Assembly: GCA_017304845.1 (NCBI GenBank) | Contig: JAFKLL010000014.1 | Coordinates: forward strand, 1 to 64,000 | Direction: 5' to 3' | Length of the DNA: 64,000 nt | DNA from: Solirubrobacterales bacterium | GTDB taxonomy: Bacteria > Actinomycetota > Thermoleophilia > Solirubrobacterales > 70-9 | Shown: piece after piece, positions 1-64,000 of the stretch | Layout of the letters: each line of letters starts with the position of its first letter | Numbering within the stretch: the stretch's first letter is position 1 | The notes under the pieces: generated by a model | Told to the model about the DNA's origin: nothing | The model's database searches: none | Seen by the model: only the letters and a program-made list of their open reading frames with translations | Position numbers and translations under genes: made by a program

Positions 1-1
1 C

Positions 2-406
2 GCCGGCCTGACGTACAACTTCCTGCCCTTCATGGTGCTGCCCCTCTTCGCCGCCCTCGAACGGCTCGACCGGAGACTGCTCGAGGCCAGCAAGGACCTC
101 TACGCCTCCGCCACCAAGACCTTCCTCAAGATCACCCTGCCGATCACGACGCCCGGCATCGTCGCCGGAGTCCTGCTCACCTTCATTCCCGCCGCCGGCG
201 ACTACGTCAACGCGACCTTCCTCGGCGGCACCAACCAGGCGATGATCGGCAACGTGATCCAGTCGAAGTACCTGGTAGTCCGTGACTACCCGGAGGCCGC
301 GGCGCTCTCGTTCACGCTGATGGCGGTGATCCTGGTCGCGCTGATCGTCTACATCAAGTTCGCCGGCACCGATGCCCTGATGGGCGACGAGGAGGAGACG
401 GCATGA
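2..406 (+). CDS. potB: ABC transporter permease, spermidine/putrescine (PotB-like), 5' truncated by window edge
   Basis: This is the C-terminal part of an integral-membrane permease; the frame is open from base 2, so the gene begins outside the window. The visible 134 residues contain the EAA-type cytoplasmic loop (around LLEASKDLYASATKTFLKITLPI), which docks the ATPase, followed by hydrophobic helices and a short acidic tail. The GDYVNATFLGG stretch resembles PotB/PotH polyamine permeases. Its stop overlaps the start of the next permease as ATGA, so the two are translationally coupled subunits of one importer. The substrate (polyamine or related cation) is inferred from family resemblance; the ATPase and binding protein are not visible. 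Confidence 0.85.
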   Translation, partial: AGLTYNFLPFMVLPLFAALERLDRRLLEASKDLYASATKTFLKITLPITTPGIVAGVLLTFIPAAGDYVNATFLGGTNQAMIGNVIQSKYLVVRDYPEAAALSFTLMAVILVALIVYIKFAGTDALMGDEEETA

Positions 407-1251
407 GGGCCTGGCGTTGGCTCAAGGAGCATGCGGTCCTTTTCGCGGGCCTGCTCGCGCTCGCCTACATGCTGGTCCCGATCCTGGTGATCGCGGTCTT
501 CTCGTTCAACGATCCGAGCGGCCGCTACAACTTCGAGTGGGTCGGCTTCACGACCAAGTACTGGGGAAGCCCCTTCGCGATCACGGAGCTGACCGACGCG
601 CTGATGGTCAGCATCCGGCTGGCCTTCTTCACCGCGATCGGAGCGACCATCCTCGGCACCCTGATCGCGATCGCGCTGGTCAGGTACCAGTTCTTCGGCC
701 GCCGGGCCGCGAACCTCCTGATCGTGATCCCGATGGCCACACCGGAGGTCGTGATCGGCGCCTCGCTGCTTTCGATGTTCCTGATCTACGGGGCGAAGCT
801 CGGATTCGGCACCCTGCTGATCGCCCACATCATGTTCTCGATCAGCTTCGTGGTGATCGTCGTCAGGTCGCGTCTGATCGGCTTCGACCGAAGGCTCGAG
901 GAGGCGTCCGCCGATCTCGGCGCCAACGCCCTGACGACATTCTGGAAGGTCACCCTCCCCCTGATCGCGCCCGGCGTGCTCTCCGCCGCCCTGCTCTCCT
1001 TCGCGATCTCGATCGACGACTTCGTGATCTCGAACTTCAACTCCGGCTCGGAGGTCACCTTCCCGCTCTACATCTTCGGAGCGAACCAGCGCGGCATCCC
1101 GGTGCAGGTCAACGTGATCGCCACGATGCTCTTCGCGATCACCGTGATCGCAATGGTCGCCGTGATCATCCAGCAGCGCCGAGCGGAGAAGATCGCCGGC
1201 ATGAGGCCGGAAGAAGCCGCGAACAAACCCGCCATCAACATCCCGGTCTAA
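403..1251 (+). CDS. potC: ABC transporter permease, spermidine/putrescine (PotC-like)
   Basis: A 282-residue inner-membrane permease, the usual length for PotC/PotI. It shows an N-terminal helix (about residues 11-33), the FSFNDPSGRYNFEWVGFT segment typical of PotC, several further helices, and an EAA loop near residues 165-185 (RRLEEASADLGANALTTFWKV). It pairs with the preceding permease to form the channel of a polyamine-type importer. The ATG overlaps the upstream stop by 4 bp. A perfect inverted repeat follows about 30 bp after the stop and probably ends the operon. Polyamine specificity is an inference from family. Confidence 0.88.
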   Translation: MRAWRWLKEHAVLFAGLLALAYMLVPILVIAVFSFNDPSGRYNFEWVGFTTKYWGSPFAITELTDALMVSIRLAFFTAIGATILGTLIAIALVRYQFFGRRAANLLIVIPMATPEVVIGASLLSMFLIYGAKLGFGTLLIAHIMFSISFVVIVVRSRLIGFDRRLEEASADLGANALTTFWKVTLPLIAPGVLSAALLSFAISIDDFVISNFNSGSEVTFPLYIFGANQRGIPVQVNVIATMLFAITVIAMVAVIIQQRRAEKIAGMRPEEAANKPAINIPV

Positions 1252-1284
1252 CCGCAATCGGGCCGACCTTCGCCGGAGCGACCC

Positions 1285-1333
1285 GGACTGAAACTCGTTT
1301 CGCGTCGCAGCAACACGTTCGGAGTTTCAGTCC
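1285..1333. terminator. Bidirectional hairpin between convergent potC and the histidine kinase gene
   Basis: GGACTGAAACTC at 1285-1296 pairs perfectly with GAGTTTCAGTCC at 1322-1333 (12 bp, 25-nt loop). It lies between two convergent genes. There is no U-tract, so it may act as a 3'-end stabiliser or a Rho-linked stop rather than a classical intrinsic terminator. Confidence 0.6.
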
Positions 1334-1352
1334 CCCTGTTGGCTGGTTGCGG

Positions 1353-2462
1353 CTAGTTGAGGGGGACTTGGAGGCGGATCAGGTATCCGCCTCCTTCTAT
1401 GGGGCCAGCCTCGAAGGTTCCTCCGAGCAGCTCGGCCCGCTCGACCAGGCCGATGTGGCCGTGCTGGGTCGAGGGGACGTCCAGCACCGCTCCCACGTGG
1501 GGGCCGTTGGTCACCGTCAGGAGCAGGGCCTTGCCGGAGGCGTAGCAGCGGATCTGGACCTCGGCCCCCGGGGCATGCTTCCTCGAGTTGGCCAGCCCTT
1601 CCTGGATCGTCCGGTAGATCGCCCGCTGGACCGAGGAGGCGAGCTGATCCGGGACGTCCATCTCGATGTCGACGTCCAGCCCGCTCTCGGTGATCAGGTC
1701 GTCGATGTCGAGGACCGAGAACTGCGGGGTCAACTCGCGGTGCGGAGCCTCGGGATCGCGCAGGACGGTCAGCATCTGACGCAGCTCCTCGATCGTCGTC
1801 ACGGCCAGGGTCCTGATCACCGATCCGGCCCGTGCCGCATCGGGATCCTCAGCGGTCACCTGGAGCGCCCCGGCCTGGACCGCGATCAGGCTGACCTGAT
1901 GCGAGACCACGTCGTGCATCTCCCGGGCCAGGCGGGTCCGTTCGTCGCGCCGCACGTCGCGGGCGATCTGCTCGATGTCCTCGGCCTGGGCGACCCGGAG
2001 CTGCTCGATCGAGGCCGAGAGCTCACGGCGGGTGCGGACCAGGAGCCCGGTCGCGACCACGCCGACCGCGCCGACCAGGGCGTAGGTCGAGGTGAAGGTG
2101 ATGTCGTGGGCGCTGGAGAAGCCGCCGCGCCAGAAGGCGGTGAACCCGACCATGATCACCCCGGCCACCGGGTAGAGGATCCGGTTGTCGGTCCCCTTGT
2201 AGGCCAGCGAGTACAGGGCGACGAACGGGGCGACGAGGCCGTCGGCGAGCAGGAAGCCGGGCAGGGAGATCAGCAGGCTGACCATCGGGTGCGCCCGCCG
2301 CACGAAGATCCCGAGCGCGCCGACGAAGGTGGTCGACATGGTCAGCCAGTTCACGTCGAAGGCGACCAGATACCCGTGGGCGAGCGCGAAGACGACCAGC
2401 GCCAGGTCGATCAGGAAGTCCCTGAGGGTGCGCTCCCCGGTGATCTCCCGGAGCCGCGTCAC
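1353..2462 (-). CDS. Sensor histidine kinase, NarL/DesK type (HisKA_3)
   Basis: A 369-residue membrane kinase. The first half is hydrophobic with about five membrane segments and no obvious extracellular sensor domain. The dimerisation helix carries the phospho-acceptor in LAREMHDVVSHQVSLIAVQ, typical of HisKA_3. A HATPase-like C-terminus follows (IYRTIQEGLANSRKHAPG, then GHIGLVERAELLGG), with the usual short or degenerate glycine boxes of this class. The GTG start at 2462 overlaps the response-regulator stop (GTGA), so kinase and regulator form one two-component operon. The signal is unknown; DesK/LiaS-like membrane sensing is possible. Confidence 0.88.
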   Translation of the reverse strand: MTRLREITGERTLRDFLIDLALVVFALAHGYLVAFDVNWLTMSTTFVGALGIFVRRAHPMVSLLISLPGFLLADGLVAPFVALYSLAYKGTDNRILYPVAGVIMVGFTAFWRGGFSSAHDITFTSTYALVGAVGVVATGLLVRTRRELSASIEQLRVAQAEDIEQIARDVRRDERTRLAREMHDVVSHQVSLIAVQAGALQVTAEDPDAARAGSVIRTLAVTTIEELRQMLTVLRDPEAPHRELTPQFSVLDIDDLITESGLDVDIEMDVPDQLASSVQRAIYRTIQEGLANSRKHAPGAEVQIRCYASGKALLLTVTNGPHVGAVLDVPSTQHGHIGLVERAELLGGTFEAGPIEGGGYLIRLQVPLN

Positions 2463-3130
2463 TTGCGCAGCAGCCCCGCCCGCTCGGCCAGGAGCGCGGC
2501 CTCGACCCGGGACTTGACGCCGAGCTTGGAGAGGATCGAGCTGACGTGGCTCTTGACCGTGCCGACGCTCAGGTAGAGCGCCTCTCCGATCTCGGTGTTG
2601 GTCTGGCCCTCCGACAGCAGGATCAGGACCGCCCGCTCGCGATTGGTCAGCCCCTCCAGCGCCCGTTCCTCGCTGCCGGCGTCACGGCCGAGATACCCCG
2701 AGATGACCGTGGTGCTGACCACCGGCGAGAAGACCACCCCACCCCCGTAGAGGGTGCGGATCAGCTGCGGGAGCTGGGTCGGGTCGGTGTCCTTGACCAG
2801 GAAGCCGGCCGCGCCGGACTGGAGCGCCGTGGCGATGTGCTCGTCGGTGTCGAAGGTGGTGAGCATCGCGATCACCGGATGGTTCGGCTCGCGGGCGATC
2901 TCGGCCAGCACCTCGAGCCCGTTCTTGCCGGGCATGCGGATGTCCAGCAGCACCACGTCCGGGGCCGCCTCGCCGATCGCCGCCACCGCTCCCTCGCCAT
3001 CCGTCGCCGCCACGACCCGGATGTCCGGGGCCGCATTGAGGATGTGCGTGAATCCGGTGCGGACCAGCGCCTCGTCGTCGACGATCGCGACGGTTATCGG
3101 TGACCCGCCGGCCTCACTGGGATCTTCCAT
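2459..3130 (-). CDS. Response regulator, NarL/LuxR family
   Basis: 223 residues: an N-terminal receiver (acidic DD pair near residues 18-19, phospho-acceptor D63 in LLDIRMPG, switch K in FLVKDTD) followed by a LuxR-type helix-turn-helix (LTNRERAVLILLSEGQTNTEI, then GTVKSHVSSILSKLGVKSR). It is the first gene of the operon with the kinase. No Shine-Dalgarno precedes the ATG. Instead TAGCCT (3137-3142 on the minus strand) lies exactly six bases upstream, so the transcript is probably leaderless. A repeated TGGCC element lies just upstream in the divergent region. Confidence 0.9.
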   Translation of the reverse strand: MEDPSEAGGSPITVAIVDDEALVRTGFTHILNAAPDIRVVAATDGEGAVAAIGEAAPDVVLLDIRMPGKNGLEVLAEIAREPNHPVIAMLTTFDTDEHIATALQSGAAGFLVKDTDPTQLPQLIRTLYGGGVVFSPVVSTTVISGYLGRDAGSEERALEGLTNRERAVLILLSEGQTNTEIGEALYLSVGTVKSHVSSILSKLGVKSRVEAALLAERAGLLRK

Positions 3131-3182
3131 CCTTGAAGGCTAATGCCGATTTTTCAACCCGTGCGCGCGCGAGGCGCCGGAA

Positions 3183-3217
3183 TGGCCAGATGGCCGGGCG
3201 AACTGGCCATGTGGCCG
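3183..3217. promoter_or_regulatory. Tandem TGGCCA/TGGCCG operator-like repeats in divergent promoter region
   Basis: TGGCCAGATGGCCG (3183-3196) and TGGCCATGTGGCCG (3204-3217) are two copies of TGGCCA-N2-TGGCCG, offset by 21 bp, i.e. two helical turns on one DNA face. They also contain the inverted pair ATGGCCA (3182) and TGGCCAT (3204). The position, between a LuxR-type regulator and a PucR-type regulator, suits an operator for one of them. Binding is inferred. Confidence 0.5.
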
Positions 3218-3278
3218 ATTGCCGGATCGCTCCCGATCGTTCAGGGTTTCGTCCTCGTCCCGCGGGGACGGATCGACC

Positions 3279-4826
3279 ATGATCACGATCGCCGGCCTGA
3301 GAGAGGACTTTCCCCTGACCCTGCTGGCGGGCGAATCCGCCGCCGGCCATCCGATCCGCTGGGTCCACATCTCCGAGCACGAGGATCCGGCTCCGTGGCT
3401 CTCCGGCGGCGAGCTGGTGCTGACCACCGGCTACAAGCTCGACACGGAGGACAAGCAGCGCCGCTTCGTCGAGTCGTTGGCCGGCCAGAACGCGGCCGGG
3501 CTCGGTTTCGGGACCGGCTTCGACCACGACGAGGTGCCGCCGGCGATGATCGAGACGGCCGGCGAGCTCGACTTCCCCCTGTTCCAGGTCCCCTACAGCG
3601 TGCCGTTCATCGCGATCAGCGAGAAGGCCTCGGTCGGGCTGATCAACGACCAGTTCAAGATCCTGGAGCGGGGCTCGAAGGTGCAGGGGCAGCTCGAGCT
3701 CCAGCTGATCGAGGGCGCCGGGCTGAAGACGATCGTCACCTCGATCGCCGACTCCGTCTCGGGCCGGGTGTTCGTCTTCGACCGGGCGGGCCGCGTGGTC
3801 ACGGGGAGCGGCGAGCCGGAGTTCGAGGTCGAGGTGGTCGGCGCGGAGCTGAAGAAGCGCTCCGAGCAGCGACGCCGCATCCCCTACGAGACCGACGCCC
3901 TCCGCGAGGGCAGCCTGGCCGTGCCGATCCCGGGCAGCGAGGGCGACCAGACCGCCGGCTGGCTGGTCGTGGTCGCCGATCGGCGCGAGCCGCTGGGCCA
4001 GTTCGAGACCCTGATGGCGCGGCTCTCATCGACCGTGGTCGGGCTGGGGATGATGAGGATGCGGGCGGTCCGGGAGACCGAGCGGCGGTTGGCGGGGGGC
4101 CTGCTCGCCGATGCCATCCACGGCAAGGGCGACCCGGCCGACGTCGCCCGCCGTCTGCGTTCCTTCGGCCTCGGCTCGACGATCGCCGTCCTGGTCTTCG
4201 ACGCCGACGCGCCCGACCTGGCCGAGGCGTCACTCGAGGGCTGCCTCGAGAAGCGGTCGATCGCGGCGATGATCGCGACCACCGAGGACGCCTCCGGCAA
4301 GCCGCTGGTCTGCGCGGTCGTCGACGCCTCCGACGCCGAGCCGGTCGAGCTGGCGACCGAGCTGCACGGGGAGATCGGCGCGGACCAGGCGAAGTGCCGG
4401 GCCGCGGCCAGCCGGCCCTCCCCCGACCACGCTCTGCGCCGCGCCTTCCACGAGGCGCGCTGTGCCCTCGAGGCCTCCTCGATGGGCTCCGACCCCCGGC
4501 CGGTCGGCTCTTACTCCGACCTCGGCGCCTTCACCCTGCTGCTCTCGGTCCAGGACGACGAGGCGCTGCGCCAGTTCTCCGGCGCGGTCCTCGGCGGGAT
4601 CGAGGCCGGAGACGATCCCCAGGCCGAGGAGCTGATGCGGAGCCTGGAGGCCTTCATCGAGTGCAACGGCAACTGGGAAAGGGCCGCCAAGCGCCTCTAC
4701 TGCCACCGCCACACGCTGCGGCACCGGATCACCAAGATCGAGGAGATGACCGGGCGCGACTTCCACCGGGCCACCGACCGGATCGAGTGCTGGCTCGCCC
4801 TCCAGGCCCGCCAGATGATCGACTGA
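3279..4826 (+). CDS. PucR-family transcriptional regulator
   Basis: 515 residues. The N-terminus (about 1-125) matches the PucR ligand-sensing domain (MITIAGLREDFPLTLLAG, then WVHISEHEDPAPWLSGGELVLTTG). A central GGDEF-like fold follows, and a C-terminal HTH_30 ends the protein (ECNGNWERAAKRLYCHRHTL, then RHRITKIEEMTGRDF). ATG 3279 was chosen because it starts directly at the PucR domain and GGACGGA lies upstream; an in-frame ATG at 3219 would add 20 unlikely residues. PucR proteins often control purine, amine or amino-acid catabolism from a neighbouring gene, so the downstream amidohydrolase is a candidate target (inference). Confidence 0.88.
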   Translation: MITIAGLREDFPLTLLAGESAAGHPIRWVHISEHEDPAPWLSGGELVLTTGYKLDTEDKQRRFVESLAGQNAAGLGFGTGFDHDEVPPAMIETAGELDFPLFQVPYSVPFIAISEKASVGLINDQFKILERGSKVQGQLELQLIEGAGLKTIVTSIADSVSGRVFVFDRAGRVVTGSGEPEFEVEVVGAELKKRSEQRRRIPYETDALREGSLAVPIPGSEGDQTAGWLVVVADRREPLGQFETLMARLSSTVVGLGMMRMRAVRETERRLAGGLLADAIHGKGDPADVARRLRSFGLGSTIAVLVFDADAPDLAEASLEGCLEKRSIAAMIATTEDASGKPLVCAVVDASDAEPVELATELHGEIGADQAKCRAAASRPSPDHALRRAFHEARCALEASSMGSDPRPVGSYSDLGAFTLLLSVQDDEALRQFSGAVLGGIEAGDDPQAEELMRSLEAFIECNGNWERAAKRLYCHRHTLRHRITKIEEMTGRDFHRATDRIECWLALQARQMID

Positions 4827-4920
4827 ACCGGCGGGACTGTCCAAACCGGCAGATGAGCGCCGGAAGTGGCTCCACTCCGTCCATTGAGATCGGCGCCGAC
4901 TCGATGGGAACATCGGTGGG

Positions 4921-4941
4921 CGCCACCTCTTCTCGGTGGCG
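4921..4941 (+). other. Stem-loop in leader of amidohydrolase gene
   Basis: CGCCACC (4921-4927) pairs with GGTGGCG (4935-4941) across a 7-nt loop, ending 14 nt before a GGAGGAG Shine-Dalgarno. It sits in the 138-bp region between the PucR gene and the amidohydrolase. No known riboswitch signature was recognised, so its role, if any, is open. Nothing else stands out in this gap. Confidence 0.25.
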
Positions 4942-4964
4942 AAACCACGGGGACTGGAGGAGAT

Positions 4965-7436
4965 TTGTCTGCACGCAGTCGTTTTGCAGGGGAGCCGCGG
5001 ACGCGCCGTTTCTTGGCCGTCATCGGCATGGGGGTGTTCATGAGCTTGGTGGCCTTGGCCCTGATCTCATCGAGCGAGAGTCGATCGGCGGACACGCCTC
5101 CGGCCGACACCGTCTTCGTCAACGGCCGGGCGATGCTGTTCCCGGGCCTTGACGGCACACAGGCCACGGTCATGGATCCGACCGTCGGCTGGGCCAGCGC
5201 GGTCGGTGTCACCGGCGACAAGATCTCCTACGTCGGCGACGACCAGGGCGCTCAGGCCCAGATCGGGCCCGACACCGAGGTCGTCGACCTTCACGGCAAG
5301 ATGCTGATGCCGGGCGTCGGCGACGGGCACCTGCACGAGGCGCGGCCGCCGATGTGCGAGATGGACTACGAGGGCGGGACCGTCGAGACCGTGCTGGGCA
5401 AGCTCAAGGACTGCCTGATGCGCGACGACCAGGTCGGCTACCTGAACTCGAACTACAAGCTGACCGCCGGCGACTTCATGGGCGAGGGCATGCTCCCGAG
5501 CGGCACCCGCCTCGACCGGCACATCCTCGATCGACTGAGCAAGGACCCGAGCGAAGACGCCTTCGGGACCGGCACCACGCGTCCGATCATCGTCAACAAC
5601 ATGGACGCCCACAAGTGGTACACCAACACCCAGGCGATCACCAACGCCGGCTTCGACGCCTCGACGCCGGATCCGACCAACGGCGGCTTCATGGGCCGCG
5701 ACGAGGACGGCTTCCCGAACGGACAGTTCGTCGACTTCAGCGGCAACTGGGGCCCGAACGCCCCGGCCGGGCCACAGCCGACCGCCGTTCAGAAGAAGGT
5801 CGCCGACATCAAGCACTTCAACAGCCTCGGCATCACCAATGTGATGCATGCGCTCGGTGGAGCCAGCAACCTGAGCACGCTCAAGACGATCGCCGACAAC
5901 GGCGACCTGACGGTGCGGTTCAGCCAGGCGATGAGCGCGAGCTGGGTGAACGGCAGCGAGACGCCGGCCACGATCGCGAGCCGGATCAACACGCTGAACG
6001 GCCAGCGCGCCCAGTACGACGGATACACGAACCCGGCCAGCCCGGGCCAGATCAAGGTCAACACGGTGAAGATCTTCTGCGACGGCGTGGCCGAGTGGCC
6101 GGGCCAGACCGCGGCGATGCTGCGGCCCTACCGTCAGAACCTCGGCACCGCCGAGAACCCGATCTGGGTCAACACCGACAACTACGGCCAGGACCCGTCC
6201 TGCGCCGCCGACCAGAACGCGTTCCTGGCACTGGATGCCGCGCACTGGAACATCCACACCCACTCGCTCGGCGACCGTGCGGTCCGTGACTCGCTCGACA
6301 ACTACGAGTTGATCAACAACGAGAACGAGAGCTGGGACCGCCGCGATCAGATCGCGCACGACGAGTTCGTCGACGCCGCCGACATCCCCCGCTTCGCCCA
6401 GCTGGGCGTGGTGGCCTCGATGACCGGGCAGTGGGAGCAGCGCGACGCCTGGTCGGTCGACGGCATCACCGGCTACGTCGCACCGGGCCGGATGAACAAC
6501 CTCTACCCGGCCCAGGACATCGTCAACGACGGCGGAGTCGTGGCCCAGGGGAGCGACTGGCCGATCACCCGGCTGGTGCCCTGGTCGGCGATCGAGCAGT
6601 TCGTCACCCGTGAGGGCGAGGACGCTCCCGAGCGCGGGATCTACCCGGGCCAGCTCAACGAGAAGCCCGGCATGACGATCGCCCAGGCGTACCGCGCCTC
6701 GACCATCGCGGTCGCCTACCAGCTGCATCTCGACGACGTGACCGGATCGATCGACGACGGCAAGTTCGCCGACCTGGTCGCGGTCGACCACGACCCGTTC
6801 TTCGTCCCCGGGGTCACCGACCAGCTCGCCGAGAAGAAGGCGGCTCTGCCCGGGGCGGAACAGGACCTGGCCGACGCCGAGGACGCACTCGACGCGGCCG
6901 ACGCGGCGATCGCCCCGGCCCAGTCGGACCTGGCCGCCAAGCGGACGGCGCTGACTCAGGCCGAGCAGGCGCAGAAGTCGGCTCAGGCGAGCCAACAGCA
7001 GGCGGCCAAGAGGGCGCGGACCGCACGCAAGGCCCTCCAGAAGGCGAAGCGGAAGCCCGCCTCCAAGGCCAAGCGCCGCGCCGTCAAGGCCAAAGCCCGG
7101 GCCCTGAAGGCCAGGCAGCGCACCCTCGGGCAGGCCCGGGGACGCAACACCAAGGCCCAGGGTTCCGTCCGCGGCGCCGACGCCGCGGTCAAGGCGGCCG
7201 AGCAGACGCTGAGCCAGCGTCAGGCCGACGTCACCACCGCCCAGGGCGCGGTCGACGAGGCCAAGGGCACGGTCGACTCGACCAAGTCCGACATCGCCTC
7301 GCTCGAGACTCAGGAGGCGGCCGGTCAGCAGACCCAGATCAAGCAGGTGTCCGACACCAAGGCCCTGATGACCATGGTCGGCGGCAAGGTGGTCTACACC
7401 GATCCGGAGGACACGCTGGGCATGTCCGGCGAGTAA
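4965..7436 (+). CDS. Secreted amidohydrolase (Amidohydro_3/YtcJ type) with coiled-coil insertion
   Basis: About 823 residues. TTG 4965 is preferred: GGAGGAG lies at 4956-4962 and the protein then opens with an arginine-rich signal or anchor (RTRRFLAVIGMGVFMSLVAL). An upstream in-frame ATG at 4866 is possible. The catalytic barrel shows the YtcJ pattern: GDGHLHEARPP metal ligands, HTHSLGDRA, HDEFVD, QGSDWPIT, and a late FADLVAVDHDPF. Between roughly residues 620 and 795 an Ala/Lys/Arg/Gln-rich coiled coil interrupts the C-terminal beta-sandwich, which resumes as LMTMVGGKVVYTD. The hydrolytic substrate is unknown. A strong terminator follows. PucR upstream may regulate it. Confidence 0.82.
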   Translation: MSARSRFAGEPRTRRFLAVIGMGVFMSLVALALISSSESRSADTPPADTVFVNGRAMLFPGLDGTQATVMDPTVGWASAVGVTGDKISYVGDDQGAQAQIGPDTEVVDLHGKMLMPGVGDGHLHEARPPMCEMDYEGGTVETVLGKLKDCLMRDDQVGYLNSNYKLTAGDFMGEGMLPSGTRLDRHILDRLSKDPSEDAFGTGTTRPIIVNNMDAHKWYTNTQAITNAGFDASTPDPTNGGFMGRDEDGFPNGQFVDFSGNWGPNAPAGPQPTAVQKKVADIKHFNSLGITNVMHALGGASNLSTLKTIADNGDLTVRFSQAMSASWVNGSETPATIASRINTLNGQRAQYDGYTNPASPGQIKVNTVKIFCDGVAEWPGQTAAMLRPYRQNLGTAENPIWVNTDNYGQDPSCAADQNAFLALDAAHWNIHTHSLGDRAVRDSLDNYELINNENESWDRRDQIAHDEFVDAADIPRFAQLGVVASMTGQWEQRDAWSVDGITGYVAPGRMNNLYPAQDIVNDGGVVAQGSDWPITRLVPWSAIEQFVTREGEDAPERGIYPGQLNEKPGMTIAQAYRASTIAVAYQLHLDDVTGSIDDGKFADLVAVDHDPFFVPGVTDQLAEKKAALPGAEQDLADAEDALDAADAAIAPAQSDLAAKRTALTQAEQAQKSAQASQQQAAKRARTARKALQKAKRKPASKAKRRAVKAKARALKARQRTLGQARGRNTKAQGSVRGADAAVKAAEQTLSQRQADVTTAQGAVDEAKGTVDSTKSDIASLETQEAAGQQTQIKQVSDTKALMTMVGGKVVYTDPEDTLGMSGE

Positions 7437-7460
7437 AGGTCTCTCTCTCAGGAGACGAAA

Positions 7461-7489
7461 GGGCGGGCGCTTCGGTGCCCGCCCTTTTT
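7461..7489 (+). terminator. Intrinsic terminator after amidohydrolase
   Basis: GGGCGGGCGC (7461-7470), UUCG tetraloop, GTGCCCGCCC (7475-7484; one G-U pair), then five T. It is a textbook intrinsic terminator for the plus strand. The opposite strand has only three T, so it may weakly stop ung transcripts too. Confidence 0.9.
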
Positions 7490-7494
7490 CGTGC

Positions 7495-8172
7495 CTAGGG
7501 CAGTCGCCAGTCGATCGGCTCGGCGCCCTGTTGCTCCAGCAGGGCGTTGGCCCGGCTGAACGGACGGGATCCGAAGAAGCCGTGGTGGGCGGCCATCGGG
7601 CTGGGATGCGGCGACTCGACGCAGGGCACCGGGCCGAGCAGCGGCTTGAGGTTGCGGGCGTTCCGGCCCCAGAGGATGGCGACCATCGGTCCGCCCCGCT
7701 CGGCCAGGGATCGGATCGCCTGTTCGGTGACCTCCTCCCAGCCCCGCCCCTGATGGGAGTTCGGACGGCCGGGCTGGACGGTCAGCGATCGGTTGAGCAG
7801 GAGCACGCCCCGGTCGACCCAGGGCGAGAGGTCGCCGGTGGACGGGGTCGGATAGCCCAGGTCGTCGCTGTACTCCTTGAAGATGTTGACCAGGCTGGGC
7901 GGCAGCGGCCGCACTTCCGGGGCGACCGAGAAGCAGAGCCCGACCGCGTGGCCGGGGGTCGGGTACGGATCCTGGCCGACGATCAGCACCCGGGTCCGCT
8001 CCAGCGGGAGCGAGAAGGCCCGCAGGATGTTCTCTCCGGAAGGCAGGTAGCCGCGACCGGCCCTGGCCTCGCCGCGCAGGAACTCGCCCATCTCGGCGAT
8101 CCGGCCGCTGACCGGCGCCAGGGCCTCGGCCCAACCCGGTTCGACCACCTCGCTCAAGGGACGCGCTGACAC
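7495..8172 (-). CDS. ung: Uracil-DNA glycosylase, family 1
   Basis: 225 residues, the normal size for Ung. The water-activating motif is present as [18 protein letters not shown], and the DNA-minor-groove loop as [20 protein letters not shown]. Between them ILWGRNA matches the usual ILWG strand. It excises uracil from DNA and starts base-excision repair in the cytoplasm. The start is GTG 8172 with no clear Shine-Dalgarno. Family 1 assignment is secure from the two motifs. The gene is monocistronic, converging on the upstream terminator and divergent from a secreted protein gene. Confidence 0.96.
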
Positions 8173-8314
8173 GACCTGGAGGATATGGCCTGCTTGACTG
8201 GCTCGGGGAGATCGGTTTGGATGGAGTCCTCATCGGAATTTCGTCGGCACGGGGATGAGGCTCATGAAGAGGAGCGGCCAGGAGGGCCGCCCGGGTCGGC
8301 TGGAGGAGAGAAAC

Positions 8315-8839
8315 ATGCAGTCAGTAAGAAGGCTGGCTTTGTTGGTCTGCGCCACGATGGCGCTGGGGGCGGCATTCGCCTCGGGCGCGTCGGCGGCGAG
8401 CCTCAACGCCTATGTGGACGTCGATCCCGACCCGAGCTATATCGATACGTGCTTCTCGTACCCGTTCAGCGCGGACCGGCCCGGCAACACCCAGGTCTCG
8501 CCCACCGACATCGGGCAGCTCGAATGCGGCAACACAGTGCCGCTCGAGTTCACCGACGACATCGTGATCGACTTCCAGACGGACGGCACCGGCTCGGTCT
8601 CCCCGTCCTCTTCCGGCTCGTTCGGAGTCTCCTTCGCGCCTGGTCTCGGCTCCCTGGGCTGCGAGATCACGGTCTCGGCCCCGGTCCCGATCGAAGAGGT
8701 CCCCGGCGGCATCCTCGGGGAGTCGTGGCTCGGCTCGATCGAGGTGGACAACACCTCGGGCGACGCCACCGACAACAGCGGGTTCTCCTGCCCCGCCCAG
8801 CCCTACGACCTCAAGATCGGCTTCTTCGTGGACGACTGA
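8315..8839 (+). CDS. Secreted protein of unknown function
   Basis: 174 residues. The start is ATG 8315, seven bases after GGAGGAG. A signal peptide is clear: positive n-region (MQSVRR), hydrophobic core, and likely cleavage after ASGASA near residue 26. The mature part is acidic and Ser/Gly/Asp-rich with four Cys, and its predicted beta character resembles small extracellular domains, but I recognise no family. It sits alone, divergent from ung, and ends in a perfect hairpin. Confidence 0.75.
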   Translation: MQSVRRLALLVCATMALGAAFASGASAASLNAYVDVDPDPSYIDTCFSYPFSADRPGNTQVSPTDIGQLECGNTVPLEFTDDIVIDFQTDGTGSVSPSSSGSFGVSFAPGLGSLGCEITVSAPVPIEEVPGGILGESWLGSIEVDNTSGDATDNSGFSCPAQPYDLKIGFFVDD

Positions 8840-8861
8840 TCGGCAGGTCCATCTGGCGTTG

Positions 8862-8889
8862 GCGAGGCCCGGCAGTCGCCGGGCCTCGC
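8862..8889. terminator. Hairpin terminator after secreted protein gene
   Basis: GCGAGGCCCGGC (8862-8873) pairs perfectly with GCCGGGCCTCGC (8878-8889) over a 4-nt loop (agtc). TCGTTCT follows; there is no true T-tract. Confidence 0.7.
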
Positions 8890-8935
8890 TCGTTCTCCCC
8901 CCGCCCGAACCGGATCGGCGACCCGCTACAATTGA

Positions 8936-8948
8936 TTGCTATAAGCAA
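8936..8948. promoter_or_regulatory. Palindrome at MarR-type gene promoter (probable autoregulatory operator)
   Basis: TTGCT-ATA-AGCAA is a perfect palindrome (extended imperfectly to TTGATTGC and GCAACTAA) embedded in an unusually AT-rich patch, with TATAAG as a possible -10. The MarR-type ORF starts 15 bp downstream. MarR proteins commonly bind such sites and repress their own promoter. The operator role is inferred. Confidence 0.55.
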
Positions 8949-8962
8949 CTAATTAGGTGGGA

Positions 8963-9883
8963 ATGCCAGAAGAGGTCGAAGATCTGGTCAGGTCGCTCTA
9001 CCGGCTGGGCCTGGTTCAGCGGGAGATCGCCCGTCACGCCCTGGACGAGCTCGGCTCGCAGGGATTCCTGGCCCTGGCCGTGATCCAGACCAACGGGCCG
9101 TTGCGTGTCGGCGAGGTCGCCGACCGGCTCAGCATCGACATCTCGGTCGCGAGCCGCCAGGTCAACGCCCTGATCGCCGCCGGATACGCCCGGCGCGAGC
9201 GCGACGAGAAGGATGGACGGGCCCACCGGATCAGCGCCACCGAGGCCGGGGTCGAGGTCCTGACCAGATGCCACCGCCGGCTGGTCGAGGCCTTCTCCGA
9301 GGCCCTGGAGGACTGGTCGGCGTCCGACATCGCCGGCCTGGCCCAGCGCCTCGACCTCCTGCGCGAGGACTTCTCCGGAGATCGAGCGCACCCTCGAGGA
9401 GAACCCCCTGTGAGCGTCGGCCCCTCAGCCCTGAAGGAGCTCGGCCTGCGCCGGATGCTGGTCGCGGTCGACGGCTCGCCGAACTCGGACCTCGCCCTGG
9501 CCGCGGCGATCACGGTCGCGCAGCGGGACAACGCCTCCCTCACCCTGATCACGGTCGAACCGGACCTGGCCACCACGCCGGCCCACTGGGCGATCATGTC
9601 CGCCCCGCCGCCGGAGATGCAGGCCGACGCCCACCGGGCCGCCGAGAGGATGCTCGAAGAGGCCCTGGACCGCCTGCCGGAGGACGTCCCCGCGACCACC
9701 ATTCTCCGCTTCGGCAAGGCCGGCCCCGAGATCGTCTCCGAGGCCGCCACCGGCAAGTACGACGCGATCCTGGTCGGCGCCCGAGGCGTCGGCATGGTCG
9801 GATCGCTGCTCGGCAGCGTCAGCCAGTACGTCCTCCACCACGCCGACATCGCGGTCTTCGTCACCCACGCGCCGCCGGACTGA
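8963..9883 (+). CDS. MarR-family regulator fused to UspA domain (possible frameshift fusion)
   Basis: As read, one 306-residue protein. Residues 1-140 form a MarR winged helix (LGSQGFLALAVIQTNGPLRV, then DRLSIDISVASRQVNALI, and DEKDGRAHRIS in the wing). From about residue 150 a universal-stress domain follows (MLVAVDGSPNSDLALAAA, then GARGVGMVGSLLGSVSQYV with the ATP-binding G-2x-G-9x-G-S pattern). The join is suspicious: GTG 9410 has GAGGAG eight bases upstream. Reading the MarR tail in the +1 frame gives ...PEIERTLEENPL and a TGA overlapping that GTG. This looks like two coupled genes merged by a 1-nt indel. GTG 8957 is an alternative start. Confidence 0.8.
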   Translation: MPEEVEDLVRSLYRLGLVQREIARHALDELGSQGFLALAVIQTNGPLRVGEVADRLSIDISVASRQVNALIAAGYARRERDEKDGRAHRISATEAGVEVLTRCHRRLVEAFSEALEDWSASDIAGLAQRLDLLREDFSGDRAHPRGEPPVSVGPSALKELGLRRMLVAVDGSPNSDLALAAAITVAQRDNASLTLITVEPDLATTPAHWAIMSAPPPEMQADAHRAAERMLEEALDRLPEDVPATTILRFGKAGPEIVSEAATGKYDAILVGARGVGMVGSLLGSVSQYVLHHADIAVFVTHAPPD

Positions 9884-9912
9884 GGCAGCGCGTCACTGCT
9901 TGACGCGCTGCC
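9884..9912. terminator. Bidirectional hairpin between UspA-domain and GH15-like genes
   Basis: GGCAGCGCGTCA (9884-9895) pairs perfectly with TGACGCGCTGCC (9901-9912) over a 5-nt loop. It begins right after the plus-strand stop and covers the last codons of the minus-strand gene, so coding and terminator sequence overlap. Confidence 0.75.
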
Positions 9913-12136
9913 TCCGAGGCTTGGGGGCGAACTTCGTCTGGTACAGGCCGTTGCCCTGGAAGCCGTAACGCTCGTGTCCGTACACCTTGTAGGCCGACAT
10001 GTAGAAGAGGATGCCGACCCAGACGTGGGGCATGTCCTGAACCGGGGCGGCGAAGCCGTCGGAGAAACGACGCCACGCCTCGCCGATCAACCCGGTCGGG
10101 GTGGTCTGCTCATTCGCGATGTAGGCGAGATGGCGCTTCATCGAGCGCGACTGGCGGGCCGTGGGGTTCGCCCACTGGTACGAGAGCCCGAGCACGCCCT
10201 TCAGCTCGTATGAGCCCTTCGCCCCGGCCAGCGCCTCCCGCACGCCCTTGTCGACGTTCAGCGCCATCGTCTTCATCGCCGGATCGGTTCGCGGCCTGAT
10301 CTGAGTGGGCCAGAGCAGCCATCCCTGCTCCTTGAAGGAAGCAGCCTGACTCGACCCCGCCTTGGTGAGGTAGGTGGAGGTCTCCGGGTTGAAGAGCTCC
10401 CGCTCGATCGCGGCCCGCAGCTCGACCAGCCGGGCCTGCCAGGCATCCACGCGGGACGAGTCGTCCCCGGCCAGCGCCGCCGCCCGGACGGCGGAGCGAA
10501 GCGCGAGCGCAGTCGTCTGCGCACCGTGGATGGTCTGAGTCAGGTTGAAGTTGTCGTCCTCGTGGGCCGAGCACTGCAGGCCGTTGTCGGGGTCCTTGCA
10601 GCCGGTCAGGAAGTCGGCCGCCCGGACGATCGCCGGGTAGACCTCCTCGACGTACTTCTTCTGCTCGTCGCCCTTGAGGAAGTGCGCGTGCCGGTATAGC
10701 GTCCAGAGCCCGAGCCCGGTCTCGTCGATCTCCCAGGGGATGGGCAGGCCATCGATTCCGTCGCCGTACATGCCCTCCGACCAGTTACCGTCCGGACGCT
10801 GATCGCTCGGGTTCTCCGGGCTGGCCTGCGTCTGTACGTAGAAGCGGTTGTGCAGGCTGACCAGATCGGTGAACCCGTTCCAGTCGAGGGCCTCATTGAA
10901 GAAGGCGCCGTCCCGGACCCAGTCCTCGCCGTACGGGCCCTGGGTCGCCGACGACGCGACGATCGCCCCCGTTCCGGGGACCATCGCGAGCTTGAGCGAG
11001 ATCAGGGCTCGCTTCGAGACGTTGAGGATGCGGCTGTCCGTGGTCCGGGGCAGCTTGGCCCGGCCGAGCCAGCCCCGCCAGCGGTTCGCGTCGGCCCTGA
11101 GGCCCTTGACGAAGGTGGTCTTCCGCGCCTGGTTCAGGGACTTGACCGCCTCGGAGCGCGACTTGCCGGCCGCCACGGTGAAGCGGGCGAGCGCCTTGCC
11201 GTTCGCGTTGAAGCGGAGGCGGGTGGTCATCGCGGCCGCTGTCTGCCCTTCGGCCGCGGTCGACCCGCCCAGCTGGTAGGGCGCCGCCTCGAGCTGGTGG
11301 TAGGGGTCGGCCGGCCCGTTCGGATCGGCGCCCGGGTCGAATCCATCGGCACCGACCTGGTGGGACTGGTCCCGGCCGTTGAAGCCCATCGCCAGCGCCA
11401 CCGGCGAGGGCTGGCCGGTCGTGTCATCGATGCCCTCCCACCAGTTGAGGACGGCGTGTGAGCCGGACTGGTAGGCGGCGTGCTGATCGGAGAGCCAGGT
11501 CGCGCACCAATCGGCCATCGGCACCCTGATGATCCGCGTCCCGATCGGGTTGAAGTTCGCGTATGCGACCAGGTCCGCGCTCTTGACCGGAGAACCGGAC
11601 ATGCGCCTGACCACGAACTGGCGTTGGAAGGTGTCACCGGAGACGAGATCGAAGGCCAGCACCTTCAGCCCCAGTTCGCTCGGGGAGCGGTAGACGGTGA
11701 GTGGCACCGCCGTGTCGGGAGAGTTGTAGCGCTGGCCATGCGACCAGTCGCGCAACCAGGAGAAGCCGACCCCGTCGGCGGTCCGGTACCGGATGCCGGG
11801 GAACGCGCCTTCGTTCGGGTGGAGGTTGGTCACCTTGCCGTCGTCGTCACGCGAGACGGTTTGGTACTTGACCTGGTTGTAGAAGCTGGGGTTCGGCCAC
11901 TTGAACACGGTCACCGTCCCCGCCGGGTTCTCGTTGACGGTGACTCTCCGGCTGGTGTCTCCGGCCTGGGCCGAGATGTCGGTCGGGCCGTAGTTCTCGT
12001 AGCCGCCTTCCGGATGGATGCACTGAGACATCGACTGTCCCGGTGCCGGTTGCGGAGCGGCTTCCGCCGCACCCACTGCCATCGACGACATCGCGAAGCA
12101 TGCCAAGCCGGCCAGAATCGAACGTCTGCAAATCAA
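9893..12136 (-). CDS. Secreted glycoside hydrolase, GH15/glucoamylase-like
   Basis: 747 residues starting at TTG 12136 behind a G-rich stretch. A signal peptide ends near AEAAPQPA (residue 27). The N-terminal beta-sandwich region is followed by an (alpha/alpha)6-like catalytic part with GPYGEDWVRDGAFFNEALDW, DGIDGLPIPWEIDETGLGLW and FKEQGWLLWPTQI, and near the end GLIGEAWRRFSDGF. These resemble bacterial glucoamylase-type GH15 proteins acting on alpha-glucans. Glu/Asp in the WVRD and EIDETG segments are candidate catalytic or binding residues. The exact glycan is unknown. The gene stands alone, convergent with the UspA gene. Confidence 0.75.
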   Translation of the reverse strand: MICRRSILAGLACFAMSSMAVGAAEAAPQPAPGQSMSQCIHPEGGYENYGPTDISAQAGDTSRRVTVNENPAGTVTVFKWPNPSFYNQVKYQTVSRDDDGKVTNLHPNEGAFPGIRYRTADGVGFSWLRDWSHGQRYNSPDTAVPLTVYRSPSELGLKVLAFDLVSGDTFQRQFVVRRMSGSPVKSADLVAYANFNPIGTRIIRVPMADWCATWLSDQHAAYQSGSHAVLNWWEGIDDTTGQPSPVALAMGFNGRDQSHQVGADGFDPGADPNGPADPYHQLEAAPYQLGGSTAAEGQTAAAMTTRLRFNANGKALARFTVAAGKSRSEAVKSLNQARKTTFVKGLRADANRWRGWLGRAKLPRTTDSRILNVSKRALISLKLAMVPGTGAIVASSATQGPYGEDWVRDGAFFNEALDWNGFTDLVSLHNRFYVQTQASPENPSDQRPDGNWSEGMYGDGIDGLPIPWEIDETGLGLWTLYRHAHFLKGDEQKKYVEEVYPAIVRAADFLTGCKDPDNGLQCSAHEDDNFNLTQTIHGAQTTALALRSAVRAAALAGDDSSRVDAWQARLVELRAAIERELFNPETSTYLTKAGSSQAASFKEQGWLLWPTQIRPRTDPAMKTMALNVDKGVREALAGAKGSYELKGVLGLSYQWANPTARQSRSMKRHLAYIANEQTTPTGLIGEAWRRFSDGFAAPVQDMPHVWVGILFYMSAYKVYGHERYGFQGNGLYQTKFAPKPRRQRVKQ

Positions 12137-12191
12137 AGCCCCACCCCTGTATCTCGTACTTCACCCTGCGTTCCGGCCGAGCGTAACAGTG

Positions 12192-13226
12192 CTAGGCGCG
12201 CGACGTCCGCAGGGCCGGCGCCCCGGCGTCGAGGCGCTCGGGCAGGCCGAAGGAGTCGAACAGGCCGGGCAGGAAGGGCTGCAGGAAGTTGTGGACGCCG
12301 GTCACGACCGGGCCGTCGGAGTCGGCGGCCATCTCGAGGATGGTCAGCGACCACGGCTCCCACGCCCCCGAGTCGGCGGCCGGCTTGTAGGAGGCGAAGG
12401 CGGGGCAGCCGTTGGCGGTGACCGCGATCAGCTTGGAGCCGCGGCAGGCGCCGCCGGGGCCGAGCATGAACCGGCCCACGTCCTCGGGGCCTCGCAGCCA
12501 GAGCGCCAGCGGCGGCATGTCGAAGACCACGTCGTAGCGGAGCAGGGCGACGATCCGGTCGATGTCGTACTCCGCGAAGGCCTCCAGGTACTGCTCCAGG
12601 AGCCGACGCTCGTCCTCGTCGCTGGGCCGGGTCGGCGCGTCGGCGTCGCGCAGAGCCAGCTCGTCGAGCGTCGCCCGGGCACGCTGGAGGGCGCTGTTGA
12701 CCGAGGCCACCGAGGTCTCCAGCAGCTCGGCCACCTCCTTCGCGCTCCAGTGCAGCACCTCGCGCAGCACCAGGACCACCCGCTGGCGGGCCGGCAGGTG
12801 CTGGAGCGCGGCGACGAAGGCGAGCCGCAGCGCCTCCCGGTCCGACGCCCGGTCGGCCGGCCCCGCGTCGGGATCGACGAGCTGGCCGTCGGCGATCGGC
12901 AGGACCCAGGTGGTCTCCGGCAGCGCCTCGCCGACCGGGGTGTCCGCCGTGCCCGGATCGGCGAGATCGATCGGGCGGGCACGCCGGTCCCGGCTCTCGA
13001 CCTGGTCGAGGCAGACGTTGGTGGCGATCCGGAACAGCCAGGGCTTGAGCGCCGCCCGCTCGACCAGGGTGTCGGAACGGCGCCAGGCCCGGGTCAACGC
13101 CTCCTGGGTCGCGTCCTCCGCCTCGAAGCCCGAGCCCAGCATCCGGTAGCAGTAGCCCACCAGTGCCGGTCGCAGTCGTTCCAGGTCGTCTTCGAGCGTG
13201 ATCTCGCGAGCGGTGGGAGTGACCAT
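12192..13226 (-). CDS. ECF-type RNA polymerase sigma factor with SnoaL-like C-terminal domain
   Basis: 344 residues. Region 2 is clear (LVGYCYRMLGSGFEAEDATQ, EALTRAWRR), as is region 4 (LPARQRVVLVLREVLHWSAK, then EVAELLETSVASVNSALQRA). After about residue 205 a long C-terminal extension (YLEAFAEYDIDRIVALLRYD onward) looks like the SnoaL_2 domain of SigG/SigX5-type ECF factors, where it modulates activity in place of an anti-sigma factor. ATG 13226 has no Shine-Dalgarno; TACGAT lies six bases upstream, suggesting a leaderless mRNA. The divergent VOC gene is a plausible target. Confidence 0.88.
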   Translation of the reverse strand: MVTPTAREITLEDDLERLRPALVGYCYRMLGSGFEAEDATQEALTRAWRRSDTLVERAALKPWLFRIATNVCLDQVESRDRRARPIDLADPGTADTPVGEALPETTWVLPIADGQLVDPDAGPADRASDREALRLAFVAALQHLPARQRVVLVLREVLHWSAKEVAELLETSVASVNSALQRARATLDELALRDADAPTRPSDEDERRLLEQYLEAFAEYDIDRIVALLRYDVVFDMPPLALWLRGPEDVGRFMLGPGGACRGSKLIAVTANGCPAFASYKPAADSGAWEPWSLTILEMAADSDGPVVTGVHNFLQPFLPGLFDSFGLPERLDAGAPALRTSRA

Positions 13227-13309
13227 CCGACAATCGTAGAAGCCGGGCCGATGAGTTTCAGCCGGACGGGCCGTCCTAGCTTCCAACACACCCCTACCAA
13301 GGAGACGAA

Positions 13310-13753
13310 ATGTCCCGTTTGCTGTTTCTCAACCTCCCCGTCGCCGACCTCCCCGCCAGCCGCGCCTTCTTCGACCGTCTCGGGTTCGGCTTCGACGAGA
13401 AGTTCTGCGACGACCAGGCCGCCTGCATGGTGGTCAGCGAGCAGGCCTTCGTGATGCTGCTGGAGCGCAACCGCTTCGCCGACTTCGTGACCAGGCCGGT
13501 CGCCGACGCCCGTCACGCCACCGCGCTCACGGTCGCGGTCAGCGCCGAGGACCGCGACGCCGTGGACGCCCTGGCAGAGGCGGCCTGGGACGCCGGCGCC
13601 ACCCCCGCCAAGGACCCGCAGGACTACGGCTTCATGTACCAGCGCAGCTTCCACGACCTGGACGGTCACCTCTGGGAGATCGTGTGGATGGATCCGGTCG
13701 CGGTCGAGAAGGGCCCGGCCGAGTACGCGGCCGAGCTCCAGGACGCCGGCTGA
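13310..13753 (+). CDS. VOC/glyoxalase-family protein
   Basis: 147 residues with two betaalphabetabetabeta modules: [20 protein letters not shown] at the start and [15 protein letters not shown] at the end. The latter carries the usual H and E metal ligands of the glyoxalase/bleomycin-resistance superfamily. AAGGAG lies six bases before the ATG. It faces the sigma-factor gene across an 83-bp divergent promoter region. Members of this extradiol-like subgroup are often of unknown substrate, so a specific reaction cannot be given. Confidence 0.88.
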
Positions 13754-13760
13754 GCGGACG

Positions 13761-14354
13761 TCAGGTCCGTTCGTAGACGAGGTGGGTCACGTGGGGCGTG
13801 GTCCGGCTGCTGACCGGGACCAGCTCCACGCCCGCCGCGTCCGCGAACAGGCGCTCTCCGCCTCCGGCCACGAAGGGCACCACATGGAGGCGCAGCTCGT
13901 CGACCAGCCCGGCCGCCAGGCACTGGTTGAGGACGCTGACGCCGCCGGCGATCGAGACGCTCTTCTCCCCCGCCGCCTTCCGCGCCCTTGCGAGCGCCGC
14001 GTCGATTCCCTCGGTGACGAAGTGGAAGACGGTCCCGCCCTCCATCTCGATCGAGGGACGCGGGCGGTGGCAGAGGACGAAGGTCGGCGCGTGGTACGGC
14101 GGGTTCTTCCCCCACCAGCCATGCCACTCGAGATCCCACTCGCCCTCGTCCGAAGAGAACATCTTGCGGCCCATCACGAAAGAGCCGGCCTCGACGATCC
14201 GCTCGACCTCCTCGACGTTGCCCTCACGGTGATCGAACATCCAGGCGTGGAGCCGATCCGGGTCGATGTCCCCGAACGGCCGCTCCCGGCTCTGTCCGCG
14301 GCCGCTGCCGTATCCGTCGAGGGTGATCGTCATGTCCGCGGTGACTCTGCTCAT
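13761..14354 (-). CDS. Dihydrofolate-reductase-fold protein (RibD C-terminal family)
   Basis: 197 residues. The fold is indicated by MTITLDGYGSGRG at the N-terminus, VMGRKMFSSDEG, a nucleotide-binding VSIAGGVSVLNQCLAAGLVD, and ELRLHVVPFVAGGGERLF. These match the YwjB/YyaP-like RibD_C reductases, which are NADPH-dependent but mostly uncharacterised and distinct from folate-pathway DHFR. The ATG overlaps the stop of the MFS transporter (ATGA), so the two form an operon. Confidence 0.88.
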   Translation of the reverse strand: MSRVTADMTITLDGYGSGRGQSRERPFGDIDPDRLHAWMFDHREGNVEEVERIVEAGSFVMGRKMFSSDEGEWDLEWHGWWGKNPPYHAPTFVLCHRPRPSIEMEGGTVFHFVTEGIDAALARARKAAGEKSVSIAGGVSVLNQCLAAGLVDELRLHVVPFVAGGGERLFADAAGVELVPVSSRTTPHVTHLVYERT

Positions 14355-15568
14355 GTCTCCTCACCCACCCTATGCGGGGAGCCCTCGCTCGGCCAGAGGA
14401 AGAACGCCGCCAGCGTGCCGACGGCCGCGACCCCGGCGAGGATGGCCGCCGCGACGGGCAGACCCAGCGCCCCTCCCGCGAAGCCGGCGATCGGGTAGGT
14501 GAACAGCCAGCAGAGATGCGAGAGCGAGAACTGGGCCGCGAACAGCGGCGGCCGCTCGGCCGACGTCCCGCTGCGCTGGATCAGCCGGCCGGACGAAGTC
14601 AGGATCATCGAGGTGCCCATGCCGATCAGGACCCAGCAGGCGATCAGCCCCGGCAGGGCGCCGACGAAGAGCCAGGTGATCACCAGGGCTAGGGCCTGGA
14701 CCGACCCGCCGAGGATCATCACCGAGCGGTCCCGGACCCGCCGGAACACCCGTGGCAGAGAGAGCGCCACCGCCATCGAACCGGCGCCGAAGGATCCGAG
14801 CGCCCAGGCCACCTCGGAATCGCCGAGGCCCCAATCGCCCTTGACGAAGACGACGGTGTTGATGATCACCATCGCCCCGGCGGCGGCGACCGCCCAGTCG
14901 AGGGCGAAGAGGCCCCTCAGGCGCGGCACCGAGAGGAAGTGGCGGATCCCCTTGTTGATCTGCGCGACGGTGCGCGCGCCCAGGTCGTTCCTCCCCACAA
15001 CCGGGATCGCCGTGATGACGACGAGCGAAGCCGAGACCAGGAACCCCGCCGCGTTGAAGGCGAAGAGGGCCGAGTAGCTGACCACGGTCAGCAGGAGACC
15101 GGCCAGCATCGGGCTGAAGACCGCCTCGATCTCGTAGGCGAGACGGTGGAGCGAGAGCGCCTCGGTGTAGGTCTCTTCGTCCTCGAAGATGTCGGGGATC
15201 AGGGCCTGGAAGGCCGGGGTGAAGCCGGCCGAGGCGGCACTGACGATCACGATCAGGACATAGAACTGCCAGACCTGGTCGACGAAGGCGATCGAGGCGA
15301 CCGCCAGGGCCCGGATCAGGTCCATCGAGACCAGCAGCTTCTTGCGCGAGATGTTCGCTCCCCAGGCCGCGACCACCGGCGAGACGAACACGTAGGTGGC
15401 GACCTTCAGGGCGAGCACCACACCCAGCACCTCGCCGGCGTCGCCGCCCGCGATCTGGAAGGCGAGCAGCCCCATCGCCACGGTGGCGAGGCCGGTCCCG
15501 ACCAGCCCGATCACCTGAGCGGCGAACAACCTCCGATAGACCGGGTTGCGAAGCGGGACCGTGAGCAT
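14351..15568 (-). CDS. MFS transporter
   Basis: 405 residues with about 12 hydrophobic helices and an early loop AAWGANISRKKLLVSMDLIR standing for the MFS helix 2-3 signature. It resembles the drug/enterobactin-exporter-like MFS_3 group. ATG 15568 lacks a Shine-Dalgarno; an in-frame GTG at 15580, seven bases after TATCGT, could be a leaderless start instead. It is the first gene of a two-gene operon with the RibD-like reductase. The substrate is unknown; efflux is the likeliest role. Confidence 0.85.
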   Translation of the reverse strand: MLTVPLRNPVYRRLFAAQVIGLVGTGLATVAMGLLAFQIAGGDAGEVLGVVLALKVATYVFVSPVVAAWGANISRKKLLVSMDLIRALAVASIAFVDQVWQFYVLIVIVSAASAGFTPAFQALIPDIFEDEETYTEALSLHRLAYEIEAVFSPMLAGLLLTVVSYSALFAFNAAGFLVSASLVVITAIPVVGRNDLGARTVAQINKGIRHFLSVPRLRGLFALDWAVAAAGAMVIINTVVFVKGDWGLGDSEVAWALGSFGAGSMAVALSLPRVFRRVRDRSVMILGGSVQALALVITWLFVGALPGLIACWVLIGMGTSMILTSSGRLIQRSGTSAERPPLFAAQFSLSHLCWLFTYPIAGFAGGALGLPVAAAILAGVAAVGTLAAFFLWPSEGSPHRVGEET

Positions 15569-15639
15569 CGGGGACGCCACGCCGAGGACGATATATCCGC
15601 CGAAGCGGACCCGGGAACGATCAGCGGTCGCTTCGGCGG

Positions 15640-16275
15640 CTAGACCGAGACGGTGACCGGGAAGGTCGCGACCCAGATCGCGGTTCCCAGGAACACGAAA
15701 TACCCCAACCCGAGGACGGTCATCTTCTGCCGCGGGACCGACAGCTTGGTGCTGATCCCCGCGAAGAACAGCGAGGCCGCGAAGAGGACCACGGCCAGCA
15801 CGTAGTTGTCGGAACGCTGGTTCGCCTCCTGCGCCGCCGCGGTCGCCTCCTCCGCGTCCTTGGTCTTGCTCGCCGCTTCCGCGTTCTCGGCGACCTCGTA
15901 CCGGGGCATCGCGAACGGGGTCGGGGGCGCGTTCGGGTTCTTCAGCGGTCGGGTCGCGACCCAGGCGGTCACCGCCGGCTTGAACTCGGGCCGGAAGCGC
16001 TGGAAGTAGAAGTCCGCGAGGCGCCGGTCGCCGGTCGAGTAGGCGTCGACCCACTGGGTGAACGTGAGCACGTCCACCTCGGTCTTCTGGCCGGCCTCGG
16101 TCGAGAGCTGGGTCGACTCGACCCGAGCCGCGTTGCCGGCGCTGTACTGGTTCGCCTGGACGCCGCTCCAACGAGCCGACTGGTACGAGCTCCAAGCGGT
16201 CGCCACCGCGGCGACCGCGAGCAGGATCGTCGCCAGAAGCTCCGCGTGTGGATGGAACCGGCCGATGCGCGTCAA
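15640..16275 (-). CDS. Membrane protein of unknown function
   Basis: 211 residues if translation begins at TTG 16275, which overlaps the SHOCT gene stop as TTGA. One transmembrane helix lies near the N-terminus (ELLATILLAVAAVATAWSSY), then a soluble, helical, Ala/Glu-rich middle part, then two helices at the C-terminus (YVLAVVLFAASLFFAGIS and LGLGYFVFLGTAIWVATF). I do not recognise a named family. Its coupling to the SHOCT and DUF6325-like genes suggests a small envelope-related operon. Confidence 0.7.
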   Translation of the reverse strand: MTRIGRFHPHAELLATILLAVAAVATAWSSYQSARWSGVQANQYSAGNAARVESTQLSTEAGQKTEVDVLTFTQWVDAYSTGDRRLADFYFQRFRPEFKPAVTAWVATRPLKNPNAPPTPFAMPRYEVAENAEAASKTKDAEEATAAAQEANQRSDNYVLAVVLFAASLFFAGISTKLSVPRQKMTVLGLGYFVFLGTAIWVATFPVTVSV

Positions 16276-16553
16276 CTGCCCAGGATCTTCGCCTTCTGGG
16301 CGGCGAACTCCTCGTCGGTGAGGATCCCCTGCTGCTTGAGCTCGGCGAGCTCCTTCAGTTGGTCGATCGACGAAGCGGTTGCGGGCGCGGGCTGAACGGG
16401 CGCGGGCTGCGGCTCGGCGTACTGCTCCGCGTACTGCGCCTGGTCCTGCTCGGCCCAGCGCGAAGCCTGTCGGCGCGAGACGCGGTTGCTGACCGCGGTC
16501 GCGGTCCCGGCGACGACGGCGGTCCTGGCGACACCTCTCAAAAGTCCTGGCAT
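16272..16553 (-). CDS. SHOCT-domain protein
   Basis: 93 residues. The C-terminal 30 residues (SIDQLKELAELKQQGILTDE, then EFAAQKAKILG) are a clear SHOCT motif, a short domain often appended to membrane-associated proteins. The N-terminus has a basic, weakly hydrophobic segment (VARTAVVAGTATAV) and a Gln/Pro/Ala-rich linker. GAAGGAG precedes the ATG. It lies between a DUF6325-like gene and a membrane protein gene on the same strand, a common actinobacterial grouping. No biochemical role is known. Confidence 0.85.
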   Translation of the reverse strand: MPGLLRGVARTAVVAGTATAVSNRVSRRQASRWAEQDQAQYAEQYAEPQPAPVQPAPATASSIDQLKELAELKQQGILTDEEFAAQKAKILGS

Positions 16554-16568
16554 GGTCCTTCTCCTTCT

Positions 16569-16988
16569 CTAGGCGTTGGCCTCGACCGCATCGAGCGTGT
16601 CGAGCAGATCCTGAACGGGGATGCGGCCACTCGCGACGAGCTGACCGCCGGAGCGCCGCACCGCGCCCGCGAACGGGCCGGCCCAGGCGTTCTCGAAGAT
16701 GAGCAGCGCCGCTGCCGTGCCCGGCTCCAGCGCCGCGGCGGCCTCGACCAGGTCGTCCTCTCCGACGAGGCCCGATGCGGCCCCATGGAAATAGGAGAAC
16801 TCGGCCACCCGTTCCGCCACCTCGGCGAACTCGATCCGGGTCACCGAGCCGTCCTCCTCCTTGGCGACGAAGGCGAGGTCGAGAACGCGGATCAGGCCGC
16901 GCTCGACCAGGTCGATCAGATGCGGGATCGCCTCGCCCGTGGGCTGGCGTCCCGGCCACTCGACCAGGATGAAGTCGATCGGGCCCAT
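16569..16988 (-). CDS. DUF6325-like protein
   Basis: 139 residues from ATG 16988 (AGGA eight bases upstream); TTG 17012 is an alternative, adding eight residues. The pattern GPIDFILVEWPG at the start, LIDLVERGLIRVLDLAFVAK, and a Gly/Ala-rich nucleotide-like C-terminal half (LIFENAWAGPFAGAVR) match the DUF6325 group that commonly precedes SHOCT genes. Function is unknown. It is the first gene of the three-gene operon ending at 15640. Confidence 0.75.
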   Translation of the reverse strand: MGPIDFILVEWPGRQPTGEAIPHLIDLVERGLIRVLDLAFVAKEEDGSVTRIEFAEVAERVAEFSYFHGAASGLVGEDDLVEAAAALEPGTAAALLIFENAWAGPFAGAVRRSGGQLVASGRIPVQDLLDTLDAVEANA

Positions 16989-17114
16989 CTCTGTTTCCTG
17001 CGTGTCACTCAAGGTTCGTTCCGTTCTTTCGTTTCCGCCGCGCCCGCAACCTATCGTCAGGGCGCCCGCCGAACGAGGAGGCCGGCACCACCCCTCGCGG
17101 CGTGCTGGCTTCCC

Positions 17115-17792
17115 TCACCCGCTCAGCCCGGTGATCCCGTCGCCGACCAGCTTCGCCGCGATGATCAGGCAGATGGTCGCCATGATCGCGGCGTTGTTGG
17201 AGGACATCCAGGCCTTGAGCCCATCCAGCAGACGGGCCGATCGCTCTCCGAGCGCGAAGTAGATGACGACCGGAGCGCCGACGCCGAGGGAGGCGATGAC
17301 GGCGAACACCGCAAACGCGGCGGCTTGGTCGCCACTCGAGGCCCCGGTCTGGGCGATCGAGGTCGCCGCGGCGACGACGAGCAGCAGGTTCTTCGGGTTG
17401 ACGGCTGACAACAACACCGCGAGGACCGCGGCCCGGCCGACGGTGAAGCTGTCGATGGTCCGCATCCATTTCGGCATCTCGGGCTCATCCCCGTCACGCG
17501 GGCGGCCACGCCACTGCTTCACCGCGACCAACAGGAGCAGCACGCCCAGCACTATCTCCAGGACGCTCGCCCACCGGGCCGGCGAGTGGTTCTCACTCGC
17601 CCCGGCGCCGCCGGACGCCGCGAGGACGATGGTCCCGACCAGGACGATCCCGACCAGCCAGCCGATCAGGAAGACCGGCCCGTTGACCCGGGCCCGAGAG
17701 GTTCCGAGCATCAGCACCACACCGATGATCGGCACGGGGCTCAGCGCGACACCGACGCCCAGCGGGAGAACCTGACCCAGAGCCTCACCCAC
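17115..17792 (-). CDS. GAP/Sap-like membrane protein
   Basis: 225 residues with six predicted helices. The N-terminal LGVGVALSPVPIIGVVLMLG and the internal LLSAVNPKNLLLVVAAATSI resemble the GAP (Sap, LysE-related) family, of which one member exports glycopeptidolipid across the mycobacterial membrane. GTG 17792 was chosen because it starts just before helix 1, five bases after the upstream stop. It follows the DUF1254 protein and sulfatase genes in the same operon. Transported substrate unknown. Confidence 0.8.
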   Translation of the reverse strand: MGEALGQVLPLGVGVALSPVPIIGVVLMLGTSRARVNGPVFLIGWLVGIVLVGTIVLAASGGAGASENHSPARWASVLEIVLGVLLLLVAVKQWRGRPRDGDEPEMPKWMRTIDSFTVGRAAVLAVLLSAVNPKNLLLVVAAATSIAQTGASSGDQAAAFAVFAVIASLGVGAPVVIYFALGERSARLLDGLKAWMSSNNAAIMATICLIIAAKLVGDGITGLSG

Positions 17793-17797
17793 GGCGC

Positions 17798-19234
17798 TCA
17801 GCCCATCGGTTCGAACTCGTTGAGGCGCCAGGACTGATCGAACCACGGTTCGAGCGGCCCGTAGAGGCGGACGATCGGGAACCAGGACTTGCCAGAGCGC
17901 GTCTCCACCCAGTTGCTCTCCATCCCCTCCGGCGCTGTCGGGCCGAAGTAGAGGTCGAATGAGCCATCCGGGTTCTTCTTCAACTCTTCCGAGTTGCCAG
18001 TCAGCGCCGGCCACTTGGTCGATTCCACCTGGAGCAGGGAACGGGTCTGGGTGTCGTAGATGTCGACCGCCCAGAAGTTCTTTGCCGGCGGATCCGGATC
18101 GAACCTCAACTTGTACGAGCGACCGCCGTCGAGTACCTCGCCGGCGGAGTCGTGGATCGTGTACGCGTACGCAGATCCGGCTCCGACCTGAGCATGCGCC
18201 ATCGCCGGGGTGATGACCGTGGCGAGATAGTGGAACTGGGTGCGGGCGTCGAGCAGCCGCGCTCCCTCGCGTAGGAACTCGTAGCTGCCGCCGACGAAGG
18301 CGTTCTTCCAGGTGCCGTAGAGCACCGCCTCCGGATCCCGCGGCGAGTAGGAGATCGCACGGGCCATCGCTGCGGCGATCGGGGCCGCCTGTTCCAGGAT
18401 TCCGCGCATCCGATCGTCCGGCGCGAAGGACTGTCCCTTGACGATGCCGATCGCGGCCAGCTGCCCCCGACGTTCCGGATCCAGAGCCTCGATCGGCTCC
18501 TCCTGAACCAGGGCGTCAATCTCCTCGTAGAACGAGAAATCGTTGGAGTGGATGGTGTTGAAGGCGAGCTCGACCATGTTCACCCACTCGTTCTCGGTCG
18601 GATCGTCCGCCTCGCCGAGCGGGTAGATCCGCGTCTGCTTCATGGCGGGAACGCCGCCGAGCGCGCGCAGGACGACGAAGTTGGTGAAGGTCGGGGTGCG
18701 GCAGACGTTGTAGCCATCGGGAACGTCCCCGTCGTAGCCAGGCGGAAGGAACAGGTACTTGCCGCCCTGACCCCGATCCGGCCCGGCGATGCCCATGTCG
18801 GTCACGTAGCGGAACCAGAAGTCGTCGACTACGCAGAGCGACTCGGGCGGCGCCTCGATCACGGTCGGGCCCCAAGCCTCGAGATCGAGCATGGTGGTGC
18901 CGTAGGTGGTCTCGGTGTTCGGCGTCAGGAACAGCGCGCCCGAGTTGCCACGGGGATCGGTGACCCCGATCACCCTCGACGAATCGATGCCGATCGAACG
19001 CAGGCCTTCCCGGAAGGCGACCAGGGAGGCTCCCGGGACTGCGTTCAAGAAGACCTCGATCCCGCGCATCAGATCGAGGGCGTCGTAGATGGACCTGACC
19101 GTATCCGGGGTGGGGACGCCATCGAAGAGCTCCAGCTCCCCAAACGGCGAGTCCAGCCGATCCGGAGAAGACAGCTTCGCCATCGCCTCGTCCATCTGCT
19201 CGGCCGTCAGTCCAGCCGCTCTTGAGTCGCTCAT
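17798..19234 (-). CDS. DUF1254/DUF1214 domain protein
   Basis: 478 residues without a signal peptide. The N-terminal half carries the DUF1254 pattern (RGNSGALFLTPNTETTYGTT, then GKYLFLPPGYDGDVPDGYNV). The C-terminal half carries DUF1214 (NFWAVDIYDTQTRSLLQVES, DGSFDLYFGPTAPEGMESNW, WFPIVRLYGPLEPWFDQSWR). Such proteins are widespread but have no firmly assigned reaction. It starts 14 bp after the sulfatase stop, so the two are co-transcribed; in many actinobacteria this protein type neighbours sulfatases. Confidence 0.88.
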   Translation of the reverse strand: MSDSRAAGLTAEQMDEAMAKLSSPDRLDSPFGELELFDGVPTPDTVRSIYDALDLMRGIEVFLNAVPGASLVAFREGLRSIGIDSSRVIGVTDPRGNSGALFLTPNTETTYGTTMLDLEAWGPTVIEAPPESLCVVDDFWFRYVTDMGIAGPDRGQGGKYLFLPPGYDGDVPDGYNVCRTPTFTNFVVLRALGGVPAMKQTRIYPLGEADDPTENEWVNMVELAFNTIHSNDFSFYEEIDALVQEEPIEALDPERRGQLAAIGIVKGQSFAPDDRMRGILEQAAPIAAAMARAISYSPRDPEAVLYGTWKNAFVGGSYEFLREGARLLDARTQFHYLATVITPAMAHAQVGAGSAYAYTIHDSAGEVLDGGRSYKLRFDPDPPAKNFWAVDIYDTQTRSLLQVESTKWPALTGNSEELKKNPDGSFDLYFGPTAPEGMESNWVETRSGKSWFPIVRLYGPLEPWFDQSWRLNEFEPMG

Positions 19235-19248
19235 CTTCCCACTCTCCC

Positions 19249-21603
19249 TCAGTCGAGCATGAACCAGCCGCGCACTTCCGCCTCGTGGTCGACGAACCGT
19301 TGCCCGGAGACGTCGACCACCGCCTTCTCGATGGTCCCGCCGGTGAAGCGGAACGGGGCCGTGTAGTCCGGGGTGACCGGCGAGGCGCTGTCACGGCCGA
19401 CGCAGAGACCGTCGCCGACCAGGCAGAAGGCCCCCGGCTGGGTGACGATCCTCTGGCCGCCGACCTTGGTCTCGTCCACGTAGAGGTCGAGCGTGCCCGC
19501 GAAGCCCGGCATCGCCGGATCGTCGTTCGGGCCGTCGACCGAGAACTCGGCCGTGAAGACGTGCTTGCCCGGCGCCACCTCGACGTCGGAGACGATCTCC
19601 TGCAGGTGGGTCCCGACCCAGTTGAACGTGTACTTGAGGCGCCGGTCCTTGACGTAGAGGCTGTGGCCGCCGGCGACGCCGCCGTGAGCGAAGAGCACTC
19701 CCTCGGCGTCGGCCGAGTCGAGCTCGACCCCGACCGCGATCGTGTACGAGCGGCCGCCGATCTTGACCGCGCCCGTCTCCGGCACGTCGGCCACGTCCGG
19801 GTAGTACTCGTAGCGCTCACGGGGCTGCGCCGCCTGGGGCCGTTCGGCGGTGACCTGTTCGAGCGCGCTGCGATCGTCGAGCGGCAGTCCATTGTAGATC
19901 CCCGCGTAGTAGTGCCAGAGGTTCTTCAGCTCCTCGAGTCGGGCCGGTTCCCGATCGGCGAGGTTCTTCGACTGCGCGCGGTCCTCCGCCACGTGGAAGA
20001 GCTCCCACTCGTCCAGCTCGTACCTGCCCCAGCCGCTGAGCGGCGGGTGAACCGTCGAGGCGAGCCAGCCCTGGTGGTACATCGAGCGTTGCCCGAGCAT
20101 CGCGTAGAACTGGCTCTCCTTGCCGGGCACTTCCGGGTCGGTCAGCGAGGCGGCGAAGCTCTCGCCCTCGATCGGGCTCTGCTCGTAGCCCTTGATCGTC
20201 TCGGGCGGCTCGATGCCGAGCAGGTCGTAGACCGTGGGCACGATGTCGACCGCGTGCACGTACTGCTGCCGGGGCTCGGCCTGTGGCTCGATCTTCGCCG
20301 GCCAGGAGAGGAAGCACATGTCGGCCACCCCGCCCTCGTAGCCGGCCCAGCGCTTCCAGTAGGGGAACGGCGTGTCGAAGGCCCAGGCCCAACCCGTGTT
20401 GTAGTGGTTGTAGGAGGACGGGCTGCCGAGCTCGTCGATGTGCGGCAGGGTCAGGTCGGTGGAGTCGGCGATCCCGTTGAAGAACCGCCACTCGTTGAAG
20501 GAGCCGTTCGGCCCGCCCTCGCCGCTGGCGCCGTTGTCGGAGACGCAGACGATCAGCGTGTCGTCGATCTGCCCGGACTCCTCCAGGTAGTCGAGCACCC
20601 GGCCGAGCTGGTCGTCGGTGTAGGAGATGTAGCCGGCGAAGACCTCGGCCATCCGGGTGAAGAGGCGCTGCTCGTCCTCGCTCAGCGAGTCCCAGGGACG
20701 GACCGTGTCGAGCTGCGGCCAGGGCTGCCCGTCGGGGCCGGTGCGGTCGGGCTCGCCGTGCGGGTTGATCGGCGAGAGCTCGGTGCCCTCCGGGAGCAGG
20801 CCCATCTCGATCTGCCGCTCCAGGATCTGCGCCCGGATCGCCTCGTAGCCCTCGTCGAAGGTGCCCTTGTAACGGTCGGCCCACTCCTTGAAGGTGTGGT
20901 GCGGGGCATGGCCGGCCTGCGGGGCCAGGTACATGAAGAAGGGCTTGTCGGGCTCGATCGCCTTCGCGTCCCGGATGAACTCGATCGCCCGGTTCGAGAG
21001 GTCCTTCGAGAGGTGGTACCCCTCCTCCGGCGTGGCCGGCGGATCGATCTGGTGGTTGTCGTAGACCAGGTCCGGATACCAGCTGTTCGACTCGCCGCCG
21101 AGGAAGCCGTAGAAGCGTTCGAAGCCGCGCCCGAGCGGCCACCGCCCCTTGTACGAGGCCATCGAGGTCTCCTCGCCGGGAGTCAGGTGCCACTTGCCGA
21201 CGCAGTACGTGTTGTAGCCCTGCTCGGCCAGCACCTCCGAGATGAACCCGTTCTCGAACGGGATCCGGGTCGAGATCCCGGGGAACCCGGAGCCGAACTC
21301 GGCGATCGTCGCCATCCCGTTCGAGGTGGCGTTGCGGCCGTTGAGCAGCGAGGAGCGCGAGGGCGAGCAGAGCGCGGTGGTGTGGAAGTTCGAGTACCTG
21401 ACGCCGCGTTCGGCGATGCGACGCATGTTTGGGGTCTGGACCGGCCCGCCGAACACGTCCATGGTGCCGTAGCCGATGTCGTCCCAGACCAGGAAGAGGA
21501 CGTTCGGCGCGCCGTCGGGTGCCTTCGGAGGAAGGTACGGGGACCAGTCGGGCTCCGCGTCTCGGATGTCGACGGCGATCTTCGCCCGGCTCTGGTTTGC
21601 CAT
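19249..21603 (-). CDS. Type I sulfatase (arylsulfatase)
   Basis: 784 residues. The active-site sequon CSPSR is present with C79 as the formylglycine precursor, preceded by metal ligands DD (residues 41-42) in NVLFLVWDDIGYGTMD and followed by GKWHLTPGEE. A further metal site is VSDNGASGEGG. A C-terminal beta-rich extension (about 600-784) is typical of long arylsulfatases. There is no signal peptide, so it is likely cytoplasmic. It hydrolyses sulfate esters; the natural substrate is unknown. AGGAG lies ten bases before the ATG. It leads an operon with the DUF1254 and GAP-like genes. Confidence 0.93.
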   Translation of the reverse strand: MANQSRAKIAVDIRDAEPDWSPYLPPKAPDGAPNVLFLVWDDIGYGTMDVFGGPVQTPNMRRIAERGVRYSNFHTTALCSPSRSSLLNGRNATSNGMATIAEFGSGFPGISTRIPFENGFISEVLAEQGYNTYCVGKWHLTPGEETSMASYKGRWPLGRGFERFYGFLGGESNSWYPDLVYDNHQIDPPATPEEGYHLSKDLSNRAIEFIRDAKAIEPDKPFFMYLAPQAGHAPHHTFKEWADRYKGTFDEGYEAIRAQILERQIEMGLLPEGTELSPINPHGEPDRTGPDGQPWPQLDTVRPWDSLSEDEQRLFTRMAEVFAGYISYTDDQLGRVLDYLEESGQIDDTLIVCVSDNGASGEGGPNGSFNEWRFFNGIADSTDLTLPHIDELGSPSSYNHYNTGWAWAFDTPFPYWKRWAGYEGGVADMCFLSWPAKIEPQAEPRQQYVHAVDIVPTVYDLLGIEPPETIKGYEQSPIEGESFAASLTDPEVPGKESQFYAMLGQRSMYHQGWLASTVHPPLSGWGRYELDEWELFHVAEDRAQSKNLADREPARLEELKNLWHYYAGIYNGLPLDDRSALEQVTAERPQAAQPRERYEYYPDVADVPETGAVKIGGRSYTIAVGVELDSADAEGVLFAHGGVAGGHSLYVKDRRLKYTFNWVGTHLQEIVSDVEVAPGKHVFTAEFSVDGPNDDPAMPGFAGTLDLYVDETKVGGQRIVTQPGAFCLVGDGLCVGRDSASPVTPDYTAPFRFTGGTIEKAVVDVSGQRFVDHEAEVRGWFMLD

Positions 21604-21786
21604 GTCTCGTTGCTCCTGATCTCGGTGTGCTGACAGCTGGCGGCGACTCTACGTTCCGATCGCGCCGATGGTGAGGGTGTCCGCACCAAAGCCGGGAGGA
21701 GTGTCTGCGCCATTGCGCGAGGCGGGCGCCCGTGCCGATCATCTGCGATCCCCACTCCTCAACCCTGATCGCAGGAAGGAACATCC

Positions 21787-23151
21787 ATGCCAGGTGACAA
21801 CGCCGAGTCCCTCTTCGGCAATCGCTTTCTGACCCAGGAAGTGCCGACCGAGAGCTTTCCCGACGGCGGCATGCCGCCCACCGACGCGATGCGCCTGGTC
21901 GCCGAGGATCTCGCCCTGGAAGGCGACCCGCAACGTAACCTGGCCACCTTCGTCACCACCTGGATGGAGCCGGAGGCGCAGCGGATCATCGCCGAGAACC
22001 TCCATCGCAACTTCATCGACCACGCCGAGTACCCGATCTCGGCCGACATCGAGCAGCGCTGCGTCCGCATGCTGGCCGACCTCTACAACGCGCCCGGGCC
22101 GACCACCGGAGCCAGGACCCAGGGCTCCTCGGAGGCGATCATGCTGGGCGCGCTCTCGCTCAAGTGGAAGTGGCGGCAGCGCCGCGAGGCCGCCGGGAAG
22201 CCGGTCGACCGCCCCAACCTCGTGTTCGGCAACGACGTCCACGTCGTCTGGGACAAGTTCTGCCGGTACTTCGACGTCGAGCCGCGGACGGTTCCGCTCC
22301 GCGAGGGCAAGTACGTGATCGGCGCCGAGGACATCGAGCCGCATGTCGACGAGAACACGATCGGGGTCGCGGCCGTGCTCGGCACGACCTTCACCGGGCA
22401 TGCCGACGACATCGGCGGCATCAACAGCTTCCTGCTCGAGCTCAAGGAACGCGAGGGCATCGACGTGCCGATCCACGTGGACGGGGCCAGCGGCGGCTTC
22501 GTCTGGCCCTTCCTCTACCCCGACTCGGTCTGGGACTTCCGCCTGGAGCAGGTGCGCTCGATCAACGTCTCGGGACACAAGTTCGGCCTGGTCTACCCCG
22601 GCATCGGCTGGCTCGTCTTCCGGGAGACCGACGACCTCGCCCCGGACCTGGTCTTCGAGGAGAACTACCTCGGCAAGACCGATGCCACCTTCACCCTCAA
22701 CTTCTCGACCGGCGCCTCGATGGTTCTGGCGCAGTACTACAACTTCGTCCGCTACGGACGGGAAGGGTACGGCTACATCATGGCCGGGATGCGGGAGAAC
22801 GCCAGGATCCTGGCCGAGGGCCTGAAGGCGACCGGGGACTTCGACCTGATCGGTGAGGGCGAGGAGCAGCTGCCGCTCGTCGCCTTCCGGCTCGCCGGGG
22901 ACAGGAACTTCGACGAGTTCGACCTGGCCTGGCAGCTCTCGGCGGAACGGGGCTGGATGGTGCCCGCCTACACGATGCCGCCCGACGCCGAGGAGGTGAA
23001 GCTGATGCGGGCCCTGGTCAAGCAGACCCTCAGCCGCGAGCAGATCAACCGGCTCCTGGAGGACATCAAGACCGCCCACGCGACCCTGACCGAGAAGGGC
23101 GGCACCCACCCGCGGGAGCGCCGCCAGACCAAGACCGGGATCGGCTACTGA
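21787..23151 (+). CDS. gadB: Glutamate decarboxylase
   Basis: 454 residues, close to the usual GadA/B length. The PLP lysine is K265 in NVSGHKFGLVYPG, and the cofactor-binding D232 lies in HVDGASGGFVWPF. NFIDHAEYPISADIE and GARTQGSSEAIML are further family hallmarks. It converts glutamate to GABA, consuming a proton, and is used in acid resistance or GABA metabolism. No antiporter is adjacent. GGAAGGA precedes the ATG. The gene is divergent from the sulfatase across 183 bp in which I see no clear operator. Confidence 0.94.
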   Translation: MPGDNAESLFGNRFLTQEVPTESFPDGGMPPTDAMRLVAEDLALEGDPQRNLATFVTTWMEPEAQRIIAENLHRNFIDHAEYPISADIEQRCVRMLADLYNAPGPTTGARTQGSSEAIMLGALSLKWKWRQRREAAGKPVDRPNLVFGNDVHVVWDKFCRYFDVEPRTVPLREGKYVIGAEDIEPHVDENTIGVAAVLGTTFTGHADDIGGINSFLLELKEREGIDVPIHVDGASGGFVWPFLYPDSVWDFRLEQVRSINVSGHKFGLVYPGIGWLVFRETDDLAPDLVFEENYLGKTDATFTLNFSTGASMVLAQYYNFVRYGREGYGYIMAGMRENARILAEGLKATGDFDLIGEGEEQLPLVAFRLAGDRNFDEFDLAWQLSAERGWMVPAYTMPPDAEEVKLMRALVKQTLSREQINRLLEDIKTAHATLTEKGGTHPRERRQTKTGIGY

Positions 23152-23155
23152 AACG

Positions 23156-23189
23156 GAGGCGGGACGCGACCCTCGTCGCGTCCCGCCTC
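23156..23189. terminator. Bidirectional terminator between gadB and membrane protein gene
   Basis: GAGGCGGGACGCGA (23156-23169) pairs perfectly with TCGCGTCCCGCCTC (23176-23189) across a 6-nt loop, between two convergent stops only 42 bp apart. There is no T-tract. Confidence 0.8.
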
Positions 23190-23193
23190 GCGC

Positions 23194-23583
23194 CTACCGC
23201 TCGCCTTCGATCGGCTCGCCGTAGACGATCAGGCCGTGGATGACGATCACGCAGAGGGCGAAGATGCCCAGCGACCAGAACGGGTACGCCCCGCCGACCG
23301 CCAACAGGGAGGCGATCGCTCCGAGACTGGCGCCGATCAGGCCGATCACGCGCCCGTAGGTGCCGCCCCCGAACAGGGAGAGCCCGCCGGTCACCTGGAC
23401 CACCGCGATCAGCAGGGTCACCCAACCCCAGGTCTTCAGCCCCGAGAAGACGTAGTGCGCCCCCGCGTCGGTGAAGAAACTGGAGTTGCCGATCGCCGCG
23501 ATCCCGTAGATCACGTTCAGAACGCCCGCGATCAGCAACAGCACGGCGGCGAATACCGCCCGCGCTTCTCCTCGTACTTCCAT
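23194..23583 (-). CDS. Small integral membrane protein (DUF7144-like)
   Basis: 129 residues, four predicted helices: FAAVLLLIAGVLNVIYGIAA, WGWVTLLIAVVQVTGGLSLF, IGLIGASLGAIASLLAVGGA and IFALCVIVIHGLIVYG. The spacing and the YPFWSL motif are typical of small actinobacterial four-helix proteins (DUF7144-like, tentative). GGAG lies before ATG 23583. It is downstream of, and in the same direction as, a kinase gene but separated by 122 bp, so it may have its own promoter. Function unknown. Confidence 0.78.
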   Translation of the reverse strand: MEVRGEARAVFAAVLLLIAGVLNVIYGIAAIGNSSFFTDAGAHYVFSGLKTWGWVTLLIAVVQVTGGLSLFGGGTYGRVIGLIGASLGAIASLLAVGGAYPFWSLGIFALCVIVIHGLIVYGEPIEGER

Positions 23584-23705
23584 TGGTTCTCCTTGGTAGC
23601 GCCGCGCTGGTTCGGCGGCGGTCTCACCCAGGCTCTCAACGGCCCGCCGCGCCGACCAGGGCACTCGCACCTGTATCGGCGGTGGTGCCGACTTGCGTCT
23701 GGCGG

Positions 23706-25493
23706 CTACCGGGCTTCGGGGACGCAGCCGATCACCCGGGTCCCCTCGCCCTGGCGGGAGTCGACCCGGAGCCATCCCCCCTGCGCCTCGAGACGATCCC
23801 TCATGCCGGTGATCCCCGATCCGGCGTGCCCGGCGGCCGGGTCGAACCCGGCCCCGTCGTCCCGTACCTCCACCCGGATCCCGTCCTCCCGCCAGAGCCG
23901 AACCACGACCCCGCTCGCCCCCTCGGCGTGCTTGGTCGCGTTCTGCAGCGCCTCCAGGACACAGAAGTAGACGGCGCTCTCGGTCTCCGAGGGCAGCCGG
24001 CCGATCTCCTCCGCCTCGACCGAGGCGGCCAGGGGCGAGCGCAGCGCGGCCGAGCGCAGGGCCTCGGCCAGGCCGCTGGAGGCGAGCAGCGGCGGGTAGA
24101 TGCCGTGGGCGAGCGCCCGGACCTCGTCGATGATCTCGTCCACCTCCGGGCCCAGCGCGGCCACCACCTCGGGGGCCGGAGCCGGGTCCTGCTCCAGGGC
24201 GTCGCGGGCGAGCTCGAGCTTGACCCGGAGCGCCACCAGTCGCTGCTGGGCGCCGTCGTGGAGGTCGCGTTCGATCTTCCTGCGGGCGTTGTCCCCGGCG
24301 CTGGCGAGACGCTTCCGGGAGGCCGCGACGTCGCGCAGCAGGGCGGTGAGCGCGTGGTCCAGCCGTTGGCGCTCGAGGCCGGCGGCAAGGGTCGAGCACA
24401 CCGCGTCGAGGAATCGCGGGTAGCTGCCCAGGCCTTCCTCGCAACTCACCGCCAGCCGCGAGCCGTCCGGCTGGGCCTTGATCGTGACCAGCTTCCCCTC
24501 GCTCGGCTCTGGCTCGTCGGAGGGACGCCCGGAGGAGTCGCGCCATCCCACCGCCTCCGGCGTTCCGGGAGGATCCGTGTAGAAGAGATCGACCGAGGGG
24601 TCGTCAAGGCAATCCGCCGCCAGGGACCTCAGGTCTTCCGTGTCCGCGGCCTCGTTGACGCCCGTGGTCAGCCGGAGCAGCGACCTCCCGACGTAGATGC
24701 GCCACTGCAGCAGCCCGACCAGGAACCCGCCGGCGGTGATCGAGATGGTGAGCATGCCGACGAAGGCCGCGGTGTCGACGAGGTCCTCGTCGGCGCCGGC
24801 CCGCCGCAGGGCCACGTAGGCGCCGGCGACCAGGAAGCGGAGGATCGCCGCCCCCATCACCGGGGCCTGCGTGCGTCGCAGGTTGGGTCCGACGCCGCGC
24901 AGCCGCGCCGCCAGCACCAGGGCGACGGCCAGGTAGATCGCGAGCGTCACGGCATCGCGCAGGGGCTTCACGGCCTGCTCGATCAGGTCCGGCTCGGAGG
25001 CGACCGAGAAGAAGTTCCGAGGGCATTCCTGGCCGCAGTGCACGAAGGGCGCCGGCAACGGGTACTGATCGACGAATGGGACAGTGGGCAGGAAGCCGAC
25101 GCAGATCAGGGCGACGGCCACGACCGCGATCGCCTTGCCGGCCCGGTCCTCGATCCGGCCGGTCGGGTAGGCGAGCAGCGCGTAGACGAGCGCCAGCTCG
25201 AACAGCCACCCGAAGATGCGGCCGACGCTGTACAGGAACTCGCCGTCCGCGTTCGAGAGCGTGGCCATGAACCAGCAGAGCCCGGTCAGGAACAGGACCT
25301 TCCCGAACCGCTCGGTCCCCACCCGGGCCCAGGCGTACAGGCCGACCCCGAGCAACGTGGCCAGGGTGACCGAGGCGACCGCGGCGGAGGCGCTGGGCTG
25401 AGTCGCGACATCGCTCACGAACGGGATCACGGCAGCGACCATCGTGAGCACGGCACTGCCGGCGACAAGCCCGATCATGACCCTACGGTTCAT
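23706..25493 (-). CDS. Sensor histidine kinase with multi-helix membrane sensor (HisKA_3)
   Basis: 595 residues. About eight hydrophobic segments fill residues 1-260, with a short loop containing HCGQECPRNFF between helices, a possible redox- or metal-sensitive cysteine pair. A GAF-like linker follows. The HisKA_3 helix RRKIERDLHDGAQQRLVALR carries the phospho-accepting His, and the ATPase has FCVLEALQNATKHAEGA, DDGAGFDPAAGHAGSGITGM. Partners are the two response regulators encoded just upstream. The sensed signal is unknown. Confidence 0.9.
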   Translation of the reverse strand: MNRRVMIGLVAGSAVLTMVAAVIPFVSDVATQPSASAAVASVTLATLLGVGLYAWARVGTERFGKVLFLTGLCWFMATLSNADGEFLYSVGRIFGWLFELALVYALLAYPTGRIEDRAGKAIAVVAVALICVGFLPTVPFVDQYPLPAPFVHCGQECPRNFFSVASEPDLIEQAVKPLRDAVTLAIYLAVALVLAARLRGVGPNLRRTQAPVMGAAILRFLVAGAYVALRRAGADEDLVDTAAFVGMLTISITAGGFLVGLLQWRIYVGRSLLRLTTGVNEAADTEDLRSLAADCLDDPSVDLFYTDPPGTPEAVGWRDSSGRPSDEPEPSEGKLVTIKAQPDGSRLAVSCEEGLGSYPRFLDAVCSTLAAGLERQRLDHALTALLRDVAASRKRLASAGDNARRKIERDLHDGAQQRLVALRVKLELARDALEQDPAPAPEVVAALGPEVDEIIDEVRALAHGIYPPLLASSGLAEALRSAALRSPLAASVEAEEIGRLPSETESAVYFCVLEALQNATKHAEGASGVVVRLWREDGIRVEVRDDGAGFDPAAGHAGSGITGMRDRLEAQGGWLRVDSRQGEGTRVIGCVPEAR

Positions 25494-25520
25494 CCGATAC
25501 CCCGCCGGAAGGCTACCTTC

Positions 25521-25895
25521 TCAGCGCCGGTTCTCGGCCCAGAAATCGCGCAGCCAGGTCGGGCTCAGGCTCTCCTTCGGCAGCACCGCCTCCACCCCGG
25601 ACTCACCCGCGGCCCGCGGCAGCTCGTCCGGGTGGTGCGCGGAGATCAGCGCGACCAACGCCTCGGGATGCCGGTCCAGCAGCCGTCGGGCCACCTCGAC
25701 GCCATCCATCTCGGGCATGTTCACGTCGATCAGGACCAGATCGGGATCCTTCAGATCGGCCTCGTCGAGCGCCTGGGTTCCGCAGGTCGCCCCGCCGGCC
25801 CACGTGAACCCGGGCGCGGCGTCGACCACGGCGTGGATCACGTCGAGGAAACGAAGGTGGTCGTCGACCGCCAGCACTTTGACCGAGGTGGCCAT
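25521..25895 (-). CDS. Single-domain response regulator (receiver only)
   Basis: 124 residues from ATG 25895. It is a receiver with D11/D12 acidic pair, phospho-acceptor D57 in VLIDVNMPEMDG, Ser in LISAHH and Lys in VLPKES. No output domain follows. An ATG at 25934 could add 13 residues. It lies between a LuxR-type regulator and the membrane kinase, so it may act as a phosphate sink or a protein-protein switch in that system (inference). Confidence 0.85.
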   Translation of the reverse strand: MATSVKVLAVDDHLRFLDVIHAVVDAAPGFTWAGGATCGTQALDEADLKDPDLVLIDVNMPEMDGVEVARRLLDRHPEALVALISAHHPDELPRAAGESGVEAVLPKESLSPTWLRDFWAENRR

Positions 25896-25967
25896 GAAGA
25901 GTCGAGGATGCCACCTCCCCGACCCGCCGACCATCCCGCACGCACCCGTATCGGGAGGGGTGGCCGC

Positions 25968-26651
25968 CTATCGACGGTACTCGGACTCGCTGAGGAAGAT
26001 CAGGGCCGCACGGACCCGTTTGGCGATCTGATCGGCATCGGGGGCGTAGGTCAGGCCGAGCTTCAGGAAGATCGCGTTGACCTGCTTCTCGATCGCCCGC
26101 TTGGTCAACACCAGCTCCTCGGCGATCGCCGCGTTGCTCTTGCCCTCTGCGATCCCGGCCAGGACGTCGAGCTCACGGGGGGTCATCTCTCCGAGCGGCG
26201 AGGACTTGGCCCGGGACTGGGCCTCGACCAGCACCTCGACGATCTTGGGGTCGACCACCGAGCCGCCGGACGCCACCGCCTCGATCGCGCCGATCAGCTG
26301 GCCGCGATCGACGATGCGCTCCTTGAGCAGGTAGGCGCGGCCGTCGGAGCCACCGTCGAACAGGCGCAGCACCAGGCCCGGCTCGGCGTACTGGCTGACG
26401 ACCACGACGCCCAGCTCGGGATGGCTCTCACGCAGGCGCGACGAGATCTGGATGCCGGCGTCCTCGTTGTCCGGGGGCATCCGGATGTCGGTCAGGACCA
26501 CATCCGGATCGACCGAGTCGACGGCGGCGAGCAGGCTGTCCCGGTCGACGCAGCTGGCGACCACCTCGACCTCGGGGCTGGCGCCGAGGAGCTGCTCCAA
26601 CCCTTCCCTCACCAAGTAGCTGTCCTCGGCCAAGGCCACCCTCAAGCTCAT
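25968..26651 (-). CDS. Response regulator, NarL/LuxR family
   Basis: 227 residues: a receiver with D55 in VVLTDIRMPPDNED, and a LuxR-type HTH (MTPRELDVLAGIAEGKSNAA, then IAEELVLTKRAIEKQVNAIF). The extra residues after the phospho-site (PPDNEDAGIQ) and the YLLKERI switch are typical of a Streptomyces-like NarL subgroup. It is the first gene of the set with the single-domain receiver and the kinase. Target promoters are unknown. Confidence 0.9.
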   Translation of the reverse strand: MSLRVALAEDSYLVREGLEQLLGASPEVEVVASCVDRDSLLAAVDSVDPDVVLTDIRMPPDNEDAGIQISSRLRESHPELGVVVVSQYAEPGLVLRLFDGGSDGRAYLLKERIVDRGQLIGAIEAVASGGSVVDPKIVEVLVEAQSRAKSSPLGEMTPRELDVLAGIAEGKSNAAIAEELVLTKRAIEKQVNAIFLKLGLTYAPDADQIAKRVRAALIFLSESEYRR

Positions 26652-26669
26652 CGCGAGGAAACGTACCGA

Positions 26670-29387
26670 TCAGTCCGGGTGGACGCGCACCGTCGGGGTC
26701 CGGTGGTCGCCGAGACGGGAGAGGCGGAGCCCGAGCCGGATGCCGCGCACCGGGCCGCCCTTGAACGACCGGGTCGGGATCTCGATCACCCGGGGATGGC
26801 CGGCCGAGATCGAACCGACCCTGATCCAGGCGTGGGTCTTGCTCAGGAGCGTGCCCTTCGGCGTCTTGGGACGGATGAAGGTCCGCCTGGCGACCCATTC
26901 CTTCGACAACTCGCCGAGCTTCAGCTGCGGCAGGCCGGGCGCCGCGGCGAACCGGGCCTCGACCGCGACCGGACGCCGGGTCGGTCTGCTCAGCGAGATC
27001 CGCCACCTGGCCTTCTGGCCGGCCTGGATCGAGCGGGACAGCGCCCGGATCCTCACCTGGGGCCGGGGGTCGTCGTTCTTCAGCGTGACCAGGGCCGCGC
27101 TGGGGACCGGGATGACGCCTCGGATCGAGTAGGCGTAGACCACGACGACGCGATCCCGGTCGAAGGCATTGTCGCCACGGTACGGGACGTTGACGTGGCC
27201 GGAGGTCTGGCCGGGAGCGAGCGAGATCGTGGTCGCCTGTGGCATGCCGCCACCGGCGGAGGTGATCACCCGGAGCCTGGTGTCCGGATCGGTCACCGCG
27301 CCGATGACCTTGAACGGGACCCGGACGGTCCGCCGGCCCGGGCCGCCTTCCGCCTGGGTCCGGGACTTGAGCCGGATCAGCGGCAGCCGCTCGAACGGCG
27401 GCGGCGCCGGCGACCCGCTCGGCCGGGCCGAGACGTCCAGCACCCGTACGCGGCTGGCCTTCGGGCAGCCCCGGCCGCATTCCGGCTTCGCCTCGCCCGT
27501 GATCCAGATCGCGGTGACGTGGTCGGGGTCGAAGGAGCCCAGGCCCGTGGTCGGGACCGGGACCCTCATGGTCCGGGCGAGCCAGCGCGCCGGGGTCCCG
27601 CCGGCGTCGGGCATGCCATCGACCCGGCCCTCCGCGTCGGGCGTCAGTTCGAGCTGGTCGCCGTCGGCGTCGACCAGCCTCACCCCGAGCCGGGCGGTCC
27701 TGGTCTTCGGCGCGACGATCGTCCGCAGGTCCAGGTCCGACCGTCCGATCAGGTTCAACTCGTGGGTCAGCTCGAGCTTCGCGGTCGGGCCCGGATCGGT
27801 CCAGTTCATGGCCAGCGCGGGCCGGGTCGGCAGCCCGGCCGGGAAGTACGGCCAGTGCGGGGCGAGGTCGTAGTCGGACATCGGCGCGCAGTCGCGCTCG
27901 CCCATGCCGGCGTAGCCGCGACAGGTGTAGACGCCCGAGGGCGGGTCCGCCGCGAGCTTCGCGTCGATCCCGGGGACCAGCGTCAGCTTGCCGCCGCCGA
28001 CCGACTGAGAGATGACGGGCGCCTTGGTCACCGGGCCGACCCGGACCGGGCTGCCGTCGAAGAGCTGCAGGTTGCGGTCGTCACCGCCGGTCATCAGCTG
28101 GACCGCGCCGGCGACGTAGGAGACCGCGACCCGTCGCTGCTGGGCGGCGCTCAGGCGGGTCTTGCTCTTGACCCCGCAGAGGCTGCGGGGCGGCGCCCAG
28201 GAATCGTCGGACGACTCGGCCTTCGAGAGGCCCGGGGTCCACTCGGTGTTGAAGAAGTTGTGGTTGGCCCCGAACATCACGACCGAGCTCTTCAGCGAGT
28301 CGTCGCCGGCGGCGAGGCCGATCGAGTTGTCGGTGTAGGACTGGCCCTGGAGGTCGTACACGTCACCGTCGCAGTAGGGCAGCACGGTCACGGTCGGGAT
28401 GTAGGCCGCGGACTGGCGCGCGAAGTCGGTCGGGGCGAGCAGGATCTGACCGGCGATCCGGTACGGCGCCGTGGCGGGGATGATCTCCGAGGCGCGGTTC
28501 ACGCCTTCGCCGCCGCGGCTGTGCCCGATCAGGACGACCCGGCTGAGGTCCGCCCCACGTCGGCCTGAAGCGACCCATCCCGCCCAGAGATCGAGGTGCC
28601 GCCGGACCAGCGCCGCACGCGCGTTGGCGCCACCGTCGGCGAGCGCGTCGTCCTGGGCGTTGATCCCGTTGGCCGCGATGGAGACCGTCACGAATCCCTG
28701 GCTGGCCAGGATCCGCTGGAGGTAGTCGTAGCCGAGGTCGCTCGGGACGGGCTTCGACCCCTTGCGGCAGGGCCAGCCGTCGGTGGTGAACCCGGCCCGG
28801 CCCGGGCGGGGCCGGTAGCAGGACGAGTGGCGGCCGTGGAGGAAGAGAACCAGCGGCGCCGAGGCCGCCACGGTCGGATCGGCCGGGGCGACCACGTGGC
28901 CCGTGGTCTCCAGGGCCCGCCTCAGACCGGGGAAGCTCCACGGCGCCCTCGTGTAGTCGCTGGTCCGGATCTCGTAGGGGCCCTTCTTGCCGGGGTCGAA
29001 GTCGAGCTTCGGAAAATCGCCGGTCGAGGGAACCCAGGAGGAGTCGTCCAGGGACCGCGGCTCCAGCTCCGGCTGCTCCTCGTCCAGGGAACGCCCGGAG
29101 AGGCGAACCGTGAGGCGGTCGGTCGACGGGGCTTCGTCGCCCGGGATGGTCACCGAGACCTCGCGCCCGTCCGGTGAGACCGTCGCGACGCCGACCGGGA
29201 CTCCGTCGAGGAGGATCTCGGGACGATCGGAGGTGACCGGCAGAGGGTCGGGCGAGGTCCAGGTCGCCTCGAACCCGCCGGGCACGGTCTCGACGCTCCA
29301 ATCGCCCACGTCCGCGGCGGAGGCCGCACCGGCTCCTCCCAGGAGCAGCGTCAGTACGAGAACTACGGTCCGGATCGCGGTCTTCAC
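26670..29387 (-). CDS. Large secreted alpha/beta-hydrolase protein with C-terminal beta-domains
   Basis: 905 residues from GTG 29387 (GGGAGAAG upstream). A signal peptide ends near ASAADVG (residue 25). An Ig-like region precedes an alpha/beta-hydrolase core with LVLFLHGRHSSC (oxyanion) and the nucleophile elbow VVLIGHSRGGEGV; a histidine in MFGANHNFFNTEW may complete the triad. After about residue 480, galactose-binding-like and Calx-beta-like beta-domains follow (TSGHVNVPYRGDNAFDRDRV, then VTLKNDDPRPQVRI). Esterase or lipase activity on an extracellular polymer is plausible. The substrate is unknown. Confidence 0.8.
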   Translation of the reverse strand: MKTAIRTVVLVLTLLLGGAGAASAADVGDWSVETVPGGFEATWTSPDPLPVTSDRPEILLDGVPVGVATVSPDGREVSVTIPGDEAPSTDRLTVRLSGRSLDEEQPELEPRSLDDSSWVPSTGDFPKLDFDPGKKGPYEIRTSDYTRAPWSFPGLRRALETTGHVVAPADPTVAASAPLVLFLHGRHSSCYRPRPGRAGFTTDGWPCRKGSKPVPSDLGYDYLQRILASQGFVTVSIAANGINAQDDALADGGANARAALVRRHLDLWAGWVASGRRGADLSRVVLIGHSRGGEGVNRASEIIPATAPYRIAGQILLAPTDFARQSAAYIPTVTVLPYCDGDVYDLQGQSYTDNSIGLAAGDDSLKSSVVMFGANHNFFNTEWTPGLSKAESSDDSWAPPRSLCGVKSKTRLSAAQQRRVAVSYVAGAVQLMTGGDDRNLQLFDGSPVRVGPVTKAPVISQSVGGGKLTLVPGIDAKLAADPPSGVYTCRGYAGMGERDCAPMSDYDLAPHWPYFPAGLPTRPALAMNWTDPGPTAKLELTHELNLIGRSDLDLRTIVAPKTRTARLGVRLVDADGDQLELTPDAEGRVDGMPDAGGTPARWLARTMRVPVPTTGLGSFDPDHVTAIWITGEAKPECGRGCPKASRVRVLDVSARPSGSPAPPPFERLPLIRLKSRTQAEGGPGRRTVRVPFKVIGAVTDPDTRLRVITSAGGGMPQATTISLAPGQTSGHVNVPYRGDNAFDRDRVVVVYAYSIRGVIPVPSAALVTLKNDDPRPQVRIRALSRSIQAGQKARWRISLSRPTRRPVAVEARFAAAPGLPQLKLGELSKEWVARRTFIRPKTPKGTLLSKTHAWIRVGSISAGHPRVIEIPTRSFKGGPVRGIRLGLRLSRLGDHRTPTVRVHPD

Positions 29388-29454
29388 GGTCTTCTCCCTG
29401 GTCGGCGGCGAACGACCAGGCTAGCCGGTTTCGGCCGGCGCCGCGAAGGCCGGG

Positions 29455-30285
29455 CTAGGAGCCCATGCCCCCGAAGGAGCCGCCGGTGACGTTGATCACC
29501 TGTCCCTGGACGTAATCAGAGAGGAAGGACGCCAGGAACATCACCGGACCGGCGGCTTCTTCGGGGGTTGCGGCACGGCCGAGCGCGATCGCCTGCGGCG
29601 CCAATGCCCGCATCTGATCCGGGATGCCCAGTCGGATCTCCTCCCCGCCCGGCCTGGTGACCGAGCCGGCTTCGTCCCGGGGAGCGGTCAGCCTCGTCTC
29701 GACGAAGCCGAAGGCGACCGCGTTCACGTTGATCTTGAACTGGCCCCACTCCTTGGCGAGCGTCTTGGTCAGGCCCACGACCCCGGCCTTGCCGGCCGCG
29801 TAGTTGACCTGGCCGGCGTTGCCCATGGTGCCGGAGATCGAGGAGACGTTGATCAGCTTGCGGAAGACCTCTCGGCCCTCCCGGGCCTCCTCCTTGGCCG
29901 CCTCGCGCCAGCGCGGGGCGAGCGCCCGGGCGACCCGGAAGGGCGCGACCGTGTGGATGTCGAGCATGGCCTGGAACTGCTCGTCGGACATCTTGTGGGC
30001 GACGCCGTCCCAGGTGTAGCCGGCGTTGTTGACGACGACGTCGACCCGGCCGAATGCCTCGTTGGCCGTCTCGACCAGCCGCTGGGCGGTCTCGGGCCTG
30101 GTCAAGTCGCCGGCGAAGACGGCGGTCTCCCCGGCGATCTCGCCGGCGGCCTGCTCGGCCGCGTCGGCGTCGAGGTCGTTGATCATCACCTTGGCGCCGT
30201 TGGCGGCGAACAACTCCGCGGTCGCGCGGCCGATGCCGCGGGCGGACCCGGTGACGATCGCGCTCTTGCCATCAAGCAGTCCCAT
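29455..30285 (-). CDS. SDR-family oxidoreductase, FabG-like
   Basis: 276 residues. The NAD(P) motif is GSARGIGRA (Gly-rich TGxxxGxG), NNAG is present, and the active-site Ser, Tyr and Lys lie in NVSSISGTMGNAGQVNYAAG followed by K. It reduces 3-oxoacyl groups or oxidises 3-hydroxyacyl groups; within this operon the oxidation of hydroxyacyl-CoA fits. An insertion (EEAREGREVF, residues about 130-140) lengthens it relative to FabG. It is the last gene of the long operon that begins at the ABC importer. Confidence 0.87.
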   Translation of the reverse strand: MGLLDGKSAIVTGSARGIGRATAELFAANGAKVMINDLDADAAEQAAGEIAGETAVFAGDLTRPETAQRLVETANEAFGRVDVVVNNAGYTWDGVAHKMSDEQFQAMLDIHTVAPFRVARALAPRWREAAKEEAREGREVFRKLINVSSISGTMGNAGQVNYAAGKAGVVGLTKTLAKEWGQFKINVNAVAFGFVETRLTAPRDEAGSVTRPGGEEIRLGIPDQMRALAPQAIALGRAATPEEAAGPVMFLASFLSDYVQGQVINVTGGSFGGMGS

Positions 30286-30315
30286 TTCGTTTCTCCTGTT
30301 CGTTGGTCAAGTTCG

Positions 30316-31061
30316 TCAGCGGCCACGGAAGGCGGGCGGCCGCCGCTCGGCGAAGGCGGCGACGCCCTCGGCGAAGTCCTCGCTGCCCTGCAGGGCCAGG
30401 CCCCACTCGATCGCCTGTTCCAGGTCCGCTTCCCGCCCGGCCACCGCCTCCTTGATGGTGCGGAGCGACAGCGGGGCCCGGGACGCCAGGCGCGCCGCCA
30501 GCTCGCGGGCCCGGTCGAGCTGCCCGCCCTCCGGGGTCACGAAGTTCACGAGGCCTGCGAGCCGCGCCTCCTCCGGCCCGACCGGGTCGCCGCTCATCGC
30601 CAGGTACTTGAGCCAGTGCCGGTCGATCGAGCCCGCGCCCGCGGCCAGCAGGACGCCGGGGACCAGGCCGACCCGGGACTCCGGCACCTGGAAGCGGGCG
30701 GTCTCGTCGCAGACGACCAGGTCGCAGATCAGGGCCAGCTCCAGCCCGCCGCCGATGCAGTGCCCGTGGACCGAGGCGATCACCGGCTTCGGCAGCTCGG
30801 CCAGAGACCGGACCCCGGCCACCGCGTCGGCCAGGAAGGCGCGCCGTTCGTCGGGGCCGGCGATGCCGCTCATGTCGTCGAGGTCGGCGCCGACCGAGAA
30901 GCAGCCGCCGGCGCCCCTGAGGATCACCGCCCGCACCTCCTCGTCGTCGGCCAGCTGGTCGACCGCCTCGCGCAGCCGGGGCCAGAGCGCCGCCGGGAGC
31001 GCGTTCATCCGCTCCGGCCGATCGATGATCAGCTCACCGATCTCGCCCTCCGTCTCGACTC

Positions 31062-31068
<7 letters not shown>
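30316..31068 (-). CDS. Enoyl-CoA hydratase/isomerase family protein
   Basis: 250 residues of the crotonase fold. The oxyanion-hole segments are present: GAGGCFSVGADLDDMSG and HGHCIGGGLELALICDLVVC. Instead of both catalytic glutamates of crotonase, the second region reads ARFQVPESRVGLVPG, with one Glu. It may hydrate enoyl-CoA or act as an isomerase or thioesterase. The start overlaps the synthetase stop by 7 bp; an SDR follows 30 bp downstream. Confidence 0.88.
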
Positions 31069-32740
<1,672 letters not shown>

Positions 32741-32744
<4 letters not shown>

Positions 32745-33898
32745 GAGAGTTGCCCGGCGATGCGCTCCCGGTGCCACCGGGCGTCTCCGAAGAGGGCCTG
32801 GTCCACCTTGATGCGGCGCAGGAAGAGGTGGAGGTCGTGCTCCCAGGTGAAGCCGACCCCGCCGTGGATCTGCAGGGCGTCCCCGGCCACGGCGGCGGTC
32901 GCCTCGGCCGCGTAGGAGGCGGCCACGGGCACCGCTCGCGCGCGCTCCTCGGAGCCGTTCTCGAGGGTCAGGGCGGCGTAGCGGGAGGCGGCGCGCGATG
33001 CCTCGACCCGCAGCAGCATGTCGGCGCACATGTGCTTGACCGCCTGGTAGCTGGCGATCGGGCGTTGGAAGGCGATTCGGTCCATGGCGTACTCCACGGT
33101 CGTCTCCATCAGCAGCTCGGCGGCGCCGATCGCGTCGGAGGCGACCAGCACGGCGGCCAGGTCGAGTGTGTCCGCGTAGCTCCGGGCGCCCTCGCCGATC
33201 CCGCAGGCGAGCCGGCCCGCTTCGACCTCCACCCCGCTCAACTCCACGGTGGCGAAGCGCCGGGTCAGGTCGAGGGTGCGGGAGAGGGTGATCTGGACCC
33301 CGGGGGCCGAGGCCGGGACCACGAAGTCGGTCAGCTCGCCGTCGACCCGGGCGCTGACCACCAGCCACTCGGCCAGGTCGGCGTCGACGACCAGGCTCTT
33401 GCGGCCGTCGAGCACCCAGCCTTCGCCGCGCCGCTCGGCCCGGGTGGCGACCGTGCCCGGACCCCACTCCCCGCCTCGGGGCTCGGGGCCGCACCAGGCC
33501 GCGGTGGTCTCACCGGAGGCCAGGTCCTCCAACAGCTCGACCGCGGCCCCCTCGCGGGCCCGGCCGAGCGCGGCGGCGCCGAGGGCGCAGCCGAGGAAGG
33601 GCGTCCAGTTGGCCGCCCGGCCCAGCTCGGAGGCGATGATGCCGGCCGCCGCCGGGTTGAAGCCGAGGCCGCCGACGCTCTCCGGGGCCAGCACGGCGAT
33701 CCAGCCCATCTCGGCGGCGCGGCGCCAGCCTTCGGGATCCGGTTCCCGGTCGTTCTCCAGGATCGCCCGGGCATCGCCCAGCGGGTAGTGGCGGGCGAGG
33801 AAGCCCCGGGTCGCTTCGAGCAGCTGCTGCTGCTCGTCGTCGAGGTCCAGGTCGACCGGGATCCGGCCGTGGTCTTCAGCAGATGCTGTAGGCGCCAT
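32741..33898 (-). CDS. Acyl-CoA dehydrogenase, partner-type subunit
   Basis: 385 residues with the acyl-CoA dehydrogenase fold. It retains AFQRPIASYQAVKHMCADML and the late ALQIHGGVGFTWEHDLHLFL, but the usual FAD-contact SEPDAGSD stretch is replaced by CGPEPRGGEWG, and the extreme C-terminal arginine/FAD motif is absent. The complementary dehydrogenase encoded at 34653-35846 has exactly those missing parts. This is the pattern of alpha2beta2 FadE heterotetramers known from mycobacterial steroid degradation. It overlaps the SDR gene by 23 bp and the synthetase gene by 4 bp. Confidence 0.87.
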
Positions 33899-34643
33899 CG
33901 ATCTTCAGTACGTCCCCGGTGTGGTAGCTGGACGCGGGCGAGGCCAGGTAGACCGCGGCCGCGCCGATGTCGGCGGGCGTGCCCCAGCGGCGGGTCGGGA
34001 TGCGCGGCATCACCGCGCCGGAGAACCGCTCGTCCTCGAACATCTCGTGGGTGAGGTCGGTGTCGATCCAGCCCGGCATGATCGCGTTGGCGCGGATGCC
34101 CTTGCGGGCCAGCTCGACCGCCAGCGTCTTCACCAGCGGGGCGAGCGCGCCCTTGCTGGCCGCGTAGGCGGCGGAACGGGGCGCGCCCTCGATCGCGGTC
34201 AGCGAGGAGGTCACGACCAGGCTGCCGCCCTCGCCGGACTCGATCATCCGCGAGGCGGCCGCCCTGAGGGTGAGGAACACGCCGTCCAGGTTGACCCGCT
34301 GCACCCGGCGCCACTCGTCCAGCGAGAGCTTCTCGAAGGGGGTCGGCGCGGCGCCGGTGCCGGCGTTCGCGAAGCAGGAGTCGACCCGGCCGAGCAGGGC
34401 GACCGAGGTCTCCATCGCGGTCGCGACCGAAGCCTCGTCGGCGACGTCGCAGACCACGGCGCCGATGTCGGTGCCGTAGGCGGCCAGCTCCTCGCGCGCC
34501 GCCTCGTTCTTGTCCTCGTCGGTGCCCCAGACGACCACGTCGGCCCCGGCCGCCGCCAATGCCTTGGCGACGCCGAGGCCGATGCCGCCGTTGCCGCCGG
34601 TGACCACGGCCCCATGCCCGGCCAGGTTGAACAGTTCGCTCAT
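33876..34643 (-). CDS. SDR-family oxidoreductase
   Basis: 255 residues. TGGNGGIGLGVAKALAAAG is the cofactor motif, CDVADEAS and FANAGTG follow, and the catalytic Ser/Tyr/Lys lie in VVTSSLTAIEGAPRSAAYAA and SKGA. ALAPLVKTLAVELARKGIRA and MPGWIDTDLTHEMF are typical of FabG-like dehydrogenases. GAAAGGAAG precedes the ATG. It lies between two acyl-CoA dehydrogenase genes, so it probably oxidises a hydroxyacyl-CoA or an alcohol intermediate (inference). Confidence 0.87.
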   Translation of the reverse strand: MSELFNLAGHGAVVTGGNGGIGLGVAKALAAAGADVVVWGTDEDKNEAAREELAAYGTDIGAVVCDVADEASVATAMETSVALLGRVDSCFANAGTGAAPTPFEKLSLDEWRRVQRVNLDGVFLTLRAAASRMIESGEGGSLVVTSSLTAIEGAPRSAAYAASKGALAPLVKTLAVELARKGIRANAIMPGWIDTDLTHEMFEDERFSGAVMPRIPTRRWGTPADIGAAAVYLASPASSYHTGDVLKIDGAYSIC

Positions 34644-34652
34644 AACTTCCTT

Positions 34653-35846
34653 TCAGCCCCGCGCTTCCCGGGGCATGCCCAGGGCTCGCTCGGCGATGAT
34701 GTTTCTCATGATCTCGGAGGCCCCGCCGGCCACCGTGTAGGTCCGGGCGTACAGGAACTCGTCCTGCCAGCGGCCGTTCTGACGCACGTCCGGATCGCCC
34801 TCGGTGAGGATCGAGCCGGCGCCCTGCAGGCTCATCGCGTACTCGGCCATGGCCAGGTTCAGCTCGCTGAAGACCAGCTTGCCGATCGGCACGTCCGAGG
34901 GCCGCTCGGCTCCCCGCAGCTCCCGGCCCAGCTTGAGCTGGACCAGCAGGTTGTTGATCTCGATCTCGGTCGCGAAGGAGGCGAGCCGCTGCCGCACGTC
35001 TTCGGAGTCGAGCGGCCGGCGGCCGCTGCCGTCGTCGGTGTCGGCCAGCTCCACCATCAGGTCGAGCAGCTGACGCAGACGGGCGCCGCCGGCCCCGATG
35101 CCGGAGCGTTCGGCGCCGAGGCTGTCCATCGCCACCTGCCAGCCGCGCTCGCGCTCGCCGAGCAGGGAGTCGGCCTCGATCCGCACGTCCTCCATGAAGA
35201 CCTCGCTGAAGTCCTCGGTGCCGGTGATCTCCCGCAGCGGCCTGATCTCCAGGCCGGCGGCGTCCATCGGCACGATGAAGGCGGAGATTCCGCGATGCCG
35301 GTCGAGCGAGGTGTCGCTGCGGGCCAGCAGGAAGCCGAAGTCGGCCCAGGTCGCGTTCGAGGACCAGACCTTCTGGCCGTTGACCAGGTAGCCGCCGTCC
35401 ACCGGCCTGGCCTCGGTCCGCATCGCCGCCAGGTCGGAGCCGGCGTCCGGCTCGCTGAACAGCTGGCACCAGGTCTCGCTGCCGTCGCGGATGGTCGGCA
35501 GGAAGCGGGCCTTCTGCTCCTCGGTGCCGAAGCGGATCAGGGCAAAGGCGGCGAGGTGGGTCTGGTCGGTCAGCGGCGGCAGCCCGGCCCGGGCGACCTC
35601 CTCGCTGATCACCAGGTCGTGGACCGGGTTCCACTCGCCGCTGCCGCCCCACTCCTCGGGCCACTCGGCCCCGAGGTAGCCGACCTCGTAGAGGCGGGCC
35701 CGCCAGGCCTTGCGCACTCGGTCCTCCTCCTCGGTCTCCGGGCTGCGGAAGCCGGCCCGGACCGGGATGTCCGGCGCCTCGGCCTCGAGGAAGGCCCGCA
35801 CCTCGCGGCGGAAGGCCTCGGTCTCGCGATCGTCGGCGATCCTCAT
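34653..35846 (-). CDS. Acyl-CoA dehydrogenase, FAD-motif subunit
   Basis: 397 residues from ATG 35846, which overlaps the hyuB stop (ATGA). It has WPEEWGGSGEWNPVHDLVIS, LFSEPDAGSDLAAMRTEA and LVNGQKVWSSNATWADFGFL, plus the C-terminal AGGASEIMRNIIAERALGMP. A strong HGGxG motif is missing; the sequence reads SLQGAGSILTE. It is complementary to the subunit encoded at 32741-33898. Together they likely form a heteromeric dehydrogenase for a bulky acyl-CoA. Confidence 0.88.
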   Translation of the reverse strand: MRIADDRETEAFRREVRAFLEAEAPDIPVRAGFRSPETEEEDRVRKAWRARLYEVGYLGAEWPEEWGGSGEWNPVHDLVISEEVARAGLPPLTDQTHLAAFALIRFGTEEQKARFLPTIRDGSETWCQLFSEPDAGSDLAAMRTEARPVDGGYLVNGQKVWSSNATWADFGFLLARSDTSLDRHRGISAFIVPMDAAGLEIRPLREITGTEDFSEVFMEDVRIEADSLLGERERGWQVAMDSLGAERSGIGAGGARLRQLLDLMVELADTDDGSGRRPLDSEDVRQRLASFATEIEINNLLVQLKLGRELRGAERPSDVPIGKLVFSELNLAMAEYAMSLQGAGSILTEGDPDVRQNGRWQDEFLYARTYTVAGGASEIMRNIIAERALGMPREARG

Positions 35847-38074
35847 CGCGGCAGCTCCTCGTGGACGGCGAGCGGCATGAAGTTCCAGCGCGGCGCCTCG
35901 CCCGCGTTCGCCACCTCGGTGTCGATCTGGGAGCCGCAGCCTGGGCAGCAGTAGCGCCGGAAGACGAGGTCGCCCTCGGGCCGCTCGGGGATCGGGGCGC
36001 CGATCGAGTCGCCGCTGACCGGCAGCTCCTCGGTCGCCGCCCACCACTTCCAGTTGACGGAGTTGCTGGCGAACTCGTGCTCGCAGGAGCGGCAGCGGTA
36101 GTAGCCGCGCTCGTCGATCTCCAGCCCTTCGCCGAGCACCTGGGGGCCGTCCTGCGGCACCGGCGGCCCGGGCTCGGCGCTGCCGCCCGAACCGTCGCCG
36201 ACCGGCAGGGCCCGTTCGCCCAGCGGCAGGGCCCGCCGCTCGGCCAGGCGCTCCTCGCGGAGGCGGGCGGTGGCGACCGGGTCGATGTCGTCGCCGGCCA
36301 TGACCACGCCGAAGTTCCGTTCGGCCGCCTCGGCGGTGACGAAGCCCCGCCGCACGTCCTCCAGGACCGCTTCCGGGTCCCGGATCAGCGGGTCGCCGAA
36401 GCCGGGGCCGCCGGTGGCGCGGATGTAGTAGCCGTCCTCGGGGGTGACCCGGAAGCCACGGCCACGGGCCGGGGGCCGCTCGGCGGTCTCGGCGTACTCC
36501 TCGACCGGCAGCTCCTCGCCACGGTCCCAGTGCTCCCGGACCGACTCCATCGCCCCACGGGCGAAGCGGATCGTCGCCCCCGCCCCGGGCTGCCCGCCGG
36601 CGATCGCCGAGGAGGGCGCGCTCATGCGGTTGTGGAAGACGACCACGTCCCAGGCCTCGGTGTCATAGGGGGTGCAGAACGACTCCAGCGCGAGGCCGCC
36701 GCGGTGACGGCCGGCGCCGCCGGTGTCGGCCGCGAAACGGGTGTCGAGGAAGAGGACCGGGCTCTGGCTCTCGTACTCCTCCACGTTGGGGATGAAGGCG
36801 TCGATCGTCTGGATGCCCATCATCGCGTTCTCGCCGTCACGATCCTGGACGGCGCTGGCGCCGCCGGAGCCGCCGGTGAAGACGTTCCAGAACCAGGGCT
36901 GCCCGTACTGGTTGGGGCCCTGCAGCCAGGCGAAGGTCCAGCTGCCCCAGGGGCCGCTGCGCCGCCGTGCCGCCTCCGGATGACCGGCCAGCAGGTAGTT
37001 GGAGGCCTCGAGGATCGCGTCGGTCCCGAACCAGCTGGCGTAGACCGTGGCCCCGGAGATCGGCGCCGGCTTGGTCGCGTTGACCAGGGTGCCCTCCGGC
37101 GCGACCACGGTGACCGGGTCGAGCAGGCCCTCGTTGAAGGGCAGGTCGGGCGCGTACACGGTGCCGAGCGCCGCCATCGCGTCGCCGATCGCCCCGACCT
37201 CGGTGCCGTTCAGCACGCCGGGCGCCTGCGGGTCGGTGCCGGTGTAGTCGACGGTGAGCTGGTCGCCGCGCTTGATCACGGCGGCCCGGATCGTGTAGAT
37301 CAGGTCGTCCTCGCCGTCGTGCTCCATGTGGGCGGCGCCACGGTAGACGCCGTCCGGCAGCTGGCTCAGCCGCTCGCGGAAGGCGGTGGCCGCGTTCTCG
37401 ATCTGGGCGGAGTGGATCGCCCGGATGCGATCGGCCCCGTGCTGCTCGATCATCGCCGAGCAGCGCTCCTTGCCCATCCAGACGGCGCCGGTGATCGCCT
37501 TGAGGTCGATCCCGGTCGCCTCGGGCAGACGCACGTTGGTCAGGAAGGCGTCGAGCACGTCCTGCCGGAACTTGCCGCCGTCGTAGAACTTGACCGGCGT
37601 GAACCTGACGTTCTCGCCGAACACGTCGGAGTGCTCGACCGAGTAGCCGCCCGGCACGGCGCCGCCGACGTCGGTGACGTGGGCGCTCACCCCCACCCAC
37701 ATCAGGATCTCGTCGCCGTCGAAGACCGGGGCGACGATCACCACGTCATGGGAGTGGAGCCCGCCGCCCTCGTAGGGGTCGTTGGCGAAGATCACGTCGC
37801 CGGGGCGCAGGTCGTCCTTGAACCGTTCCAGCGAGTGCCGGACCGTGTTCGAGATCGCGTAGCCCATCTGCAGCGACCAGGAGATCGTCGTCAGGATGTT
37901 GCCCTCGGCGTCGAGGCAGCCGCAGGCGAAGTCGGAGGCGGAGACGAAGAGGAAGGAGCCGGAGAGATTGACCAGAGCCCGGCCCATCTCGCGGTTCATG
38001 GTCAGCTCGTAGTTGTAGACGATCTCCGAGAGGACGGGATCGAACTCGGCCGTACCCTGGGCTTGCTGGGTCAT
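35843..38074 (-). CDS. hyuB: Hydantoinase B/oxoprolinase-type carboxylase subunit fused to acetone-carboxylase gamma-like zinc domain
   Basis: 743 residues. Residues 1 to about 560 are HyuB-like (EIVYNYELTMNREMGRALVN, FANDPYEGGGLHSHDVVIVA, WVGVSAHVTDVGGAVPGG, YIRATGGPGFGDPLIRDPEA). After an acidic/Pro linker, residues 658-743 form a separate domain with C661 and C664 (YRCRSCEHEF) and C709, C710, C713 (RYCCPGCGSQ), resembling the small gamma subunit of acetone carboxylase. Acetone, acetophenone and related carboxylases use HyuA/HyuB-like subunits to carboxylate ketones with ATP. The start overlaps the hyuA stop (ATGA). Hydantoin hydrolysis is less likely here. Confidence 0.85.
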   Translation of the reverse strand: MTQQAQGTAEFDPVLSEIVYNYELTMNREMGRALVNLSGSFLFVSASDFACGCLDAEGNILTTISWSLQMGYAISNTVRHSLERFKDDLRPGDVIFANDPYEGGGLHSHDVVIVAPVFDGDEILMWVGVSAHVTDVGGAVPGGYSVEHSDVFGENVRFTPVKFYDGGKFRQDVLDAFLTNVRLPEATGIDLKAITGAVWMGKERCSAMIEQHGADRIRAIHSAQIENAATAFRERLSQLPDGVYRGAAHMEHDGEDDLIYTIRAAVIKRGDQLTVDYTGTDPQAPGVLNGTEVGAIGDAMAALGTVYAPDLPFNEGLLDPVTVVAPEGTLVNATKPAPISGATVYASWFGTDAILEASNYLLAGHPEAARRRSGPWGSWTFAWLQGPNQYGQPWFWNVFTGGSGGASAVQDRDGENAMMGIQTIDAFIPNVEEYESQSPVLFLDTRFAADTGGAGRHRGGLALESFCTPYDTEAWDVVVFHNRMSAPSSAIAGGQPGAGATIRFARGAMESVREHWDRGEELPVEEYAETAERPPARGRGFRVTPEDGYYIRATGGPGFGDPLIRDPEAVLEDVRRGFVTAEAAERNFGVVMAGDDIDPVATARLREERLAERRALPLGERALPVGDGSGGSAEPGPPVPQDGPQVLGEGLEIDERGYYRCRSCEHEFASNSVNWKWWAATEELPVSGDSIGAPIPERPEGDLVFRRYCCPGCGSQIDTEVANAGEAPRWNFMPLAVHEELPR

Positions 38075-40161
38075 CGGTTCACCTCGATCTGCAGGTTGGC
38101 GAAGCCGTCGAGCGAGGCGTCGCAGCGGCAGGGCACGAGGATGGTCGAGTCGGTGTACTCGACGATCGCGGGGCCCGTGACCCGGGATCCCGGGTTGAAG
38201 TCGGTGGCGCGGTAGACCGGCATCTCGGTCAGCTCGACCGAGTCGGTGTCGGCCAGGGCGCGGCGGCTGCCGACCGGCAGCGGCGTCGAACCCAGCCCCT
38301 CGCCGTCGGCCTGGGCGACCGGCGGGCGCGGCACCTTGCCGACCCCCATCACGCGACAGGTCTTGACGTCGTAGCCGTTCTCCGGGGCGGCGGCGCCGGT
38401 GCCGTAGGTGGCGGCGTACCGGGAGTCGAACTCGGCCGCCGCCCGGGCGAACGACTCCTCGCCCGGGGTGCCGTCGCCGACCAGGTCGACCTCGAAGTGG
38501 AGGCTCTGGCCGGCGTAGGCCATCTCGACCGAGTGGCGGATCTCGGTCCGCTCATCGGGGATCGAGTGCACGTCGAGCGAGCCGCGGACCTGGCCTTCGA
38601 GCTGTTCGAAGAGGTCGCTCATCGAGGTCGCGCTGTCCGGCACCGGGACCCCGCCCGGGCCCAGCAGGTCCTTGGTCGAGCGGGCGACGCTGTAGGCCAG
38701 GTCGGTGGAGATCAGCCCGGAGGCCGAGAAGACCGAGGCGAGCGCGGGCACGATCACGCGGCTCATGCCGAGCTCACGCGCGACCGAGGCGCAGTGCAGC
38801 CCGCCCGCCCCTCCGAAGGAGACCAGGGCGAAGGCCCGGGGGTCGAGCCCGGCGAACACGGTGCGGAGCCGGACCGCGTCGGCCATCAGCGCGTTGACGA
38901 TGCGGAAGACTCCGGCCGCCGCGGCGACCTCGGTCATCCCGAGCCGCTCCGCCAGGGGAGCGAACGCCCTCTCGGCGGCCTCGCGGTCGAGGGCCATGTC
39001 GCCGCCGAGGAAGTACTCGGGGTCGAGCAGGCCGAGCAGCAGGTTGGCGTCGGTCACGGTCGGCTCGGTGCCGCCGCGGCCGTAACAGGCCGGGCCGGGC
39101 CGGGCGCCGGCGCTCTCGGGCCCGACCCGCATCGCGCCGTCGGGGCCGACCGTGGCCAGCGAGCCGCCGCCGGCGCCGACCGTGGTCACGTCGACCATGG
39201 TGGTCGCCAGGGCCTGCCGGTCGAGGAACTGCAGCGAGGTGGAGCGCACGTCGCCGTCCTCGATCAGGGCTACGTCGGTGCTGGTGCCGCCCATGTCGAA
39301 GGTGATCAGGTTGCCCTCGCCGCTCTCCTCGCCGAGGGCGCGGGAGGCGAGCACGCCGGCGACCGGGCCGGAGTAGATCGTCTGGCCGGCGGAGGTGACC
39401 GTGTTCTCGATGCTGCCGAGGCCGCCGTCGGACTTCATCAGCAGCAGCTGCCCCTCGAAGCCGCGTTCGCGCAGGCCGCTCAGCAGCTTCCCGGTGTAGG
39501 CCCGGAGCTCCGGGCCGGCGAAGGCGGTGATCACGGTGGTGCTCATGCGCTCGTACTCGCCGATCAGCGGCGCCGCCTCGAAGGAGGTCGCGACGTAGGC
39601 GTCGGGCGCCTCCTCGAGGATCACCCGCTTGGCGAGCTGCTCGTGCTCCGGGTTGCGGAAGGACCACAGGAAGCAGACCGCGAAGGACTTGATGCCCTTC
39701 TCCAGCGCGTTCCCGACCGCTCGCCGCAGCCCCTCCTCGTCGATCGGCACGACGACGCGGCCCTTGTAGTCGACCCGTTCGAGGACCTCCTCGACATCCT
39801 CACGCGGCACCAGCGGCACCGGGTGGGTGACCAGCGAGGGGTCGCGCTGCTGGTTGCGGTACATGCGGGCCAGCTGGTACAGGTCGCCGAAGCCCCTGGT
39901 GGTGAGGAGCGCGACCCGCTCACCCGCCCTGGTCAGGACCACGTTGGTGGTGACCGTGGTCGCGTGCAGGAACTCGTCGACCCGTCCCAGCAGCGAGCGG
40001 CTGTCGGTGCCGAGCGCGTCGGCCACCAGCTCGATGCCGTCGAACACGCCCTGCTCGAAGTCGGGCGGGGTCGACGGTGTCTTCCACCGCCGGAGGCCGC
40101 CGCCCGACTCCTGCAGGACGATGTCCGTGAAGGTGCCGCCGATGTCGATGCCGAGCCTCAA
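38071..40161 (-). CDS. hyuA: Hydantoinase A/oxoprolinase-type ATP-dependent subunit
   Basis: 696 residues. TTG 40161, overlapping the permease stop as TTGA, puts the phosphate-binding loop at the very start (RLGIDIGGTFTDIVLQE), where HyuA proteins have it. Further ASKHA-fold motifs are ITFDMGGTSTDVALIEDG, VDVTTVGAGGGSLA and FALVSFGGAGGLHCASVARE. HyuA binds and cleaves ATP to activate substrate or carbonate, working with HyuB. Coupling to an importer upstream and CoA-activating enzymes downstream favours a carboxylase role in catabolism over 5-oxoproline or hydantoin hydrolysis (inference). Confidence 0.9.
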   Translation of the reverse strand: MRLGIDIGGTFTDIVLQESGGGLRRWKTPSTPPDFEQGVFDGIELVADALGTDSRSLLGRVDEFLHATTVTTNVVLTRAGERVALLTTRGFGDLYQLARMYRNQQRDPSLVTHPVPLVPREDVEEVLERVDYKGRVVVPIDEEGLRRAVGNALEKGIKSFAVCFLWSFRNPEHEQLAKRVILEEAPDAYVATSFEAAPLIGEYERMSTTVITAFAGPELRAYTGKLLSGLRERGFEGQLLLMKSDGGLGSIENTVTSAGQTIYSGPVAGVLASRALGEESGEGNLITFDMGGTSTDVALIEDGDVRSTSLQFLDRQALATTMVDVTTVGAGGGSLATVGPDGAMRVGPESAGARPGPACYGRGGTEPTVTDANLLLGLLDPEYFLGGDMALDREAAERAFAPLAERLGMTEVAAAAGVFRIVNALMADAVRLRTVFAGLDPRAFALVSFGGAGGLHCASVARELGMSRVIVPALASVFSASGLISTDLAYSVARSTKDLLGPGGVPVPDSATSMSDLFEQLEGQVRGSLDVHSIPDERTEIRHSVEMAYAGQSLHFEVDLVGDGTPGEESFARAAAEFDSRYAATYGTGAAAPENGYDVKTCRVMGVGKVPRPPVAQADGEGLGSTPLPVGSRRALADTDSVELTEMPVYRATDFNPGSRVTGPAIVEYTDSTILVPCRCDASLDGFANLQIEVNR

Positions 40162-41252
40162 GCGGTCGCTCCCGCCTGCTGCTGCTTCTGCTTGGCCCGC
40201 CGGTTCGACTTGTTCGAGGTCGATCGGGCGAGCACGACGGCGACGATCAGCGCCAGGCCCTGGTAGGTCTCGACCACCCAGAACGGGATGCCGTAGAGCT
40301 GGAGCCCGTTGATGCCGACCGCGACGATGAACAACGCCACGATCAGCCCCGGCACGTTGAACCGTCCCGGCTTGATCATGGTCGAGCCGAGGAAGGCGGA
40401 GGCGTAGGCCGGCAGCAGGTAGCTGGCGCCGGTGTTGGGCGGGCCGGAGCCGAGGCGGGCCGCGTAGACCACGGCCGCGATGGTCGCGAACAGGGCCGAG
40501 ATCAGGAAGGTGGTGAAGATGATCCGGTTGGTCGGCACGCCGGAGAGGCGGGCCGCCTCCCGCCCGGCGCCGGTGGCGTAGACCTTGCGCCCGAAGGGCG
40601 TGTGGTCGAGCAGGTACCAGACCCCGATCGCCAGCACGATCAGGTACACGGTCGTGAGCGGCACGTCGAAGATCTCGGTCCGGCCGATGCTGGTGAAGGC
40701 CGAGGGGATGTCGCGGGCGATCGTCTCGCCGTTCGCGATCAGCTGCGAGATGCCGACGAAGACGGAGCTGGTGCCGATCGTGGCGATGAAGGGGTCGACC
40801 TTCGCCTTGACCACCAACAGCCCGTTGATCACGCCGGCGCAGAGGCCGGCGATCAGGGTGATCAGGATCGCCGCCGGGATCGGGATGTCGCCGCCGGTGG
40901 TCTGGAACAGCCAGGTGACCAGGACGATCGCGACGGTCATCACGCCGCCGATCGAGATGTCGAAGACCCCGGCCGCCAATGGCAGCAGCAGGCCCAGGGC
41001 GACGATGCCACCGATGGTCTGGTTGCCGACGATGCCGATCAGGTTGTCGTAGGTGAGGAACTTGCCGGGCAGCGTGATCGTGAAGATCACGATCATCAGC
41101 GCCAGCAGCACCACCCCTCCGTAACGCTCCAGGAACGACGCCTGACGGGTCTCGCCCTCGTCGCGCCGGAACCAACCCAGAAATCCGCCCGAGCCGCCCT
41201 GCCCGTCGTCATTGCCCCCGCTGCCCTCCGGCACCGGCTCGGACCTGTTCAC
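40158..41252 (-). CDS. ABC transporter permease, ribose/monosaccharide (RbsC) type
   Basis: About 364 residues from GTG 41252 (GAGGAG nine bases upstream); GTG 41276 is an alternative. After a hydrophilic, Gly/Asp-rich N-terminus come about ten helices with IGIVGNQTIGGIVALGLLLP, GVFDISIGGVMTVAIVLVTW and the EAA-like TGAGREAARLSGVPTNRIIF. The C-terminus is Lys/Gln-rich. It is the channel of the importer with the ATPase and binding protein just upstream. The family usually imports sugars, but relatives move aromatic, polyol or quorum molecules; specificity is unknown. Confidence 0.9.
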   Translation of the reverse strand: MNRSEPVPEGSGGNDDGQGGSGGFLGWFRRDEGETRQASFLERYGGVVLLALMIVIFTITLPGKFLTYDNLIGIVGNQTIGGIVALGLLLPLAAGVFDISIGGVMTVAIVLVTWLFQTTGGDIPIPAAILITLIAGLCAGVINGLLVVKAKVDPFIATIGTSSVFVGISQLIANGETIARDIPSAFTSIGRTEIFDVPLTTVYLIVLAIGVWYLLDHTPFGRKVYATGAGREAARLSGVPTNRIIFTTFLISALFATIAAVVYAARLGSGPPNTGASYLLPAYASAFLGSTMIKPGRFNVPGLIVALFIVAVGINGLQLYGIPFWVVETYQGLALIVAVVLARSTSNKSNRRAKQKQQQAGATA

Positions 41253-41314
41253 CAATTGACTCTCCTCGCTTTTCACTGCTTCTCGCTGCTTTCCCTGTCT
41301 GCGTGCCGCTCGGC

Positions 41315-42838
41315 TCAGGCCGCTGCCGCGGCGCTCCGGTAGCACTCCTCGGTGATCGCCTCACGGGTGATGCGATCGCCGGTCAACTCGGTGGCTATCT
41401 GCCCTCCGCGCACGATCAGGACCCGGCTGCAGATCGCCGCCAGGTCGTCGAGGTCGGAGGAGCAGAGCACCGCAGCCACTCCCTGTGCGGCTGCGTCGCT
41501 GACCAGGTCGAGGATCTCGGCCTTGGCGCCGACGTCCACCCCCTGGGTCGGTTCGTCGAGCACCAGCAGGTCGGGATCGACCCGCAGCCACTTGGCGACC
41601 GCCACCTTCTGCTTGTTGCCGCCGCTGAGCTCCGCCAGCGGCTTCTCCGGCTCGGGCGGCCGGATGTCGAAACGCTTGATCAAGTCCCGCACCTCGCGGC
41701 GCTCGCCGCCCAGGTCGAGGCTGATTCCCTTGGTGATCGGCTTCAGGTCGGAGAGCGTGAGGTTCTCGCGGATGCTCATCTCGCCGATGCCCTTCAGGTC
41801 GCGGGCCGAGGGCAGCACCGCCACCCCGCGGGCGCGCAGGCCCTGCGGCTCGGGCCGCTGGATCGCCTCGCCCTGGACCCTGACCGTGCCGTCCTCGAGC
41901 TCGAGCGAGCCGAGCAGAACGGCGGCGACGTCGTGGACTCCGGAGCCGGCCAGCCCGGCCATGCCGACGATCTCGCCGCTCTGGACGGAGAAGCTGGCCC
42001 CCGCCAGCTCGCCGGCGGTGACCCCCTCGAAGGCGAGCACCTCGCCGGCGTCGCGCGAACGGGTCGCCTCGCGGGCGGCGATCGGCGGCGTCTCCTCGGC
42101 GGTGTCGCCGACGATCAGCTGGACCAGGCGGTCGTTGTCGAACTCGCGGCTGGGGCCGGTGCCGGCGATGCGCCCTTCGCGCAGCACGGTCACCCGGTCG
42201 GAGATCGCGTGGATCTCCTCCAGCCGGTGGGATACGTAGACGATGCCGACGCCCTGAGCGATCGTGCGACGGATCAGCTCGAAGAGGCGGTCGACCTCGG
42301 AAGAAGGAAGGGTCGCGGTCGGTTCGTCGAGGACCAGGACCCGGACGGCGCTCTCGCTCTGCAAGGCGCGGGCGACCGCGACCTGGGTGCGCTCGATCGG
42401 GGTCAGTTCCTCGACCAGGATCTCGGGGTCGAGATCGAGCCCGACGATCGAGAGGATCTCGCGGGCGCGGCTCCGTTCGCGGCGCCAGCGGATGCGCCAG
42501 CCGGGGCCGGTCTCGTAGGTGTCGCCGAGGCGCAGGTTCTCGAGCACGCTGAGGCTGTCGAGCAGGCCGAGCTCCTGGTGGATGAAGCGCAGCCCGGCCC
42601 GGTGGCAGGCCTCGGGGTCCCCGTACGGGACCTCGGTCCCGTCGACCACGAAGGCGCCGCTGTCCGCGTCGGGCTGGTGGAAGCCGGAGAGGACCTTGAT
42701 CAAGGTGGACTTGCCGGAGCCGTTGTGCCCGACCAGGGCATGTACCTCGGACGGCCCGACCGTGAAGCTCACATCGTCGAGGGCACGGGTGCTGACGAAG
42801 GTCTTCGAGACGTCGGAAATCGACAGGATGCTGCTCAC
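41315..42838 (-). CDS. ABC transporter ATPase, double NBD (RbsA/MglA type)
   Basis: 507 residues with two nucleotide-binding domains. NBD1 has a good Walker A (GHNGSGKSTLIK) and Walker B (VLVLDEPTATL), but its signature reads LTPIERTQVAVARAL, not LSGGQ. NBD2 has a true signature (LSGGNKQKVAVAKWL) and Walker B (LLVLDEPTQGVDVG), but a degenerate Walker A (GMAGLAGSGVHDVA). This mosaic leaves one competent composite site, as in other RbsA-like proteins. A promoter with the shared palindrome lies 93 bp upstream. Confidence 0.92.
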   Translation of the reverse strand: MSSILSISDVSKTFVSTRALDDVSFTVGPSEVHALVGHNGSGKSTLIKVLSGFHQPDADSGAFVVDGTEVPYGDPEACHRAGLRFIHQELGLLDSLSVLENLRLGDTYETGPGWRIRWRRERSRAREILSIVGLDLDPEILVEELTPIERTQVAVARALQSESAVRVLVLDEPTATLPSSEVDRLFELIRRTIAQGVGIVYVSHRLEEIHAISDRVTVLREGRIAGTGPSREFDNDRLVQLIVGDTAEETPPIAAREATRSRDAGEVLAFEGVTAGELAGASFSVQSGEIVGMAGLAGSGVHDVAAVLLGSLELEDGTVRVQGEAIQRPEPQGLRARGVAVLPSARDLKGIGEMSIRENLTLSDLKPITKGISLDLGGERREVRDLIKRFDIRPPEPEKPLAELSGGNKQKVAVAKWLRVDPDLLVLDEPTQGVDVGAKAEILDLVSDAAAQGVAAVLCSSDLDDLAAICSRVLIVRGGQIATELTGDRITREAITEECYRSAAAAA

Positions 42839-42897
42839 TTCAAACCACTCTCCTCCTGCTCCAGGGCCGCTCGGCGGGTGCTTCGCGGCCGCCTGCG

Positions 42898-42946
42898 GAT
42901 CATTCCAGACCCTCGCCGTGGGCCAAGCCGATTCTGCGTGGAGAAG
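42898..42946 (-). promoter_or_regulatory. Operator-promoter of importer ATPase / carboxylase operon
   Basis: The palindrome ATTCTGCGTGGAGAAG (42931-42946) is followed on the minus strand, after 4 bp, by -35 TTGGCC (42921-42926), a 17-bp spacer and -10 ATGATC (42898-42903; a 16-bp spacer would give AATGAT). The same arrangement occurs at six other promoters in this window. The ATPase gene starts 60 bp beyond the -10. Confidence 0.7.
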
Positions 42947-42978
42947 AGATCGGCCTGGCCCATGGGAGAGTGGCGCCG

Positions 42979-44100
42979 CTAGTTGCCCCAGAGGGCCTTG
43001 AACTGGTCCTCGAAGCCGGCGGGGCCGTCGTAGGACCCACCGATCTCGGCGGCGTTGCTGTCGTTGATCAGAACCCTGGTCACCGGGGTGTTCGGCTCCA
43101 GCTTCTGGCCGGCGATCACGCGGGCGGCGGCGTCGGCCGCGACCCAGCCGGGCTCGAGCCCGCCGGTGGCGACGTCGGCCGCCTGGATGTCGCCCTGCTG
43201 GATCAGCTCCAGGTTGGGGCCGTCACCGTCGAAGCCGGCGACCTTGATGCTGTCGGACTTGCCGGCCTGCCGCACGACGTCGGCAGCGGCGAGCGCGACC
43301 GCGTCGAAGGTGCCGACCACGTAGTCGATGTCGGGGTTCGACTGCAGCTCCGCCTGGATCTGCTGCGGGAGCGTCGACTGGATGCTGTCGATCGAGAACT
43401 TCAGGGTGTCGACGTTGCAGGTGTCACAGGTCTCCATCTGCTTGGTGAAGGCGTCCATCCGCTGGACGTTGCAGGCGAAGGTGTTGGTGCCGACGAACAG
43501 CACGTTGGCCTTGCCGTCGCTGTCGGCGATGACCCAGTTGGCCAGGTCGGTCGCGCCGGCGCCGCAGGAGTCGCCGCCGACCTCGGTCAGCACGCCGTCG
43601 ACCTTGCCCGGAGGGTTGCCGGTGAACATGCCGATGTGCGGGATGCCGGACTCGGCGACCTTGGTGTAGCTGTCGCCCGCGTCGGTCGCGGCGATGCCGT
43701 TGGTGACGATCACGTCGGGCTTGGCGTTGATCGCATTGGTGAAGCAGCCGGCAATGCGGTCCGGGGTGCTGCCGCCGTCGCAGAGCTCGAACTTGTAGCC
43801 GAGCGCCTCGACGGCCGACTTGAGCGACTTCGCCTTGTCGGCGCAGCCCTCGAGCGACTGATCGCAGGCGACGTGGTAGATGAAGCCCTTCGGCTTGGGC
43901 GTGTACGACTCCGTCTGGAGAATCTCCGTCGGGATCTGGGCGGCCTGGTCGGCTGCCGTCTGGGCGTCCGCGACCACTCCCGAATCGGCGCTGCCGCCGG
44001 AGTCGCCGGAACTGTCGTCGCTGCCGCACCCGGCCACCACGAACGCGCCCACGAGGACGCAGCCGAGCAGCGCGAGGACTTGCTTGAACTTCTTACTCAT
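42979..44100 (-). CDS. ABC transporter substrate-binding lipoprotein, type 1 (ribose-like)
   Basis: 373 residues. A lipoprotein signal ends at the lipobox VVAGC (C25), followed by an acidic Ser/Gly linker. The mature protein has two Rossmann-like lobes (GFIYHVACDQSLEGCADKAK, INAKPDVIVTNGIAAT, DIDYVVGTFDAVALAAADVV, SIKVAGFDGDGPNLELIQQG). Besides the lipidated Cys it has eight Cys, including paired CDTC, many for this family. It captures the imported substrate outside the membrane. GGAGGAG precedes the ATG, and its own operator-promoter lies upstream. Ligand unknown. Confidence 0.92.
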   Translation of the reverse strand: MSKKFKQVLALLGCVLVGAFVVAGCGSDDSSGDSGGSADSGVVADAQTAADQAAQIPTEILQTESYTPKPKGFIYHVACDQSLEGCADKAKSLKSAVEALGYKFELCDGGSTPDRIAGCFTNAINAKPDVIVTNGIAATDAGDSYTKVAESGIPHIGMFTGNPPGKVDGVLTEVGGDSCGAGATDLANWVIADSDGKANVLFVGTNTFACNVQRMDAFTKQMETCDTCNVDTLKFSIDSIQSTLPQQIQAELQSNPDIDYVVGTFDAVALAAADVVRQAGKSDSIKVAGFDGDGPNLELIQQGDIQAADVATGGLEPGWVAADAAARVIAGQKLEPNTPVTRVLINDSNAAEIGGSYDGPAGFEDQFKALWGN

Positions 44101-44152
44101 GTGTTCTCCTCCATTGATGTCGCGTCTTCTCAGCCGCGAATGGTTGGGCCGG

Positions 44153-44201
44153 ATTCTGTGTCCACGGAAGAGACCCGCAAAGCAGATTCTCTATCCAGAA
44201 T
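44153..44201 (-). promoter_or_regulatory. Operator-promoter of substrate-binding protein gene
   Basis: ATTCTCTATCCAGAAT (44186-44201, 5-bp perfect arms extended to GATTCT/AGAATC) precedes, after 4 bp, -35 TTTGCG (44176-44181), a 17-bp spacer and -10 CAGAAT (44153-44158) on the minus strand. The importer gene starts 53 bp beyond the -10 with a strong Shine-Dalgarno. Confidence 0.72.
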
Positions 44202-44227
44202 CGGCCCGTCTACGGACCCTTCGAAAC

Positions 44228-45430
44228 TCATGTCAACTCCCTCAGGAGAGGTGCCGGACGGTAGGCCTCGCCGTACGCGCCGCGCAGCCGCTCCAAGGTC
44301 TCGATCACGCTCTGGAAGCCGATTTGACGGCCCCACTCGATCGGCCCCACCGGCCAGTTGAAGCCCTCCAGCATGGCGGTGTCGATGTCGGCCTCGGTGG
44401 CTATCCCCTCGGCCAGGGTGAAGACGCTCTCGTTGACGATCTGGGCCGACATCCACCCCATCACCGTCGCCGCGTTCGGCCCGGCGATATCGGTCAGGCG
44501 ATCGGGGTCGAGGATCGGCCGGGCATCCCCCACCTCGGGGTCGGGCTCGCGGTGCGGGCCGTGCCCGTACTCGTAGAAGCCCCGCCCGGCCTTGCGGCCC
44601 AACCGGCCAGCGTCGACCATCCTCACCTGGGTCTGCGAGGGTCGCCAACGCGGCTCGCCGAAGGACTGCTCGAAGAAGGAGCGGGCCACGGCCAGGTTGA
44701 TGTCCGCACCGACCAGGTCGACCAGCTCGAACGGCCCCATCGGGAAGCCGCCGCCGAGCCGGCAGATCCGGTCGATCTCGGCCGGGGGCAGGCCCAGCTC
44801 GGTCGCCATCCGGAGGCCCTCCAGGGTGAAGGGGCGGGCGCAGCGGTTGGCGACGAAGCCGATCGCGTCCTGGGCCCGGATCGCGGTCTTGCCCATGCGG
44901 GTCACGGCCCGGTGGGCCCGATCGGCGCAGCCCGGGTCGGTGGCCTCGCCGGAGACCACCTCGACCAGGCTCATCGCCGGCACCGGGTTGAAGAAGTGGA
45001 GCCCGAGCATCCGCTCCGGCCGTGCGAGGCCGGCGGCGATAGCGGTGACCGAGAGCGAGGAGGTGTTGGTGGCGAGTACGGTCTCCTCCGGGCAGGCCGC
45101 CTCCAGACGCTGGAAGATCTCGCGTTTCAGCTCCAGCGACTCGGGCACCGCCTCGATCGCCAGCCCGGCCTCGGCGGCCCCGTCGAGCGTGTCCACCACC
45201 TCGATCCGGGCGAGCCCGGCCTCGGCCTGATCGGCGCTCCAGAAGCCGCGGCCGACCCCGCGTTCGAGCGAGCCGGCGATGCGGTCCCGGACCGTGTCGC
45301 GGGCGGCTTGGACCGGATCGAAGACCAGGCAGCGAAGGCCGCCCATCGCCGCGACCTGGGCGATGCCGGCACCCATGGTGCCCGCCCCCACGACCGCGAC
45401 GACGTCGATCTCCGGGCGGGCGTCGGACAT
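44228..45430 (-). CDS. 3-hydroxyacyl-CoA dehydrogenase
   Basis: 400 residues. The NAD-binding fold opens with VAVVGAGTMGAGIAQVAAMG; catalytic and hinge motifs are LGLHFFNPVPAMSLVEVVSG and AIGFVANRCARPFTLEGLRM. Two C-terminal 3HCDH helical modules follow (GGGFPMGPFELVDLVGADIN; then AMLEGFNWPVGPIEW), so it is longer than the minimal 280-residue enzyme. It oxidises 3-hydroxyacyl-CoA to 3-ketoacyl-CoA with NAD. It is the last gene of the operon starting at the IclR gene, 5 bp after an enoyl-CoA hydratase gene. Confidence 0.93.
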   Translation of the reverse strand: MSDARPEIDVVAVVGAGTMGAGIAQVAAMGGLRCLVFDPVQAARDTVRDRIAGSLERGVGRGFWSADQAEAGLARIEVVDTLDGAAEAGLAIEAVPESLELKREIFQRLEAACPEETVLATNTSSLSVTAIAAGLARPERMLGLHFFNPVPAMSLVEVVSGEATDPGCADRAHRAVTRMGKTAIRAQDAIGFVANRCARPFTLEGLRMATELGLPPAEIDRICRLGGGFPMGPFELVDLVGADINLAVARSFFEQSFGEPRWRPSQTQVRMVDAGRLGRKAGRGFYEYGHGPHREPDPEVGDARPILDPDRLTDIAGPNAATVMGWMSAQIVNESVFTLAEGIATEADIDTAMLEGFNWPVGPIEWGRQIGFQSVIETLERLRGAYGEAYRPAPLLRELT

Positions 45431-45435
45431 CCGAC

Positions 45436-46245
45436 TCAGCCCCGCTCCGCCAGCTTGGCTTCGAGCTCGGCGACCCGCTCCGCGAGCAGCCGCTTCGACT
45501 CGTCCGTGTTGTGGCTCAGTTGGTGGGTGAGGAAGTGGTAGGCGGCAGCGTCATCACGCCCCCGGCGTCCCTCGATGAACCGGAAGGACATCTTCGAAAG
45601 GGCGAGCGCCTCGGGCGGCACCCGCTCCAACTCGGCGACCACCTCGTCCACCTTGGCTTCGAGCCGGTCGGCCGGCACCACCCAGTTGACCAGGCCGAGC
45701 CCCAGCGCCTGCTCGGCGTCGAGTCCCTCGCTCAGCCAGAGCATCTGCTTGGCCCGGCGCTCGCCCAGCTCCCAGGCGACGGTCGGCAGCTCGACGTCGT
45801 CGGCTCCCTGGTCCCGGGTCACCTGAGAGCTGAACCGGGCGTCGTCGGCGGCGACGACCAGATCGCAGGCGCTGACCAGCATCAGGGCGGCCGCCATGCA
45901 GTAGCCGTGGACCTGGCAGACCACCGGCATCGGCAGGTCGCGCAGCAGCTCGACCGGGCGGACGAACAGCTCCGCCTCCTGCCAGAGCCGGCCCTCGACC
46001 GATTCGAGGTTCCGCCGGTACTCGGGGTCGACGACGGCGGCCTTGAGGTCGTGGCCGGAGCTGAAGGAGCGGCCGGCGCCGGCCAGGACGACGGTTCGGA
46101 TGTCCTTGCGGTCCCGGGTCTCGAGCAGCGCCGACTCCAGCTCGCGCAGCAGCTCGGGGCTCTGGGCGTTGTGGGTTCGGGGCCGGTTCAGCGTGATCCG
46201 GCGGCTGGCGCCGCGGTCCTCGACCAGGATCAACGGTTCGCTCAT
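45436..46245 (-). CDS. Enoyl-CoA hydratase/isomerase family protein
   Basis: 269 residues from ATG 46245 (GAAGGAG upstream). Crotonase-fold oxyanion segments: GAGRSFSSGHDLKAAV and QVHGYCMAAALMLVSACDLV. The usual catalytic Glu positions are replaced or shifted (TRDQGADDVELPTVAWELGE). The protein may therefore be a specialised hydratase, isomerase or ring-cleaving crotonase. Its start overlaps the upstream dehydrogenase stop by 4 bp. Confidence 0.86.
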   Translation of the reverse strand: MSEPLILVEDRGASRRITLNRPRTHNAQSPELLRELESALLETRDRKDIRTVVLAGAGRSFSSGHDLKAAVVDPEYRRNLESVEGRLWQEAELFVRPVELLRDLPMPVVCQVHGYCMAAALMLVSACDLVVAADDARFSSQVTRDQGADDVELPTVAWELGERRAKQMLWLSEGLDAEQALGLGLVNWVVPADRLEAKVDEVVAELERVPPEALALSKMSFRFIEGRRGRDDAAAYHFLTHQLSHNTDESKRLLAERVAELEAKLAERG

Positions 46246-47279
46246 CTGCTCCTTCTTTCCAGGTAGTTGGCTCCGACCAGCTCTGCCGTGGCCGAGTCGC
46301 CGCCCAGCAGGAACTGGACCGCGAGGATGCGTCGGTAGTGGAGGTGCAGGCCGAGCTCCCAGGAGAAGCCGATCCCGCCATGCACCTGGATCGCGCCCTC
46401 GCAGGCCGTCCGCGCGGCGGCCGGCACCGCGTGGGCGAGGGTCGCCCGCCAAAGCTCAAGCTCGGCCTCGTCGGCCTCGTTCTCCTCGTCCAGGTCGACG
46501 ATGCGGCCGATCCCCGCCCGGGAGGTCTCCAGCGCCAGCTTCATCTCGGCGAGCAGGTGCGCCACCGCCTGGAAGGAGGAGATCGGGCGGCCGAACTGCT
46601 GCCGCTGGTCGGCGTACTCGGCCGAGATCTCCAGGGTCCGTTCGGCCGCGCCGAAGGCTTCGCAGGCCAGGCTGAGCTCGTACTCGCGCCGCACCCGGGC
46701 GGCCCGCTCGCCGGCCAGCGAGGCGAGCGGGTCGGAGCCGGTGGCATCGACCCGGCTCAGGCCCTGCCCGGCGTCGAGCCCGTTCAGCGCGGTCAGCTCC
46801 ACCCCGTCCTCGAGCCGGTGGAGCTCGATCCGGTCCGGGCCGAGCAGGACCAGCAGCTCGCCGCCCTCGGGCATCAGCGTGTACGCGGCGCCGTCGGACC
46901 GGGAAGAGAGAGCCACCCCGGCCCGCAGCTCGCCCTCGGTCAGGCGGTCGAGCAGCGGGGCCACCCCGTCCTGGTCGGCCAGGACGGCGAGGGCCGGCAC
47001 CGCCCCGAAGATCTCGTCCCGGAGGCCGGCCGGGACCAGGTGGCGGCCGAGCACGGCGGCCAGCCGGACACGGTCGGCCAGCGGCAGGCCGAGCCCGCCC
47101 GAGCCCTCGTCGAGCGCGACCCCGTGCAGGCCCAGCCCGACCATGGTCGCGGTCGACTCGGCCGGCAGCGGCAGATCGTCGCGGGTCGCCTCGAGCAGCG
47201 CCTCGGTGTCGAGGATCTTGCCCAGCGACTCGTCCAGCGACCTGGCGAGATCGATGCCCTCAGGTGTCGCGACGCTCAT
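46242..47279 (-). CDS. Acyl-CoA dehydrogenase, partner-type subunit
   Basis: 345 residues, short for the family. The N-terminal region (LEATRDDLPLPAESTATMVG, GVALDEGSGGLGLPLADRVR) is followed by a reduced beta-domain without the SEPxAGSD motif, then YADQRQQFGRPISSFQAVAH and AIQVHGGIGFSWELGLHLHY. These are the parts missing from the dehydrogenase encoded at 47276-48436. The two genes overlap by 4 bp, so a heteromeric alpha2beta2 FadE-like enzyme is likely. Confidence 0.87.
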   Translation of the reverse strand: MSVATPEGIDLARSLDESLGKILDTEALLEATRDDLPLPAESTATMVGLGLHGVALDEGSGGLGLPLADRVRLAAVLGRHLVPAGLRDEIFGAVPALAVLADQDGVAPLLDRLTEGELRAGVALSSRSDGAAYTLMPEGGELLVLLGPDRIELHRLEDGVELTALNGLDAGQGLSRVDATGSDPLASLAGERAARVRREYELSLACEAFGAAERTLEISAEYADQRQQFGRPISSFQAVAHLLAEMKLALETSRAGIGRIVDLDEENEADEAELELWRATLAHAVPAAARTACEGAIQVHGGIGFSWELGLHLHYRRILAVQFLLGGDSATAELVGANYLERRSR

Positions 47280-48436
47280 CTTGAAGCCCCCAGTCCGAGC
47301 AGCTGCTTGGAGATGATGTTCAGCTGGATCTCCGTGCTGCCCCCGTAGATCGAGACCGACCGGCCTTCCAGCAGGTCATGGGTCCATTGGTTGTAGGTGA
47401 GCGCGACCTCGGGGCCCAGCAGGTCCACCGCCGTCGCGAAGAGGTCCTGCTCCACCCGCGAGAGGTGGAGCTTGTCGATCGAGGTCGAGCCGGCCGGCAG
47501 ATCGTCGGCCGCCTGGCCGGCGAGGGTGCGATAGCCCTGCGCCTTGAGCAGCTCCAGGCCGGTGTGGATCCGGCCCAGCCGCTCCCGCACGCCCCGCTCG
47601 GAGGCCCGGCCCGACTCGAGCATCCGGTCGGCCAGCTCGTCGAGCGCCCGACGCAGCCGGATCTGCCGTTCGAGCACGAAGAGGCCGCGCTCGTAGGAGA
47701 GCATCCGCATCGCGGCCGCCCAGCCGTTGCCGAGCCCGCCGATCACGTCCTCGACCCGAGCCTCGACGTCGTCGAGGAAGACCTCGTTGAAGTGGCGCTC
47801 GCCCAGCATCTGCGGCAGCGCCACCACGTTCACGCCCGGGTCCTCCATGTCGACGATCACCAGCGAGAGGCCGTGATGCCGTTCCGAGCCGGGCTCGGTC
47901 CGCACCAGGCAGGCGCAGCGGCGGGCGATGTGGGCCCGCGAGGTCCAGACCTTCTGGCCGTTGATGATGATCCGGTCGCCGTCGACCCTGCCCCGCGAAC
48001 GGATCGCCGCCAGGTCGGAGCCGGCCTCCGGCTCGGAGAAGCCCTGACACCAGGACTCGGTCGCGTCGAGCATCGGCCGCAGGTACCGCTCGGCCTGCCC
48101 CTCGTCGCCGAAGTCCATGATCGTCGGGCCGCACATGTAGACGCCGATCCGGTTGATCAACTCCGGCATGCCGGTGGTCGCCAGCTCCTCGGAGAAGACC
48201 GCCTCGGCCCGCAGGTCGAGGCCGGAGCCGCCGTAGCGCTCGGGCCAGGAGAGCCCGATGTACCCGGCCCCGTGCAGCTTCTGCTGCCAGGCCAGCAGCG
48301 CGGCCAGGCGCTGCTCGAAGTCCTCGGGCGGGGCGCCGGGGTCGTTGGCGGCCATCCATGCCCTGATCTCGGCCCGGAGCGTCTCGTCCTCGGGACGAAA
48401 GCTCAGGGTCTCCACGGGCAGTTGTCCCATCGTCAT
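47276..48436 (-). CDS. Acyl-CoA dehydrogenase, FAD-motif subunit
   Basis: 386 residues. Motifs: SWPERYGGSGLDLRAEAVFS, QGFSEPEAGSDLAAIRSRGR, IINGQKVWTSRAHIARRCAC and the C-terminal SIYGGSTEIQLNIISKQLLG. The substrate-side HGG motif is absent; it is supplied by the partner encoded by the next gene, to which it is coupled by ATGA. This organisation mirrors the FadE28/FadE29-like heterotetramers that act on large or branched acyl-CoAs. Confidence 0.9.
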   Translation of the reverse strand: MTMGQLPVETLSFRPEDETLRAEIRAWMAANDPGAPPEDFEQRLAALLAWQQKLHGAGYIGLSWPERYGGSGLDLRAEAVFSEELATTGMPELINRIGVYMCGPTIMDFGDEGQAERYLRPMLDATESWCQGFSEPEAGSDLAAIRSRGRVDGDRIIINGQKVWTSRAHIARRCACLVRTEPGSERHHGLSLVIVDMEDPGVNVVALPQMLGERHFNEVFLDDVEARVEDVIGGLGNGWAAAMRMLSYERGLFVLERQIRLRRALDELADRMLESGRASERGVRERLGRIHTGLELLKAQGYRTLAGQAADDLPAGSTSIDKLHLSRVEQDLFATAVDLLGPEVALTYNQWTHDLLEGRSVSIYGGSTEIQLNIISKQLLGLGASR

Positions 48437-49488
48437 CAGGCGGTCCTTCCGTTCAGTCCGGGTACGTTCGAAGATTCGGCCAGCTCCAGCGCCGTCTCGA
48501 CCAGCGAGGCGGGGATGCTCTCGATCTGCTCGAAGCTGTCGCCGACGGTGTCGCCGGCCTGGTTGCGGGCGTGGATGCCCTCGACGATCACGGCCAGCTT
48601 GAAATGCGCGAGCACCTCGAAGAAGTCGAGGTCGGTCAGGTCGAACCCGGTCCGCTCGCCGTAGCGGGCGGCCAGCTCGGGGCGTTCGATGAAGCCTTCG
48701 GCGGTGGTGATCTCATGGGCCTCGGCGGCGCAGCGCTCGCCCGGCCGGCGCCAGTACATGAGCAGCATGCCGAGGTCGGCGAGCGGGTCGCCCAGGGTGG
48801 CCATCTCCCAGTCGAGCACGGCGATCACCCGGCCCGGGTCCTCGGGGTCGAGCACCACGTTGTCCATGCGGAAGTCGCCGTGGACCAGACCGGCAAGATC
48901 GCGTTCCGGCACCGAGGCGGCAAGGCGCCGGGAGAGCTCCCGCAGGCCCGGCGAGACCCTGATGCCGCTGTCGAGCTGCCCGGTCCAGCGACTCACCTGG
49001 CGACGCAGATAGCCGTCGGGACGGCCCAGGTCGCCGAGGCCGGCCGCCTCGAAGTCGGTCCTGTGGATCGCGGCCAGGGTGTCGACCAGGGCGAAGGAGC
49101 AGCGCCTCGCCTCCTCGGGGCCCAGGTCGACGTCGGCCGGGGCCCTGAGGATGCGTCCCTCGACCCGCTCCATCACGTAGAACTCGGCCCCGATCACGCT
49201 CTCGTCCCGGCAGAGCGCCAGCGGCGTCGGCACCGGCACCGCGGTCCCGTCGAGCCCGTCCAGCACCCGGTACTCGCGGCCCATGTCATGCGCGGTCGGC
49301 TGGCGGCGGCCCAGGGGCGGCCGGCGCAGCACCCAGGAGCGGTCGCCCTGCCTCAGGATGTAGGTCAGGTTGGAGCGTCCGCCCTCGATCAGGTCGGCCT
49401 CCAGCGGCTCCCCGCTCAGCCCGAGCGGCTCGGCCAGGTACCCGGCCAGCCCCTCGAGGTCGATGCCCTCTGTCCGGCTCGGAACCAT
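48436..49488 (-). CDS. Phosphotransferase-family (APH/ACAD10-like) protein
   Basis: 350 residues with the aminoglycoside-phosphotransferase/choline-kinase-like fold. The nucleotide-binding part has LIEGGRSNLTYILRQGDRSW, the catalytic loop is LAGLVHGDFRMDNVVLDPED, and the metal Asp lies in VIAVLDWEMATLGDPLADLG. Such kinases are found as domains of ACAD10/11 and beside acyl-CoA dehydrogenases, where ACAD11-type enzymes phosphorylate 4-hydroxyacyl-CoAs. A similar step here is inference. It lies between SDR and dehydrogenase genes; the TGA and the next ATG share one base. Confidence 0.88.
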   Translation of the reverse strand: MVPSRTEGIDLEGLAGYLAEPLGLSGEPLEADLIEGGRSNLTYILRQGDRSWVLRRPPLGRRQPTAHDMGREYRVLDGLDGTAVPVPTPLALCRDESVIGAEFYVMERVEGRILRAPADVDLGPEEARRCSFALVDTLAAIHRTDFEAAGLGDLGRPDGYLRRQVSRWTGQLDSGIRVSPGLRELSRRLAASVPERDLAGLVHGDFRMDNVVLDPEDPGRVIAVLDWEMATLGDPLADLGMLLMYWRRPGERCAAEAHEITTAEGFIERPELAARYGERTGFDLTDLDFFEVLAHFKLAVIVEGIHARNQAGDTVGDSFEQIESIPASLVETALELAESSNVPGLNGRTA

Positions 49489-50325
49489 CTACACGTTCCT
49501 GGCGTTGACGCCGGTCGAGGGCGAGAGCGTCGCCCCGGTGATGTACCGCGCCTCTTCCGAGGCCAGGAAGAGCACCGCGTCGGAGATGTCGTCGGTCTCC
49601 GCGTACGGGACCGGCAGCACGTTGACGCTCTGGAAGGCAGGCAGCGCGTCCTCCATGGTCGGGTTCTCCAGGTCGGGCCGGAAGAGCCGGTAGGAGGAGT
49701 CGTTGTGCATCATCGGCGTGTTGACCGAGCTGGGGCAGATCACATTGGCGGTGACCCCCCGGTCCGCGACCTCCAGGGCGAGGCTCTTGACCATGCCGAT
49801 CAGGCCCCACTTGGAGGCGGCGTAGTGGCCGATGTTCTCCCAGCCGGCCCGCCCCGCCATCGAGGAGGTGGCGACGATCCGGCCGAACCCGTGCTCGAGC
49901 ATCAGCGGCACCACCGGCCGCACCGAGTTGAAGGCGCCGGTCAGGTTGACGTCGATCATCGTCTGCCAGAGGTCGCGGTCCATCGACTCGATCGGGCCGA
50001 AGGTGCAGATGCCGGCGTTGACGACCAGGACGTCGATCCGACCGAACCGCTCGGCGATCCGGGCCACGGCGCCGTCCATCTGCTCGGCGCTGCGCACGTC
50101 GGCGACCTCGGCCAGGGCACTGCGGCCCTCGGCCTCGATCAGCTCGACCGTGCGGTCGAGATCCTCGGGCTCGGCGATCGGGTAGGGCACGGTCTCGATC
50201 TCACCGGCCACGCTGTCGATCACGGCGACGTCGGCGCCCTCCCGGGCGAAGCGCAGGGCGTGGTTTCGCCCCTGTCCGCGGGCGCCGCCGGTGACCAGAA
50301 CCTTGCGTCCCTCGAAGCGGCCCAT
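49489..50325 (-). CDS. Mycofactocin-type SDR oxidoreductase (1)
   Basis: 278 residues from ATG 50325. The cofactor motif reads VTGGARGQGRNHALRFAREG, followed by DRTVELIEAEGRSALAEVAD, VNAGI, and the catalytic Ser/Tyr/Lys in ATSSMAGRAGWENIGHYAAS and K. GQGRxHA and YPIAEPEDLDRTVELIE are features I associate with mycofactocin-dependent SDRs (carveol-dehydrogenase-like), which keep NAD bound and pass electrons to mycofactocin. Co-occurrence with mftA-F supports this. The start overlaps the next SDR stop by 1 bp. Confidence 0.88.
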   Translation of the reverse strand: MGRFEGRKVLVTGGARGQGRNHALRFAREGADVAVIDSVAGEIETVPYPIAEPEDLDRTVELIEAEGRSALAEVADVRSAEQMDGAVARIAERFGRIDVLVVNAGICTFGPIESMDRDLWQTMIDVNLTGAFNSVRPVVPLMLEHGFGRIVATSSMAGRAGWENIGHYAASKWGLIGMVKSLALEVADRGVTANVICPSSVNTPMMHNDSSYRLFRPDLENPTMEDALPAFQSVNVLPVPYAETDDISDAVLFLASEEARYITGATLSPSTGVNARNV

Positions 50326-51161
50326 CAGGCGGCCGTCCTGGCGTTCCAGCCCAGGGCCACCGGGACGGCCTCCCCGGTGATGAAGCGCGCCTCGTCGGAG
50401 GCCAGGAAGAGCACCGCGTCGGAGATGTCCTCCGGCTGCACCCAGGGGATCGGGATCGGGTTCAGCTCGGTGTAGGCCCGCTCGACGTCCTCGAGCGTGT
50501 ACTCGTCGCGGTCGGGCAGGAAGAGATCGCGGAAGGCTTCGTTCTGGATCATCGCGGTGTCGACCGAGGTCGGGCAGACCGCGTTGACGGTGACCCCGTT
50601 CTCGGCCATCTCCAGGGCGAGGCTCTTGACCAGCCCGAGCACGCCCCACTTGGCGGCGACGTAGTGCCCGATGTTCGGGGAGCCCTGGCGGGCGACGATC
50701 GAGGAGGTGGCGATCATCCGTCCGTAGCCGCGCCCGGCCATGTGCGGGGTGACCGCCCGCAGCGTCTTGAAGACGCCGCTCAGGTTGATGTCGATCATGT
50801 TGCCCCACGCCTCGTCGCTCATCTCGGCGACCGTGGAGATGCCGGCGATCCCGGCGTTGGCCACCGCGATGTCGATCTTCCCGAAGGAGTCGATGCCGTC
50901 CGCGACCAGGCCGTCCAGTGCGGCGGTGTCGCGCACGTCGGCGACCCGGGCCATGACCCGGGCGCCGGCCGCCTCGGCCAGCTCGACCGTCTCGTCCAGG
51001 TCGGAGCGTCGCGAGAGCCCGTAGGGGACCGTGTCGAGGTCGGAGTCGATGTCGCAGAGGATCAGGTCCGCCCCGCGCTCGGCGAAGCGCAGCGCGTGGG
51101 AGCGGCCCTGCCCGCGGCCGGCCCCGGTGATCAGTGCGGTGCGGCCCTCAAAGCTCGCCAT
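50325..51161 (-). CDS. Mycofactocin-type SDR oxidoreductase (2)
   Basis: 278 residues, paralogous to and the same length as the neighbouring SDR. It has ITGAGRGQGRSHALRFAERG, YGLSRRSDLDETVELAEAAG, ANAGIAG, and catalytic residues in ATSSIVARQGSPNIGHYVAA and K. It probably oxidises an alcohol to a ketone with non-exchangeable NAD and mycofactocin as electron acceptor (family knowledge). The tandem copies may act on different stereoisomers or successive alcohols. Its start overlaps the end of an enoyl-CoA hydratase gene by 14 bp. Confidence 0.88.
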   Translation of the reverse strand: MASFEGRTALITGAGRGQGRSHALRFAERGADLILCDIDSDLDTVPYGLSRRSDLDETVELAEAAGARVMARVADVRDTAALDGLVADGIDSFGKIDIAVANAGIAGISTVAEMSDEAWGNMIDINLSGVFKTLRAVTPHMAGRGYGRMIATSSIVARQGSPNIGHYVAAKWGVLGLVKSLALEMAENGVTVNAVCPTSVDTAMIQNEAFRDLFLPDRDEYTLEDVERAYTELNPIPIPWVQPEDISDAVLFLASDEARFITGEAVPVALGWNARTAA

Positions 51162-51978
51162 CGGCGACCTTCGCCCGACGCTCCGCGGCCTTTGCCTTGG
51201 CCATCTCGTCGAGGTCGTCCACCGCCTTGCGGACCTGGTCTCCGTACATGCCGAAGGTCTGGACCTCCAGGGCGGCCGAGAGCTCGAAGCCGATCGTCGA
51301 CCCGACGCTGAGCCACTGGTTGATCGCCCGCTTCGTGAAGCGCACCGCCTGCTGCGGCATCTTGGTGAACTCGGTGGCGACCTCGGTGGCCCGCTCGAAG
51401 GCGCTGCCGACCGGGACCAGCTCGGTGACCAGGCCGATGCGCTCCGCCTCGGCGGCATCGATCCAGTCGCCGGTCATCAGGTACCGCTTGGCCCGGGTGA
51501 TGCCGACCGCCATCGGCCAGATCAGCACGCCGCCGTCGCCGGCCGCGAGGGCCGCCTTGATGTGACCGTCGGCCATCTTCACGTTCTCCTCGACGATCAC
51601 GTAGTCGGAGAGCAGAGCCAGCATCAGGCCGGAGCCGGTGGCGACGCCGTTGACGGCGGAGACGACCGGCTTCTCGAGGTCGATGTGGGACCGGACCAGC
51701 TCGCGGACCTGGACCTGCAGCTCCTCGAGCGCCTCCTGGTCCTCGGTGAGCTGCTTCATGTAGTCGTAGGTGGCGCCGACCGAGAATGCCCTGCCCGCTC
51801 CCGAGAGGACGACCGCCTTGACGTCGTCGTCCTCGGCGACGTCCCGGAGGATGGTCGCGAACTCGCCGTGATCCTCATGGCTGCAGGCGTTCATCTTCTC
51901 CGGGTTGTGGATCGTCACGAAGGCGATCGAATCCCGGACTTCGGTCTTCAGGAAGGTGTACTTCTCGTATCGGCTCAC
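51148..51978 (-). CDS. Enoyl-CoA hydratase/isomerase family protein
   Basis: 276 residues. Crotonase motifs: SGAGRAFSVGATYDYMKQLT and VNGVATGSGLMLALLSDYVI, with HIKAALAAGDGGVLIWPMAV at the second active-site position. The first catalytic segment lacks the normal ENxxEN-type Glu, so hydratase activity is not certain. It is separated from the IclR gene by 21 bp on the same strand and has no separate palindrome, so IclR and this operon are probably one transcript. Confidence 0.88.
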   Translation of the reverse strand: MSRYEKYTFLKTEVRDSIAFVTIHNPEKMNACSHEDHGEFATILRDVAEDDDVKAVVLSGAGRAFSVGATYDYMKQLTEDQEALEELQVQVRELVRSHIDLEKPVVSAVNGVATGSGLMLALLSDYVIVEENVKMADGHIKAALAAGDGGVLIWPMAVGITRAKRYLMTGDWIDAAEAERIGLVTELVPVGSAFERATEVATEFTKMPQQAVRFTKRAINQWLSVGSTIGFELSAALEVQTFGMYGDQVRKAVDDLDEMAKAKAAERRAKVADGEL

Positions 51979-51999
51979 GCTGCTCTCGATCTCCCTCGC

Positions 52000-52893
52000 T
52001 CAGGACGTGGGTTTTGGTTTTGTTCGGTTTCTCGAGTCGGTTCGGGCCTCGTCTCCGCCCAGCCGGTCCAGGTGCGCCCGCGAGGCGCCTTCCAGGTGGA
52101 AGACGGCCCGTGAGATGTCCTGGACGGCCTCGCTGAGGCGCTGCCCGATCGCCGGGATCAGACGCTCCGGCATGAAGGACGAGTGGCCGGTGACGACCAT
52201 CAGCAAGATGGGGGTCCCGGTCGGGGAAAGGATCGGGGCGCCGACCGCGTTGTAGTCGGGCTCGTACTCGCCGATGCTGATCGAGTAGCCGCGCTCGCGG
52301 ACCTCGGCCAGCTCCTGCTTGAAGCGGGCGACCTGGGTGATCGACATCGGGGTGCGCGAGGGCAGCCCGTGCAGCTCGAGCATCTGGTCGATGGTCTCGT
52401 CCGGCTGGTGGGCGTAGTACGCCTTGGCCAGCACCGCGCCGTTGGGCGGGACCCGGCCGCCGAGCGGCGCCGTGCCCTTGGGATCGGGCCGGCCGCGCAT
52501 CTTGTCGATCACCATGAAGGAGTCGTCCTCCGCCTTCTGGCAGATCAACATGATCAGCTTGTAGCGCCGCACGAACTCGAGCGCCTTCATCCGGGCGGAG
52601 GTGAGGACCGCGCCCTCTTCGCTGACCGCGGCCCCGAGGTCACGCAGGCCGGTGCCGAGCTCGTAGTGCTTGCTCTCGCTGTCGAAGGCGAGCAGGTCGC
52701 CCTGCTCCAGGGTCTTGAGGATGTTGAAGCAGGTGCTGGGGTTCATCCCGAGCGCCTGCGCGATCTCGGTCATGGTCGCCGGCTCGTTGCCCCGGTCCCG
52801 CAGGTACCCGAAGATCGCGATGGTGTGACGCACCGCGGGCACCCCCCGGTTGATCCCGGAGGTGCTGGGGCTCATTTCGGTAAGGGCGGTCAT
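52000..52893 (-). CDS. IclR-family transcriptional regulator (candidate regulon master)
   Basis: 297 residues. The N-terminal winged helix is VRHTIAIFGYLRDRGNEPAT, EIAQALGMNPSTCFNILKTL; the IclR effector domain spans about residues 95-260 (GGRVPPNGAVLAKAYYA, RERGYSISIGEYEPDYNAVG, SPTGTPILLMVVTGHSSFMP). GAGGAG precedes the ATG. It is the only regulator encoded within the catabolic region and lies beside two copies of the 16-bp palindrome, one per divergent promoter. It is therefore the best candidate to bind all six palindromes. An effector is unknown. Confidence 0.9.
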   Translation of the reverse strand: MTALTEMSPSTSGINRGVPAVRHTIAIFGYLRDRGNEPATMTEIAQALGMNPSTCFNILKTLEQGDLLAFDSESKHYELGTGLRDLGAAVSEEGAVLTSARMKALEFVRRYKLIMLICQKAEDDSFMVIDKMRGRPDPKGTAPLGGRVPPNGAVLAKAYYAHQPDETIDQMLELHGLPSRTPMSITQVARFKQELAEVRERGYSISIGEYEPDYNAVGAPILSPTGTPILLMVVTGHSSFMPERLIPAIGQRLSEAVQDISRAVFHLEGASRAHLDRLGGDEARTDSRNRTKPKPTS

Positions 52894-52930
52894 GGTCTCC
52901 TCTCAGCAGCCGGACGAGCGGCTGCGGCCG

Positions 52931-52979
52931 ATGGTTGCAACGCCGAAAGCGAACGCAAACCTGTTTCTCCATAGAGAAT
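52931..52979 (-). promoter_or_regulatory. Operator-promoter of the IclR gene and downstream operon
   Basis: TTTCTCCATAGAGAAT (52964-52979) lies 4 bp from -35 TTTGCG (52954-52959), then a 17-bp spacer and -10 AACCAT (52931-52936), reading on the minus strand. The -10 is weak, as expected of an activator-dependent promoter. Its centre is 43 bp from that of the thiolase operator. Confidence 0.65.
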
Positions 52980-53006
52980 TTACGTGTGAGCGGACCTCGG
53001 CTCTCC

Positions 53007-53055
53007 TTTCTCTGGGGAGAATTTCCTTGGTCGGAGACCGGGCGCTGCCGATGCT
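53007..53055 (+). promoter_or_regulatory. Operator-promoter of thiolase operon (leaderless)
   Basis: TTTCTCTGGGGAGAAT (53007-53022), 4 bp, -35 TTGGTC (53027-53032), 17 bp, -10 GATGCT (53050-53055), then six bases to ATG 53062. No Shine-Dalgarno is present, so transcription should start at the start codon. Confidence 0.72.
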
Positions 53056-53061
53056 TCCCGC

Positions 53062-54231
53062 ATGCCAGAAGCTGTGATTGTCTCCACGCGTCGTACCCCG
53101 ATCGGCCGGGCCTTCAAGGGCTCGCTCAAGGACATGAGGCCCGACGACCTCGGCGGTTTCATCGTCCGCTCCCTGCTCGACGACCTCGAGGGATTCGATC
53201 CGCTGGAGATCGAGGACGTGATCTGCGGCTCGGCCATCCAGGCCGGCGAACAGAGCATGAACCTCGGCAAGGTGGTGGCCGCCCTGGCCGGGCTGCCGGA
53301 CGAGGTCGGGGGCAGCACCGTCAACCGCTTCTGCGCCTCCTCCCTGCAGTCGATCCGGATCGCCTCGCATGCGATCCAGGCCGGCGAGGGCGACGCCTAC
53401 CTCGCGGTCGGCGTCGAGTCGGTCAGCCGGGTCGGGGGCCGCGCCTTCGATCCCGAGCAGGACGCCAACCCCCGCTTCACCGACCCCTCACGCCCCGACT
53501 ACGTCAACGACCACTACATCTCGATGGGCCTCACCGCCGAGAACGTGGCCGACAGGTGGGGCGTCAGCCGGGAGCAGATGGACGCCTTCGCAGCGCTTTC
53601 GCAGAATCGTGCCGTGGCCGCTCAGGAGAGCGGATTCTTCGCCGACGAGATCACTCCCGTCCTTCTCTCCGACGGGACTCTGGTCGAGCGGGACGACGGC
53701 CCGCGGCCCGGCACGACCCCTGAGACGCTCGCCCAGCTCAAGCCCGCCTTCCGCGAGGACGGCCGCGTGACCGCCGGCAACTCCTGCCCGCTCAACGACG
53801 GCGCCGCCGCGGCGCTGATCATGTCCGACACCAGGGCGGCCGAACTGGGCCTCACCCCGATGGCCCGCATCGTCTCCTCGGCCGTGACCGGATGCCCGCC
53901 GGAGCTGATGGGCATCGGCCCGATCGAGGCCGTGAAGGTGGCGCTGAAGCGGGCCGGCATGAGCATCGGCGACGTCGACGTGGTCGAGCTGAACGAGGCC
54001 TTCGCCGCGCAGGTGATCCCGATCTGCGACGAGGTCGGCATCGACATCGAGTCGCAGCTCAACCCGCATGGCGGCGCGATCGCGCTCGGCCATCCCTTCG
54101 GCATGACCGGCGTCCGGATCATGACGACTCTCCTCCACGACCTGAGGGTCCTGGACGGGAGCGTCGGGCTGGAAACCATGTGCGTCGGCGGTGGCCAGGG
54201 CATGGCCATGGTCGTCGAACGACTCTCTTAG
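53062..54231 (+). CDS. Thiolase (acetyl-CoA acyltransferase)
   Basis: 389 residues. The acyl-enzyme cysteine is C91 (NRFCASSLQS), the His is in NPHGGAIALGHPFGMTG, and the second Cys in TMCVGGGQGMA, giving a full degradative thiolase set. It cleaves 3-ketoacyl-CoA with CoA to acetyl-CoA (or propionyl-CoA) and a shortened acyl-CoA, completing the beta-oxidation encoded around it. The mRNA is probably leaderless. An acyl-CoA dehydrogenase and SDR follow on the same strand. Confidence 0.94.
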   Translation: MPEAVIVSTRRTPIGRAFKGSLKDMRPDDLGGFIVRSLLDDLEGFDPLEIEDVICGSAIQAGEQSMNLGKVVAALAGLPDEVGGSTVNRFCASSLQSIRIASHAIQAGEGDAYLAVGVESVSRVGGRAFDPEQDANPRFTDPSRPDYVNDHYISMGLTAENVADRWGVSREQMDAFAALSQNRAVAAQESGFFADEITPVLLSDGTLVERDDGPRPGTTPETLAQLKPAFREDGRVTAGNSCPLNDGAAAALIMSDTRAAELGLTPMARIVSSAVTGCPPELMGIGPIEAVKVALKRAGMSIGDVDVVELNEAFAAQVIPICDEVGIDIESQLNPHGGAIALGHPFGMTGVRIMTTLLHDLRVLDGSVGLETMCVGGGQGMAMVVERLS

Positions 54232-54271
54232 ACCCCTCACCGAATCACCAACCCAGGAGCTCTGACCCGAT

Positions 54272-55573
54272 ATGTGGGATTTCTCGACCGAACCGGAATT
54301 CGAAGCCAAGCTGCAGTGGATGCGCGAGTTCGTCGAAACGGAGGTGTACCCGCTCGAGGCAGTCGAGGGCGTCACCGAGGAAGAATTCGACCGTCTGCTG
54401 GCCCCGCTGCGGGATCAGGTCAAGGACCAGGGCCTCTGGGCGGCGCATCTGCCTCCGGAGCTGGGCGGCCAGGGCTTCGACGCGGTCGAGCTCGGCCTGA
54501 TGAACGAGATCACCGGCCGTTCGGTCTTCGGCCCGGTCGTGTTCGGCTCGCAGGCGCCCGACGCCGGCAACGCAGAGCTGCTCGCCGCCTCCGGCACCGA
54601 GGCCCAGAAGGACCGCTGGCTCTACCCGCTGCTGGCCGGTGACCTCAAGAGCGGCTTCTCGATGACCGAGCCGCACACCGCCGGCTCCGATCCCACCCTG
54701 CTCGCCACCACCGCCACCCGCGACGGCGACGGTTGGCGGATCAACGGCCGCAAGTGGTTCACCTCCTCGGGCTCGACCGCCGACTTCCTGATCGTGATGG
54801 TGGTCAGCGACCCCGACGCCCCGCCGCGCTCCCGCGCCTCGATGATGCTGGTGCCGACCGACGCTCCCGGCCTCACCATCCTGCGCGACGTGCCGACCAT
54901 GGAGGATCCGGACGGCGAGATCGGCCGTTTCCGGGCCGGCGGGTTCGGCCACGCCGAGATCCTCTACGAGGACGTGTTCGTGCCCGACTCCGACGTGCTC
55001 GGCGCCCCGGGCGAGGGCTTCCTGCTGGCCCAGCGCCGGCTCGGCCCGGGCCGGATCCAGCACTGCATGCGGTGGCTCGGCCAGAGCCAGCGCGCCTTCG
55101 AGATGCTCTGCGAGCGGGCCGTCTCCCGCTACGCCCACGGCTCGCTGCTCTCCGAGAAGGGCGTGGTCCGCGAGTGGGTGGCGAACTCGGCCGCCGAGAT
55201 GCAGGCCGCCCGCCTGATGACCCTCCACGCCGCCTGGAAGATCGACAAGGAGGGCGCCCGCAACGCCCGCCAGGAGATCGGGATGATCAAGTACTACGGC
55301 GCCGAGGTGATGATCAACGTGATCGATCGCGCCATCCAGCTGCACGGCGGCCTCGGCTACTCGACCGACCTGCCGCTGGAGTCGATGTACCGCAACGCCC
55401 GCGCCGCCCGCATCTACGACGGCGCCGACGAGGTGCATCGCGAGAACGTGGCCCGACGGATCCTGGCCGGCTTCGAGCCGCATGAGATCCCCTCGGAGTA
55501 CGTGCCGGCGCGCAAGGAGTTCGCCCGCAAGAAGTTCGAGGGCCTGGTCGACATGACCGCCCTCAACCTCTAG
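54272..55573 (+). CDS. Acyl-CoA dehydrogenase (self-contained type)
   Basis: 433 residues, longer than the family norm. Unlike the other four dehydrogenases it has both FAD-side (GFSMTEPHTAGSDPTLLATT) and C-terminal motifs (AIQLHGGLGYSTDLPLESMY, ARIYDGADEVHRENVARRIL) in one chain. It therefore probably works as a homo-oligomer on a different, simpler acyl-CoA (inference). CAGGAG precedes the ATG, 40 bp after the thiolase stop. Its stop lies 2 bp before the next ATG. Confidence 0.92.
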   Translation: MWDFSTEPEFEAKLQWMREFVETEVYPLEAVEGVTEEEFDRLLAPLRDQVKDQGLWAAHLPPELGGQGFDAVELGLMNEITGRSVFGPVVFGSQAPDAGNAELLAASGTEAQKDRWLYPLLAGDLKSGFSMTEPHTAGSDPTLLATTATRDGDGWRINGRKWFTSSGSTADFLIVMVVSDPDAPPRSRASMMLVPTDAPGLTILRDVPTMEDPDGEIGRFRAGGFGHAEILYEDVFVPDSDVLGAPGEGFLLAQRRLGPGRIQHCMRWLGQSQRAFEMLCERAVSRYAHGSLLSEKGVVREWVANSAAEMQAARLMTLHAAWKIDKEGARNARQEIGMIKYYGAEVMINVIDRAIQLHGGLGYSTDLPLESMYRNARAARIYDGADEVHRENVARRILAGFEPHEIPSEYVPARKEFARKKFEGLVDMTALNL

Positions 55574-55575
55574 CC

Positions 55576-56298
55576 ATGGGCGCCCGGGCGGCACTGGTCC
55601 TCGGCGGCTCGGGCGGCATCGGCTTCGCGGTCGCCGCGATGCTCGCCGAGGAGGGATATGACCTGACGATCCAGGGGCGGCGGCCGGAGAAGGTGGACGC
55701 CGCCCTGGAGCGCCTCCCCGGCGATCCGCTGGGGCTGCCGGCCGACCTCTCCGACGAGGGCTCGATCGTCGAGCTGGTCGCCGCCCACGGGCGTAGCCGG
55801 GGCCGGCTCGACGTGCTGGTCAACAGCGCCGGGCTCGGCATCGGCCAGCCGATCGAGGAGTTGACCGCGAAGGCCGTCGACCTGCAGCTGAACATCAACC
55901 TCCGGGCGGCGGTGCTCGCCACCCGCGAGTGCCTGCCGATGCTGAAGGCGGCCGGCGCCGAGCACCGCAAGGCGCTGATCGCCCACGTCTCCTCCTGGGC
56001 CGGCCGGTTCCCGCCGGCCTGGCTCTCGGTCTACGGCGCCGGCAAGGCGGCGCTGAACGGCTTCGCCGCCTCGTCCCAGCGCGAGCTGGCCGGCACCGGC
56101 ATCCAGGTGACGGCGCTCTGCCCGGCCACGGTCGAGACCGAGATGACCGCCTACGCCCAGGGCGAGATCCCACCCGAGGAGATGCTGCGCCCGGAGGATC
56201 TGGCCGAGGCGGTGCGGTTCCTGCTCCGCACCTCGCCGAACTGCGTGGTGCCCGAGCTGCTGCTGGGCCGGCTCGGGGACCTGATCGAGCCGGCCTAG
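55576..56298 (+). CDS. SDR-family oxidoreductase
   Basis: 240 residues. Cofactor motif GGSGGIGFAVAAMLAEEGYD, VNSAGLGIG, catalytic Ser in HVSSWAGRFPPAWLSVYGAG with the following Lys, and LCPATVETEMTAYAQGEI. It is a FabG-like dehydrogenase without the GQGRxHA mark of mycofactocin SDRs. It begins 2 bp after the dehydrogenase stop. Its TAG and the TAG of convergent mftF share the palindrome CTAG at 56295-56298, leaving no room for a terminator between them. Confidence 0.88.
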   Translation: MGARAALVLGGSGGIGFAVAAMLAEEGYDLTIQGRRPEKVDAALERLPGDPLGLPADLSDEGSIVELVAAHGRSRGRLDVLVNSAGLGIGQPIEELTAKAVDLQLNINLRAAVLATRECLPMLKAAGAEHRKALIAHVSSWAGRFPPAWLSVYGAGKAALNGFAASSQRELAGTGIQVTALCPATVETEMTAYAQGEIPPEEMLRPEDLAEAVRFLLRTSPNCVVPELLLGRLGDLIEPA

Positions 56299-57692
56299 GG
56301 CCGCCGGCCCGACCCGAACCGCGGGAGCAGCGCCCCGAAGCGCCGCGTCTCGACCGCCCGGGACCACAGCCCGGCCGCGTAGGAGGCACGGGCCAGCAAG
56401 CCCAGCCCGACCTTGAGCGCCGGCCGGCGACCGGGAAGCTCGTCGGCCAGCAACGCGGCCAGGGGCAGCAGCGCGAGGCGACGCAGACGCCGCCTGGTCA
56501 GGAGCAGCACGGTGAGCGGCAGCCACTCGCGGGCCAGCAGGCGACCGATCCCGGCGACGCCTTCCAGCTGCGCGCCGAGCGTGACCGCGACCGCCTGGCG
56601 GGGGGCGAAACGACCGTCGGCGGCGAGGCGACGCCCCGAACGGAGCCCCAGCGCGGTGACCGCGAGTGGGCCGATGAAGGGAACGCTGAGCGCGGCCGCC
56701 AGGCCGAGCCGCGTCCCCCGAGCCGGTGCGACCGCGCCGGGATGGCGCCGGTCGAGGTCGACGGCGGACCCGCCGTAGCGGAAGCGCTGCTCCAGGAACC
56801 CGAGCGGCCCGGTGCGCGGCAGATGCTCGACCGTCACGGCGGGCTCGTAGCGGCAGCGCTTCCCGGCCCGATCGAGCCGGATGACCAGATCGACGTCCTC
56901 GCCGTATCGGAGCTCCTCGTCGAATCCCCCGACCGCGACCAGGTCATCGGTCCGGGCCAACATCGCCGCCGACGGCAGGAAGCAGACCCGTCGGCCCGGT
57001 CCGACCGGGGATGGCCGCGATCCCATGTCGAGCGGACCGGACCCGGCCTCGTATCCGGAGACGACCCGCCCCCAGCGGCCCTCGCCGACGGCCGCCCCGA
57101 CCACCCGGGGGGCGACGAGGCTGGCGCCGCCCGTCTCGATCACCGCGGCCAGTCGGTCCAGCCGGCCGGGCCCCGGCGGCAGGCAGTCGGCGTCGAGCAT
57201 CATCACCAGCTCGGTCTCGACGACGCGCAGGCCCGTGTTGCGGGCGGCGGCCGGCCCCCGCGGCGAGTCATGCGCGATCACCGTCGCCCCCGCCCCGGTC
57301 GCCGCCTCGCGCGTGTCATCGTCGGAGCCGTCGTCGACCACGATCACCTCGGCCACCTCGGCCCGCAGCGCCCCGACCAGCGATCCGATGCGCCGGCCCT
57401 CGTCCCGGGCCGGGATCACCACCGTTGCCCGGCGCCCGGCCTCGACGGACGGCTCGGGACGGTCGTGGATCAGGCCGCCGTCGACCAGTCGCTCGAGCAG
57501 GGCCTCCGCCTGGGGTCCGGGCACCTCGATGCCGCGCAGCCCGGCCGCCAGCACGGCCGCGCCGGAGGGGCTGAGCCGGACCACCCTGAGCGGCGAGCCG
57601 CCGATCAGCACCGTGCCCCGCCGCAGCTGCCTCGTCCCCTCGTCCAGCTCGAAGCGAGGACGCCCGGCGGTCCGCGGACGCCCGGCGGTCAT
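56295..57692 (-). CDS. mftF: Mycofactocin glycosyltransferase MftF
   Basis: 465 residues. The first 80 residues (RFELDEGTRQLRRGTVLIGG, RVVRLSPSGAAVLAAGL) look like a small PqqD-like winged domain. A GT2 domain follows: VVIPARDEGRRIGSLVGAL, VIVVDDGSDDDTREAA, MMLDADCLPPG (metal/DXD-like), GGFDEELRYGEDVDLVIRLD. Hydrophobic segments mark the C-terminus. MftF adds glucose units to premycofactocin (known for the family). The ATG overlaps the mftE stop (ATGA). It is the last gene of the mft operon. Confidence 0.93.
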   Translation of the reverse strand: MTAGRPRTAGRPRFELDEGTRQLRRGTVLIGGSPLRVVRLSPSGAAVLAAGLRGIEVPGPQAEALLERLVDGGLIHDRPEPSVEAGRRATVVIPARDEGRRIGSLVGALRAEVAEVIVVDDGSDDDTREAATGAGATVIAHDSPRGPAAARNTGLRVVETELVMMLDADCLPPGPGRLDRLAAVIETGGASLVAPRVVGAAVGEGRWGRVVSGYEAGSGPLDMGSRPSPVGPGRRVCFLPSAAMLARTDDLVAVGGFDEELRYGEDVDLVIRLDRAGKRCRYEPAVTVEHLPRTGPLGFLEQRFRYGGSAVDLDRRHPGAVAPARGTRLGLAAALSVPFIGPLAVTALGLRSGRRLAADGRFAPRQAVAVTLGAQLEGVAGIGRLLAREWLPLTVLLLTRRRLRRLALLPLAALLADELPGRRPALKVGLGLLARASYAAGLWSRAVETRRFGALLPRFGSGRRP

Positions 57693-58384
57693 TCGAGTCC
57701 GGTGGCGAAGGCGTCGTACGAGGCGACCAGGTCGGCGGACAGCAGGTCGAGCAACCGGCCTCCCTCCTCGGCCGTGGCGCCGCAGGGATCGCCCAGCACG
57801 CCGCTGGGCGAGACCGCGCGCACCCCCTCCTCGCGCAGCCGGTCGAGCGTCCGGGAGGTCCGCGCACCCGACCCGGCGGCCGCCAGATCGGGACGGACCG
57901 ACTTGGGATCGATCGCCAGCATCAGGGAGGTCTCGAGCCGCCCGGCATGCAGATCCCAGTCGACGTTCCCGGCCAGGTCGCCCGGGCTGGGCTGCCAGTC
58001 GGCGACCCGGCGCCCCTCGTCGGCCAATGCCGCGACCGCGTGGTGCACGGCGGCGGTGTTGCCGCCATGCCAGTTGACGAAGTAGAGGCCGTCGAAGTGG
58101 TCGGCGGAGCGGCCCAGCTCGATCAGGGCGGTGGTCAGCGCGCGGGAGCCGAAGGAGAGCGTCCCCGGGAAGTCGGCGTGCTCGCCGCTGGCTCCGATCG
58201 CGATCGCCGGGACGAGCCAGGCCGCCGGGCGGGCCGCGCCGAGGCGATCGACCAGGGCGGTGGCGATCGCGGTGTCGGTGCCGAGCGGCAGATGCGGGCC
58301 GTGCTGCTCGGTGGCGCCGAGCGGCACCACGAGGATGCCGCCGCGTTCGGCTTCCTGCCAGCTCGCGTCGGCCAGGCGTCTCAT
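57689..58384 (-). CDS. mftE: Mycofactocin precursor peptidase MftE (creatininase family)
   Basis: 231 residues from ATG 58384, overlapping the mftD stop (ATGA). Metal-binding creatininase motifs: VVPLGATEQHGPHLPLGTDT, GEHADFPGTLSFGS, VNWHGGNTAAVHHA and GDPCGATAEEGGRLLDL. MftE cuts the modified MftA near its C-terminus to release the Val-Tyr-derived core (family knowledge). An open frame extends farther upstream, but that part is out of phase with mftD and is not needed. Confidence 0.95.
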   Translation of the reverse strand: MRRLADASWQEAERGGILVVPLGATEQHGPHLPLGTDTAIATALVDRLGAARPAAWLVPAIAIGASGEHADFPGTLSFGSRALTTALIELGRSADHFDGLYFVNWHGGNTAAVHHAVAALADEGRRVADWQPSPGDLAGNVDWDLHAGRLETSLMLAIDPKSVRPDLAAAGSGARTSRTLDRLREEGVRAVSPSGVLGDPCGATAEEGGRLLDLLSADLVASYDAFATGLE

Positions 58385-59562
58385 GAAGGCGGCACCACCG
58401 TGAATCCGTCGGGTACGAGAACGTCCTCCGGCCGGAGGTCCGCGATCGAGTCGCGGCCGAGCCCGAGCAGGGTCTCCTCGATGCCGGCCCGCAGGATCTC
58501 CAGCACGTTGGCGACCCCGGCCTCGCCCCGGGCCGCCAGCCCCCAGAGGTAGGCCCGGCCGATCATCACCGCCCGGGCGCCCAGGGCCACCGCCTTGACG
58601 ACGTCGCTGCCACGCCGGATGCCGCCGTCGAGCATCACCTCGATCTCGTCGCCGACCGCGTCGACGACGCCGGGCAGGGCCCGGATCGCGGCCGGGGTCG
58701 AGTCGAGGTTGTTGCCGCCATGGTTCGAGACCGATATCGCGTCGGCGCCGATCGCCACGGCCTGTCTTGCGTCCTCGGGGTGGTAGATGCCTTTGATCAT
58801 CGTCGGTCCGCCCCACGTCTCGCACAACCAGGCGAGATCCGACCAGCTCGGTTGGGGCGTCATCATCCATTCGCCGTACGCGGTGAAGAACCCTGGCGCC
58901 GCCTCCCCGACCGGGACCACATTCGGAACCGTCAGGTCCGGGAGGCGCCGCTGACGCAGGTAGGCGCCCAGCCAGCGCGGCCGGCGCAACACCTGGGGCG
59001 CCATCTTCGCGGCGACCCCGAGGTCGATCCGTTCCGGGATCGCCGGGCTGCCCCAGTCGCGCCGGTGGGTGAAGGTCCAGTCGAGGGTCACGATCAGTCC
59101 CCTCGCCCCGGCCGCCCTGGCTCGTTGCATCACGGTCTCCATCTGCTCCCGACTACCCATCCAGTAGACCTGGAAAAAGAGGCTCGGGTTGACCGCGACC
59201 ACTTCCTCGATCGGTTTGGAGGCGAAGGAGCCCAGCCCCATCGCGACCCCGGCCCCGGCCGCGGCGCGGGCCACCGCGACCTCCCCATCCGGGTGGACCG
59301 CCTGCACCCCGGTCGGCGAGATCAGGACCGGCATCGAGATCTCCTGGCCCATCACGGTCGTGGCCAGGCCACGCTGCGGCGACACCCCGGTCGCGACCCT
59401 GGGGATCAGGCCAAGCTCGCCGAAGGCGGCGACGTTGTCGCCGAGCGTCCCGCCGGATTCGGACCCGGCGTGGAGAGCCTGGAAGACCGATGAGGGAAGT
59501 CGCCTCTCGGCCAGCCGGCGCGCCTCGGCGACCGATTCGAACCAGGTCGAGGTGCTGGCCAT
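58381..59562 (-). CDS. mftD: Mycofactocin biosynthesis FMN-dependent dehydrogenase MftD
   Basis: 393 residues from ATG 59562, overlapping the mftC stop (ATGA). It is an LldD/glycolate-oxidase-like TIM barrel: VLISPTGVQAVHPDGEVAVA, ITLDWTFTHR-like VTLDWTFTHRRDW, the catalytic His in AISVSNHGGNNLDSTPA, and EVMLDGGIRRGSDVVKAV, GARAVMIGRAYLWGLA. The family's usual GGR is GGN here, a known MftD-type change. MftD oxidatively deaminates the freed core to premycofactocin. Confidence 0.95.
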   Translation of the reverse strand: MASTSTWFESVAEARRLAERRLPSSVFQALHAGSESGGTLGDNVAAFGELGLIPRVATGVSPQRGLATTVMGQEISMPVLISPTGVQAVHPDGEVAVARAAAGAGVAMGLGSFASKPIEEVVAVNPSLFFQVYWMGSREQMETVMQRARAAGARGLIVTLDWTFTHRRDWGSPAIPERIDLGVAAKMAPQVLRRPRWLGAYLRQRRLPDLTVPNVVPVGEAAPGFFTAYGEWMMTPQPSWSDLAWLCETWGGPTMIKGIYHPEDARQAVAIGADAISVSNHGGNNLDSTPAAIRALPGVVDAVGDEIEVMLDGGIRRGSDVVKAVALGARAVMIGRAYLWGLAARGEAGVANVLEILRAGIEETLLGLGRDSIADLRPEDVLVPDGFTVVPPS

Positions 59563-60686
59563 CAGACCCTCAGGGAGGCGGCCGGAGAGCCGTTGAGGAT
59601 CCTCGGGCGGGAGTGGTCGGGGGACGGTCGCGGCCCCGGTCCCGGCCGCTGCCGCAGTGCCTCCTCGGCGTTGCCGAGCACGCACTCGGGGTCGGGGCCC
59701 TCCAACGGCAGGCCGGTGAAGAACTTGGCCGCCATGCAGCCGCCGCGGCAGGCGTCGTAGAGGCCGCAGCTGCCGCAGGCGCCGGCGCTCTGGGGCTCGC
59801 GCAGCTCCCGGAAGAGTTCCGACCCGGCCCAGACCCGTTCGAAGCCGCCGTCACGCAGGACGTTGCCGGCGAGGAACTCGTCGTGGATCGCGAAGGGGCA
59901 GGCGTAGACGTCGCCGACCGGGTCGATCAGGCAGACCACCCGCCCGGCCCCGCAGAGGTTGAGGCCCGGCAGCGGCTCCCCGAAGGCGGAGAGGTGGAAG
60001 AAGGAGTCGCCGGTCAGCACCGTCTCGCCGTGGAGGATCAGCCACTCGTAGAGCTCGCGCTGCTGATCGGCGGTCGGATGCAGCTCGTCCCAGACATAGG
60101 CGCCACGGCCGGAGGGACGCAGGCGGGTCAGCCGCAGCTGGGCTCCGTGCTCGTCGGCCAGCTCCTTGAACCGATCCAGCTGATCGACGTTCTCCCGGGT
60201 CACCACGACCGAGAGCTTGAAGTCGCGGAAGCCGGCGTCGCTCAGGTTGCGCATCGCGGTCAGCGCCGTCTCGTGGGAGCCCGGCCCTCGGACCCGGTCG
60301 TTGACCTCGGCGGTGGCGCCGTCGAGCGAGATCTGCACGTCGACGTACTCGGTGGAGACCAGGCGGGCGGCCGCGTCGGGGTCGATGCGACTGCCGTTGG
60401 TCGAGAACTTCACCCCCACGCCCCGTTCGGTGGCGTAGTCGAGCAGATGCCAGAAGTCCCGCCGCACGGTCGGCTCGCCGCCGCCGATGTTGACGTAGAA
60501 GACCTGCATGCGCTGAAGCTCGTCCAGGACCGCCTCGCACTGGGCGGTGGTCAGCTCACGCGGGTCGCGGCGCCCGGAGCTGGAGAGGCAGTGCACGCAG
60601 GCGAGGTTGCAGGCGTAGGTCAGCTCCCAGGTCAGGCAGATCGGCGCGTCGAGCCCCCGCTCGAACCGGGTCGTGAGGCCGTTCAC
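59562..60686 (-). CDS. mftC: Mycofactocin radical SAM maturase MftC
   Basis: 374 residues. The radical SAM cluster is C26-x3-C30-x2-C33 (CNLACVHC), with GGEP (VNIGGGEPTVRR). A C-terminal SPASM domain supplies further Cys ligands (LCGAGRVVCLIDPVGDVYAC; SCGLYDACRGGCMAAKFF). MftC decarboxylates the C-terminal Tyr of MftA and forms the C-C bond with Val (family knowledge). Its start overlaps the mftB stop by 4 bp. Confidence 0.97.
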   Translation of the reverse strand: MNGLTTRFERGLDAPICLTWELTYACNLACVHCLSSSGRRDPRELTTAQCEAVLDELQRMQVFYVNIGGGEPTVRRDFWHLLDYATERGVGVKFSTNGSRIDPDAAARLVSTEYVDVQISLDGATAEVNDRVRGPGSHETALTAMRNLSDAGFRDFKLSVVVTRENVDQLDRFKELADEHGAQLRLTRLRPSGRGAYVWDELHPTADQQRELYEWLILHGETVLTGDSFFHLSAFGEPLPGLNLCGAGRVVCLIDPVGDVYACPFAIHDEFLAGNVLRDGGFERVWAGSELFRELREPQSAGACGSCGLYDACRGGCMAAKFFTGLPLEGPDPECVLGNAEEALRQRPGPGPRPSPDHSRPRILNGSPAASLRV

Positions 60687-60961
60687 GAGGCCCGCCCCGC
60701 GGCGACGATCATGCCGCTGTCGGCCAAGGTGGCCAGCGCCGATTCGTAGCGCTCGCGCTGCCCGTCCGGGATGCCGCCGGCGGCGATCGCCTCGCCGGCG
60801 CTCGGGTGGTCACCGATGCTCAGGACCAGGTCGCGCAGCTCGGAGCTCTTGAGGAAGGAGAGCCGGCGGCTGCCGTAGTGGTAGGCCAGCGCGCCGAATC
60901 CCTCGGGTCGGATCGCCACCTGCGGGCTGAGCCGCCAGGCCCGCCCGGAGTCGAATCCCAT
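60683..60961 (-). CDS. mftB: Mycofactocin precursor chaperone MftB (PqqD-like RRE)
   Basis: 92 residues of RiPP-recognition (winged-helix) type: WRLSPQVAIRPEGFGALAYH, RRLSFLKSSELRDLVLSIGD, ALATLADSGMIVAAG. It binds the MftA leader and presents it to MftC. It starts 3 bp after the mftA stop and overlaps mftC by 4 bp. Size and place match known MftB. Confidence 0.95.
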   Translation of the reverse strand: MGFDSGRAWRLSPQVAIRPEGFGALAYHYGSRRLSFLKSSELRDLVLSIGDHPSAGEAIAAGGIPDGQRERYESALATLADSGMIVAAGRAS

Positions 60962-60964
60962 CGC

Positions 60965-61081
60965 TCAGTACACCCCGCACATGCCGTCGATCGAGACGTC
61001 CTCGACCAGCAGCTCCTCTTCGACCAGCGGGTCGGGTTCCGTGGCCTCGCCGGCCTCGGGATCCTGTTCCTGCTCGCTCAT
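60965..61081 (-). CDS. mftA: Mycofactocin precursor peptide MftA
   Basis: A 38-residue ORF beginning MSEQEQDPEAGEATEP and ending VSIDGMCGVY. The C-terminal IDGMCGVY is the diagnostic mycofactocin precursor ending; the final Val-Tyr becomes the redox cofactor core. The leader is strongly acidic, with the LVEEELLVEDV helix recognised by MftB. GGAGGAG lies six bases upstream of ATG 61081. It is the first gene of mftABCDEF, three bases before mftB. Easily missed because of its size. Confidence 0.97.
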   Translation of the reverse strand: MSEQEQDPEAGEATEPDPLVEEELLVEDVSIDGMCGVY

Positions 61082-61117
61082 CTCTGCCTCCTCCGGTCTG
61101 AAATAGCGGTCGCGGCG

Positions 61118-61166
61118 AAGCTAGAACAGGCCGGAAAGCCGGCCAAGGCGATTCTGAGGAGAGATT
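61118..61166 (-). promoter_or_regulatory. Operator-promoter of mft operon
   Basis: ATTCTGAGGAGAGATT (61151-61166) lies 4 bp from -35 TTGGCC (61141-61146), then a 17-bp spacer and -10 TAGCTT (61118-61123) on the minus strand. The predicted leader is about 30 nt and carries the Shine-Dalgarno. No MftR-type TetR gene is adjacent. Confidence 0.73.
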
Positions 61167-61174
61167 CCGATGAG

Positions 61175-61957
61175 TCAGGCGGTCATGCCGCCGTCGGCGG
61201 GGATCACCGCTCCGGTCAGGCCGGAGGCCTCCGGCCCGCAGAGGAAGCGGATCGTCGCGGCGACCTCCTCCGGGCGGAGCAGCCGGTCGAGCAGCTGATG
61301 CGGGGCGAACTCCCCCGGGTCGGCGAGCCCGTAGACCTCGGCCGAGGCGGCCAGCATCTCGGTGTCGGTGGAGCCGGGGCTGACCACGTTCGCCGTCACC
61401 TCGGTGCCGCGGAGGTCGGCGGCCAGGCCTTTGACGTAGCCGACCACCGCGTTCTTGCTGGCCCCGTAGGCGGAGAGACGAGGATGGGCTCGCCCGGCGG
61501 CGGCGGAGGCGACCGCCACGAAACGGCCGGGACCTCCCCGCTCCAGCATCCCGGGGACCACCGCCTCGACCAGGTGCCTGACGCCGTGGAAGTTCACGTC
61601 GAACAGCTCCCGCCAGACCGCCCCGTCGGTGTCCCATGCCTCGCCACCGGCGATCCGGCCGGCGGCGGCGACCGCCGCGTCGACCGGGCCCAGCTCGGCC
61701 TCGATCTCGGCCACCGCGTCGGCGACCGCCGTCGCCGATCTCACGTCCGCGACCACGCCGATGGCCTCCGTCCCCTTCCCGCATGCCTCGACCGTGTCCC
61801 GCAGCTCCGCCTCGCCGGACGGCTCCGGGCGGGCCTCCCCGCCGCCCGTCTGGTCGGCGATATCGATCAGGCCGACCCTCCAGCCGGCGGAGGCGAGCCC
61901 GGCCGCGGCCGCGGCTCCGATCCCTCTCGCCGCTCCGGTCACCACGGCTACCGGCAT
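61175..61957 (-). CDS. SDR-family oxidoreductase, mycofactocin-coupled type
   Basis: 260 residues. Cofactor motif VTGAARGIGAAAAAGLASAG, AAAGRIAGG, catalytic Ser/Tyr/Lys in VASAAAGRAHPRLSAYGASK, and SPGSTDTEMLAASAEVYGLA. The insertion after strand 2 (ADQTGGGEARPEPSGEA) and the location directly upstream of mftA fit the mycofactocin-coupled SDR subfamily. It follows the SnoaL-like gene by 28 bp and is likely co-transcribed with it. The start lacks a clear Shine-Dalgarno; ATG 61957 was chosen from the NAD motif. Confidence 0.85.
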   Translation of the reverse strand: MPVAVVTGAARGIGAAAAAGLASAGWRVGLIDIADQTGGGEARPEPSGEAELRDTVEACGKGTEAIGVVADVRSATAVADAVAEIEAELGPVDAAVAAAGRIAGGEAWDTDGAVWRELFDVNFHGVRHLVEAVVPGMLERGGPGRFVAVASAAAGRAHPRLSAYGASKNAVVGYVKGLAADLRGTEVTANVVSPGSTDTEMLAASAEVYGLADPGEFAPHQLLDRLLRPEEVAATIRFLCGPEASGLTGAVIPADGGMTA

Positions 61958-61985
61958 CGGTCCGGCCCGGGTTCGGGAACGGCTG

Positions 61986-62462
61986 TCACGGGTTCCTCTC
62001 GAGCCGGTGGAAGCCCCACTCCTCCGGGAAGTTTTCCGCGTCGACCACGACCAGCCGGCGTGCGGCGATCTTCCAACCGTCAGCGGTACGGACCAGGGCG
62101 TCGTGGTACTGGGCCCGCAGGTTCCAGTCCGGTCCTTCGGCCCTGGTCCGGTGCCAGGCATGGATCACCGACCGGGCGCGGGCGCGGTTCTCCCCCTCGA
62201 ACTCGACGATCACGTTCGAGAGGTGATGGCTGGTGCTCTCGAACAGGGCGAGATCGCGCGCCGCCTCGTCCCTCCGGGCCGCGCGACCGACCGAGGGCGG
62301 TCCGACCCCGGGCCCGTAGTCGGCCTCGCAGTCCTCGGTGAAGAGCATCGCCAAGCCGTCGGGGTCATTCAGGTCGCAGCGGTAGCAGTACTCGACCAAC
62401 ACATCCTCGATCGACTGCCGGTCCGCCAATCTTCCGAGCGTCTCTCGATCGGGTGAGGTCAT
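61986..62462 (-). CDS. SnoaL-like / NTF2-fold protein
   Basis: 158 residues with the nuclear-transport-factor-2 fold: DRQSIEDVLVEYCYRCDLND, LAMLFTEDCEADYGPG, and the C-terminal DALVRTADGWKIAARRLVVV. Relatives include ketosteroid isomerase-like enzymes and aromatic-ring dioxygenase small subunits, with dehydratase or isomerase roles. A reaction cannot be assigned. The mRNA is probably leaderless. It shares one operator with the divergent LLM gene. Confidence 0.87.
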   Translation of the reverse strand: MTSPDRETLGRLADRQSIEDVLVEYCYRCDLNDPDGLAMLFTEDCEADYGPGVGPPSVGRAARRDEAARDLALFESTSHHLSNVIVEFEGENRARARSVIHAWHRTRAEGPDWNLRAQYHDALVRTADGWKIAARRLVVVDAENFPEEWGFHRLERNP

Positions 62463-62468
62463 GAACCA

Positions 62469-62550
62469 AAGCTAGGGACTGGCCGCTCCGCGGCTAAGCC
62501 CATTCTCAGAGGAAAAAGACCTCGAACCAGCCCCGCTCGCCGTCTACGTT
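62469..62550. promoter_or_regulatory. Shared operator with two divergent leaderless promoters
   Basis: One palindrome, ATTCTCAGAGGAAAAA (62502-62517), serves both sides. To the left: 4 bp, -35 TTAGCC (62492-62497), 17 bp, -10 TAGCTT (62469-62474), six bases to the ATG of the SnoaL-like gene. To the right: 4 bp, -35 TCGAAC (62522-62527), 17 bp, -10 TACGTT (62545-62550), six bases to ATG 62557. Confidence 0.75.
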
Positions 62551-62556
62551 CGCCCG

Positions 62557-63531
62557 ATGAAGATCGGGCTGTTCTTGGACATGAGGAATCCGACTCCCTG
62601 GCAGCGGGACTGGCACGGGCTCTACGAAGGCTGGATCGAGCGGCTGACCTGGGCGGAGTCGATCGGGATCGACTCGGTCTGGCTGACCGAGCACCATCTC
62701 TTCGCCGACGGCTACCTGAGCCAGCCCCTGACCCTCGCCGCGGCGATCGCCGCCCGGACCGAGCGCCTCCGGATCGGCACCGCCATCCTCCAGGCCCCGC
62801 TGCGGCCGGCGATCGACATCGCCGAGCAGGCGGCGACGGTCGACATCATCAGCGGCGGGCGGGTGGAGCTGGGCCTGGGCGCCGGCTACCGGATCCCGGA
62901 ATGGCGGGCCTACGGCGCCGACGGCAGCCGCCGCTTCGAGCTGCTGGAAGAACGCGCGGCCGAGATCCGGCGGCTGTGGGAGAGCGGCGAGGCCACTCCG
63001 CCCCCGGTCCAGTCGAGGCCGCCGATCTGGATCGGCGGGGAAGGGCCGCGTGGCGCCCGCATCGCGGGACGGCTCGGCGAAGGCCTGCTGGCCCTGATCC
63101 CCGAGCTGCTCACGCCGTACCGCGACACGATGGCCGAGCACCACCCCGGGCGGCAGCCGACGATGGGCGGCTGCGCCAACCTGATCCTGGCCGACGATCC
63201 GGAAGCGTCCTGGCAGCGGATCAAGCCGCATCTCGAGCACCAGTGGCGGACCTACTTCGAGTACGGCGACGAGGGCCGCGACCGCGGCCTCCTCCCCAGC
63301 GCCGACCCCGAGGACCTGCGTCGGAGGGAGGGACCGCCGCTGCTGCCCGGTTTCGACGTCGTGACCCCGGAGGCCGCCCTGGAACGGCTCGAACCCTGGC
63401 TTGCTCCGCTACCCGCCGAGCACGTCTACTTCTGGGGTTCCATCGCCGGCATGCCGGATGACCTGGTCCACCGCCACATCGAGCTCCTGGGCGGGGAACT
63501 GGCTCCCCGCCTCCGGTCGCTCGCGGCCTGA
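62557..63531 (+). CDS. LLM-class flavin-dependent oxidoreductase
   Basis: 324 residues of the luciferase-like barrel. Motifs: WAESIGIDSVWLTEHHLFAD, LRIGTAILQAPLRPAIDIAE, VDIISGGRVELGLGAGYRIP, PPIWIGGEGPRGARIAGRLG. It may use F420 or FMN; members include monooxygenases and F420-dependent dehydrogenases. Its place in the palindrome regulon suggests a substrate-specific redox or oxygenation step. It converges on a partial gene with only 4 bp between stops. Confidence 0.9.
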   Translation: MKIGLFLDMRNPTPWQRDWHGLYEGWIERLTWAESIGIDSVWLTEHHLFADGYLSQPLTLAAAIAARTERLRIGTAILQAPLRPAIDIAEQAATVDIISGGRVELGLGAGYRIPEWRAYGADGSRRFELLEERAAEIRRLWESGEATPPPVQSRPPIWIGGEGPRGARIAGRLGEGLLALIPELLTPYRDTMAEHHPGRQPTMGGCANLILADDPEASWQRIKPHLEHQWRTYFEYGDEGRDRGLLPSADPEDLRRREGPPLLPGFDVVTPEAALERLEPWLAPLPAEHVYFWGSIAGMPDDLVHRHIELLGGELAPRLRSLAA

Positions 63532-63535
63532 TCGC

Positions 63536-64000
63536 CTACCGCGCGGCCTTCCGCCTCGCCTTCGCCTTCTTCACGATCACGGTGACGCCGGACCTCTTGC
63601 CGGCCGAGGTGGCGGTGATCCTGGCCCGGCCCTTGGCGTTCCGCGCGACCTTCACCTTGACCTCGGTGATCACGACCCCGCGGGCGGGGACCTTGACCGT
63701 CAGCTTCTTCTGGACCTTCACGCCGCGGTTGCTCGACTTGAAGGCCAGCTTCGCCTGCTGGGCGACGCCCGCCCCGTTCTGGACCCGGAGCTTGAAGCTG
63801 GTCGTCTTGCCGGCTTTCACCGACCGCTTCGCCGGCCGGAGCGTGAAGGTCGGGGCCGCGTTGCGGCAGTTCGGCGGCTTGCCGATCTGATCCGCCGGAC
63901 AGGGCAGGTCGGTGACGGTGGCCTTGCCCTGCATCCAGATCTGGCCCGCGAACTGTCCACCGGGCAGGTCGCCGATCATCCCCTGGCACATCTCGTCGGG
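63536..64000 (-). CDS. Beta-rich extracellular-type protein, 5' truncated by window edge
   Basis: The last 154 residues of a gene whose frame remains open at the window end; ATG 63991 is internal or a start candidate. The visible part has a CPADQIGKPPNCRNAAPTFT linker and then an Ig-like or CARDB-like beta-sandwich (SVKAGKTTSFKLRVQNGAG, VITEVKVKVARNAKGRARIT), ending in a very basic tail (KKAKARRKAAR). Such Lys/Arg-rich domains are common in secreted actinobacterial proteins. Function unknown. Confidence 0.7.
   Translation of the reverse strand, partial: PDEMCQGMIGDLPGGQFAGQIWMQGKATVTDLPCPADQIGKPPNCRNAAPTFTLRPAKRSVKAGKTTSFKLRVQNGAGVAQQAKLAFKSSNRGVKVQKKLTVKVPARGVVITEVKVKVARNAKGRARITATSAGKRSGVTVIVKKAKARRKAAR

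Follow-up and report, generated by a model that had tools for sequence, protein, structure and literature searches.

To our knowledge, the zinc gamma subunit is known, outside the loci described here, only from ketone-carboxylating enzymes, and very many genes annotated as "hydantoinase/oxoprolinase" have never had their function tested. The published scheme assigns an alpha-beta-gamma composition to acetone carboxylase (Acx), an alpha-alpha'-beta-gamma-epsilon composition to acetophenone carboxylase (Apc), and an alpha-beta composition without gamma to the Hyd enzymes (PMC5214803). In Acx, a single site uses both the gamma- and the beta-phosphate of one ATP to activate the enol and bicarbonate, and the activated products react about 40 Å away, at the metal (PMC5543143). 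The metal ligands have been identified in caprolactamase and acetone carboxylase (PMC8453981, PMC5543143), and Trp438 and Phe456 are pocket residues of the latter (PMC8453981). The function of gamma is still to be established in both Acx and Apc (PMC5543143, PMC5214803).

Here, we analysed a window of 64,000 nucleotides from a Solirubrobacterales bacterium (contig JAFKLL010000014.1), in which a gamma-type domain is fused to HyuB. The HyuB-gamma reading frame, which opens with ATG, lies directly downstream of HyuA, whose stop overlaps its start by 4 bases (ATGA). The Hydantoinase_B match (PF02538, E 1e-113) spans HyuB residues 12-562, and a Gly/Ser/Pro-rich linker (about residues 617-645) leads to the C-terminal gamma domain (about residues 645-732). 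The same fusion is present in three MAG relatives, L052 and L053 (82-83% identity) and L149 (67% identity), and is therefore no frameshift or assembly error. The genes are ordered ABC transporter, HyuA, HyuB-gamma, acyl-CoA dehydrogenase, SDR, acyl-CoA dehydrogenase, CoA ligase, and enoyl-CoA hydratase, a block conserved in L052 and, up to the contig end, in L053:

40158..44100, minus strand: ABC transporter block, CUT2 type, adjoining HyuAB also in L052 and L053
42979-44100, minus strand: Peripla_BP_4 binding protein of the same ABC transporter
41315-42838, minus strand: ABC ATPase, sugar-uptake (CUT2) type
40158-41345, minus strand: ABC permease, sugar-uptake (CUT2) type
38071..40176, minus strand: HyuA, ATP-binding (ASKHA-type), about 700 aa, exact start codon uncertain (PF05378, PF01968, PF19278)
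35843..38074, minus strand: HyuB-gamma fusion, whole gene, 743 aa (open reading frame; PF02538 and PF08882 both above cut-off)
36239..38041, minus strand: HyuB core, residues 12-612, with the metal ligands and the WLQGPNQY stretch
35846..36157, minus strand: gamma (PF08882-type zinc) domain and linker end, residues 640-743, with four putative Zn ligands
34653..35843, minus strand: acyl-CoA dehydrogenase, PimC-like (ACAD2), directly after HyuB also in L052 and L053
33876..34643, minus strand: SDR oxidoreductase (SDR2)
32741..33898, minus strand: acyl-CoA dehydrogenase, PimD-like (ACAD1)
31062..32600, minus strand: AMP-forming acyl-CoA ligase
30316..31068, minus strand: enoyl-CoA hydratase/isomerase

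The tail is recognised by PF08882 (Acetone_carb_G) at residues 659-725, with 24.4 bits for the whole protein against a gathering cut-off of 21, and with 28.2 bits (E 2e-6) when the tail is searched by itself. In the same search, the other Pfam zinc families scored far under their own cut-offs, which rules out an unrelated zinc ribbon from among them. By phmmer against all PDB sequences, the only credible matches of the tail were the acetone carboxylase gamma chains 5m45_C and 5svb_C (E 0.004 and 0.006), aligned over the CxxC/NWK region and REY.CP.CG. An independent profile, built from Acx- and Apc-type gammas only, with the window family and its near kin left out, scored the tail at 29.1 bits. 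The best of 2000 shuffled tails reached 10.7 bits, and the best of 2000 with cysteines fixed reached 9.9 bits, so that the match exceeds mere cysteine spacing and chance spacing is ruled out. Of the tail cysteines (661, 664, 709, 710, and 713), Cys661/664 and Cys710/713 are the putative Zn ligands, two pairs about 50 residues apart as in PF08882 gammas. This CCCC set is found in 60 of the 64 gamma domains compared; its partial or complete absence from the other four (L065, L124, L137, and L175), in four separate places, fits a structural role for gamma and argues against zinc catalysis. The earlier note had placed HyuB at 35843-38074, with CxxC and CCxxC motifs in a separate C-terminal domain of the acetone carboxylase gamma type, and had proposed the search against PF08882 and zinc families as a check; these points are borne out, with the minus strand now added, but the linker that it described as Pro/Glu is of another composition.

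We consider it highly improbable that the tail belongs to an unrelated zinc-ribbon family or that the fusion arose from sequencing or assembly. Such an explanation could draw on the modest Pfam score (24 bits) and on a weak structure model of the tail built from three sequences (pLDDT 58), for which the top Foldseek match, acetone carboxylase gamma 5svc_C, is not significant (E 0.94) and VIA-align returned unrelated beta folds only. It is opposed by the shuffle controls, the independent profile, and the phmmer matches, by the recurrence of the fusion in the three relatives and in many remoter loci, and by split versions in which gamma is the next gene (L061 and L068). The split loci confirm, at the level of sequence, that the window tail is the acetone carboxylase gamma domain.

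Fused, adjacent, and separate versions of gamma occur in dozens of related loci, and the placed gammas all accompany HyuA and HyuB, in the following arrangements:

A-B-gamma, fused: window, L052-L054, L056-L060, L062-L067, L149, L150, L161-L166, L170, L172-L173, and others
A-B followed by gamma as its own gene: L061, L068, L176, and the Acx loci L126-L128
A'-gamma-A-B, acetophenone carboxylase type: L070, L071, L129-L136, L139-L141
gamma-A-B next to another A-B-gamma pair that is fused: L167, L171, L174

Gamma is fused to B also within the true acetone carboxylase clade (L072, L073, L124, L125, L142, and L143; window's class). At least five changes between fused and separate gamma are seen on the tree, suggesting that the fusion is readily gained and lost. 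Since the two states interchange several times, the fusion itself adds no weight to function, and what matters is the presence of gamma.

The trees were built from the HyuA and HyuB cores, with the gamma tail excluded. The careful A+B tree comprised 34 rows and 1255 columns. In it, a single branch parts all 23 gamma-bearing rows from all 11 gamma-less rows with 100/100 support and recurs in all bootstrap trees (100%); the quick trees (47, 55, and 73 rows) show the same split. Among the reference enzymes, Acx and Apc fall on the gamma side, and caprolactamase and N-methylhydantoinase on the gamma-less side. Acx and Apc form one 100/100 group, outside which lies the window lineage (the window, L052, and L149, with L053 in other sets). 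Together with L062 and L166, this lineage occupies the part of the gamma-bearing tree that faces the hydrolases (97/93). Nesting it in the hydrolase half that contains N-methylhydantoinase worsened lnL by 77 (p 3e-89) and was rejected. In the B-only tree, a position beside the hydrolases had a slightly better likelihood and was not rejected by the AU test, a result compatible with a lineage lying just outside the hydrolases, which does not place it inside them; the test left the B-only position unfixed, which prompted the denser sampling and the A+B trees used here. The A+B tree is unrooted and fits a single gain of gamma as well as a single loss. Judged by its sequence, the window enzyme is a member of a third gamma-bearing HyuAB class, apart from the Acx and Apc clades. 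We found neither a characterised member of this class nor a description of a HyuB-gamma fusion in the open-access literature (subscription papers were not covered), and the class, widespread and lying between the ketone carboxylases and the ring-opening hydrolases, is apparently new.

The window pair carries the features that define the hydantoinase/ketone carboxylase superfamily, namely, the HyuA ATP motifs and the four-ligand HyuB metal site. The equivalents of D11, D295, and GxxPGP of CapA are all kept in HyuA, and Asp48, His107, Asp110, and His132 of HyuB correspond to D41, H99, D102, and H124 of CapB. The WLQGPNQY stretch of the window HyuB (NQY 388-390) resembles WLQGGGFNQY of the acetone carboxylase alpha subunit (NQY445-447), which sits between the pocket residues Trp438 and Phe456. 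A motif of the form [NDTS]Q[YWHRF] was found in 30 of 39 gamma-bearing rows and in none of 16 gamma-less rows; it is missing from two deep gamma-bearing neighbours, L062 and L166. As the motif was picked post hoc and the rows share kinship, we treat it as supporting rather than as independent proof.

Acetone carboxylase (Xanthobacter autotrophicus, PDB 5m45/5svb/5svc), which carboxylates acetone while turning ATP into AMP + 2 Pi, resembles the window system in having a single ATP-binding and a single metal subunit plus one gamma, in A-B-gamma order, with a gamma to which the tail aligns, NQY beside the pocket, and His/Asp/His ligands. It differs in that gamma is fused to HyuB in the window, that the labile metal ligand Glu89 of Acx is replaced by Asp48, and that the window lies outside its clade. 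Acetophenone carboxylase (Aromatoleum aromaticum, PDB 5l9w) shares gamma, an Asp in the metal site, and an operon CoA ligase, but it has a second ATP subunit (alpha') and an epsilon subunit, both absent from the window, and the gene order alpha'-gamma-alpha-beta(-epsilon) in place of a HyuB-fused gamma; the window again lies outside the clade, and its score with the NCBIfam equivalog ApcD (137 bits) does not reach the cut-off of 1500. Caprolactamase CapAB (Pseudomonas jessenii, PDB 6yra) is likewise a two-gene A/B pair, similar in its cores and in its metal and ATP residues, but it belongs to the gamma-less group and has neither gamma nor the NQY motif. The best core match is the ATP-dependent N-methylhydantoinase (PDB 7hk5 and others; HyuA 387 bits, HyuB 197 bits), in which A and B are fused together and gamma is lacking. 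Indeed, pairwise searches give the window cores higher scores against hydrolases than against carboxylases, N-methylhydantoinase and caprolactamase being nearest.

The genes of the conserved operon fit carbon catabolism, and no amidase, carbamoylase, or aminotransferase was found among them. In L052, a mycofactocin-type SDR, a dihydropyrimidinase, and a carbamoylase lie upstream, a few kb from HyuA; in L053, other genes occupy this place, and in the window, beta-oxidation-type genes lie upstream of HyuAB, in both cases without the dihydropyrimidinase and carbamoylase. With flanks of 3.5 kb around HyuB, an SDR was present in 17 of 28 third-class loci versus 4 of 17 gamma-less loci (p 0.03), a weak enrichment given the p of 0.12 obtained with flanks of 4 kb, and neighbourhood statistics gave no significant enrichment of CoA ligase or acyl-CoA dehydrogenase. 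The operon leaves the chemistry undecided, because a carboxylate feeding the CoA ligase suits carboxylation and hydrolysis alike.

Based on these results, we propose, with a probability of roughly 58%, that HyuA and HyuB-gamma form a one-HyuA, metal- and ATP-dependent alpha-beta-gamma carboxylase of a ketone-like substrate, made of two polypeptides. The identity of the tail, the 100/100 split, the NQY motif, the intact metal and ATP sites, the conserved operon, and the SDR enrichment count for carboxylation; the hydrolase-facing position (97/93), the higher pairwise scores with hydrolases, the Asp48 shared with hydrolases and Apc, and the dihydropyrimidinase and carbamoylase of L052 count against it. 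Ketone carboxylation is the likeliest reading, and it rests on gamma tracking carboxylation in just two characterised clades. The rule that gamma means carboxylase thus stands on few points, since only these two gamma-bearing clades have a known activity, and they do not bracket the window. The earlier note had argued from the fusion that the pair is a three-in-two ketone carboxylase and not a hydantoinase. The three-in-two composition holds, with A, B, and gamma each present once, in A-B-gamma order, on two polypeptides. Lineage and composition give good support to the view that the enzyme would not be a classical hydantoinase, the A+B cores lying outside the gamma-less hydrolases (100/100) and nesting with N-methylhydantoinase being rejected. 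The step from fusion to ketone carboxylase is not secured for a lineage outside the Acx and Apc clades that faces the hydrolases and finds its best pairwise matches among them; given that position and those matches, the fusion argues against a classical hydantoinase and does not fix the chemistry.

The main competitor, which we judge rather unlikely, is an ATP-dependent cyclic-amide or imide hydrolase with hydantoinase/lactamase chemistry, which would have kept an ancestral gamma for structural reasons and would pass its carboxylate product to the CoA ligase. The nearest solved relatives in pairwise comparison, a position closer to the hydrolase group than those of Acx and Apc, a B-only tree with the window beside (not inside) the hydrolases that equals the free tree, the Asp of the metal site, and the hydantoin-type genes near HyuA in L052 would all suit such an enzyme. 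However, not one gamma-less row falls on the window side of the 100/100 branch, the N-methylhydantoinase nesting fails, the NQY motif is confined to gamma-bearing rows (0/16 gamma-less), the conserved operon contains no amidase, carbamoylase, or aminotransferase, and the L052 genes are missing from L053 and from the window HyuAB neighbourhood. Less probable still is an enzyme that carboxylates a substrate which is not a ketone enolate, or that carries out a different phosphorylation driven by ATP, for instance on a lactone; in either case it would be neither a ketone carboxylase nor a known type of hydrolase. The third class, for which the open-access literature offers no characterised member, has diverse operons (L054, L060, L062, and L066), which leaves room for other chemistry, but a shared phosphorylate-then-transfer mechanism is suggested by the conservation of gamma and of both the metal and the ATP site.

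If the enzyme is a ketone carboxylase, its mechanism can be sketched from Acx and Apc. HyuA, with its single ATP site, would phosphorylate first a ketone-like substrate in its enol form and next bicarbonate; no second HyuA was found in the window operon, so both activations would fall to one HyuA, as in Acx and not as in Apc. The intermediates would then reach the metal site of HyuB; there, C-C bond formation and release of a beta-keto acid would follow. Gamma may pack on HyuB, tethered by the linker; in Apc and Acx, a C-terminal arm clasps gamma instead. As for the neighbouring genes, the sugar-type ABC transporter may import the substrate, the SDR may produce it, or both, and the product may be activated by the CoA ligase and then degraded by the acyl-CoA dehydrogenases and the hydratase.

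A single deep branch of the HyuAB family coincides with the presence of the gamma domain, a feature visible in the sequence alone, and this domain marks a further class that would otherwise be mis-annotated as hydantoinase. If gamma truly tracks carboxylation, it would provide a simple marker for biotin-independent carboxylases; if instead a gamma-bearing hydrolase exists, the idea that gamma belongs to carboxylation would be overturned. More tentatively, with the odds somewhat against it, the third class, in which gamma is mostly fused to HyuB, might consist of ATP-dependent carboxylases of substrates other than acetone and acetophenone, possibly polar, sugar-like, or cyclic ketones, and the hydantoinases and lactamases without gamma might be a single offshoot that lost both gamma and carboxylation. 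The members of this class share the A plus B-gamma composition and form deep branches, but their HyuBs (L054, L057, L066, L150, L161, and L170) are only about 26-36% identical to that of the window and their operons differ from it: L054 has an aldehyde dehydrogenase and an ABC transporter, L060 AFOR and MutE, L062 HMG-CoA reductase and an HMGL-like protein, and L066 a CoA ligase and an old-yellow-enzyme-like protein. PF08882 matches were found in 26 of 199 genomes of the window's class and in 18 of 296 of its phylum, and the window's own genome contains, on another contig, a second HyuA/HyuB-gamma pair (L054).

The HyuAB operon is directly adjoined upstream by a second degradation cluster of fatty-acid/steroid-like character (window 44228-56298), comprising HADH, enoyl-CoA hydratases, a thiolase, IpdE2-like and PimC-like acyl-CoA dehydrogenases, an APH-family kinase and an IclR regulator. 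A mycofactocin gene set spans window 56295-60961, and all four of its genes score above the NCBIfam cut-off:

56295-57692, mftF
58381-59685, mftD
59562-60686, mftC
60683-60961, mftB

Since these genes are accompanied by a mycofactocin-coupled SDR (window ~49489-50322), the HyuAB operon has redox partners for alcohol oxidation no more than about 20 kb away.

Among the HyuAB loci compared from other genomes and contigs, six of the same taxonomic class that belong to the true acetone-carboxylase clade (L072, L073, L124, L125, L142 and L143) also carry a gamma domain fused to the HyuB-like subunit, apparently through a separate fusion event. In four loci (L065, L124, L137 and L175), representing four separate lineages, two to four zinc cysteines are missing from gamma; the L175 gamma tail (L175:9126-9464) has lost all four, yet the domain can still be recognized from its remaining sequence.

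Two adjoining HyuAB pairs, each with its own gamma, occur in L167, L171 and L174, where gamma-A-B stands in tandem with a fused A-B-gamma. The third-class HyuA/HyuB-gamma locus L060:1009-9890 is neighbored by an SDR, an aldehyde ferredoxin oxidoreductase and a methylaspartate mutase E chain.

What the first reader, a model, noticed from the sequence alone, without database searches (positions are those of the whole stretch)
62463..62556. A single operator drives two divergent leaderless promoters in mirror symmetry
The palindrome at 62502-62517 has a -35 exactly 4 bp away on each side, each with a 17-bp spacer and each -10 ending six bases before an ATG. The 94-bp gap is thus fully explained by one symmetric control element. 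It is a compact design seldom seen so exactly.
Basis: seen in the sequence. Interest (0 to 1): 0.6.

Follow-up and report, generated by a model that had tools for sequence, protein, structure and literature searches.

The report
Shared IclR operator between divergent promoters
A short DNA switch between two oppositely pointing genes is one of several copies, at a fixed distance from the promoters, that probably let one regulator turn on a degradation pathway together with its unusual cofactor, mycofactocin.

Summary
The 16-mer at 62502-62517 lies exactly midway between two TAnnnT boxes, each 6 nt before an ATG. By itself the palindrome is no better than chance (4 of 8 pairs) and the -35 hexamers match only 3 of 6. 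Comparison rescues it. The 14-mer TTCTCAGAGGAAAA (62503-62516) is a one-mismatch copy of TTCTS-N4-SAGAA. That motif recurs upstream of the cluster's own IclR regulator, thiolase, ABC transporter and mycofactocin genes, and at orthologous genes of three other genomes. A matrix trained only on eight other sites in those genomes ranks it 6th of 63,985 window positions. Leaving this site out, 19 of 28 site-gene directions have a -10 core exactly 28-29 bp beyond the motif. IclR and SnoaL orthologs occur in the same 4 of 232 genomes. Best reading: an IclR-family regulator, probably an activator, binds a dyad at a fixed distance upstream of -35; where genes diverge one site serves both, so mirror symmetry follows. 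The site before mftA, with no MftR above cut-off in this genome, suggests IclR control of mycofactocin synthesis. Transcript starts, IclR binding and direction of regulation are inferred.

The parts
62503..62516 (.).
   Evidence: rank 6 of 63,985 with a matrix trained on eight sites of relatives
62522..62527 (+). -35 TCGAAC of the LLM promoter (weak)
   Evidence: same place relative to the operator as the TTG-like element of other promoters
62545..62550 (+). -10 TACGTT of the LLM promoter, 28 bp after the operator, 6 nt before ATG
   Evidence: position conserved in orthologs
62557..63531 (+). LLM-class (luciferase-like) oxidoreductase gene, probably leaderless
   Evidence: PF00296, E 7.4e-44
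62492..62497 (-). -35 TTAGCC of the SnoaL-like promoter (weak)
62469..62474 (-). -10 TAGCTT of the SnoaL-like promoter, 28 bp after the operator, 6 nt before ATG
61986..62462 (-). SnoaL-like (NTF2-fold) protein gene, probably leaderless
   Evidence: PF13577, E 1.8e-26
52000..52893 (-). IclR-family regulator, proposed to bind the operator
   Evidence: PF01614 and PF09339 over cut-off; ortholog in the same 4 of 232 genomes as the SnoaL-like gene
52965..52978 (.). Exact motif copy; faces the IclR gene with xAnnnT at 28
53008..53021 (.). Exact motif copy; faces the thiolase gene with xAnnnT at 28
53062..54231 (+). Thiolase gene, first of a + strand operon
   Evidence: PF00108, PF02803
61152..61165 (.). 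One-mismatch motif copy upstream of mftA
61118..61123 (-). -10 TAGCTT of the presumed mftA promoter, 28 bp after the motif
60965..61081 (-). mftA, mycofactocin precursor peptide (ends SIDGMCGVY), start of the mft genes
   Evidence: translation; MftB, C, D, E by NCBIfam
61175..61957 (-). Mycofactocin-coupled SDR
   Evidence: TIGR04504, 282.5 bits, over cut-off 250
44187..44200 (.). Exact motif copy upstream of the substrate-binding protein, CAGAAT at 28
42932..42945 (.). Exact motif copy upstream of the ABC transporter ATPase, AATGAT at 27

Best explanation
62503-62516 is the operator of the IclR-family regulator encoded at 52000-52893. A regulator dimer bound there sits 5 bp upstream of a weak -35 on each side, centred about 47.5 bp upstream of two probable transcript starts that coincide with the ATGs of the SnoaL-like gene and the LLM oxidoreductase. 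Because the site is a dyad and the distance to the -10 is fixed (28-29 bp), one dimer can contact RNA polymerase at either promoter. It most likely activates both when a pathway metabolite is present. The same operator, at the same distance, serves the regulator's own gene, the thiolase operon, the substrate-binding protein and mftA. Shown by computation: the motif, its spacing, its conservation and the co-occurrence. Inferred: transcript starts, IclR as the binder, activation rather than repression, and the ligand.
For: The motif is about 25 times denser between genes than within them over six regions of four genomes (18 in 14,896 bases against 9 in 183,540). Strict matrix rank 6 of 63,985; 0.0007 such scores expected by chance in a gap of this length. 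Leaving out 62503, 19 of 28 site-gene directions have xAnnnT at 28-29 bp, against a mean of 1.3 at other offset pairs. All three other single-site divergent pairs with -10 cores on both sides are mirror-symmetric. IclR and SnoaL orthologs in the same 4 of 232 genomes; the motif lies upstream of the IclR gene in all four, and its recognition-helix region is conserved. The TTC-N8-GAA frame fits published IclR group 1 motifs (PMC8222616).
Against: No transcript, binding or expression data. The site has one mismatch and pairs poorly as a palindrome. Only four genomes, three of them from one family, so the promoters are not independent. Nine of 28 directions miss the spacing. The orthologous site in G161 ranks only 11th in its region. 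Genome-wide the motif at up to one mismatch is only modestly above its reversed control (259 against 186), and the composite pattern also has background hits elsewhere. Fixed spacing suggests activation but does not prove it.
Confidence: 0.65

Rival explanations
1. Same IclR operator, but the protein represses or has a dual role: bound next to -35 it hinders polymerase on both sides until a ligand releases it.
For: The IclR family contains repressors, activators and dual regulators (PMC8222616). The regulator's own promoter has the same layout, which would fit simple negative autoregulation.
Against: The site lies upstream of -35, not over it, and the spacing to -10 is held at 28-29 bp in 19 of 28 directions; repressors seldom need such precision (established knowledge, recalled).
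Confidence: 0.22
2. The operator is real but another regulator, encoded elsewhere, binds it.
For: Binding was not tested. I did not list every regulator in the four genomes, and IclR and SnoaL/LLM genes lie on different contigs in G161.
Against: The motif stands upstream of the IclR gene in all four genomes; same-genome co-occurrence; motif frame fits IclR group 1.
Confidence: 0.09
3. There is no operator: two ordinary leaderless promoters happen to face away from a chance match.
For: Taken alone the palindrome is no better than shuffled sequence, and leaderless TANNNT promoters are common in Actinobacteria (PMC3160421, passages).
Against: Rank 6 of 63,985 by an independently trained matrix; the same element and spacing at the orthologous gene pair in G031 and G161.
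Confidence: 0.04

Closest known systems
IclR-family regulators with group 1 motifs (PMC8222616), such as GenR of Corynebacterium (ATTCC-N7(5)-GGAAT)
   Same: IclR HTH and C-terminal domains; palindromic WTTC...GAAW site upstream of its own gene and of nearby catabolic genes; site centre within the -20 to -80 zone reported as most frequent
   Different: Even-length TTC-N8-GAA with T after TTC, whereas the WTT subgroup listed there is odd-length; spacing to the -10 fixed at 28-29 bp; target set includes mycofactocin genes
PrfA box shared by the divergent plcA and hly promoters (PMC3443378, passages)
   Same: One palindromic activator box serves two divergent promoters; PrfA boxes have a fixed place relative to the transcript start
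   Different: PrfA is a Crp relative with the box centred at -41.5; here an IclR-type protein is proposed, centred near -47.5, with leaderless genes
Leaderless TANNNT promoters of Actinobacteria (PMC3160421, passages)
   Same: TANNNT about 12 bp before the start codon, degenerate or absent -35
   Different: Nothing; the two -10 boxes are typical of the class
MftR control of mycofactocin synthesis (PMC8728441, passages)
   Same: A palindromic operator upstream of mftA
   Different: MftR is TetR-type with a T-N2-GGCA-N5-TGCC-N2-A palindrome, which is not found near mftA here; G000 has no MftR above the cut-off

Membership tests
IclR-family regulator (protein 52000-52893) | IclR HTH and IclR C-terminal domains | tested here: met
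   PF01614 69.5 bits (cut-off 24) and PF09339 32.2 bits (cut-off 22); IclR-family PDB matches
IclR group 1 operator (site 62503-62516) | TYC-N7/8-GRA palindrome upstream of the regulator and its targets | tested here: met
   Motif family is TTC-N8-GAA; 62503 itself reads TTC-N8-AAA, one mismatch
IclR group 1 operator (site 62503-62516) | Binding by the IclR protein | not testable with these tools
   Needs EMSA or footprinting
Shared divergent activator site | One site at an equal, fixed distance from both promoters | tested here: met
   28/28 in the window and G031, 29/29 in G161, 28/28 at a G036 transporter pair
Shared divergent activator site | Activates both promoters | not testable with these tools
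   Needs reporters and a regulator deletion
Leaderless genes | TANNNT ending 6-7 nt before the start codon | tested here: met
   Both genes; the same offset is the peak among 81 called genes, 8 of 81
Leaderless genes | Transcript starts at the start codon | not testable with these tools
   Needs 5'-end mapping
MftR-controlled mycofactocin cluster | MftR (TIGR03968) and its palindrome near mftA | tested here: not met
   Best 44.8 bits against cut-off 224.9 in G000, a 75% complete genome; the palindrome has no match near mftA at one mismatch

The most novel reading that the evidence does not exclude
An IclR-family activator has replaced MftR as the controller of mycofactocin synthesis in some lineages, tying cofactor supply to one catabolic regulon. 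Its promoters use one composite layout (operator, 5 bp, TTG-like -35, 17-18 bp, -10), and divergent pairs share one symmetric site.
Probability: 0.45. Interest if true: 0.6.

Novelty: new member of a known kind. Interest (0 to 1): 0.45.

Why it matters
The regulon links mycofactocin synthesis to a mycofactocin-coupled SDR, an LLM oxidoreductase, beta-oxidation-type genes and an ABC transporter under one switch, which suggests which pathway the cofactor serves in these bacteria. G036 gives a natural contrast: its mft cluster has MftR beside it and no such site. The fixed spacing also makes a clean test of how an IclR protein contacts polymerase.

Tried and rejected
The palindrome judged alone: rejected as evidence, 4 of 8 pairs. 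Consensus sigma-70 scan: nothing found. MftR operator: not near mftA. Genome-wide counts of the motif or of the composite pattern as proof: too much background. One search gave 259 against 186 for the reversed control. One search gave 15 hits in the four IclR genomes, 12 of them at sites described here (one of these the far side of a site already counted), against 22 hits in 20 genomes of the order without the ortholog; the reversed-pattern control gave 7 in the four. Searching beyond the order for the IclR ortholog: only the window's own genome among 396 genomes of the phylum at E <= 1e-55. Papers: mycofactocin with IclR gave one paper, whose passages are unrelated; Thermoleophil- with mycofactocin gave none; a search for divergent promoters with a single activator site gave none; the listings of three searches on IclR activators showed nothing that I read on promoter spacing. 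Structure prediction was not run.

Full report
Setting. The window is one contig (C14) of a 75% complete genome of 59 contigs. A record holding a related gene pair is labelled a Solirubrobacterales MAG. The gap 62463-62556 separates a SnoaL-like gene (61986-62462, -) from a luciferase-like oxidoreductase (62557-63531, +). Beside them lie a mycofactocin-coupled SDR, mftA and mftB, C, D and E. Further in are beta-oxidation-type genes, a thiolase, an IclR-family regulator and an ABC transporter.

Observation. Two parts are weak on their own. The palindrome pairs at 4 of 8 positions, and 1815 of 2000 shuffled gaps contain a 16-mer with 5 or more pairs. The -35 hexamers match 3 of 6 each. So the claim could not stand on this sequence alone.

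The motif. Comparing the gap with orthologous gaps and then with the IclR/thiolase gaps showed a repeated 14-mer, TTCTS-N4-SAGAA. In the window it occurs 12 times at up to one mismatch against 3.06 expected, and none of 100 shuffles reached 12. In six regions from four genomes it is about 25 times denser between genes than inside them, 18 in 14,896 bases against 9 in 183,540. The gene calls behind this are my own simple codon model, and the regions were chosen because they hold the genes of interest. As a stricter test I built a matrix from eight sites in relatives, leaving out every site at SnoaL or LLM genes and every window site. It ranks 62502 sixth of 63,985 positions, and the five above it are all intergenic sites of this cluster. 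Random first-order sequence gives 0.0007 scores this high per gap of this length. The eight training sites were themselves picked with the 14-mer pattern, so the test is independent of this site but not of the pattern. The orthologous sites rank 3rd (G031) and 1st and 2nd (G036) in their contig regions, but only 11th in G161.

The spacing. I took 31 site-to-gene directions. Without 62503 and the stray 4930, 28 remain. Of these, 19 have a -10 core (xAnnnT) starting 28 or 29 bp after the motif; other offset pairs average 1.3. The nine misses are: six are the non-facing sides of the paired IclR/thiolase sites, one is the weak 44127, one has the core at 27 (42932), and one is mftA of G161. Aligned at the operator, positions +6 to +8 read T, T, G in 18, 17 and 15 of 21 promoters, so a weak -35 also sits at a fixed place. 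The directions come from orthologous genes and are not independent, so I do not lean on the binomial value.

The mirror. Three places besides the window have one site facing -10 cores on both sides: SnoaL/LLM in G031 (28/28), SnoaL/LLM in G161 (29/29) and a divergent transporter pair in G036 (28/28). In G036 the SnoaL and LLM genes lie on different contigs, and each has its own site at 28. So the symmetry is what a fixed-distance, dyad-symmetric site produces when two genes diverge. In G161 a single exact site also lies between the IclR gene and mftA, but the mftA side lacks a standard -10 at 28-29.

The regulator. Orthologs of the IclR protein (E <= 1e-60) and of the SnoaL-like protein (E <= 1e-20) occur in the same 4 of 232 genomes of the order. 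The IclR gene has the motif upstream in all four, and its recognition-helix region is conserved. Published IclR group 1 motifs share the TTC-N7/8-GAA frame (PMC8222616: abstract, part 1 of the introduction, one results section and passages read). That paper states that the family contains activators, repressors and dual regulators. I favour activation because the site lies upstream of -35, its distance is fixed, and the promoter boxes are weak; this is inference.

Mycofactocin. The mftA upstream region has a one-mismatch site 28 bp before TAGCTT. In M. smegmatis the cluster is controlled by the TetR-type MftR (PMC8728441, passages). G000 has no MftR over the cut-off (best 44.8 bits; cut-off 224.9), with the caveat that the genome is incomplete. 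G036 has MftR at 246 bits beside its mft cluster and no IclR site there (best score 6.8). In G031 the mft contig is cut at its start, so it could not be tested. This suggests a change of regulator in some lineages. My searches found no paper tying IclR to mycofactocin; the library holds open-licence papers only.

Known or new. Shared operators for divergent promoters are known (PrfA box, PMC3443378, passages), and leaderless TANNNT promoters are common in Actinobacteria (PMC3160421, passages). The regulon is a new member of a known kind. The freshest part is the link to mycofactocin.

Noticed in passing
L053 (G161 C74:31857-31870): In G161 the IclR ortholog and mftA are divergent neighbours with one exact motif copy between them.
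   Followed up: partly
L094 (G036 C124:5500-10500): The mft cluster of G036 sits beside an MftR-type TetR gene over the curated cut-off and has no IclR-type site, unlike G000 and G161.
   Followed up: partly
window 52965-53021: The two IclR/thiolase sites are 43 bp apart centre to centre, and 53 bp apart in both G031 and G036, about one helical turn different.
   Followed up: no
window 35843-40161: A hydantoinase B/oxoprolinase-type gene and, judged by eye only, a hydantoinase A-like gene lie beside the transporter, a possible clue to the pathway's substrate.
   Followed up: no
window 25531-25544: One exact motif copy lies inside a called gene away from the cluster, probably chance.
   Followed up: no
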